32,828 nucleotides of DNA from Synergistaceae bacterium (lineage in GTDB: Bacteria > Synergistota > Synergistia > Synergistales > Aminobacteriaceae): positions 1 through 32,828 of the forward strand of contig JAFSKY010000023.1 of NCBI GenBank assembly GCA_017448685.1, given 5' to 3'. The position numbers were made by a program, and so were the translations under genes. The notes below the pieces were generated by a model, which had not been told where the DNA came from, made no database searches, and worked only from the letters and a program-made list of their open reading frames with translations. Below are positions 1 through 32,828 of the stretch, in pieces. Each line of letters opens with the position of its first letter. Within the stretch, counting starts at the first letter, position 1.

Positions 1-288
1 CTGAGCGACGGCAAAACAGGCAGGCAGACTTACGACCAGGAAGAAGCGCGGAGAATTTTCGTGAACATTGCCGGGAAATTCGTTGAAGGCTACACGATAT
101 ATGATGCTGAAGGTTTCTGGCACGAAGGCGAAAATACATTCAAGGAGAAGACTCTTGTGTGCGTGATTATTGACGCGTCAGAAGAGGCTGTGCAGGGGAT
201 AATGAATGAGGCGTTAAAGATATTCCGGCAAAATACGATTCTTGTTGAGCGCGGAAAAACTGAGAGTGTGTTTTACGGCATAAAGTAA
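1..288 (+). CDS. Small protein of unknown function (3' part only; weak DUF3574 resemblance)
   Basis: The frame is open from base 1 to the TAA at 286-288, so about 95 residues are visible and the true start lies upstream of the window. The GTG at 61 has no ribosome site and is probably internal. The order of features is a 'GKFVEGYTIYDAEGFW' stretch, a hydrophobic beta-strand (LVCVIIDA), a helix (EEAVQGIMNEALKIF) and a final strand (NTILVERG). This resembles the small alpha/beta DUF3574 family, in which a 'G.T..DA.G.W' motif precedes a strand-helix-strand unit. The resemblance was judged by eye only. No function can be assigned. The gene converges on the minus-strand operon beginning at 351, and the two are separated by one terminator hairpin. 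Confidence 0.6.
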   Translation: MSDGKTGRQTYDQEEARRIFVNIAGKFVEGYTIYDAEGFWHEGENTFKEKTLVCVIIDASEEAVQGIMNEALKIFRQNTILVERGKTESVFYGIK

Positions 289-292
289 CCAC

Positions 293-335
293 AAAAAAAA
301 CGGGGCGGCACACGCAAAACGCGCATACTGCCCCG
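293..335 (-). terminator. Rho-independent terminator of the binding-protein operon
   Basis: Read on the minus strand, a GC-rich stem (CGGGGCAGTA pairing with TGCCGCCCCG, with an inner CGC/GCG stem and a TTTT loop) is followed at once by eight T residues (293-300 on the plus strand). It lies 15 bases past the stop of the last binding-protein gene. The plus-strand side lacks a comparable T run, so it mainly serves the minus-strand operon. Confidence 0.85.
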
Positions 336-350
336 GAGATTCTATCCGTG

Positions 351-1211
351 TTACTCTTTACCCAAATGGAAGAATGTATCCATCTCGTAATACGGTTCTG
401 ACACGATTACCCCTTCAGGAACATCAATGTTTGCGTCATCCCCGCGGTAATGTTCAAACCAGAACACCACATCAGCCCTTCCCGAAGCCAGCATAGCCGC
501 CCTTGAGCCTGAGTCAATGTTCACGATTTCTGCATTAAGTCCGAGCCTCCCACAAATTTCAGCGAGTATTGCCGCGTTGTAGCCCTGTGGTTTTCCGTCC
601 GGGGCTATGTAGTCCATAGGCGGAATATCTCCAGTTACGGCAGCACGTATAACCCTTCCTCCGTCAAAGTGCCGGAATATTACGGGTGCAGAGGCTTCAA
701 GCCCGGCTGATTCCATTTCTGAGGCGAGAATGTTTTTCTCCTCAAGCAGTGCCGTGTTCTTGTTGTCCATGAATTTCCCTTCAAGCGTCCATAATGTTCC
801 GTCTTTCTTCATTTCGGCGAGGGCTTTGCTGAATGAGTCGCGCAACTCTTCATTGCCTGCCTTGAATCCGAATGACAGCAGGACTTTCGTTTGCCTGAAT
901 ATGATTACGCACCTTATGACGTATTCAGGATGAAGAGCCATGACGTATTCAGCTGTTTCTTCAGGGAGAAGAATCTCATCGATTTCTCCGGCATTGAGGG
1001 CGAGAATCATCTCATTCAGAGACTTGTAGAACGCAAATTCGGGTCTCTGTGTTGACACGCTCATGAAAATTTCGGATTTCGAGGCCGCAAATTTCGCGAA
1101 CTCTTCCGGGGAACTCGCGAGCTTTTCGAGGACTCCGACCTTATGCCCAGCTCCAAACGCACATGACGCAAGAACGAGCATAACCGCAACCGCTAACAGT
1201 GTTTTCTTCAT
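351..1211 (-). CDS. Periplasmic solute-binding protein, family-3-like, circularly permuted (paralog 4 of 4)
   Basis: Predicted periplasmic binding protein of 286 residues. The start is the ATG at 1211, because AAAGGAGGT lies nine bases upstream; the longer frame from 1235 would begin inside that site. Residues 1-22 are a Sec signal (MKKTLLAVAVMLVLASCAFG). 'LASC' could be a lipobox, so it may be membrane-anchored. Residues 62-147 resemble the second half of family-3 binding proteins (LNAGEIDEILLPEETAEYV, then FGFKAGNEEL, then MKKDGTLWTLEGKFM). Residues 187-280 resemble the usual first half (AAVTGDIPPMDYIAPDG, GYNAAILAEI, LASGRADVVFW, SEPYY). The halves are therefore in reverse of the normal order. 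It is the last gene of the operon, 17 bases after its neighbour. The ligand is unknown; amino acids are typical for the family. Confidence 0.85.
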   Translation of the reverse strand: MKKTLLAVAVMLVLASCAFGAGHKVGVLEKLASSPEEFAKFAASKSEIFMSVSTQRPEFAFYKSLNEMILALNAGEIDEILLPEETAEYVMALHPEYVIRCVIIFRQTKVLLSFGFKAGNEELRDSFSKALAEMKKDGTLWTLEGKFMDNKNTALLEEKNILASEMESAGLEASAPVIFRHFDGGRVIRAAVTGDIPPMDYIAPDGKPQGYNAAILAEICGRLGLNAEIVNIDSGSRAAMLASGRADVVFWFEHYRGDDANIDVPEGVIVSEPYYEMDTFFHLGKE

Positions 1212-1227
1212 GACAAAATGACCTCCT

Positions 1228-2088
1228 TTAGTCATTGAATCTCAGATGCATAAACGTGTTCCATTCGAGATAAGGCTCTGACAGCATGACTTCTTCAGGA
1301 ACATCAAGCATTTTCTCCCATGTCCGGCTTGTCTCATACCAGAAAACTACATCAGCTTTTCCCGATACAAGAGCCGCTGTTCGTGAGGCTGTATCAACCT
1401 GCACGGGAATAATGTTGACTTTGAGACGCTTCCCGATTTCTGCGAGAACGGCCATGCTGTAACCTGCTGGAGTCCCATCCTCAGCGATGAAATCAACGGG
1501 CGGTAAATCACCCGTAACAGCAACCATTACCCTTGGGCCATCGGGGAAATTCTCAAAGCGTATTTTGCCTTGCTCCCTTCTCTGACGCTTGTTTATGCCG
1601 TAAATGTAATCATACGACTCATCCGGCGGGAAATTCTTGACGTATTTCTGGAACAATCCTGCGAGGGTGTAATCATTCTTCATTGAGCGCAAAGCGGAGT
1701 TCCAGAGGTTAGCGAGCTTTGTGTTCTTCTTCATGAAGCCAAAACATAAATTCATCGGCCCGGAGTTTGACATACTGCACGGGGTGTAATAGGTGTTGGC
1801 TTTGAGGAGGTATTCAGCGACAAAATCAGGGAGAATCATCTCGTCAATGTCCCCGCGTGAAAGTGCCATCTGCATCAATGACAGCGAGTCATAGAATCTG
1901 GCTTTTGTCGTGGTATAGCCGCTCCCGGTGATTTCCCAGCCCTGTGTAGCCCATGTGTTTTTCATGAGCATGAAGAACTCTTCCGGCGTTGTCTGCAACC
2001 TCGCGAGGAAGCCAACATAATCACTATCAGCATATGCGCCCCCCGCAAGAATCACGCACAGAATTGACGCACACAATATCTTCTTCAC
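1228..2088 (-). CDS. Periplasmic solute-binding protein, family-3-like, circularly permuted (paralog 3 of 4)
   Basis: A 286-residue paralog of its neighbours. I place the start at the GTG at 2088 (MKKILCASILCVILAGGAYA, a Sec signal), because AAGGAG precedes it by about eight bases. The in-frame GTG at 2097 directly abuts that site. The 'permuted second half' covers residues 66-150 (SLMQMALSRGDIDEMILPDF, FGFMKKNTKL, MKNDYTLAGLFQKYV). The 'first half' covers residues 187-286 (VAVTGDLPPVDFIAEDG, GYSMAVLAEIGKRL, SGKADVVFWYE, SEPYLEW). A basic linker near residues 165-174 (INKRQRREQG) is peculiar to this copy. The upstream gene ends two bases before this start, which suggests translational coupling. 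No permease or ATPase subunit lies nearby. The ligand is unknown. Confidence 0.85.
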   Translation of the reverse strand: MKKILCASILCVILAGGAYADSDYVGFLARLQTTPEEFFMLMKNTWATQGWEITGSGYTTTKARFYDSLSLMQMALSRGDIDEMILPDFVAEYLLKANTYYTPCSMSNSGPMNLCFGFMKKNTKLANLWNSALRSMKNDYTLAGLFQKYVKNFPPDESYDYIYGINKRQRREQGKIRFENFPDGPRVMVAVTGDLPPVDFIAEDGTPAGYSMAVLAEIGKRLKVNIIPVQVDTASRTAALVSGKADVVFWYETSRTWEKMLDVPEEVMLSEPYLEWNTFMHLRFND

Positions 2089-2090
2089 CG

Positions 2091-2972
2091 TTACCACTCC
2101 TTACCACCAAGATACAGCTTGAAGAATCCGCTCGCAGAGAAATCCCAGCTCCACTCAGATTCGCGTTCAACATGCCTGCGCAAATGAATGAATTTCTCCC
2201 ATTCGTAATATGGCTCTGAGACTATAACGCCGTCGGGTATGTCATTCTGAGTCTTCGCTCCCTGTTCAACCTCATACCAGAAAACAGCATCAACCCTCCC
2301 TGACGCAAGAGCAGCACTCCTCGCGCCTGAGTCGATGTTCACCAGCTGGATATTCTTCTTCAGGTAACGGCCTATTTCCGCAAGTACAGCCGTGTTATAT
2401 CCTGCCGGAGTCCCATCTGGGGCGATGTAATCTATTGGGGGCAAATCTCCAGTAACAGCAACTTTCACCGTATCAGCTCCGGGAAACTCGGCGAATTTGA
2501 CGGGTTGAGGGTCATTCGTGCCGGGTGAGGATATGTAGAGTCCTTCGAGGGCGGCAAGTACCCAGTTATCCCGCATGGCCGATAATGCCGCGTTGAAGTC
2601 ATCCCGTAATGCTTTGCTGTCATCACGGAATCCGAAAGCGAGTCCCATTCCCTTTGAGCGCAACACGAGAACTGAGTCATATCCTCCCGCCGTATTCATG
2701 AGATATTGCGCAGAAGGCTCCGGCAATACCATGTGAGCAATTTCCCCGGCATTCAATGCCATCTGCATGGCCGTGAGTGTGCTGTAGAATTTCACGTTGA
2801 CTTGTAGCAATTCGCCATGTGGGGCAAATGATTCCTTCCATGCCTCAGCGAATCTTTCCTCCGTAGAGTTGAGCTTGTCGAGGAGGCCGAGCGTTATCGT
2901 GAGTCGTTCAAGCGAATATGACGGCACAACCAGAAGCATCACCAGTAATGCCGCGCAGAATATACGCCTCAT
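2091..2972 (-). CDS. Periplasmic solute-binding protein, family-3-like, circularly permuted (paralog 2 of 4)
   Basis: The protein is 293 residues if it starts at the ATG at 2972. That codon overlaps the upstream stop as TAATG and is preceded by AAGGCGGG. The longer frame from 3011 begins inside the upstream gene, ahead of the signal peptide. Residues 1-20 form a Sec signal (MRRIFCAALLVMLLVVPSYS). Residues 63-147 match the usual C-terminal half of family 3 (LTAMQMALNAGEIAHMVLPE, FGFRDDSKAL). Residues 168-262 match the usual N-terminal half (VAVTGDLPPIDYIAPDG, GYNTAVLAEIGRYL, SGRVDAVFWYE, SEPYYEW). Unlike its sisters it carries an extra tail of about 28 residues rich in Arg and Trp, which may be a recent extension. 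It is probably translationally coupled to both neighbours. Confidence 0.85.
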   Translation of the reverse strand: MRRIFCAALLVMLLVVPSYSLERLTITLGLLDKLNSTEERFAEAWKESFAPHGELLQVNVKFYSTLTAMQMALNAGEIAHMVLPEPSAQYLMNTAGGYDSVLVLRSKGMGLAFGFRDDSKALRDDFNAALSAMRDNWVLAALEGLYISSPGTNDPQPVKFAEFPGADTVKVAVTGDLPPIDYIAPDGTPAGYNTAVLAEIGRYLKKNIQLVNIDSGARSAALASGRVDAVFWYEVEQGAKTQNDIPDGVIVSEPYYEWEKFIHLRRHVERESEWSWDFSASGFFKLYLGGKEW

Positions 2973-3889
2973 TATTTGCCCGCCTTGCCTACAACTAAAT
3001 CTGTGTCCCATTCGTAATAAGGCTCTGAGAGGATTACGCCTTCAAGTGATGCGTCGACAACACGAATATTTTTGCCCTTGAGCTTTTTGGGGAGCTTCAT
3101 TCCTTCCGTGTTTCTGTACCAGAATACGACATCAGCACGTTCTGAGGCCAAAGCCGCAGATCTTCCGCCAGCATCAACGCTGATTATGCGAATGTTGCGC
3201 TTGAGCCTTCTTCCGATTTCCGACAATATAGCGGTGTTGTAGCCTGTAGCCCTTCCGTCTGAGGCTATGTAGTCGATTGGGGGAAGATCTCCTGTTACGG
3301 CAACACGGATTGTTTTCGCGCCCTTGAACTCTGTGAACTTGACCTGCTCAGGCTCTGACGTTCCAAGCTCAGAGATATATTTGTTCTCCAACGTCATCAA
3401 CGTTCCGTCCTTCTTCATGGCCTTTATTGCCGTGTCAAAGTCATTTTTGAGGGCGGTATTACCCTGCTTGAATCCGAATGAGATTGTTGACGGCATCATG
3501 TTCATCGAAAACTGTATCTCGTAATCGGCTGGGTTGTTGGCTGTGAGGTACATCACGACAGCTTCAGGGAGCAATATCTCATCAATTTTCCCGGAGCGCA
3601 GAGCCATCTGCATTGACAGCAACGAATCAAAGTAACGGACAACGCGCCTATTTTTGACGAGGTCAGCGAGGAATCCTTCAAGCAGATCTGAATCATCACC
3701 ATCCTGTTCTGCCTCATTTGACATGAGTGGGGATAATGCCTTGCGCAAATCATCGAGTCCCTGCTGATATTCCTGCTCCGTTGTGCCTAAGTATGTGAGC
3801 ATTCCCGTATTGACGGCAGAATCTTTTGCGGCGCAAACTGAGAATGACAGCACCACGAGAATTAACGCGCATAAAATCTTCCTTGCCAT
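2972..3889 (-). CDS. Periplasmic solute-binding protein, family-3-like, circularly permuted (paralog 1 of 4)
   Basis: A 305-residue protein, with the start at 3889 supported by AGGAGG about seven bases upstream. The Sec signal spans residues 1-21 (MARKILCALILVVLSFSVCA). A 20-residue acidic insert near residues 58-70 (NEAEQDGDDSD) is absent from the sisters. Residues 89-171 carry the features normally found late in family-3 binding proteins (SMQMALRSGKIDEILLPEAV, FGFKQGNTALK, MKKDGTLMTLENKYI). Residues 194-300 carry the normally early features (IRVAVTGDLPPIDYIASDG, GYNTAILSEIGRRL, LASERADVVFWY, SEPYYEW). The mature length of about 284 fits one binding-protein fold, not two. It is the first of the four paralogs, 12 bases after the HATPase-like gene. 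Confidence 0.85.
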   Translation of the reverse strand: MARKILCALILVVLSFSVCAAKDSAVNTGMLTYLGTTEQEYQQGLDDLRKALSPLMSNEAEQDGDDSDLLEGFLADLVKNRRVVRYFDSLLSMQMALRSGKIDEILLPEAVVMYLTANNPADYEIQFSMNMMPSTISFGFKQGNTALKNDFDTAIKAMKKDGTLMTLENKYISELGTSEPEQVKFTEFKGAKTIRVAVTGDLPPIDYIASDGRATGYNTAILSEIGRRLKRNIRIISVDAGGRSAALASERADVVFWYRNTEGMKLPKKLKGKNIRVVDASLEGVILSEPYYEWDTDLVVGKAGK

Positions 3890-3900
3890 GTTGAAACCTC

Positions 3901-4533
3901 CTAGAATTTTTTGCTGACTGTCAGAGTAACTTTATCCCGCAGGACTCCTACGCTGACATCATCGGCTATATTCGCAATGATTGACTTCTCCAGCTCATCC
4001 CATGCAGCTGGCTCATCATCCTTTGCGGCCTCGACACTCTGCTTGTATTTCTGCATTGACCACGCGTAAACAGCCTCCGACATTCCATCATCAACCGTGC
4101 CTAATGCCCCGTAAGAGAACATGCCCGTACCGTATTCAGCCTGAAGCTGAAAGCTCTCCTCAATGTTATAGAGTCCAGCCTCGAATATTCCGCGTATCTT
4201 GTCCATTATGCCAACAGACGCAGCGTTTTTGCCTGTTGTGGAGACTGAGAGAAGCTCTTGGCGGGCGGAGTAATCCAGCTGAGTTTGCGCCTCAAGGTGA
4301 ATGGTAAATTTCCGCGTATCTTCCTCAAGGTCAATCCAGTAATCCGCTGTGAATTGCCCGGCAACTGAACGGGACATGCTCAACAGTTCCTCAGCGAGAA
4401 GCCTTGCTCGGAGTCTGTTTTTGCCGTCGAGGTTGAAGAGTGAGGCGGCTTTTTCGGTCATGGCCAGAGCGTCATTCATTCCCGCTCCAGTGTTAGCGAC
4501 CTTGACTTTCTCTGTGGTGATTTTCTGAATCAT
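3901..4533 (-). CDS. Degenerate GHKL/HATPase-like protein, leader gene of the binding-protein operon
   Basis: A cytoplasmic protein of 210 residues with no signal peptide. I choose the ATG at 4533 because AGGAAGG precedes it at normal spacing and a likely promoter lies at 4569-4577, inside the longer frame from 4578. Residues 20-120 resemble the RsbW/HATPase fold. There is a helix rich in basic residues and Leu followed by Glu-Glu (RARLLAEELLSM, residues 42-53), then beta-strands (YWIDLE, KFTIHLEAQT), then a Gly/Ser-containing loop and helix (STTGKNAASVGIMDKIRGIF). The Asn expected in the N-box, four residues after the key Glu, is missing (Met53 or Ser52). ATP binding is therefore doubtful. 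Residues 120-210 are unfamiliar. A regulatory or anti-sigma-like role is possible, but the family call is tentative. Confidence 0.5.
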   Translation of the reverse strand: MIQKITTEKVKVANTGAGMNDALAMTEKAASLFNLDGKNRLRARLLAEELLSMSRSVAGQFTADYWIDLEEDTRKFTIHLEAQTQLDYSARQELLSVSTTGKNAASVGIMDKIRGIFEAGLYNIEESFQLQAEYGTGMFSYGALGTVDDGMSEAVYAWSMQKYKQSVEAAKDDEPAAWDELEKSIIANIADDVSVGVLRDKVTLTVSKKF

Positions 4534-4568
4534 TGAAGCACCTTCCTGTTTGTGTTTAGGATGTGCAT

Positions 4569-4577
4569 ATTGTATCA
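4569..4577 (-). promoter_or_regulatory. Extended -10 promoter for the binding-protein operon
   Basis: On the minus strand the sequence reads TGATACAAT, that is TG, one base, then TACAAT (five of six to consensus). The predicted transcript start is near 4562, giving a leader of about 29 bases to the ATG at 4533. No convincing -35 is present, which is common for extended -10 promoters. Confidence 0.45.
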
Positions 4578-4635
4578 AAGTGAGGTAGAAAGCCTCTGCC
4601 TGTAGCTAATATCAGCAAGCAACAGCTGAAGAATC

Positions 4636-4664
4636 TTGTCAGCCTAATTTTTTTACGGTATCAT
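4636..4664 (+). promoter_or_regulatory. Sigma-70 promoter of the glycosyltransferase/ABC operon
   Basis: TTGTCA (4636-4641; five of six to TTGACA) is separated by exactly 17 bases from TATCAT (4659-4664; five of six to TATAAT). The expected start near 4671 leaves a leader of about 49 bases to the ATG at 4720. It diverges from the binding-protein operon promoter about 60 bases away, so a shared regulator could act on both. Confidence 0.6.
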
Positions 4665-4719
4665 TCCGAGAACATTTCCCCTTATGACGTTCTTTTCAAG
4701 GGTAGCTAGGAGGTTGGAT

Positions 4720-5799
4720 ATGAGCTGTGATGTTTCAGTAGTTATCCCTATGTATAACACTGAGAAGTTTATCCGCCAATGCGTTGACAGTGTTCTTGCG
4801 CAAACCTTTCCCAACATCGAAGTAATCATAGTTGATGATTGTTCCCCCGATAACGGAGCGGCCTTATGCGATGAGCTTTACGGCAATAATGACCGTGTAC
4901 GCATAATTCATCATGAGAAAAATTCAGGTGCTGGCACGGCAAGAAACACAGGTACGCTTCATGCGGAAGGCCGTTATGTGTGCTACGTTGACGGCGACGA
5001 CCAAATCATGCCCGGCTTCTTGGGCGATATGTTCAAGGTAGCCACAGAATATGATGTTGATGTAGTGCATAACACTCGCACATTCTCGATAATGCCTAAG
5101 GAAGGCGAGCCACTTCCCCTTGATATGCTTGGACTTCCTGAAGGTAGTCTTTTCTCGTTCAGCCCGGATCATAACGAACTCACCGAGATTACATTGCTGA
5201 CAGATGACCTTGCTTCCCGCCTTGATGACTGGGTCAATCACAGCTATCACTTTTCTGTGTGGAATAGCATGTACAAGAGATCCTTCCTGCGTGAGAATAA
5301 TATTATGTTCGACAAGATGAAACTTGCGGAGGATGCAGTGTTCTATTTTCATTGCATGTTCAGCGCAAAACGTTTCGTAGTGAGGCCGGGCGGGGGCTAT
5401 GTCTACAGGATTGGTGATTCATCGTTGTCCCGTGGCAGTAAATCACCCGAAAAAGCAGTGAAGGCTATGCAAGCTCAGCTTGAGGTAATCGCGGCAATGA
5501 AGCGTATTACGGACAAAATACCATTCTTCAAGGACAGCAGGGTTAATACGAGACGTGCTATAGATATGATACTTCTTAGCCTTGAGGACGGTTTCATCAA
5601 ACCAACGTTTCAGAGTTTAGGCGAGGAAGGCATGAGGAGCGGAGAAAGTGTAAATACATTCTTCGCCGAAAATTTTGGTGAAAATGCTCCGTATGTAGAG
5701 TTTTTGTTCTACGAGCTACATAAGTTATATCCGCCTGTGATTGATTTCGTAGGTGCGAGCAGCGACCCTGATGAATGGAGGAAGCTCAACAAGAAATGA
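4720..5799 (+). CDS. Family-2 glycosyltransferase (GT-A fold), array copy 1
   Basis: A predicted cytoplasmic glycosyltransferase of 359 residues. The start is the ATG at 4720, preceded by AGGAGG at six bases. The frame opens earlier at 4684, but only this start places the conserved strand (CDVSVVIPMYN) at the N-terminus, as in the sister genes. The GT2 marks are the nucleotide-binding VDDCS near residue 36, the NSGAGTARNTG segment, and the metal-binding D91-G-D93-D94. A conserved acidic residue follows in KLAEDAVFY, and a Gly-rich GGGYVYR precedes a helical C-terminal region. That region is shared by all four copies and ends in 'YVEFLFYELHKLYPPVI'. There is no transmembrane segment. Donor and acceptor sugars cannot be read from the sequence. 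Its stop overlaps the next start (ATGA). Confidence 0.92.
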   Translation: MSCDVSVVIPMYNTEKFIRQCVDSVLAQTFPNIEVIIVDDCSPDNGAALCDELYGNNDRVRIIHHEKNSGAGTARNTGTLHAEGRYVCYVDGDDQIMPGFLGDMFKVATEYDVDVVHNTRTFSIMPKEGEPLPLDMLGLPEGSLFSFSPDHNELTEITLLTDDLASRLDDWVNHSYHFSVWNSMYKRSFLRENNIMFDKMKLAEDAVFYFHCMFSAKRFVVRPGGGYVYRIGDSSLSRGSKSPEKAVKAMQAQLEVIAAMKRITDKIPFFKDSRVNTRRAIDMILLSLEDGFIKPTFQSLGEEGMRSGESVNTFFAENFGENAPYVEFLFYELHKLYPPVIDFVGASSDPDEWRKLNKK

Positions 5800-6974
5800 A
5801 CCCAGATATTTCCATAATAATGCCACTGTACAATGCGAAAAAATACCTGAAACTCGCCATTGACAGCATACTCAATCAGACGCACAGAAACATTGAAGTT
5901 GTTGTTGTGGATGACTGCTCCACAGATGGAAGCCTCGAATTATGCCGGGAACTTTACGGCCATGACGAAAGAGTCAGGATACTTCAGCAGCCTCAGAACA
6001 TGGGTCCCGGCGAGGCAAGGAACACAGGTATACGCAATGCACGAGGCAAATACATAGCCTTTGCTGATAGTGATGATGAAATTCTGCCTGATACACTGAG
6101 TAAGCTGTTTGACTTGGCAGAGAAATACAACGCTGATGTCGTCCACAGTACTCACAGCATATTCACTATACCCGATGAGAACGGAGTCATGTCGCTTGAA
6201 ATGCTACCTTCAGGCGCGGACGATGAGAATACTTTGATTGTGCCTGTGCTTATGGATCAGAATGTGCCCAAAGAGATAACGCTTCTTGATGGAGACCGCT
6301 CACAGAGGTTTGAGAACTGGCTCAAGCATAATTACAACTGGGTGCTGTGGACAAAATTATTCCGTCGTTCCTTCTTGGAGAGTCATGCTATATCTTTTGG
6401 CAAGATGAAAATGGCCGAGGACATGATATTTTGCCTTGAATGCCTCATGCAGGCCGAAAATTACCTCATTATGCCTGGCGGAGGGTATATATATCGTTCA
6501 ACGGATTCGCTCTCACGTGGCAGTAAGTCCCCTGACAACACCGTGAAATACCTTCGCGCCCAGCTTCAAATAACCGCCCATATGAAAGCACGCCTTGAAG
6601 GTATAGACTTTTTCCGCAAGACCCCCCAGAAAATCACTACAGCTATTGATTTCGTCTTGTCTGATTTGGAGATGGGATTCATTCGTCCTGCGTATCAATC
6701 GCTAGGAGAAGCGGCCATGAGGAGCGGAAAAGCCTTGAGTGCGTTCTTCACGGAAAATTTCGGGGAACTTACACCGTATGTTGAGTTTCTGTTCTACCAG
6801 TTACATAACGAATATCCAGATGTCATTGATTACATGGGGAAACTGAACAGTAACCCTTCATTCTGGCGGAAGATTCGTGCGAAATTAGTTGCGGCAAAAA
6901 GAGCGGGTGTTGTCATTACCGACATAAGAGAACTGTTTGCTGACGGTGATGTAAGCTCGTTGTTTCAAGGATAA
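5796..6974 (+). CDS. Family-2 glycosyltransferase (GT-A fold), array copy 2
   Basis: A 392-residue paralog of copy 1. The ATG at 5796 overlaps the previous stop as ATGA, and this start aligns the N-terminus with its sisters (MNPDISIIMPLYNAKKYL). The ATG at 5775 is rejected because it would add seven unaligned residues. GT2 marks are VVDDCSTDGS near residue 36, NMGPGEARNTG, the DxD site D91-S-D93-D94, MKMAEDMIF and GGGYIYR. The helical C-terminal region is conserved, and this copy alone has a further extension of about 30 residues after the shared 'FWRKI' end. A soluble cytoplasmic enzyme acting on a glycan or lipid carrier is likely; its substrate is unknown. Confidence 0.92.
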   Translation: MNPDISIIMPLYNAKKYLKLAIDSILNQTHRNIEVVVVDDCSTDGSLELCRELYGHDERVRILQQPQNMGPGEARNTGIRNARGKYIAFADSDDEILPDTLSKLFDLAEKYNADVVHSTHSIFTIPDENGVMSLEMLPSGADDENTLIVPVLMDQNVPKEITLLDGDRSQRFENWLKHNYNWVLWTKLFRRSFLESHAISFGKMKMAEDMIFCLECLMQAENYLIMPGGGYIYRSTDSLSRGSKSPDNTVKYLRAQLQITAHMKARLEGIDFFRKTPQKITTAIDFVLSDLEMGFIRPAYQSLGEAAMRSGKALSAFFTENFGELTPYVEFLFYQLHNEYPDVIDYMGKLNSNPSFWRKIRAKLVAAKRAGVVITDIRELFADGDVSSLFQG

Positions 6975-6996
6975 ATATAGGTGAGGAGGTTTTTGC

Positions 6997-8103
6997 ATGA
7001 AAGCTGACGTTTCAGTTGTAATGCCACTGTACAACGCAAAAGATTACGTGAAACTTGCAGTCGACAGCATATTGAATCAGACTTTAGCAGGGATTGAGCT
7101 GCTCATAGTGGATGATTGCTCCACAGACGGCAGCTTAGAGTTATGTCGTGAGCTTTACGGCCATGACAAAAGGGTACGAATAATCCAGCAGCCCAAAAAT
7201 ATGGGTCCCGGAGCCGCAAGAAATACGGGTATACGTTCAGCAACAGGCGATTACGTTACGTTTGTTGATAGCGATGACGAAATTATGCCGGATGCTATGC
7301 AGAATATGTTTGAGGCAGCCAGAAAATTCAATGCTGATGTCGTACATATCACAAAATTCTCGTATGCGTTGCCTGATGAAGATGGGAAAATGCCGCTTCA
7401 GCTTATCGATGACAGCTTACTTATGTTCCGAAATGACATTGACAGGAATGCTTACACTGAGGTTACGTTGCTGAGCGATGACCTCAATTCAAGGCTTGAG
7501 GACTGGAGGAATAGCCGCCTAAATTGGCATGTTTGCGCAAAAATGATACGGCGTGAATTTCTTGTGGACAATGGCATATTCTTTTCAGACATGAAACTTG
7601 GCGAGGATATGGTGTTCTGCTTTGAATGCCTCTTCAAGTGCAAAAATTATGTCGTTGTGCCTGGAGGCGGGTATGTCTACAGAATGGTAACTTCCTCATT
7701 GTCGCGTGGGAAGAAAACCTCTGCACACGTCATAAAGGCTCTGAAGTCTCAAATCGGTGGAACTATCAACATGAGCAGAATCCTCAAGGAGATACCCTAC
7801 TTTGTTGAGAACCCTGACAAGGCTGTAATTGCGCTCGAAAGAGTCCTTGATGACCTCGAAATAGCATTTATACGGCCAGCATTCCAAGAGCTTGGCGAAG
7901 AGACTCTCCGCTCTGACGGTCTCGTGAGTGAGTTTATGCGCGAAAACTTTGGAGATAATGCGCCGTATGTGGAGTTCCTGTTCTATGAGCTTCACAAGAA
8001 TTACGAGCCTGTTATCGATTACGTTGGGCAACTTGGCGACATAGAAACATGGAAAGCCATAGCAAAACAATTGCGTGAAAAGGAGCAACAGAACAAACAA
8101 TGA
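6997..8103 (+). CDS. Family-2 glycosyltransferase (GT-A fold), array copy 3
   Basis: A 368-residue protein with a strong ribosome site (GAGGAGG, eight bases before the ATG at 6997). It is very close to copies 2 and 4 in its first 100 residues (MKADVSVVMPLYNAKDYVKL, DDCSTDGSLELCRELYG). It has the GT2 DxD site at D91-S-D93-D94, then MKLGEDMVF and GGGYVYR. The common helical C-terminal region contains 'NAPYVEFLFYELHKNYEPV'. It overlaps the next gene by four bases (ATGA), so the two are probably translated in tandem. No membrane segments are present. The substrate is unknown. Confidence 0.92.
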   Translation: MKADVSVVMPLYNAKDYVKLAVDSILNQTLAGIELLIVDDCSTDGSLELCRELYGHDKRVRIIQQPKNMGPGAARNTGIRSATGDYVTFVDSDDEIMPDAMQNMFEAARKFNADVVHITKFSYALPDEDGKMPLQLIDDSLLMFRNDIDRNAYTEVTLLSDDLNSRLEDWRNSRLNWHVCAKMIRREFLVDNGIFFSDMKLGEDMVFCFECLFKCKNYVVVPGGGYVYRMVTSSLSRGKKTSAHVIKALKSQIGGTINMSRILKEIPYFVENPDKAVIALERVLDDLEIAFIRPAFQELGEETLRSDGLVSEFMRENFGDNAPYVEFLFYELHKNYEPVIDYVGQLGDIETWKAIAKQLREKEQQNKQ

Positions 8104-9245
8104 AATTTGACGTTTCAGTAGTTATGCCGCTGTACAATGCAAAAGGTTATCTGAAATTTGCTGTTGACAGTGTGCTTAACCAGACGCTAAAGAATGTGGA
8201 ACTCGTTATCGTTGATGATTGCTCAACAGATGGTAGCCTTGATTTATGCCGTGAGCTTTATGGGAGCAATGAAAGAGTCAGGATATTCCAGCAGCCCCAA
8301 AACGGCGGTCCAGGTGCGGCGCGTAACAGAGGAATCAGCGAGGCTCGCGGGGAATATATAGCCTTCCTCGACAGCGACGACGAAATGATGCCCGATAACC
8401 TCGAACGCATGTTCACAGCCGCAAAAGCACACAATGCCGATGTCCTCCACAACAACCAAATCAGAATGATGCTGCCTATGGATGATGGCTCAATGCCGCT
8501 TGAGTTACTCAGTCAGCCGGATAACATAGTTTTGTTCCAGCTAGACCGTGGGGAAATCGTAACGGAGATACAAGCTCTACCATCGGACTTAAACGAGAGA
8601 ATAGCAAGATGGAAGGAAGGCCGTCTTGTGTGGAGCGTGTGCAACAAGATGATTCGGCGGTCATTGATTGTGGATAATGGTATCGTTTTCCCTGACACAA
8701 CGCTGGCTGAAGATGCTATATTCTGCCTTCAATGCCTACTCACAGCGAAAAACTACGTTATTATGCCGGGAGGATGGTATGTAGTCCGCACTAATGAAAC
8801 GTCGATAACAAGAATATCCAACGAAGTAAGCAGAGTCCTTAAAGCTATTCGGGCGCAATTAGGTGTTGTGAAAACGCTTGCTGCTCTCGCCAAGAAAATA
8901 CCTGTCCTCAATGACAAAGCGAACTTCACCGCAGTAGTGAATACAACCCTGGAGAACATCGAGTATTTTTCTCTGAGGCTCAGTTTCCAGAAAGCAGGCC
9001 AAGAAGCACTGAGAAATGATGAGAATCTTTCATCATTCTTCCGCGAAACATTCGGGGAGCTTTCTCCGTATGTTGAGTTCTTGTTCTTCCAGCTACATGA
9101 AACATATCCCACTATGTCGGAGAAATTCATGGATGACCCTGAAACAATCGGGAAAATCAAGCAGGCCATGAAAGAGGCAAAATCTGCTGGCAAAGAATTT
9201 GTCGTAAGGTCATTTTCAAAAGATAGAGTAAATCATAGCGAGTAA
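8100..9245 (+). CDS. Family-2 glycosyltransferase (GT-A fold), array copy 4
   Basis: A 381-residue protein starting at the ATG at 8100 within the ATGA overlap. Its N-terminal catalytic region matches the sisters (FDVSVVMPLYNAKGYLKF, DDCSTDGSLDLCRELYG, D91-S-D93-D94). The second half is the most divergent of the set. GGGYVYR becomes GGWYVVR, the 'SLSRGSK' element becomes 'SITRISNE', and a basic tail is added at the end (AKSAGKEFVVRSF). It may therefore use a different acceptor. The gene sits three bases before the first ABC exporter gene, which links glycosylation to export. Confidence 0.92.
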   Translation: MKFDVSVVMPLYNAKGYLKFAVDSVLNQTLKNVELVIVDDCSTDGSLDLCRELYGSNERVRIFQQPQNGGPGAARNRGISEARGEYIAFLDSDDEMMPDNLERMFTAAKAHNADVLHNNQIRMMLPMDDGSMPLELLSQPDNIVLFQLDRGEIVTEIQALPSDLNERIARWKEGRLVWSVCNKMIRRSLIVDNGIVFPDTTLAEDAIFCLQCLLTAKNYVIMPGGWYVVRTNETSITRISNEVSRVLKAIRAQLGVVKTLAALAKKIPVLNDKANFTAVVNTTLENIEYFSLRLSFQKAGQEALRNDENLSSFFRETFGELSPYVEFLFFQLHETYPTMSEKFMDDPETIGKIKQAMKEAKSAGKEFVVRSFSKDRVNHSE

Positions 9246-9248
9246 ATT

Positions 9249-10997
9249 ATGAAAACAATCATCAGAAACATCCGCGGCAAGGAGTGGTTTCTTGTCGCGG
9301 GCGCATTGCTTTTCACAGCAGCTCAGGTAAAACTCGAACTCCTTTTCCCCGAATATCTGAAAGACATAACCGCACTCATTCAATCCGCAACAATTGAATC
9401 AGGAAAGCTCTTGACGTTATGCTGGCAAATGTTTGCTTTCGTGGCAGGGGCTTTGATTTGCGCATTGCTCACTGTGTTGTGTGTCGCTATTTCGTCATCA
9501 CACATAACAGCGCGGATAAGGCAGAGCGTGTTCAACAAAATCATGGACTTTTCGCTTGAGGAAGTCGCAAAATTCACTACGCCCAGCCTCATCACTAGAT
9601 GCACATTTGACGTTATGCAGGTTCAAATGTTCATATCTACAGCTCCTGCTATGTTGATACGCTCAATCCTCACTGGAGTCATGGCCACTATTGGCATTTG
9701 GGGCAAACATATTATATGGACATCAATAACAGGTGGCACTGTAGCGTTAATGCTTGCGCTTCTCTCACTCTTAATCCTGTTCCTTACGCCCGCAACAATG
9801 AGAGTGAACAAGCTGACTGACCGTTTGAACAAAATCAGCCTTGAACATTTGACCGGCCTCAGAGTGATTCACGCATACAACGCACAAGATTACCAGCAGG
9901 AGAAATTTGACAGCGTGAATAATTCCCTCGCTGACACAAATATTTACATCAATAACAGGATGGCTCTTATGTACCCGATAATAACCCTATTCACAAGCCT
10001 AACTACCCTGTTAATATATTTCTCTGGCGTATTCATTCTGCGTTCATCAGAAGCCTCGCACAAGCTACATACGTTCTCCAACATGATAGCCTCAGCAACA
10101 TATGCAAGTCAGGCAATTATGGCGTTCTTAATGCTAGTATTCCTGATGATGATGTTACCGAGAATGATTGCCTCATTGAGACGCATCAGCGAAGTACTCA
10201 ACGAGAACATAAAGATTCAGGATGGCGGCGGCGTTATAGTCAGTGGCAACGACACAGGCAAAGTTGAGTTCCGCAATGTGTCATTCAGATACCCAGGAGC
10301 GGTAAACGATGCTTTGAGCGGTATAACCTTCACCGTTAATCCCGGACAAACTGCGGCTATCATAGGCTCTACAGGTTCGGGAAAAACCTCAATACTGAAC
10401 CTCATACCCAGACTGTATGATGTCTCAGGAGGCGAGGTATTTGTTGACGGCTTCAACGTGAGAGACTTCAAGCTGAATGACCTCCGCGAACGTCTCGGCT
10501 ATGTCCCACAAAAAGCTATTCTCTTCTCCATGAGCATAGCTGATAATATCGGATACGGCGACAACTCACGCTTCAAGCCCACGCTCGAAAATATCAAGGA
10601 GGCTGCTGAAGTTGGGCAGGCAAGTGAATTTATCGAGCAACAAGAAGCTGGATATGATACGGAAGTCCAGCAGGGAGGCAAGAATTTTTCCGGCGGGCAG
10701 AAACAACGCCTCACCATATCACGCGCAATCAGCCGTAATCCTGAGATATATATCTTTGACGACTCATTCTCCGCACTCGACTTCAAGACCGACAAAATAC
10801 TACGCGCAAAACTCCGTGAGACTGCTGGCAACGCAACAATCATAATCGTAGCCCAGAGGATAAGCACAATCAGGAATGCCGACAAAATCATAGTGCTTGA
10901 CAAAGGTCGCATAGCCGGAACAGGAACGCATGAAGAGCTTATGTCCTCATGCCAAATCTACAGAGAAATGGCTGAATCGCAGTCAATTAGCCAGTGA
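9249..10997 (+). CDS. ABC exporter half-transporter with degenerate ATP site (heterodimer subunit A)
   Basis: A 582-residue type IV ABC exporter subunit, with an N-terminal six-helix membrane domain (residues 1-320) and a nucleotide-binding domain (about 335-582). Walker A is GSTGSGKTS (373-381) and the signature is the canonical SGGQ (from S481). Walker B ends in D504, but the catalytic Glu is replaced by Asp505 (IFDDSFSALD). The switch His is replaced by Gln536 (VAQRIS). These changes mark the non-hydrolysing site of asymmetric exporters such as the TM287/288 or BmrCD types. It starts three bases after the last glycosyltransferase and 13 bases before its partner. Likely cargo is a glycolipid or peptide, but this is inferred from position only. 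Confidence 0.93.
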   Translation: MKTIIRNIRGKEWFLVAGALLFTAAQVKLELLFPEYLKDITALIQSATIESGKLLTLCWQMFAFVAGALICALLTVLCVAISSSHITARIRQSVFNKIMDFSLEEVAKFTTPSLITRCTFDVMQVQMFISTAPAMLIRSILTGVMATIGIWGKHIIWTSITGGTVALMLALLSLLILFLTPATMRVNKLTDRLNKISLEHLTGLRVIHAYNAQDYQQEKFDSVNNSLADTNIYINNRMALMYPIITLFTSLTTLLIYFSGVFILRSSEASHKLHTFSNMIASATYASQAIMAFLMLVFLMMMLPRMIASLRRISEVLNENIKIQDGGGVIVSGNDTGKVEFRNVSFRYPGAVNDALSGITFTVNPGQTAAIIGSTGSGKTSILNLIPRLYDVSGGEVFVDGFNVRDFKLNDLRERLGYVPQKAILFSMSIADNIGYGDNSRFKPTLENIKEAAEVGQASEFIEQQEAGYDTEVQQGGKNFSGGQKQRLTISRAISRNPEIYIFDDSFSALDFKTDKILRAKLRETAGNATIIIVAQRISTIRNADKIIVLDKGRIAGTGTHEELMSSCQIYREMAESQSISQ

Positions 10998-11010
10998 GGA
11001 GCGGTAAACA

Positions 11011-12759
11011 ATGCTTTCAACATTCAAGTTAATCAGGCGCATATCAGTTTATGTGAAGAAATACCGCTCTAAGTTAGTGTTAGCTTTCCTGTTCTCGATG
11101 ATAGGGGCATTGATGAATATGGTTGTCCCTGACATCATACGCCGCATCACTGACACAATCGCCGCCGGGCTAAATTCGTCAATAGATGCATCTGCTGTAA
11201 TTCGGTATTCGTTCATCGCTTTGTTCATGATGGCGGGAGGCTTTGTGTGCATATTCCTCCAAAACGCTTTACTGCCACTCGTCTCACAGCTTATGAGCCG
11301 TGATATTCGCAACGACATGAACAGGAAAATTGACAGAATACCACTCTCATATTTTGACGTTAGGCCGAACGGTGATACATTGAGCCGCGTTACTACTGAC
11401 GTTGACATGTTCGCAAATGCCGTTACGAACAACATAAGCGGCATAATCTCGTCAATCGTTACGATAATAGGTATATCGCTGGTGATGTTCTCCATAAACG
11501 TCATACTTACGTTTACTCTTATGGCATTGAGCATAGTTTTCTTCATGTTCAACACATTCTTGATGAAGAAGAGTCAGCCATATTTCCATTCACAGCAACA
11601 TCTTCTAGGAGCGGTGAACGCAAAAGCAGAGGAAGCTATATCAGGCCACCTCATAATCAAGTCCTTTGGGGGTGAGCAAGAAACAAGGCAGAGTTTCTCC
11701 GAGAGCAACAACAAATTAGCCCAAGACGCATGGCACTCTCAATTCATTTCAGGAATGATGATGCCAATAATGAACGTGGGAGGGCAATTCTCTAATGTCG
11801 CTGTTGTCCTTGCTGGAGCTTTTCTCATGCTTCATCACCATAGCGGCATAACCATTGGAATGATTGTTGCGTTCGTGTCATATTCACGTATATTCGCATC
11901 AATGCTGACAAACTTATCACAGTGTATCTCCTCGCTTCAACCAGCAATTGCCGCAACTAACAGAATACTTGAGCTTATGGACGTTGAAGAAATGACAGAG
12001 GCCAATACCCCCAAGACTTTGGACAAAGTGAAAGGGCATATCACGTTCTCTGATGTCAAATTCGGATATGTGAAGGACAAAATCATAATTCATGATTTCT
12101 CGGCGGACGTAAAAGCGGGAAGCAAGATTGCCATTGTCGGCCCTACAGGTGCGGGAAAAAGCACGGTCATAAATCTTCTGATGAGGTTCTATGAGCTTAA
12201 CGGAGGGAAAATTCTCATTGATGGCGTTTCAATCGCTGACATGGCCAGGAATAACCTTCATGAGTTCATCGGGCTTGTTCCTCAAGATATATGGACGTTT
12301 GAAGGCTCAATTAGGGATAACATAGTGTACTCGACTGAAGGCATATCAGACAATAAGCTGAATGATGTGCTTGAAGCGTCAGGGTTGGTGTATTTCGTGA
12401 GTGCTATGCCTGAGGGAGTTGATACGGTCATCAATGAGCAATCGAACCTCTCAACAGGTCAACGCCAGCTCATCACTATAGCGAGGGCAATGGTGAAAGA
12501 TCCTCCCGTTTTGATACTTGACGAGGCAACATCATCTGTTGACACAAGAACGGAAAAACTCATACAGGCTGCACTCGATAAGCTCATGGCCGGAAGAACA
12601 TCTTTCATCATAGCTCATAGGCTGTCGACGATTCAGAATGCAGATTTGATTCTCGTCATGAAGGATGGCGACATTGTAGAGACTGGGAAACATGATGAGC
12701 TACTCGCCTTGAATGGAGTTTACGCTGATATTTACCGCAGCCAGTTTGACACAAAGTAA
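11011..12759 (+). CDS. ABC exporter half-transporter with catalytic ATP site (heterodimer subunit B)
   Basis: A 582-residue partner of the preceding gene, with the same six-helix membrane domain plus nucleotide-binding domain. Walker A is GPTGAGKST (377-385), Walker B is complete (ILDEATSSVD, D504-E505) and the switch His536 is present (IAHRLS). The signature motif is altered to LSTGQ (S481-T482-G483), where SGGQ is usual. In a heterodimer the altered signature pairs with the degenerate Walker B and switch of the partner. Its intact Walker B pairs with the partner's canonical signature, giving one working ATP site. The gene is last in the operon and faces a bidirectional hairpin. Confidence 0.93.
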   Translation: MLSTFKLIRRISVYVKKYRSKLVLAFLFSMIGALMNMVVPDIIRRITDTIAAGLNSSIDASAVIRYSFIALFMMAGGFVCIFLQNALLPLVSQLMSRDIRNDMNRKIDRIPLSYFDVRPNGDTLSRVTTDVDMFANAVTNNISGIISSIVTIIGISLVMFSINVILTFTLMALSIVFFMFNTFLMKKSQPYFHSQQHLLGAVNAKAEEAISGHLIIKSFGGEQETRQSFSESNNKLAQDAWHSQFISGMMMPIMNVGGQFSNVAVVLAGAFLMLHHHSGITIGMIVAFVSYSRIFASMLTNLSQCISSLQPAIAATNRILELMDVEEMTEANTPKTLDKVKGHITFSDVKFGYVKDKIIIHDFSADVKAGSKIAIVGPTGAGKSTVINLLMRFYELNGGKILIDGVSIADMARNNLHEFIGLVPQDIWTFEGSIRDNIVYSTEGISDNKLNDVLEASGLVYFVSAMPEGVDTVINEQSNLSTGQRQLITIARAMVKDPPVLILDEATSSVDTRTEKLIQAALDKLMAGRTSFIIAHRLSTIQNADLILVMKDGDIVETGKHDELLALNGVYADIYRSQFDTK

Positions 12760-12777
12760 GCTAGCTATATATACGCA

Positions 12778-12810
12778 GAAAAAAACCCCTCTGTCATTTC
12801 GGCAGGGGGG
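12778..12810 (-). terminator. Terminator between convergent ABC and TolC genes
   Basis: A ten-pair hairpin (CCCCTCTGTC with GGCAGGGGGG, including two G-U pairs, and a short ATTTC loop) lies between the two convergent operons. On the minus strand it is followed by a run of eight T residues, so it best terminates the efflux operon. On the plus strand the T tract is weak (ATTTCTAT), so it may act less well for the ABC operon. Confidence 0.8.
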
Positions 12811-12826
12811 ATTTCTATATCTGAGA

Positions 12827-14329
12827 TTATTTTGGGGGGAACGCTATATCTTCCTGCTGTGTGAATGGCTCCCAACCTCCACCAAGTGCCTTAAACAACG
12901 TAATCAAATTCACCATCTTCCGGCCATCACTTGATGTGCAATCATCCTCAAGCGAATACACAGCTTGCATCGCCGTAAGCACTTCGCTAAACGGTATAAG
13001 TCCCTGAATGTATTTGTCCCTCGCGATTTCCAGTGCTGATTGCGCTGATGAAAGTCCACGCTTCAACACGGTGTTGCGTTCTGCCTCCTGTGCATTTGCT
13101 GTGAGAGCGTTGCGGACTTCACTGACCGCCTTCAGGATACTCGCCTCATATGACGCAAAATATTGTTCCTCACGTGCTGACTGTATGCGTATGTTCTTCC
13201 TGATTGCGCCACTGTTGAAGATTGGCCATGTTATACGAGGCCCCATGCTGAACATCTGACTCGCCGCTTCAAACCAATTCCCCGTTGAAAGACTCTCCAA
13301 CCCTATAGACCCCGCAAGCGTTATTGTGGGGTAATAGCCCTTCTCGGCAGACTTTCGGCGGGAAATCTGCGCTAACCACGTCTGTTCAGCAACCCTTATG
13401 TCGGGACGTTGACGCAATGTTTCTGCGGGTATGCCAACGAGTTTTGACATGTCAGCCTGCGGAATTGACACATCATTACCCCTCACCGATAACATTTCGT
13501 TGAGGCTTCCGGGGATTTCGCCCGTAAGAATCGCAAGCGCATTCATCGTCTCGCTGATTGACTGCTGTATTGATGGCACTGCTGACCTCGTGCGCTCTAG
13601 GGTATATTCCGCCTGCTGTACTGATAGCTCATCACGTAGCCCAGCCGAATGTTGAGACTTCACTAGACTGTAAATATCCTGCTGAATTTCTATATTCCTC
13701 TCAGCAATCTTTAAGCGTTCTTGCAACGTCCTCAGATTTATATAGTTCGTGGCTACTTCCGCCGATAAACTCACCCATGCATTTTGAAGCGTCGCCTCTT
13801 GTCCCTCTAACGCTCTCTTGTTCGCTTTAAGCTCATCTGCCTTCCTCCCGAACAAATCAAGCTCCCAGCTCGCATCAATGCCAATATGATACAGGTTATT
13901 GCTTCCGGCTCTTGTCGTATGGTCTGACGCTCGCGAATTTGTCCATGTTGCTCCACCATCAGCTTTAGGGGACATTCCCGCCAGAGTAACACCAACTTGC
14001 GCTCTTGCCTCAAGAATTTTTGCGCGGGAAGCGGCCATGTCTCTATTGTTCCTGAATGACATCTCGATTAGCTGCGTAAGACGTTCATCGCCGAAATTAC
14101 TCCACCATTCTGCAAGCGCATTCACGGGTTTATGGCCGGAATATTCACCCACCAGATTATCCCACTTTGAACCCTCAAAGCTGACCTCATCCGCTGATGT
14201 ATATTGCCTCACGAGTTCTAGCCATTCACGATTTGTGATGTCTGATGACCTTTCAGCACCGAATGCGCAAATAGGGCTGGCAATCGCTATGAGCATCATC
14301 GACAGAATCAAACGCTTAATCTTCTTCAT
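12827..14329 (-). CDS. TolC-type outer-membrane efflux channel (NodT/OprM-like)
   Basis: The protein is 500 residues from the ATG at 14329 (MKKIKRLILSMMLIAIASPI...), a Sec signal peptide ending near AFGA. The longer frame from 14383 would prefix a repetitive Met/Thr/Lys stretch that is only the shadow of the pump's acidic tail. Family marks are AEWWSNFGDERLTQLIE near the N-terminus, the coiled-coil helices beginning RAKILEARAQV, and ASWELDLFGRKADELKA. The usual internal repeat follows (RLKIAERNIEIQQ, then SALEIARDKYIQGL). No lipobox is evident, unlike many OprM homologs. The start overlaps the pump gene by 14 bases and has no clear ribosome site, so translation is likely coupled. It completes a tripartite pump. 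Confidence 0.92.
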   Translation of the reverse strand: MKKIKRLILSMMLIAIASPICAFGAERSSDITNREWLELVRQYTSADEVSFEGSKWDNLVGEYSGHKPVNALAEWWSNFGDERLTQLIEMSFRNNRDMAASRAKILEARAQVGVTLAGMSPKADGGATWTNSRASDHTTRAGSNNLYHIGIDASWELDLFGRKADELKANKRALEGQEATLQNAWVSLSAEVATNYINLRTLQERLKIAERNIEIQQDIYSLVKSQHSAGLRDELSVQQAEYTLERTRSAVPSIQQSISETMNALAILTGEIPGSLNEMLSVRGNDVSIPQADMSKLVGIPAETLRQRPDIRVAEQTWLAQISRRKSAEKGYYPTITLAGSIGLESLSTGNWFEAASQMFSMGPRITWPIFNSGAIRKNIRIQSAREEQYFASYEASILKAVSEVRNALTANAQEAERNTVLKRGLSSAQSALEIARDKYIQGLIPFSEVLTAMQAVYSLEDDCTSSDGRKMVNLITLFKALGGGWEPFTQQEDIAFPPK

Positions 14330-17300
14330 CGTCGTATTCGTCTTCATCGTCTTCATCGTCCTCATACTCGCTGTCATCATCATAGTTGCTTTCCATGCCC
14401 AGCATTGACTTCACACCTTCACGGAATGTCTGCATCATCACAAATAGCCCGGGTATCAGGAATATTCCTAGCACCGTTGCAACTGTCATCCCGAAAAACA
14501 TTACCGTTCCTACATGAATACGGCTCGCAGCTCCTGCACCTGTCGCTAAAAGCATTGGGGCAGCTCCAAGTACGCATGTGAACGCCGTCATAAGCACTGA
14601 CCTGAAACGCTCACGAGCAGCCTCAGCAGCAGCTTCACGAATTGACGCTCCACGCAATTCACGTTCTTCCTTCGCAAACTCGATAATCAGTATTGCGTTC
14701 TTCGTGGCTAGTCCGACAAGCAGAAGCATTCCCAGCTGGGTGTAAACGCTAGTCGTTATCCCCATAAACACGATACCAGCAAGCGCACCTAATATCGCTA
14801 TTGGCAATGAGAGCATAACCCCTACAGGTGTAAGCCAACTCTCATATTGCGCCACAAGGAACAGGAAGCCGAATATTACCGCTGAACCGATAATCAGCAT
14901 AAACTGATTGCCCTCTCTTTGTTCCTGATACGTTTGGCCTGACCATTCATACGCATAACCCTCTGGAAGCTCACGTGATAATTCCGCTACCTTTTGCATA
15001 ACTTGACCAGTTGAATACCCTGCTGCGGGCATTATCGTGAACTCTGCGCAGGGATAAAGGTTATAACGGCTAACGTTACGAGGTGCTGTTATCTCCCTCA
15101 CTTGTAGAACGCTCGATAATGGCACTTGCTCTCGCCATATATTAGCCAGTCGTATACGCCCTACATCCTCTATTGAGTTGCGAAACTCCCAATCACTTTG
15201 AAGCATTACCCTGTTCACGTGGGAGCCTATGTTGATGTCGTTCACGTAGCTAGTTCCGAAATATGTACCCAGCACTGAGAATATACTCGAAAGCTCTAAT
15301 CCCATACGTTCAGCCTTCACACGGTCTACATCAACGAATAAATGCGGCGTTTGTGCTGTGTAAGGACTGTATGCGTACATGATTTCTTCGGCAGCTGTAA
15401 GTTTTGCGCTGAACTCCTTCGTTACCTTCTCTAGCTCTACTGTGTCAAATTGCCCCGTAGCTTGTAGCTTCATCTCAAGTCCATTCGACACACCAAGCCC
15501 GGGAACACCTGCCATCGCAAACGCTATTATTGATGCCTCTGTGTATTTCGAGATTACTGCATTTACCTTCGCTAAGATTGAGCTTTGACTTAAATCAGGC
15601 GTTTCCCTTAATCCCCAATCCTGAAGTGATACTACAAATAGCCCCATGTTTTCACCTGAACCACCCATAAAGCTATATCCTTCCACTGCCATGTTGTTCC
15701 TCACTCCAGGAATTTCGGCTATCTCTGGCATTAGCGACTGCACTAAACTTGAGGTACGCTCCCTTGATGCCCCTTCCGGCAACTGTATCATTCCCATGAT
15801 TGCACCTTTGTCCTCATCCGGGATGAATGTCGTGGGCGTTTCCTTCATTATGTACCACGAAGCTGCACATGAAGCCACAAGGCACAACATAAGAACGATG
15901 AAGCTCCTCGCCAATAGCATTGAAACTCTCACAAATCCGCCTGTGCATAAATTCAATCCCTTGTTGAACCACGCTAGCGGACCTCTCATCTTAGGCTTTA
16001 TGTCCGTCAGCAAATGCGCACACATTGCAGGGCTTAACGTAAACGCTACAAACGTTGAACATACTACTGCAAATGACATCGTTACACCGAATTGCTTGTA
16101 GATCTGTCCCGTTATCCCACTCATCATTGCTACTGGCACGAATATTGCCAAGAATACCAATGTTGTAGCTATCATTGGGCCGCTAACATCTCTCATTGCA
16201 CGTTCTGTTGCTTCCACAGAGCCAAGCCCCTCATGTTCCATTATGTATAGCACTCGCTCAACAACTACTATTGCATCATCCACTACTGTACCGATTACCA
16301 GCACTAGACCGAATAGCGTAAATGTGTTTATGTTATATCCCAATACTGACAGGCTTATGAATGATGCGAGAAGTGATACAGGAATTGCGGCGGAGGGGAC
16401 TAGCGTAACTCGCCAGTTTTGAAGGAACAAATAGCACACGAATATAACAAGCCCTAATGTCATGAACAATGTCATGATTATTTCGCGGATTGATACCTTC
16501 ACGAAATCTGTAGAGTCAAATGGTATAGCAAATTCAACATCTTCAGGAAGGCTACGACTAAGCTCAGCTATTGCATCTTTCACACCTTGCATTACCTCAA
16601 GAACGTTTGCGTCTGAAGTCTGAGACAACAATAACATTGCGCAGGGTTTCGCAAGATATGTTGAACTCATGCTGTATGACTCTGAGCCTAGTTCTACACG
16701 TGATATATCCTTCAAGCGAACTATATCCCCTGCATCACTCCGCTTTAAGATGATTTCTTCAAACTCGCTAACTGTTGAAAGACGGCCTTTTGCGAGCATT
16801 GAATACACTACTGGCCCTTGACGACCCGTTGCAGGGCTTGCCCCAACAGAGCCTAACGCAGCCTGTACGTTTTGACCCCTGATAGCTGTCTGGACATCTG
16901 ATACACTTAGTCCCATTGATGATAGCTTTTCGGGGTCTAACCATATGCGTATGCTGTAGCTCGTTCCCATGATTGAAACTTCTCCCATGCCGGGTATACG
17001 CCTGAACCTGTTGCGCACATTGTTGATTGCGTAGTCCGTCAAAAATAGCGTATCTCGCGTTCCATTGGGCGATACTATTGCTACAAATCCTATCATGCTT
17101 GATGATGAGGATATTACTGTTATTCCCATCGTGTTTACGATTTGGGGAAGACGCGCTACTACCTGCTGTACTCTGTTTTGTACCTTGATGAGTGCCAAGT
17201 CAGAATTTGTGCCGTTCTCAAATGTTATCGTCAATCCGTATGAACCGTTGTTGCTTGACGAGGAACTCATGTATATCATCTTCTCGACACCGTTCAATGC

Positions 17301-17504
17301 CTCTTCAAGTGGAGTGCCTACTGTCGTTGCTATCGTCTGAGCATCTGCACCAGGATATGAGGCCATGACTCTGATTTGTGGAGGGGCTAAGTTGGGATAT
17401 TGCGTTACTGGAAGCTGAAACGCACATAATGCGCCGGAAATCATCAATATTGATGCTAATACTATGGCGAAACGTGGCCGCCTTATAAAAAATTTCGAGA
17501 ACAT
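14316..17504 (-). CDS. RND multidrug efflux pump, AcrB/MexB-like (HAE1 family)
   Basis: A 1062-residue inner-membrane proton-driven pump. The N-terminus is typical (MFSKFFIRRPRFAIVLASIL, with transmembrane helix 1 and then QLPVTQYPNLAPPQIRV). The proton-relay residues are present: D409-D410 in VVDDAIVVVE (helix 4) and K935 in LATKNAILIIEFAKE (helix 10). Large periplasmic loops follow helices 1 and 7, and length is normal for the family. The C-terminus ends in an unusual cytoplasmic tail of about 22 residues made almost only of Asp and Glu with Tyr (about 1041-1062). Its coding repeats contain the start of the TolC gene. It lies ten bases after the adaptor. The substrate is unknown; the divergent biosynthetic operon is a candidate source. 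Confidence 0.95.
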   Translation of the reverse strand: MFSKFFIRRPRFAIVLASILMISGALCAFQLPVTQYPNLAPPQIRVMASYPGADAQTIATTVGTPLEEALNGVEKMIYMSSSSSNNGSYGLTITFENGTNSDLALIKVQNRVQQVVARLPQIVNTMGITVISSSSSMIGFVAIVSPNGTRDTLFLTDYAINNVRNRFRRIPGMGEVSIMGTSYSIRIWLDPEKLSSMGLSVSDVQTAIRGQNVQAALGSVGASPATGRQGPVVYSMLAKGRLSTVSEFEEIILKRSDAGDIVRLKDISRVELGSESYSMSSTYLAKPCAMLLLSQTSDANVLEVMQGVKDAIAELSRSLPEDVEFAIPFDSTDFVKVSIREIIMTLFMTLGLVIFVCYLFLQNWRVTLVPSAAIPVSLLASFISLSVLGYNINTFTLFGLVLVIGTVVDDAIVVVERVLYIMEHEGLGSVEATERAMRDVSGPMIATTLVFLAIFVPVAMMSGITGQIYKQFGVTMSFAVVCSTFVAFTLSPAMCAHLLTDIKPKMRGPLAWFNKGLNLCTGGFVRVSMLLARSFIVLMLCLVASCAASWYIMKETPTTFIPDEDKGAIMGMIQLPEGASRERTSSLVQSLMPEIAEIPGVRNNMAVEGYSFMGGSGENMGLFVVSLQDWGLRETPDLSQSSILAKVNAVISKYTEASIIAFAMAGVPGLGVSNGLEMKLQATGQFDTVELEKVTKEFSAKLTAAEEIMYAYSPYTAQTPHLFVDVDRVKAERMGLELSSIFSVLGTYFGTSYVNDINIGSHVNRVMLQSDWEFRNSIEDVGRIRLANIWREQVPLSSVLQVREITAPRNVSRYNLYPCAEFTIMPAAGYSTGQVMQKVAELSRELPEGYAYEWSGQTYQEQREGNQFMLIIGSAVIFGFLFLVAQYESWLTPVGVMLSLPIAILGALAGIVFMGITTSVYTQLGMLLLVGLATKNAILIIEFAKEERELRGASIREAAAEAARERFRSVLMTAFTCVLGAAPMLLATGAGAASRIHVGTVMFFGMTVATVLGIFLIPGLFVMMQTFREGVKSMLGMESNYDDDSEYEDDEDDEDEYDDEED

Positions 17505-17514
17505 CGTCCGTCTA

Positions 17515-18564
17515 TCACTTATCCTGTATTTTCACTTTTGCGCCATCTCTCAAGGCTTGCGTCCCTGATGAGGCTACAAGCTCTCCTGACTTCACACCTG
17601 ATACTGCAACATTATCTCCTGATGTCCCAAGTGTCGTAACGCGCCGTACTTTTGCCGTATCTCCTTCGATAACGTAAACATAGTTGCCGTTGATGTCTGA
17701 CATTAGAGAGGCTTGCGGAATCATGATGCCCCTTTGTTCGTTCAATGGCGTTAGAGCTATCCTCACCATAGCACCAGGTATCAGAATATTACTGTCATTG
17801 CTGAAGCTCCAGCGTATTGTGATTGTTCCTGTTGAAGCGTTAATGACGTTGTCGATGAAGTCCATTTTGCCCGATGATGACTCATCATATGTTGTGCCGT
17901 CTGAAAGTTTCAGCACTGCACTGTAGGAATTTTTCTGCCATGAAGTGTAATCTGCCTCAGATATTGAGAAGGCTACTCGGATGGGATTCATCTGGATTAT
18001 TGTCGCTAATTCGGAGCTGGGTGATACGTAATTCCCTTTTGTGAAGCCCGCACGCCCTATTACGCCGGAAATTGGAGAGGTTATCTTCGTCCTGTTCAAC
18101 TCAATCTGCGCTAATTCTAGATTTGCTTTTGCCTCTGATACTGACGCTTGACCCTGCTTTATGTCGTTATCCGCCTTGTCCATGTCTGAGGCTGGAACGC
18201 TCCTTTTGTCTGCCGCCTTCAATCGCCTCATGTACTTTTGCGCCTGTTCTAGGGTCGATTGAGTTCGAGCTAGTTGGGCTTTGCGTAAGTCAACAGTAGC
18301 TTTGTACTGCGAGTTGTCCAGCGTGAAAAGTGTTGAGCCTGCTCTGACGTAAGACCCCTCGTTGAAGTATACCCTTGAGATTTTCGCTGATAGTTCTGGC
18401 TTGACCGTAACTCGTTGAACCGCCTCGACTGTCCCGATATATTCCTTCGTATTGTCGATTGCGCCCTCTTGAGCCTTTTGGACTTTCACAAGCTGGGCTG
18501 CTTCGGAAGATTGCGCGAGAAAACACGCAAGGAGGAATATCAGAATGACGAAATTTTTTCTCAT
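17515..18564 (-). CDS. Periplasmic adaptor (membrane fusion protein) of the RND pump, AcrA/MexA-like
   Basis: A 349-residue protein, with the start at the ATG at 18564 supported by GAGGGAG eight bases upstream; the frame from 18585 includes the ribosome site. Residues 1-28 are an export signal (MRKNFVILIFLLACFLAQ). 'LLAC' may be a lipobox. The family order is a first lipoyl half (VKPELSAKISRVYFNEGSYV, then LFTLDNSQY), then a helical hairpin with 'ARTQSTLEQAQKYMRRL' and 'KANLELAQIELNRTKI'. The second lipoyl half follows (SPISGVIGRAGFTKGNYV), then a beta-barrel (RVAFSISEADY) and a membrane-proximal domain ending LRDGAKVKI. It bridges pump and TolC channel and is the first gene of the efflux operon. 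Confidence 0.93.
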   Translation of the reverse strand: MRKNFVILIFLLACFLAQSSEAAQLVKVQKAQEGAIDNTKEYIGTVEAVQRVTVKPELSAKISRVYFNEGSYVRAGSTLFTLDNSQYKATVDLRKAQLARTQSTLEQAQKYMRRLKAADKRSVPASDMDKADNDIKQGQASVSEAKANLELAQIELNRTKITSPISGVIGRAGFTKGNYVSPSSELATIIQMNPIRVAFSISEADYTSWQKNSYSAVLKLSDGTTYDESSSGKMDFIDNVINASTGTITIRWSFSNDSNILIPGAMVRIALTPLNEQRGIMIPQASLMSDINGNYVYVIEGDTAKVRRVTTLGTSGDNVAVSGVKSGELVASSGTQALRDGAKVKIQDK

Positions 18565-18650
18565 GTAACTAACTCCCTCATTCAATGTTTCAAATTTTGT
18601 CTGAGCTTCCTCATTCTATTTTTATGAAGGTGGAAGGTTGACAGTGAAAA

Positions 18651-18679
18651 ATTATACTATGAGGGATTTCATATCCTAA
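18651..18679 (-). promoter_or_regulatory. Promoter of the efflux operon
   Basis: On the minus strand a perfect TATAAT (18656 down to 18651) lies 17 bases after TTAGGA (18679 down to 18674; three of six to TTGACA). The predicted start near 18644 gives a leader of about 80 bases before the adaptor ATG. The 180-base divergent region between the two operons is the place to look for a shared operator; I saw no clear palindrome in it. Confidence 0.45.
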
Positions 18680-18703
18680 AATTTCGCCGAATAATATGGA
18701 GTG

Positions 18704-18709
18704 TATAAT
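18704..18709 (+). promoter_or_regulatory. -10 element of the four-gene acyl/glycosyl operon
   Basis: A perfect TATAAT in the context GTGTATAATATT. The expected start near 18716 gives a leader of about 29 bases to the ATG at 18745. The -35 region (about 18681-18687) is poor, so the promoter may need an activator. Confidence 0.4.
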
Positions 18710-18744
18710 ATTGTCTCAATTCCACAACCATTAAGGAGCATCGT

Positions 18745-20241
18745 ATGATAAAAACAGAAAGCGGTTATGTCTGTGGCCTCAAAACTAATGATGAAGCCGT
18801 ATCAATCTTCAAAGGTATACCATTCGCCGCGCCCCCAATAGGCCAAATGAGATGGAATGCCCCCACAAAATCGCCCTCATGGCCGGGAGTACGTGAATGC
18901 ACAAAGTTCTCTCCAAGCGCAATACAATCCCCACAAGCCCCCTTCCTTATGTGGTCAGAAGAGTTCATCATAGATACATCAACCGGATATTCTGAGGACT
19001 GCCTAACGTTGAATGTGTATTGCCCCTCAGACGTAAATGTGAAGGATAAGCCTGTAGTAATATACTTTCATGGAGGTAGCTTCGTTGCTGGCGGAAGCTC
19101 ATGCGAAATCTACAACGGTGAACAGTTAGCCCGGCATGGAGTGATTTTCGTTACGGCAAATTTCCGCGTTGGTGTGCTTGGACTCCTCGCAAGCTCTAAG
19201 CTGTCATGCGAAAACTCAAGCAAAATTTCCGGGAACTACCAACTACTCGACCAAATAGCCGCGCTGAAATGGGTAAGGGATAACATAAAGGCATTCGGTG
19301 GAAATCCTGAGAACGTTACCATAATGGGACAATCATCGGGTGCAGCTGCTGTATGTACGCTAGCGGTGTCGCCAATGGCAAAAGGACTATTCCGGCGAGT
19401 TTTCGCGATGAGCCATGAAACACTGAATATGCCAGTAGCCACGACATCAGATGCATCAGGCAAGATGATAATGGTAGACATCTACAAGCCGTTATCAGAA
19501 TGCGAACGTGAAGGCGATGAAGTTATCGGTATGGTGGTTGAGGATATGCGCACAATGACCACTGAAGAGCTACTGAAACTGCCAGCGTATTACCCATATT
19601 GCATAGACGGCCATGTATTGACATGCCCATTCAATGATGGAGTGAGGGCAGGCATGACGGATGAATACGACTTCATGGTAACGTATACGGCAAATGACAG
19701 TATGCTGTTTATGATAATGAGGGATTTAGCGGCGAAAAACCCTACAACTACGGAGGATTACGAAGCGGCTATGCGTGGTTACTTCGGTGAACATGCTGAT
19801 ATGGCAATGAAGCTATACCCGTTCAACGGCAATCCGAAACAGTTTGTGTCCATGATTTCGCATGAGAGATACACAGCAAGCGTGATGATGCTGGCCTCAT
19901 TGAGGAAGGGTGCAAAAACTTGGATAGCGCAATTTGACCACGTAATGCCCGGGCCTGAATCACATATTTGGGGAGCGTTCCACACGTCTGATGTGCCGTA
20001 TTGGCTTGATTACTTCTCCGATAAGCGTAAAGATCTCTGGCGTGAAGAGGATTACAGTCTAGGCGCGGAATTGGTAGCGAGGCTTGCGGCATATGCCAAA
20101 ACGGGAAGCCCTAATGCGGAGGGTTTAAGCGATTGGAAGCCTAATAGCCTCTACAGGATACAGGCGGGGAATATCCATGAAGCACAGTTGCTTACACAGG
20201 AGAAATACGACTTTTGGAGGGAAGTATATTGCGTGAATTAG
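18745..20241 (+). CDS. Type-B carboxylesterase, cytosolic
   Basis: A serine esterase of 498 residues, normal length for the type-B carboxylesterase family. The start has a good ribosome site (AAGGAG, six bases before the ATG). Family marks are FKGIPFAAPPIGQMRW, SEDCLTLNVYCP, the oxyanion segment FHGGSF, NYQLLDQIAALKWVRDNI, and the nucleophile elbow GQSSG with Ser197. His413 (GAFHTSDVPYW) is the likely base. The acid position, usually Glu, appears to be Asp318 (TANDS). No signal peptide is present, so it acts in the cytoplasm, unlike many secreted relatives. It may hydrolyse or transfer an ester made by the enzymes that follow. It overlaps the next gene by 13 bases and is the first gene of the operon. 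Confidence 0.92.
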   Translation: MIKTESGYVCGLKTNDEAVSIFKGIPFAAPPIGQMRWNAPTKSPSWPGVRECTKFSPSAIQSPQAPFLMWSEEFIIDTSTGYSEDCLTLNVYCPSDVNVKDKPVVIYFHGGSFVAGGSSCEIYNGEQLARHGVIFVTANFRVGVLGLLASSKLSCENSSKISGNYQLLDQIAALKWVRDNIKAFGGNPENVTIMGQSSGAAAVCTLAVSPMAKGLFRRVFAMSHETLNMPVATTSDASGKMIMVDIYKPLSECEREGDEVIGMVVEDMRTMTTEELLKLPAYYPYCIDGHVLTCPFNDGVRAGMTDEYDFMVTYTANDSMLFMIMRDLAAKNPTTTEDYEAAMRGYFGEHADMAMKLYPFNGNPKQFVSMISHERYTASVMMLASLRKGAKTWIAQFDHVMPGPESHIWGAFHTSDVPYWLDYFSDKRKDLWREEDYSLGAELVARLAAYAKTGSPNAEGLSDWKPNSLYRIQAGNIHEAQLLTQEKYDFWREVYCVN

Positions 20242-21533
20242 GCGTATCAGATAAGTATTTCTACTACACGGCGGCGGGTAAAGGTTCAACAATGGATATA
20301 CGTTTGCCCATAACATTCAAAGCTCCCGTAAACCATGAGGCTCTAATATTGGCGACAAGTGAGGCTTTGAGGTTGTACCCAGAGTTTTCAGCGCGTCCAG
20401 TGTTGCATGAGGGCAGATTGTTCTATGAGGATAATCACGAGGATGTAGCGTTATTGCCGTTATCATCGCGGTATGATTTCGGCAGTGATGACATGAACGG
20501 GTATTTGTTCTGCTTCCAGTATGACGCGTTAAAGGAGCGTGAAGTAGTATTTTCGGTGTATCATGCGTTATCCGACTGGAACGGTCTCAGCAGGTTTTTG
20601 AAGGCGATAATTTGCCGTTATGCCGTCCACGTGAAGGGATTGCGGGATGATTATTTTGGTGATGTAATACGTTCCCATGAGCCTAGTAGAGATGAATGGG
20701 AGACGCAAAGCAACCTTAATCCCTATGAGGTATACGGCGATGAAAGAGCGATACCCAGCTACAAGCCCGAAATTACGGGGGAAATCTTCACGGTATCCGA
20801 AGAGTATTACGGAGTAAATTTCCCAGCGAGTCGGCATATCAGGATAACGCTCAGCACAAGTGAGTTCATCAAGGCCGCTAAGAGTAATAACACTAGCTTT
20901 GTGCCATTGATGTTATACGTTTCATCGAGTTCAATGCGTGATGCCTACAATACCGACAAGACTATACTGTCAATGTTTCCTGTTGACCTGCGAAAAGTCT
21001 TCAACAATGATTGCATCGTAAATTTCTCTGATGCGACATTTCTACCGTCAACGATTGAGCAACATAACATGCCGATAGAGGAGCAATGCAAGAGATTTCG
21101 CGAGATGCTAACCTTATCGAGGAAGCCAGAGAATTACGCCAAATTTCTGTATGACAAAGTGGAGACGGTGAAGGGATTTGAGGCATTTCCAGGTGGGATA
21201 ATAGCGAAGAGTCGCGAGAATAGCTTACGCACTGGAGGGAGGTTAACGCGAGTAACGCAAGGAGTAACGTATCCTGGGATTATGGACATGCCAGAAGGAG
21301 CAGATGACCTCATCGAAGATATAGTGATGGAGTCGCCGTTTGGAGTACCATTAATGCTGGTAACGACCTACCACGATACAATGAGTATAACGTCAATACA
21401 GCGTTACGAGGGTAATTGCTTGGAGAAGGCTATATGTCGCAAACTGAGTTCATTGGGGCTTGAAACGGAAATTGCCTATAATGGGCTTGTTGAACAGAAC
21501 GTAATGAATCTGGAAAGATTGAGGAGCGTGTAA
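20229..21533 (+). CDS. Condensation/acetyltransferase-like acyltransferase (CAT superfamily)
   Basis: About 434 residues from a TTG at 20229, chosen because GGAGGG lies seven bases upstream; the ATG at 20214 has no such site. The fold is suggested by the N-terminal strand and helix pattern of chloramphenicol-acetyltransferase-like enzymes (DIRLPITFKAPVNHEALILA, then LYPEFSARP). The motif YHALSDWNG supports it: His112 and Asp116 fit the HxxxD catalytic signature, although the usual final Gly is Trp here. Later segments such as 'ILSMFPVDLRKVF' fit the 'N.R..' region of the family. It would transfer an acyl group to a hydroxyl or amine. The partner acyl donor is probably made by the ligase encoded two bases downstream. 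There is no carrier protein in the operon, so the donor may be a CoA thioester. Confidence 0.75.
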   Translation: MRELGVSDKYFYYTAAGKGSTMDIRLPITFKAPVNHEALILATSEALRLYPEFSARPVLHEGRLFYEDNHEDVALLPLSSRYDFGSDDMNGYLFCFQYDALKEREVVFSVYHALSDWNGLSRFLKAIICRYAVHVKGLRDDYFGDVIRSHEPSRDEWETQSNLNPYEVYGDERAIPSYKPEITGEIFTVSEEYYGVNFPASRHIRITLSTSEFIKAAKSNNTSFVPLMLYVSSSSMRDAYNTDKTILSMFPVDLRKVFNNDCIVNFSDATFLPSTIEQHNMPIEEQCKRFREMLTLSRKPENYAKFLYDKVETVKGFEAFPGGIIAKSRENSLRTGGRLTRVTQGVTYPGIMDMPEGADDLIEDIVMESPFGVPLMLVTTYHDTMSITSIQRYEGNCLEKAICRKLSSLGLETEIAYNGLVEQNVMNLERLRSV

Positions 21534-21535
21534 AG

Positions 21536-23524
21536 GTGGATTTCACAGAGCAGAAATACTACGACATACTACAGGAGCAGGCGAGTAAGCATCCTGATAA
21601 ACCTGCTGTAGTGATGGGCGAAAAGTGCCTGACATATTCCGAATTTGTCGGGAAAATCGATAACGTCTCGTCATTCCTCGTTGAACATGGCGTAAACAGT
21701 GGCGACCGTGTTGTGTTATGGTCAAGCCCTTGTCCTGAATGGCTGTATGTCTATTACGGTATAGTGCATGTAGGAGCGGTAGCGGTATGTCTGAACTCAA
21801 ACTACACTGTTGATGACGTAACGCCACTTGTAACGTTTGCAGATAGCAAGTACGCACTTTACGGCACGACCCATGACACGAAGGGAGTAGCGAGTGAGGC
21901 TAAAACGTTGTCGCAATCATTCGGGCTTCCAGAGGATAGCGTATTCTCCATATTCGAGACTGATTTTGCCTCTGTGGCAGTGAGTGAGATAACCGACACG
22001 CGTGATGTACACGATGATGCGTATATCATATACACGTCAGGGACAACGGCATTCCCGAAAGCAGTATTGACCTCGCAATATTCGATGATAAACACCTCGC
22101 TGAAATTTGCGGATGAGTTCAAATCGATACGCGGGGATAAGGCATGTGTAGCCCTGCCATTATTCCATGCATTTGGACTGAGTGTACCATGCGTGTATTT
22201 GTTCTTGGGCGGAACAGTGTACATACCCGAAAAGGTGAAGGCGCAAGACATAGCGGACATAGTGAACCGTGAACACATCACCGATTTATGGTCAGTAGCG
22301 GCGGTATATCAGAGCATAATTGACAGCAAGGAGTACACGGACAAATGCGCGCCATTCATCAAAGTGTGCAGTATAGCAGGAAGTTACACCAGCCCGATGC
22401 AGTTCACGCGATTTGAGGCGGCATTAAATCATGCAACATTCCTGAACATGTTTGGAATGACGGAGACGGCAACGGTATTCATCATGGCACGTCCCGAAGA
22501 CAGTATACAGGTACGTTACAACACGATAGGGCGTAAGATACCTGACGTAGAGATAGGTATATGTGATGCAGAGCGAGGAATGCTACCAGCGGGTGAAGTT
22601 GGCGAATTGGTAACGCGAGGTTTCCACATCAAGAACGGTTACTACAAGCTACCCCCAGAGAAGCAATCAGTAGACGCAGACGGCTGGTTTCACACGGGCG
22701 ATTTGGGAGTAATGGATGATGACGGCAATGTGCGTATAATGGGACGCATCAAGGATATAATCATCAAGGGTGGGGAAAACATCACGCCCAGTGAAATCGA
22801 AGCGGAAGCCCTGAACGATTCCAGCATCAAGGAATGCCGAATATTTGGTTACAAGGATAGGTTATACGGAGAAAATCTCGGAGCGTGTGTAATTCTTCAG
22901 CCAGGAGCAACATTTGATGAGGCGACAACGCGCAAGCATCTACGTGATAAACTCGGCTCATTCAAAGTGCCAGCATATTTCTTCCTTTATGACAAATTCC
23001 CTCTGAATGCCACGGGGAAGGTTGACCAGCGTACACTTCATGTAGATATGCTGAAGCGTTTGCGTAAGATGGAGCTTGATGGCGAACTCGAAAAGGGAGT
23101 AAGTGTGCTAGATGTCGGCATAAAGAACACGTCCTACGCGATAATACCGTTGGTGTCAATGGTGGAGAATTACGCGCTAGCATTCGGTTTCAAGCCCAAG
23201 CAGGCGGGGCGAATACGTCTAGCGTGTGAGGAGATGTTGACGGAACGTATCTTGAATGCGTTTGAGGACGTTGGCGACATATATCTTCACTGCACATGCT
23301 TCAGGACATTCATGCGAGTAACATTCGAGGATAGCGGGCAGGTGTACGATTTCGACAAGCAGCGCAAGAAGAGTGAGAGTGCGAAGATAATTGCGTTTGT
23401 AGCTGATGACATGTCGATAACGAAGAAGCACGACTCTAACATGACCTCCTACAATTTGGATTTCATATACAGCAGTGATTTTGATGTAACGGAATTTCTC
23501 GCCTCACATGAGCGATTAATGTGA
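21536..23524 (+). CDS. Acyl-CoA ligase/adenylating enzyme fused to an RsbW-like HATPase domain
   Basis: A 662-residue protein starting at GTG 21536 after GAGGAG (nine bases). Residues 1-515 are a complete ANL adenylating enzyme. They contain YTSGTTAFPKAV (from Y166), GMTETATVF (from G307), GWFHTGDLG (D389), the hinge GRIKDIIIKGGENI, and the catalytic Lys495 in NATGKVDQ. It should activate a carboxylic acid with ATP and probably load CoA. Residues 522-662 form an unexpected extra domain resembling serine-kinase anti-sigma factors of the RsbW type: RIRLACEEMLTER (559-571), strands, then FEDSGQVYDF in the position of the G1 box. The N-box Asn is replaced (E570) and the GxGL loop is absent. ATP binding by this domain is therefore uncertain, and it may be a regulatory or partner-binding module. 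Confidence 0.88.
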   Translation: MDFTEQKYYDILQEQASKHPDKPAVVMGEKCLTYSEFVGKIDNVSSFLVEHGVNSGDRVVLWSSPCPEWLYVYYGIVHVGAVAVCLNSNYTVDDVTPLVTFADSKYALYGTTHDTKGVASEAKTLSQSFGLPEDSVFSIFETDFASVAVSEITDTRDVHDDAYIIYTSGTTAFPKAVLTSQYSMINTSLKFADEFKSIRGDKACVALPLFHAFGLSVPCVYLFLGGTVYIPEKVKAQDIADIVNREHITDLWSVAAVYQSIIDSKEYTDKCAPFIKVCSIAGSYTSPMQFTRFEAALNHATFLNMFGMTETATVFIMARPEDSIQVRYNTIGRKIPDVEIGICDAERGMLPAGEVGELVTRGFHIKNGYYKLPPEKQSVDADGWFHTGDLGVMDDDGNVRIMGRIKDIIIKGGENITPSEIEAEALNDSSIKECRIFGYKDRLYGENLGACVILQPGATFDEATTRKHLRDKLGSFKVPAYFFLYDKFPLNATGKVDQRTLHVDMLKRLRKMELDGELEKGVSVLDVGIKNTSYAIIPLVSMVENYALAFGFKPKQAGRIRLACEEMLTERILNAFEDVGDIYLHCTCFRTFMRVTFEDSGQVYDFDKQRKKSESAKIIAFVADDMSITKKHDSNMTSYNLDFIYSSDFDVTEFLASHERLM

Positions 23525-23543
23525 TATTGGGAGGTGAAAAGAG

Positions 23544-26159
23544 TTGAAGAAGTATGAGATTTCAGTAATCACGCCCCTTCACAATGTCCCATTGGATATG
23601 TTCAAGGCGAGTTTTCAGTCAATGCAGGCGCAGACACTCGGCTTTGAGAATGTAGAATGGGTAGTAGTGGTGCATAACTCAACGGAGGAATACGAGCGTG
23701 ATGTACAGGAGCTATTGAGCGGTCATGACAACGTAGTAGTAGACATCCTTCACAATGCCAATCATACGCCATCAAGCCCACGTAACAGGGGACTAGATAT
23801 AGCCAGCGGAGAATATATCGGATTTCTTGACGGTGATGATAGGTACACGCCCGACTGTTTGAAGGTAGCCTTGCGCCACATAAAGCGTTCTGGAGCTGAT
23901 GTGTGTATGTTTCGGCGTGAGGTGGAATTGGAGTACGATTCACCGTTTGTGCCGAATGAGGTAGTGTTATGGGACCAGACGCGTGAGGAAATTATCGTAA
24001 ATCGCGACACATGGGACGACAAAAAGATATTCTGTTCGCTGTGGGGATTGGTAACACATCGTCTATTCAAGGCGAGTTATCTACGTGACAAAGGAATACG
24101 CTTTGACGAGTCAATAGACTGTGCGGAAGATTATGTGTTCATGATGGAAGCGTTATGGAAGGCAGAAAAAGTATGTCTACTGCCTCAGCTGATAGGGTAT
24201 GTATATTACGTGAACAGTGCATCAATTCTGCAAAGTTCAGCGAGCAAGGGAGAAGGAGTAATTCTAGCGACAGCACGTAGCTTCAAGAGGGTGCTAGATT
24301 ACTGCCTGAATTACGGAATAGACCTGAACGCCTTAATGCACGCGTTTTTGAGGATAGTGGCAGGTTTCATGCTGACGAACAAGGATATATCAGAGGGGGT
24401 GCGTAAGGAGATATTTGAGCTAATGATGCCTTACGCGAAGATGATAACGCCGATCCCGCCGACAAAGGTATATAGTCCGAAGTATCTTGAGGATTTAAAC
24501 AACCTGCCGAAATATTTTCTTACGGGTGAAGTAGAGGAAAGATTTATCGGGGAAGGGTTATTATGGTATGACGAGCGTACAGTGCCTGAGACAGTGCTAG
24601 AGTTCCAGAAGCGGACGCTATACAGTGTGCTAGAGAACGGCTGCAAATCGGATTACGGGCAACGCTACAAGTTTTCCCAAATCGGGACATTAGAGGGTTA
24701 TCGTACGCGACTACCAATGACGAGCTACGACACGTACCAGCCAATGATAAACCTAGCGACCCGCATCAACGAGGCATATATTTTCACGGACGAGGACATA
24801 ACGTCCTACACGCTATCATATGGGCGAGTGGGAGTACCGAAGAGGCTACCTATAACGCGTAAACATCTAGCGCCATACCTGAAAGAGATGGAGCGGCTAT
24901 TAGGTGGGAAGAAAGTATTTGTGATGTGTGAGAGCCTGCCATACCGTAACCCAGTACGCAATCTCGATAAAGCCTACACGAATACGCTAACGGGTCTTTT
25001 ACTCTCAGAGTTTTACGGTGAGAATATGCGAGTAAGTCTTTCACGCAAGAGGGCAGAAATCACGACGCCATTTGAGTTATTATTTCCCGATGAGGTTATG
25101 GATTTTGAGTACCCTCGTTTATTTTTTGCGCTTCGAGAGAAGGACATAACCGCCATATATGCGCCTAACGCGAGTATATTCCTGAGCAACATACAACGCC
25201 TCGCAAAGGATTGGGAGCAACTTTGCGATGACATAGAAGCGGGAAGTATAAGTGTGCTGAGGAAATTTCCAGAGGACATGCGCAAGAGGCTGAACAATCG
25301 AATAGCGCCTAACCCAGCGCGTGCAAAGGAGCTGAGGCGGATATTCTCAGGCATTAAGGACGGGAATATTCTGAAGCTGGTCAAAGATATATGGCCCTCA
25401 CTTGTTGAAGTTATAGCAGATGGCACAGGGAGCTACACGATATACGCGGACATAATCCGAGATAACATGAGGCATGTGAAATTCAGCAATGATTTTCTGG
25501 CCACAGAAGAGGGGTTTATTGCGCGTGCAGTTCCCAATACGGATATGTACGAGTTAGCACTAACAGCGAACTTTTACGAGTTCATGCCGTTATCGGAGCA
25601 AGGTAAGACGTTAATGGCACATGAGCTAAAGGTTGGTGGAGAATATCGTGTTATAGTGTCAGGGTATTCAGGGCTGTACAGGTATACAACAAATGTGCTA
25701 GTGCGTTGTGAGGAAATCACCGACTGTGCAGTAACAATCAGCAAGCTCTGTCCTCGTGACTATGACATTGACGCGATGGAAGGCATCACAGAAGAGGCTG
25801 TATACCGAGCTGTTCAAATGTTTTCCAGAAGAACGGATATACAGGTAGCTGATTACGTATTCATATATGATGATGAGAGTGAAAGCTACAGCCTAGTACT
25901 TGAGCCAGCAGAATTTGGTGATAATTTCAGCAAAGCCGCTGGAATGTCTCAGGCAGTGAGGGATGAAATAGCCGATGAAAGCGCCAAGATATTGGGAACA
26001 TCGCGACCACTCAGAATACTCTTCAATGAGCCAGGGACACATGCCCTTTACACGGAAGCGACACAATACCGCCGGAATATTCTTGAGGATGCAGTGAGGC
26101 CATGCCATATGACGGACAACGCATTGGAGAGCAAATTCTTCCAGAAGCTGACGGTGTAA
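23544..26159 (+). CDS. Family-2 glycosyltransferase fused to a GH3-like acyl-acid amido synthetase domain
   Basis: An 871-residue protein with a TTG start at 23544, supported by GGGAGGT eight bases upstream. Residues 1-270 are a GT2 domain: YEISVITPLHNVPLDMF, NHTPSSPRNRGLD, the metal site D96-G-D98-D99, and CAEDYVFMMEALW. Residues from about 350 to 865 resemble the GH3 family, whose members adenylate a carboxylic acid and join it to an amino acid. They include LENGCKSDYGQRYKFSQIGT, RLPMTSYDTYQPMI, LFFALREKDITAIYAPNAS, FYEFMPLSEQ and KVGGEYRVIVSGYSGLYRY. Two ATP-site motifs are altered: the usual 'SSGTTG'-like loop reads LSYGRVG (424-430), and 'YR.GD' reads YTTNV. The domain could be inactive or use another cofactor. 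It is the last gene before a terminator. Confidence 0.85.
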   Translation: MKKYEISVITPLHNVPLDMFKASFQSMQAQTLGFENVEWVVVVHNSTEEYERDVQELLSGHDNVVVDILHNANHTPSSPRNRGLDIASGEYIGFLDGDDRYTPDCLKVALRHIKRSGADVCMFRREVELEYDSPFVPNEVVLWDQTREEIIVNRDTWDDKKIFCSLWGLVTHRLFKASYLRDKGIRFDESIDCAEDYVFMMEALWKAEKVCLLPQLIGYVYYVNSASILQSSASKGEGVILATARSFKRVLDYCLNYGIDLNALMHAFLRIVAGFMLTNKDISEGVRKEIFELMMPYAKMITPIPPTKVYSPKYLEDLNNLPKYFLTGEVEERFIGEGLLWYDERTVPETVLEFQKRTLYSVLENGCKSDYGQRYKFSQIGTLEGYRTRLPMTSYDTYQPMINLATRINEAYIFTDEDITSYTLSYGRVGVPKRLPITRKHLAPYLKEMERLLGGKKVFVMCESLPYRNPVRNLDKAYTNTLTGLLLSEFYGENMRVSLSRKRAEITTPFELLFPDEVMDFEYPRLFFALREKDITAIYAPNASIFLSNIQRLAKDWEQLCDDIEAGSISVLRKFPEDMRKRLNNRIAPNPARAKELRRIFSGIKDGNILKLVKDIWPSLVEVIADGTGSYTIYADIIRDNMRHVKFSNDFLATEEGFIARAVPNTDMYELALTANFYEFMPLSEQGKTLMAHELKVGGEYRVIVSGYSGLYRYTTNVLVRCEEITDCAVTISKLCPRDYDIDAMEGITEEAVYRAVQMFSRRTDIQVADYVFIYDDESESYSLVLEPAEFGDNFSKAAGMSQAVRDEIADESAKILGTSRPLRILFNEPGTHALYTEATQYRRNILEDAVRPCHMTDNALESKFFQKLTV

Positions 26160-26191
26160 ACGTAATTCAGCAATAATCCAGCAATACAAAT

Positions 26192-26234
26192 TCCCGCTAC
26201 TTATGGCTAATGCTGTGAGAGCGGGAGTTTTTTT
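26192..26234 (+). terminator. Terminator of the four-gene acyl/glycosyl operon
   Basis: A seven-pair perfect stem, TCCCGCT (26192-26198) with AGCGGGA (26220-26226), carries a 21-base loop and is followed by seven T residues (26228-26234). It begins 33 bases after the stop of the fusion gene. Confidence 0.8.
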
Positions 26235-26265
26235 GTGCGTATAATAATCGTTCAGCCTCACATAG

Positions 26266-26274
26266 TGCTATAAT
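26266..26274 (+). promoter_or_regulatory. Extended -10 promoter of the antiporter gene
   Basis: The sequence is TGCTATAAT, that is TG, one base, then a perfect TATAAT. The start would be near 26281, giving a leader of about 40 bases. A second TATAAT at 26240-26245 directly follows the upstream terminator T run and could be an alternative. Confidence 0.5.
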
Positions 26275-26320
26275 TCCGCGCTTGAACACATAAATACGGA
26301 AAGAGGCACAATATTTTCAC

Positions 26321-27610
26321 ATGTCATTACTTCTCAGCACATCATTTGCGCTATTCGCCGGGCTTCTCATGACGAGGGCATTCAAGTACACAGTCGGGCG
26401 TAAAGGCATAATGTTTCCTGACGTAACAGCCTTCCTCATAGCAGGGGTTATTGTCGGGCCATACGTATTGGGGCGTTACGGGCTTGGCTTCGATTCACAG
26501 TCATCACTTGCGGACGTTGGAATAATCTCAAACGTAGCTTTAGGGTTCATAGCGTTCGACATTGGTAGCGAGTTCAGAGCCGCAAGCCTCAAGGAAATGG
26601 GAAAATCCGCGCTCTTCATCGGAATATTTCAGGCAGTCGCGGCAACAGTCCTCGTTGATATTGCCCTAGTAGCTTTGAGCGTGAATCTTGGCGGTCATGT
26701 TCTACCACTTCCAGCAGCAATAACGTTAGGGGCTATAGCATCCGCAACAGCTCCAGCAGCTACGTTGATGGTGGTACGTCAATTCAAGGCAAAAGGTCCA
26801 GTAACGGACTTGCTACTTCCAATTGTCGCACTTGATGACGCAGCCGGACTAGTGATATTCGCCGTCTCAATGGGAATTTCACAGGCCATGATAGGCGGGG
26901 CAATAAACCTCGTGTCAATCGTCATCAATCCCATCATAGAGATTACATGCTCAGTGATTCTCGGCGCGCTGATGGGATATGTTCTGACCATGCTGGAAAA
27001 GATATTCTTCTCCAACTCAAACAGGCTCTCACTCACAATAGCTTTCGTTATGATGACAATATCACTTGCCTCACGCGAAATATACATAGGCTCAGTGCGT
27101 ATAGCGTTCTCGTCATTACTGGTGTGCATGACATTAGGGACAGTGTTCTGCAACATGTGCGAATATTCCAGTGATATTATGGCGCGTTCACAGAAATGGT
27201 CAGCCCCGCTTTACGCAGTATTCTTCGTGATTTCGGGCGCGAGGCTGGAATTGTCGGTAATGGGAAGCGTGTCAGTTATGGTAGTTGGAGCTGTGTATAT
27301 GCTGGTGAGGTGTGCAGGAAAATATTACGGAGCGCGAATAAGCTCATCAATCATGGGATGCTCTGAGAACGTGAAGAAATATCTTGGGATAACACTTTTC
27401 CCGCAAGCCGGAGTTGCTCTCGGAATGGTAGTGAGTGCGCAGAGTCTCGGCGGTGAAATCGGAGGCTTGATACGCAATATCATACTGTTTAGCGTGTTGG
27501 TGTATGAGCTAGTTGGGCCTGTGCTTACGAGAATTGCATTGACTGACGCGGGCGAAATTGAGCAGAAGAAGCCTGAACATATCAACCGTGCGAGGTTTCA
27601 GAAAGCATAA
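26321..27610 (+). CDS. CPA2-family cation/proton antiporter
   Basis: A 429-residue integral membrane protein with about twelve hydrophobic segments and no C-terminal TrkA domain. Family marks are the N-terminal FLIAGVIVGPYVLG, then the TAPAATLMVV segment. The paired acidic motif ALDDAAG (D172-D173) matches the ion-binding Asp pair of electrogenic Na+/H+ antiporters. 'NVALGFIAFDIGSEF' fits the third helix of Kef/Nap-type proteins. It probably exchanges Na+ or K+ for protons at the inner membrane. The start is not strongly supported: AGAGG lies far from the ATG at 26321, and a downstream Met (residue 18) is an alternative. It appears monocistronic, with its own promoter and terminator. Confidence 0.88.
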   Translation: MSLLLSTSFALFAGLLMTRAFKYTVGRKGIMFPDVTAFLIAGVIVGPYVLGRYGLGFDSQSSLADVGIISNVALGFIAFDIGSEFRAASLKEMGKSALFIGIFQAVAATVLVDIALVALSVNLGGHVLPLPAAITLGAIASATAPAATLMVVRQFKAKGPVTDLLLPIVALDDAAGLVIFAVSMGISQAMIGGAINLVSIVINPIIEITCSVILGALMGYVLTMLEKIFFSNSNRLSLTIAFVMMTISLASREIYIGSVRIAFSSLLVCMTLGTVFCNMCEYSSDIMARSQKWSAPLYAVFFVISGARLELSVMGSVSVMVVGAVYMLVRCAGKYYGARISSSIMGCSENVKKYLGITLFPQAGVALGMVVSAQSLGGEIGGLIRNIILFSVLVYELVGPVLTRIALTDAGEIEQKKPEHINRARFQKA

Positions 27611-27618
27611 AACGTTTC

Positions 27619-27653
27619 ATCCTCCTTGCAATTCGTGAGGGGGATATTTTTTT
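27619..27653 (+). terminator. Terminator of the antiporter gene
   Basis: The stem ATCCTCCT (27619-27626) pairs with AGGGGGAT (27638-27645), including one G-U pair, and is followed by a run of seven T residues at 27647-27653. It lies just after the TAA at 27610. Confidence 0.8.
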
Positions 27654-27680
27654 CCACGCAATAATTTTCCCACGCAATAA
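27650..27680 (+). repeat. Tandem direct repeat just upstream of a -10 element
   Basis: TTTTCCACGCAATAA (27650-27664) is followed immediately by TTTTCCCACGCAATAA (27665-27680), two copies differing by one inserted C. The pair spans the -35 region of the TATAAT at 27683-27688, so it could be a tandem operator. It could equally be a replication slip. Confidence 0.6.
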
Positions 27681-27682
27681 CG

Positions 27683-27688
27683 TATAAT
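27683..27688 (+). promoter_or_regulatory. -10 element upstream of the gene-free region
   Basis: A perfect TATAAT in CGTATAATATT, with the tandem repeat at -35 distance. It could drive transcription through the structured element at 27774-28079 and into the transketolase operon, giving a leader of over 400 bases. A second TATAAT lies at 27809-27814 inside the element, with TTATTT 17 bases upstream. Confidence 0.4.
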
Positions 27689-27773
27689 ATTCTCATCCAA
27701 AAATAATTTCTACAAAAGACTTCGTAAATTTATAACCTTATGAAAGGAGGTAAAACCGCTTACAGGAAATTTC

Positions 27774-28079
27774 GTAAATCAGCTTTTATTTCTGACTAAT
27801 ACACCGAGTATAATTCCGCCAATTTGGTAAAGCATATTGACAACTGAATATAGGCGGGTTGGATGAAGAAAATGGAAGTCTCATACAATAGCGATAACCA
27901 AGCATAAGAGGCCGTACCGGGTTTCGTCCGTAAAATATTCAACCTTTCAAGGCAAAAAAGTATGTACCGATACGTTAGTCGGGAATTGAAGCCTCTGGAG
28001 CGTTATACCAAACGTTAGTAGCAGAACAGCGTGAAAGCGGACGCGATGAACGAGGAATGAAACAGAAGAGCTGATTTAT
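27774..28079 (+). other. 306-base inverted-repeat-bounded element: structured RNA candidate or decayed mobile element
   Basis: No full gene is found between 27611 and 28116. Bases 27774-27787 pair with 28066-28079 in a 14-pair helix (ten perfect pairs, TAAATCAGCT with AGCTGATTTA, plus flanking A-U and G-U pairs). Inside it, CCGCC (27816-27820) pairs with GGCGG, closing a smaller hairpin with TATT/AATA. AGAGGC (27907-27912) pairs with GCCTCT (27991-27996). This nested layout suits a structured RNA or a leader of the transketolase operon. Alternatively, the last plus-strand frame, ending at the TGA at 28072-28074 in GRDERGMKQKS, recalls C-terminal tails of TnpB proteins. The element could then be the end of an IS605-type element or its guide RNA scaffold. 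RNase P, tmRNA and SRP RNA signatures were looked for and not seen. Confidence 0.35.
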
Positions 28080-28116
28080 CGCTTTTTATAAGTTTTCTGT
28101 AACGGTGATTGATTTA

Positions 28117-30036
28117 ATGCATCTCCCACTCATACGAAACTTCAAGGCTGACCACATGCCCCCCGAATATATCCCGGAGCTTGAAGCCTCCGCTAAACGT
28201 GCAAGAATCGCAACGCTAACGATGGTTTCATGCGCCAACAGTGGACATCCTGCCGGGGCTTTTGGTGGAATGGAAATGTTCCTCACAGTATACGGAGTCG
28301 CCAATCTCACGCCGGAAAACTGCAATGACACAGCCCGTGATTATGTCGTAATCTCACATGGCCACACATCAGCAGGCGTTTACGGAGCTATAGCTGAATG
28401 GGGCTTCATTGACCGCGAACAAGCCATGTCTCACTTCAGGGATTGCGGTTCAGTGTTTCAGGGACATGTTGAACGCGAAATCCCCGGCATCGATTGGGGT
28501 ACAGGCAACTTAGGTCAAGGACTCTCAGCTGGAGTCGGCTTTGCATTGGCTCAACGTGCAAACGGCCATCAAGGACGCGTGTATGTCCTAATGGGTGATG
28601 GTGGTCAGACGAAGGGACAAATCGCAGAGTCTCGGCGCATTGCGGTGAAAGAGAACCTCACGGGCATAACGGCTCTCATCGATTGGAACGACATACAGTT
28701 ATCCGGCTCAAGGAACGACATAATGCCCTGCAACATTCGCGCATTGTGGGAAGCTGACGGTTGGGAAGTCGTAGAGGTTGACGGGCATAATTTCTCAGCA
28801 CTCTATGACGCTCTGAAAGCTGCTGGGACAAATGGCAAGCCCACTGTGCTTTTGTGCCGTACGATAATGGGCAAAGACGGCGGAATCATGGAGGGTAAGC
28901 ATGACTATCACGGCAAGCCAGTTCCCCCGGAAGCATACGCCGAAATCGTGAAGGCTCTAGGTGGCGACCCTGACACTTTAGCCCGCGCAAATGAACTCCG
29001 CAAAACTCCGTCAACGTTCAAAGGACGCGAAATAGATTATCCCCCAGCACCAGAAATTGACACAGGAACGCCCATAACCTATGACGGCAAAATGGACAAT
29101 CGCGGCGCATTCGGGAAAGCTCTTGCTGATGTCGGCAAGCTCAACTACAAGAAGCCGGGCAAAACTCCCATCCTCGTATTTGATTGCGACTTAGTGCCAT
29201 CGGTAATGACAGGTGGATTCAGGAAGGAATGCCCCGACAATTTCATTCAATGCGGTATTCAGGAACATTCCGTAGCAACAATCTCAGGAGCAGCCTCAAT
29301 CGCTGGTGTTGTGTCATTATGGGCGGAATTTGGCGTATTCGGAATCGATGAGGTCTACAATCAGCAGAGGCTCAACGACATTAACCGCGCAGGCAACAAA
29401 ACTGTACTGACACATGTAGGCTTGGACGTTGGCGAGGATGGCAAGACTCATCAATGCATCGATTACGTCAGCTTAATGCGCAACATGTTCGGCTGGAAGC
29501 TCGTCGTTCCTGTTGACCCCAACCAGACCGACAAAATCACACGCTGGATGCTCAAGACTCCCGGAGATATTTGCTTGGCTGTAGGTCGTAGCAAAATTGA
29601 CAGCTTGAAGTATTACGGCGAGGGCTATACGTTTGAATACGGCAGGGCGGACAAACTGAGGGCAGGCGATGACGGAGCAATATTCGCGCTTGGATACACT
29701 GCACAGATTGCGCTGAAGGCTTCTGACATTCTCGCCAACAATCACGGATTGAATGTGAGCGTTTACGGTGTGTCATGCCCGCTTGTTACAGACATGGCCG
29801 CATTGACTGAGGCCGCAAAGACTCCCCGCATAATCACAGTAGAAGACCACAACGCTAACACGGGTATAGCCTCGATAATGGCACTTGACGCTGTGAACGC
29901 TGGAATAACGCTCCCAAAATTCACGGCAATAGGCGTAACACATTACGGTGAATCGGGGAAATCTGATGCTGTACGTGCTGAAATGGGTATAACAGCTGAG
30001 AATATCGCGGCGGAATACATGAAAGGCAGGGCGTAA
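28117..30036 (+). CDS. tkt: Transketolase
   Basis: A thiamine-diphosphate enzyme of 639 residues, near the usual 660, that moves two-carbon units between sugar phosphates in the non-oxidative pentose phosphate pathway. I use the ATG at 28117, which has GGTGA eight bases upstream; a GTG at 28105 and an ATG at 28159 are alternatives. Marks are SGHPAGAFGGMEMF near the N-terminus, ISHGHTSAGVYGA, and TGNLGQGLSAGVGFAL. The thiamine-diphosphate motif starts at G160-D161-G162 and ends in DWN. The second domain has CGIQEHSVATISGAA, with the catalytic Glu, and GEDGKTHQCIDYVSL. It heads a three-gene operon with a sugar kinase and transaldolase, behind the structured element at 27774-28079. Confidence 0.93.
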   Translation: MHLPLIRNFKADHMPPEYIPELEASAKRARIATLTMVSCANSGHPAGAFGGMEMFLTVYGVANLTPENCNDTARDYVVISHGHTSAGVYGAIAEWGFIDREQAMSHFRDCGSVFQGHVEREIPGIDWGTGNLGQGLSAGVGFALAQRANGHQGRVYVLMGDGGQTKGQIAESRRIAVKENLTGITALIDWNDIQLSGSRNDIMPCNIRALWEADGWEVVEVDGHNFSALYDALKAAGTNGKPTVLLCRTIMGKDGGIMEGKHDYHGKPVPPEAYAEIVKALGGDPDTLARANELRKTPSTFKGREIDYPPAPEIDTGTPITYDGKMDNRGAFGKALADVGKLNYKKPGKTPILVFDCDLVPSVMTGGFRKECPDNFIQCGIQEHSVATISGAASIAGVVSLWAEFGVFGIDEVYNQQRLNDINRAGNKTVLTHVGLDVGEDGKTHQCIDYVSLMRNMFGWKLVVPVDPNQTDKITRWMLKTPGDICLAVGRSKIDSLKYYGEGYTFEYGRADKLRAGDDGAIFALGYTAQIALKASDILANNHGLNVSVYGVSCPLVTDMAALTEAAKTPRIITVEDHNANTGIASIMALDAVNAGITLPKFTAIGVTHYGESGKSDAVRAEMGITAENIAAEYMKGRA

Positions 30037-30037
30037 C

Positions 30038-31633
30038 ATGGACGCAAAAACGTTAATCGTTCAGGGAAAAACTGCATTGGGTATCGAGTTCGGCTCAACT
30101 CGCATCAAAGGCGTGTTAGTCGATTATTCCGGCAATGTGTTAGCTTCAGGCGTATATGATTGGGAGAATAGGCTCGAAAATGGCGTGTGGACATATGCGC
30201 TTGAGGACGCAAAGAAGGGTCTGCGTTCGTGCTATGGCTCATTGCGCAAAAACGTTGAGGACAAATACGGCGTAACACCTTCAACATTTGGGGCAATGGG
30301 CGTATCAGCGATGATGCACGGCTATATAGCCCTCGATAAGTACGACAAGCAGCTTGCGCCCTTCCAGACATGGCGCAACACTAACACGACTCAATCAGCC
30401 GACAAACTCACGGAGCTTTTTGACTTCAATATCCCGTTAAGATGGTCATGCGCTCACCTGTACCAGAGAATACTTGACGGCGAGTCACACGTGAAGAATG
30501 TAGCCTCAGTATTCACCCTCGCGGCATGGGTGCATTACGTTTTGACGGGGCGTAAGGTTATCGGGATTGGTGATGCTGCTGGAATGTTCCCGATTGACTC
30601 GGCGACTCACGATTACGACTCCGACATGGCCGACAAATTTGACGCTCTCATGAAGGAATCCGGCCATGACCTGAAATTGCGTGAGGTATTTCCGGCGGTG
30701 TTGGTTGCTGGTGATGACGCTGGGACATTGACGGCTGAAGGTGCTGCACTCATGGATGAAACCGGGACGCTCAAACCTGGAATCCCGTTATGCCCCCCAG
30801 AAGGCGACGCTGGTACAGGGATGACCGCAACAAACTCAGTAGCTCCCAGAACAGGCAACCTTTCAGCAGGCACAAGCACATTTGCAATGATAGTCCTTGA
30901 ACGCCCCCTCAAGAAACTTCACCGCGAAATCGATATGGTTACGACACCTTCCGGCTTCCCCTGCGCAATGTCTCACGCCAATAACGGCACAACAGACCTC
31001 AATGCTTGGGTGAGCGTGTTCAATGAGTTTTGCGGGTTAATGGGGATTTCGGCTGATATGGGCGAGCTTTACGGCAAACTCTACACACATGCGCTTAAAG
31101 GTGATGCGGATTGCGGCGGATTGCTGGCTTATGGCTATTATTCCGGCGAAAACGTAACATTCATCAATGAGGGGCGGCCATTGTTCGCGAGAATGCCCGG
31201 TAGCAAATTCAACCTCGCTAACTTCATGCGCGTTAATCTCTATACGTCATTAGGCGCGGTGAAATTGGGCATGGATATTCTCCTGAAGGATGAGGGAGTC
31301 AAGCTCGATATGATGATGGGGCATGGCGGATTGTTCAAGACACCTCTTGTGATGCAGAAAATTCTTGCGGCGGCGGTAAATTCCCCCGTAACTGTAATGT
31401 CAACAGCCAGTGAGGGAGGCGCATGGGGTATAGCATTGTTGGCGGCGTATCTTGCTGACGGCAAAAATGACGGAAAACTTGAAGACTACCTCAGCAAACG
31501 CATATTCAAGAATCTCACGGGTGAGGCGGTTAATCCTGACCCTGAAGATGTAGCAGGCTTTGAGGAGTTTACGCGGCATTATGTGGCGGGGCTTGACGTT
31601 GAGAGAGCTGCAATTAACGCTATGAAGTGGTGA
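30038..31633 (+). CDS. FGGY-family carbohydrate kinase (xylulokinase-like)
   Basis: A 531-residue ATP-dependent sugar kinase of the FGGY family. The N-terminal phosphate-binding loop is GIEFGSTRIKGVLVD. Substrate-region features include SAMMHGYIALD and FQTWRNTNT. The probable catalytic base is Asp257 in PEGDAGTGM, followed by the ATP-binding LSAGTSTFAM. A second ATP-site motif is GHGGLFKTPLVMQKILAAAV. The substrate is most likely a pentulose such as xylulose or ribulose, given that it lies one base after transketolase and 18 bases before transaldolase. It would feed a pentulose phosphate to both. It is longer than typical XylB (about 490), so the exact sugar is left open. Confidence 0.88.
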   Translation: MDAKTLIVQGKTALGIEFGSTRIKGVLVDYSGNVLASGVYDWENRLENGVWTYALEDAKKGLRSCYGSLRKNVEDKYGVTPSTFGAMGVSAMMHGYIALDKYDKQLAPFQTWRNTNTTQSADKLTELFDFNIPLRWSCAHLYQRILDGESHVKNVASVFTLAAWVHYVLTGRKVIGIGDAAGMFPIDSATHDYDSDMADKFDALMKESGHDLKLREVFPAVLVAGDDAGTLTAEGAALMDETGTLKPGIPLCPPEGDAGTGMTATNSVAPRTGNLSAGTSTFAMIVLERPLKKLHREIDMVTTPSGFPCAMSHANNGTTDLNAWVSVFNEFCGLMGISADMGELYGKLYTHALKGDADCGGLLAYGYYSGENVTFINEGRPLFARMPGSKFNLANFMRVNLYTSLGAVKLGMDILLKDEGVKLDMMMGHGGLFKTPLVMQKILAAAVNSPVTVMSTASEGGAWGIALLAAYLADGKNDGKLEDYLSKRIFKNLTGEAVNPDPEDVAGFEEFTRHYVAGLDVERAAINAMKW

Positions 31634-31651
31634 AGGAGGAATGAGTCGGAA

Positions 31652-32683
31652 ATGACAGCAATACATGACGCATACAAATTAGGCCAGTCGATATGGCTCG
31701 ATTACATCAACCGCGAGCTTGTATCAACAGGCGGGCTTCAAGAATGGATTTCACTCGGCGTTATGGGAGTAACAACGAACCCTTCAATCTTTGAGAACGC
31801 CATAGCCAAGACAGCGGATTATGACGCGGAAATCAAATCGCTCGCCTCATCAGGGAAATCAACCGCCGAAATCTACGAGGCACTCACGGTGCAGGAAGTC
31901 TCACTTGCCGCCGACATACTGAGGACTGTATACGACAGCACACACGGCAAAGATGGCTATGTGTCTCTTGAGGTGAACCCTCTTTTAGCCTCCGACCGCG
32001 ACACGACAATAAGCGAGGCAAAAAGGTTATTTGCCCTCCTCAACCGCCCCAATGTGATGATAAAGATCCCTGCTACCCCTGAAGGCATAAGCGCACTCAC
32101 CGAATGCATAGCTTCAGGCGTAAACGTCAATTCAACGCTGATATTCTCGCGCTCACAGTATATTGACGTGGCAAAAGCATACCTTGAAGGCGTAAAGCGT
32201 GGAGGCAAGGCAGCAAGTGTAGCGTCAGTTTTCGTGAGCAGGGTTGATACGGCTGTGGACAAGTTGCTTGCGGAGAAGGGCAATACGACTCTTTGCGGGC
32301 GCATAGCTGTTGACGGAATACGGTTAATGTATCAGGATTTCCGGCGAATGTTCAAAGACGCGGAATGTGTACAGCGTCCATTATGGGCGAGTACAGGCAC
32401 GAAGAACAAAGCCTATTCTGACGTGAAATATGTGAATGAGCTTATCGGCCCTGACACAGTGAACACCGTCCCACCTGCAACGCTTGAAGCATTCGTGAAT
32501 CATGGCCAGGCTGCATTGACCCTTGAGACTGGACTCGCTGAGGCTGAAGCGGACATGAAAGCCCTTGCCGGATTGGGGATTGAGCTTGATGGGGTTTGCG
32601 GGAAATTGCTTGCGGATGGGTTAGCGTCATTCAATGCGGCGTTTGAGTCGTTGATGAAGGCGATTGAGACGAAGAAAGCGTAA
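31652..32683 (+). CDS. tal: Transaldolase
   Basis: A 343-residue class I transaldolase of the long form, which moves a dihydroxyacetone unit between sugar phosphates. The N-terminal region has QSIWLDYINRELV and GVMGVTTNPSIFENAI. The Schiff-base Lys is K138 in NVMIKIPATPEG. Later marks are GVNVNSTLIFSRSQY, ASVASVFVSRVDTAVD, RPLWASTGTKNKAY and TVNTVPPATLEAF. AAGGAGG precedes the ATG by about eleven bases; a nearer ATG at 31641 runs into a stop after four codons. It is the last gene of the pentose-phosphate operon and is followed by a strong terminator. Confidence 0.95.
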   Translation: MTAIHDAYKLGQSIWLDYINRELVSTGGLQEWISLGVMGVTTNPSIFENAIAKTADYDAEIKSLASSGKSTAEIYEALTVQEVSLAADILRTVYDSTHGKDGYVSLEVNPLLASDRDTTISEAKRLFALLNRPNVMIKIPATPEGISALTECIASGVNVNSTLIFSRSQYIDVAKAYLEGVKRGGKAASVASVFVSRVDTAVDKLLAEKGNTTLCGRIAVDGIRLMYQDFRRMFKDAECVQRPLWASTGTKNKAYSDVKYVNELIGPDTVNTVPPATLEAFVNHGQAALTLETGLAEAEADMKALAGLGIELDGVCGKLLADGLASFNAAFESLMKAIETKKA

Positions 32684-32699
32684 GACACGGAAATACATT

Positions 32700-32732
32700 G
32701 CCTCCTGCAACAATGCGGGGGGCTATTTTTTT
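32700..32732 (+). terminator. Terminator of the pentose-phosphate operon
   Basis: A ten-pair stem, GCCTCCTGCA (32700-32709) with TGCGGGGGGC (32714-32723), has a four-base ACAA loop and is followed by TA and seven T residues. It starts 17 bases after the transaldolase stop. Confidence 0.88.
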
Positions 32733-32736
32733 GCGC

Positions 32737-32742
32737 TATAAT
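32737..32742 (+). promoter_or_regulatory. -10 element for the formate-tetrahydrofolate ligase gene
   Basis: A perfect TATAAT starts four bases after the terminator T run (TTTTTTTGCGCTATAAT). The start near 32749 gives a leader of about 29 bases to the ATG at 32778. Any -35 would fall inside the terminator hairpin, and none is recognisable. Confidence 0.45.
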
Positions 32743-32777
32743 CACAGAAATTTTCACGCAAAAGGAGCAGAGGAACA

Positions 32778-32828
32778 ATGCACATCCCAAGTGATATTGA
32801 AATCGCTCAGTCAGTAACGCCCAAGCCA
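32778..32828 (+). CDS. fhs: Formate-tetrahydrofolate ligase (N-terminal 17 residues only)
   Basis: The ATG at 32778 follows AAAGGAG (ten bases) and opens a frame that runs off the window. The visible MHIPSDIEIAQSVTPKP matches the very conserved start of formate-tetrahydrofolate ligase, where 'SDIEIAQ....KPI' is typical. The enzyme makes 10-formyl-tetrahydrofolate from formate with ATP and is common in anaerobes that ferment amino acids. The call rests on 17 residues only. Confidence 0.75.
   Translation, partial: MHIPSDIEIAQSVTPKP

Follow-up and report, generated by a model that had tools for sequence, protein, structure and literature searches.

The locus and the fused protein

The window, by which we mean the whole stretch of 32,828 nucleotides that was analysed, corresponds to the complete contig C244 in a 2.4 Mb MAG of a Synergistaceae bacterium. 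It carries a gene in which a GT2 glycosyltransferase domain is joined to a GH3 domain, a type of enzyme that elsewhere joins acids to amino acids (Table 1). A good ribosome-binding site (GGGAGGTGAAAAGAG) lies just 5' of the TTG start of this ORF, and its orthologues have Met at the equivalent position; the nearest ones were found in the congeners G030 and G009, with whole-protein identities of 67% and 68%, respectively.

The presence of both domains in one chain, as proposed in the preliminary description, was confirmed by Pfam, PDB profiles, AlphaFold and Foldseek. The Pfam scan matched Glycos_transf_2 to residues 7-135 (4.8e-18), GH3 to 351-645 (1.8e-38) and GH3_M to 671-725 (3.1e-11), with no match to the GH3_C model. 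When a profile of the family was compared with the PDB, ten plant GH3 sequences were matched at positions 332-842 with E values down to 7.5e-73, the matches covering most of the length of the plant proteins, and TarS, TarP and RmlT were matched over about residues 4-272. The AlphaFold model was confident (mean pLDDT 86, pTM 0.83) and displayed two domains connected by a disordered linker (residues 326-346); in a Foldseek search with this model GH3 structures ranked first (6avh, TMt 0.78, rmsd 3.4), followed by RmlT, TarP and TarS, the matches to the GH3 half being GH3.15, GH3.5 and JAR1. Residues 350-865 match the GH3 family by both profile and structure. An assembly or frameshift artefact was ruled out, since the fusion recurs as ORFs of 851-892 aa in more than 20 genomes belonging to three families.

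Table 1. Position and supporting evidence of the features described in the window.
Feature	Position	Strand	Basis
Four tandem GT2 glycosyltransferases, likely same cluster	4684..9245	+	
Two MsbA-like ABC exporter half-transporters, likely same cluster	9249..12759	+	
Type-B carboxylesterase, GQSSG	18745..20241	+	Pfam, motif
Acyltransferase, PapA5 / condensation-domain fold, HxxxD (H117, D121)	20214..21533	+	model and fold search
AMP-forming acyl ligase, core motifs YTSGTT, GMTETA, HTGD, ATGK; weak HATPase_c_2-like C-terminal domain	21536..23524	+	Pfam, motif inspection
GT2-GH3 fusion, 871 aa	23544..26159	+	TTG start; Pfam, AlphaFold, Foldseek
GT2 (GT-A) catalytic domain, residues about 7-239 (about 1-240)	23562..24260	+	Pfam PF00535 7-135; PDB profile TarS, TarP, RmlT; Foldseek
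LDGDD (95-99), DxD metal and nucleotide-sugar site, intact	23826..23840	+	aligned to TarS D91/D93/D94
AEDYVF (194-199), E195 and putative catalytic base D196, intact	24123..24140	+	aligned to TarS E177/D178 and RmlT ED
GH3 (acyl-adenylate) fold, residues about 350-871	24591..26156	+	Pfam PF03321, PF23571; profile; AlphaFold; Foldseek
Degenerate GH3 motif 1, LSYGRVGVPK (424-433); S101 to Y426, S104 to R428	24813..24842	+	alignment
Degenerate GH3 motif 2, FLATEEGF (651-658); Y330 to L652, S333 to E655, E334 = E656	25494..25517	+	alignment
Degenerate GH3 motif 3, GLYRYTTNV (710-718); D405 to V718, R400 = R713	25671..25697	+	alignment

The order esterase, acyltransferase, ligase and fusion is retained in two further loci (L031 and L032), while in the Lachnospiraceae loci L180 and L182 an esterase, an acyltransferase, a degenerate fusion, GT2 genes and an ABC exporter pair are again found together. 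In Selenomonadaceae the fusion is often located beside an acyltransferase, a MATE-HATPase protein and a STAS-APH protein. The acyltransferase of the window resembles PapA5-type acyltransferases and the condensation domains of NRPS in its fold and its HxxxD motif but has no Pfam match; matches of its profile to a viral fusion glycoprotein in the PDB were due to chance, the chain being a repeat-bearing one, and were superseded by the fold search. No RNA element was detected in an Rfam scan of positions 18000-27000.

Domains of the STAS/HATPase (SpoIIA-like) type, fused to enzymes or exporters, were also observed near these clusters as STAS-AMP-ligase, STAS-APH, MATE-HATPase and AMP-ligase-HATPase proteins (L032:19287-21146, L034:4631-7599, L182:5363-6529 and the ligase of the window), and may represent docking or regulatory pairs; in the HATPase-like tail of the window ligase the Asn typical of the N-box is apparently absent. 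Nothing relevant to clusters linked to STAS/HATPase in this way was found in the open-access literature. At the other end of the window (351-3889, minus strand) there are four tandem paralogous solute-binding proteins of the amino-acid type whose two lobes are seemingly in swapped order; in the one encoded at 2091-3011, the end of the profile is found at residues 125-148, ahead of its beginning at residues 180-244, an arrangement that resembles a circular permutation.

Active-site residues of the two halves

The GT2 half of the fusion shares the GT-A fold and the aligned DxD and ED catalytic residues of RmlT, TarS and TarP, which differ from it in being teichoic-acid enzymes devoid of a GH3 domain. 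Mutants of TarS provided the set of residues used to score this site: R75A, D91A, D93A, D94A and E177A abolish activity and D178N severely reduces it (PMC5156392), the counterparts in the fusion being R80, D96, D98, D99, E195 and D196. All six are retained in the window protein, including the D96-G-D98-D99 stretch that had been described as an intact DxD site; E195 and D196 also align with the ED of RmlT, an enzyme for which the structure of a D198A variant has been solved (8bz8). The fusion does not have the Arg of the YR motif (similar to TarS R206), in contrast to the other GT2s of the window, and the position is occupied by Tyr or Phe in the GT2-GH3 fusions, with Leu in L148. This absence would count against a working GT2; however, RmlT also seems to lack this Arg in the alignment, so its loss is not decisive against GT2 function. 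Judging by these residues, the GT2 of the window protein probably works as a glycosyltransferase.

A different picture was obtained for the GH3 half, whose nucleotide motifs were compared with the defining ones of the family (PMC12493201), using the residue numbering of JAR1/AtGH3.11. Motif 1 of AtGH3.11 reads S100-S-G-T-S-Q-G-R-P-K109, and in OlsH, a bacterial GH3 that makes N-acyl ornithine, the S115A change (S101 in AtGH3.11) leaves no activity while S293A leaves the enzyme active (PMC12493201). In the window protein all three motifs are altered, as they are in its orthologues (Table 1), a point that had escaped the preliminary description. In motif 2 (YGSSE in the reference, LATEE here) the Tyr and the second Ser are gone and the Glu is retained, and in motif 3 (GLYRYRLGD in the reference) the terminal Asp, present in all 71 scorable standalone or otherwise fused GH3s, is replaced by Val. 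The GH3 half has lost residues needed for adenylation, although the equivalents of E334 and K109 persist, so weak nucleotide binding is possible.

Among the NCBIfam families, the GH3 part matches best that of the lyso-ornithine lipid synthetase OlsH (NF052613; PMC12493201), a protein with which it shares the bacterial GH3 fold; OlsH is a standalone protein that keeps the Ser of motif 1, whereas the window protein is fused and has lost it. Membership in this family was ruled out by a score of 42.6 bits against a curated cut-off of 620. The plant acyl acid amido synthetases (JAR1/AtGH3.11, GH3.12 and GH3.15) share the fold across about 500 residues with 16-19% identity, the window protein being distinguished by its altered nucleotide motifs and the extra N-terminal GT2; conjugation of the plant-hormone type was ruled out as its job by the loss of the motifs.

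Distribution of the fused family and selection on its GH3 half

In total, 32 scorable GT2-GH3 fusions were found in gut members of the Synergistaceae, Selenomonadaceae and Lachnospiraceae, the architecture being present in about 17 Selenomonadaceae genomes and several Lachnospiraceae. GH3 domains are rare in the phylum of the host, with scores above the cut-off in 13 of 188 Synergistota genomes, and the genome of the window has no GH3 other than that of the fusion. In a tree built on the GH3 columns, from which the three nucleotide motifs were omitted, the fusions formed one clade with a support of 100/100; the GT2-GH3 fusion had one common origin. The placement of the long-branch members L136, L180_8, L130 and L042 is unsure, and the claims concerning the window do not depend on them. 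Horizontal transfer is suggested by the nesting of two Synergistaceae members (L037 and L039) within clades of Selenomonadaceae. In the open-access literature we found no previous account of a GT2 joined to a GH3.

When the GH3 site was scored by S101, G102, E334 and D405 (a set settled once the motifs had been inspected for the first time, the motifs and the essential Ser being themselves derived from the literature), all four residues were kept in 70 of 73 standalone or otherwise fused GH3s compared with 11 of the 32 fusions; one of the three exceptions among the former is truncated and the other two are distant Synergistota GH3s having Gly at S101. The activity states of the fusions, which are residue-based predictions for sequences mostly taken from MAGs, fell into several groups. 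The largest (18, the window protein included) keeps the full GT2 set and has lost the GH3 set, while seven keep both active sites. Four members (L033, L035, L036 and L041) have an intact GH3 set with the ED of GT2 changed to EG, two from the same clade (L146 and L151) combine EG with a single GH3 change, and one fusion is cut by a contig edge. Parsimony required at least six changes of the GH3 state and one of the GT2 state. Since the seven fusions with both sites include Lachnospiraceae lying outside the rest (L130 and L177_3) as well as a Selenomonadaceae clade, an ancestor with two activities would be the simpler reading.

Other gene arrangements were seen in the course of this comparison. 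Fusions of the EG clade, with their mostly intact GH3, adjoin a PLP enzyme similar to diaminopropionate ammonia-lyase (L171:5995-7380 and L035:1881-3068; 443.7 bits, cut-off 276), a possible clue to the amino-acid substrate. Beside Selenomonadaceae fusions we observed an apparently secreted, unannotated protein of ~205 aa containing a D-I-D/D-D stretch (L162:6779-7393, L163:8029-8658 and L169:6884-7588), with no Pfam match in the one copy scanned. A second type of GH3 fusion, in which a RimK-like ATP-grasp ligase is joined to a GH3 with intact motifs (L142:2876-5419, minus strand; L178:9145-11709, plus strand), has as neighbours a standalone GH3, an additional RimK-like ligase and an ABC pair. 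In Eubacterium oxidoreducens the gene that follows a standalone GH3 codes for an amide hydrolase of the choloylglycine-hydrolase/AAT type (L044:9661-10812).

In the comparison of the window protein with its orthologue in G030, the GH3 half was the more conserved one, with 74% identity against 58% for GT2 and Nei-Gojobori dN/dS ratios of 0.09 and 0.19, respectively; the ratios are rough, given a dS of 1.6-1.8 that is near saturation, but the contrast between the two halves of a single gene is informative in spite of the high dS. A degenerate Selenomonadaceae pair (L038 and L040) had values of 0.15 for GH3 and 0.10 for GT2. Purifying selection acts on the degenerate GH3 domain, which is not decaying and thus probably has a job. 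Decayed copies of the fusion do occur (G016, G193, G268 and G335). In the near orthologue of G009 (L004, contig C14) an in-frame TAA follows at about residue 776, and about 95 residues are thereby missing from the C terminus; either the GH3 end may matter less and less in that relative, or the stop may be an assembly error.

Possible roles of the GH3 half

Both folds, the intact GT2 set, the loss of the GH3 adenylation residues, the single origin of the fusion and the purifying selection lead us to consider it fairly probable that the window protein acts as a GT2 glycosyltransferase and that its other half is a pseudo-GH3 put to a new use. The fusion would have begun as a protein with two activities, sugar transfer and ATP-dependent formation of an acyl amide, the ATP-dependent half having died in the lineage of the window. 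The pseudo-GH3 could have been retained for binding the acyl or the acceptor part of the substrate, or for positioning the GT2 with partner enzymes. The GT2 of the fusion would add a sugar to a glycoconjugate intermediate, a carboxylic acid would be activated by the neighbouring AMP-forming ligase and its acyl group transferred by the PapA5-like acyltransferase; the product, in whose assembly the four GT2s would also take part before its export through the ABC pair, would probably be an acylated glycoconjugate.

In the preliminary description a single protein was suggested to attach both a sugar and an amino acid to one substrate; the amino acid would then be joined through ATP-dependent adenylation. 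Sugar transfer by the window protein is plausible with its GT2 set intact, but the addition of an amino acid finds no support here: the equivalent of OlsH S115 is Tyr, the Asp of motif 3 is Val, motif 1 also has an Arg, and no other GH3 able to supply the activity was found in the genome, which is about 90% complete. Thus, in spite of the presence of both domains, of the seven relatives with both active sites and of the precedent of OlsH, we regard this reading as very unlikely for the window protein; as judged from their residues, it would still be a good hypothesis for those seven relatives. It is also conceivable that the GH3 lost its first half-reaction only, and uses an acyl-AMP or acyl-CoA made by the adjacent ligase to acylate an amine or a sugar hydroxyl. 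Such a role would agree with the strong constraint on the domain and with the AMP-forming ligase, core motifs intact, that directly precedes the fusion in the window and also in L031 and L032, but the operon already has an acyltransferase able to do this step, degenerate Selenomonadaceae relatives have no ligase nearby, and we know of no description of a GH3 site transferring external acyl-AMP; we therefore find it unlikely.

If instead the GH3 were a useless remnant being lost, retained only through its fusion to a working GT2, the repeated loss of adenylation residues on the tree, the decayed copies and the in-frame stop in G009 would be accounted for. This seems quite improbable to us, as the GH3 is the more strongly constrained half of the window protein and full-length ORFs are maintained across deep divergence. 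Beyond the pseudo-GH3 reading of the window protein, we tentatively propose, with more doubt than confidence, that a single ancient fusion created a true two-activity enzyme in gut bacteria, combining glycosyl transfer and ATP-dependent acyl-amide formation; both sites would survive in a few Selenomonadaceae and Lachnospiraceae, with reciprocal loss elsewhere (one clade with a dead GT2 and a live GH3, and repeated cases of the opposite), and the dead GH3 in the lineage of the window would have become indispensable to its GT2 as a module for binding or docking.

Functions have been assigned to bacterial GH3 enzymes only recently (OlsH, 2025; PMC12493201). The fused family constitutes a natural experiment, in which close relatives have both sites, only that of GH3 or only that of GT2, making it testable whether the two reactions share one substrate and how an adenylating fold persists after the loss of ATP. 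Moreover, the fusion marks an uncharacterised gene cluster of gut bacteria, apparently spread horizontally, that probably makes an exported acylated glycoconjugate.
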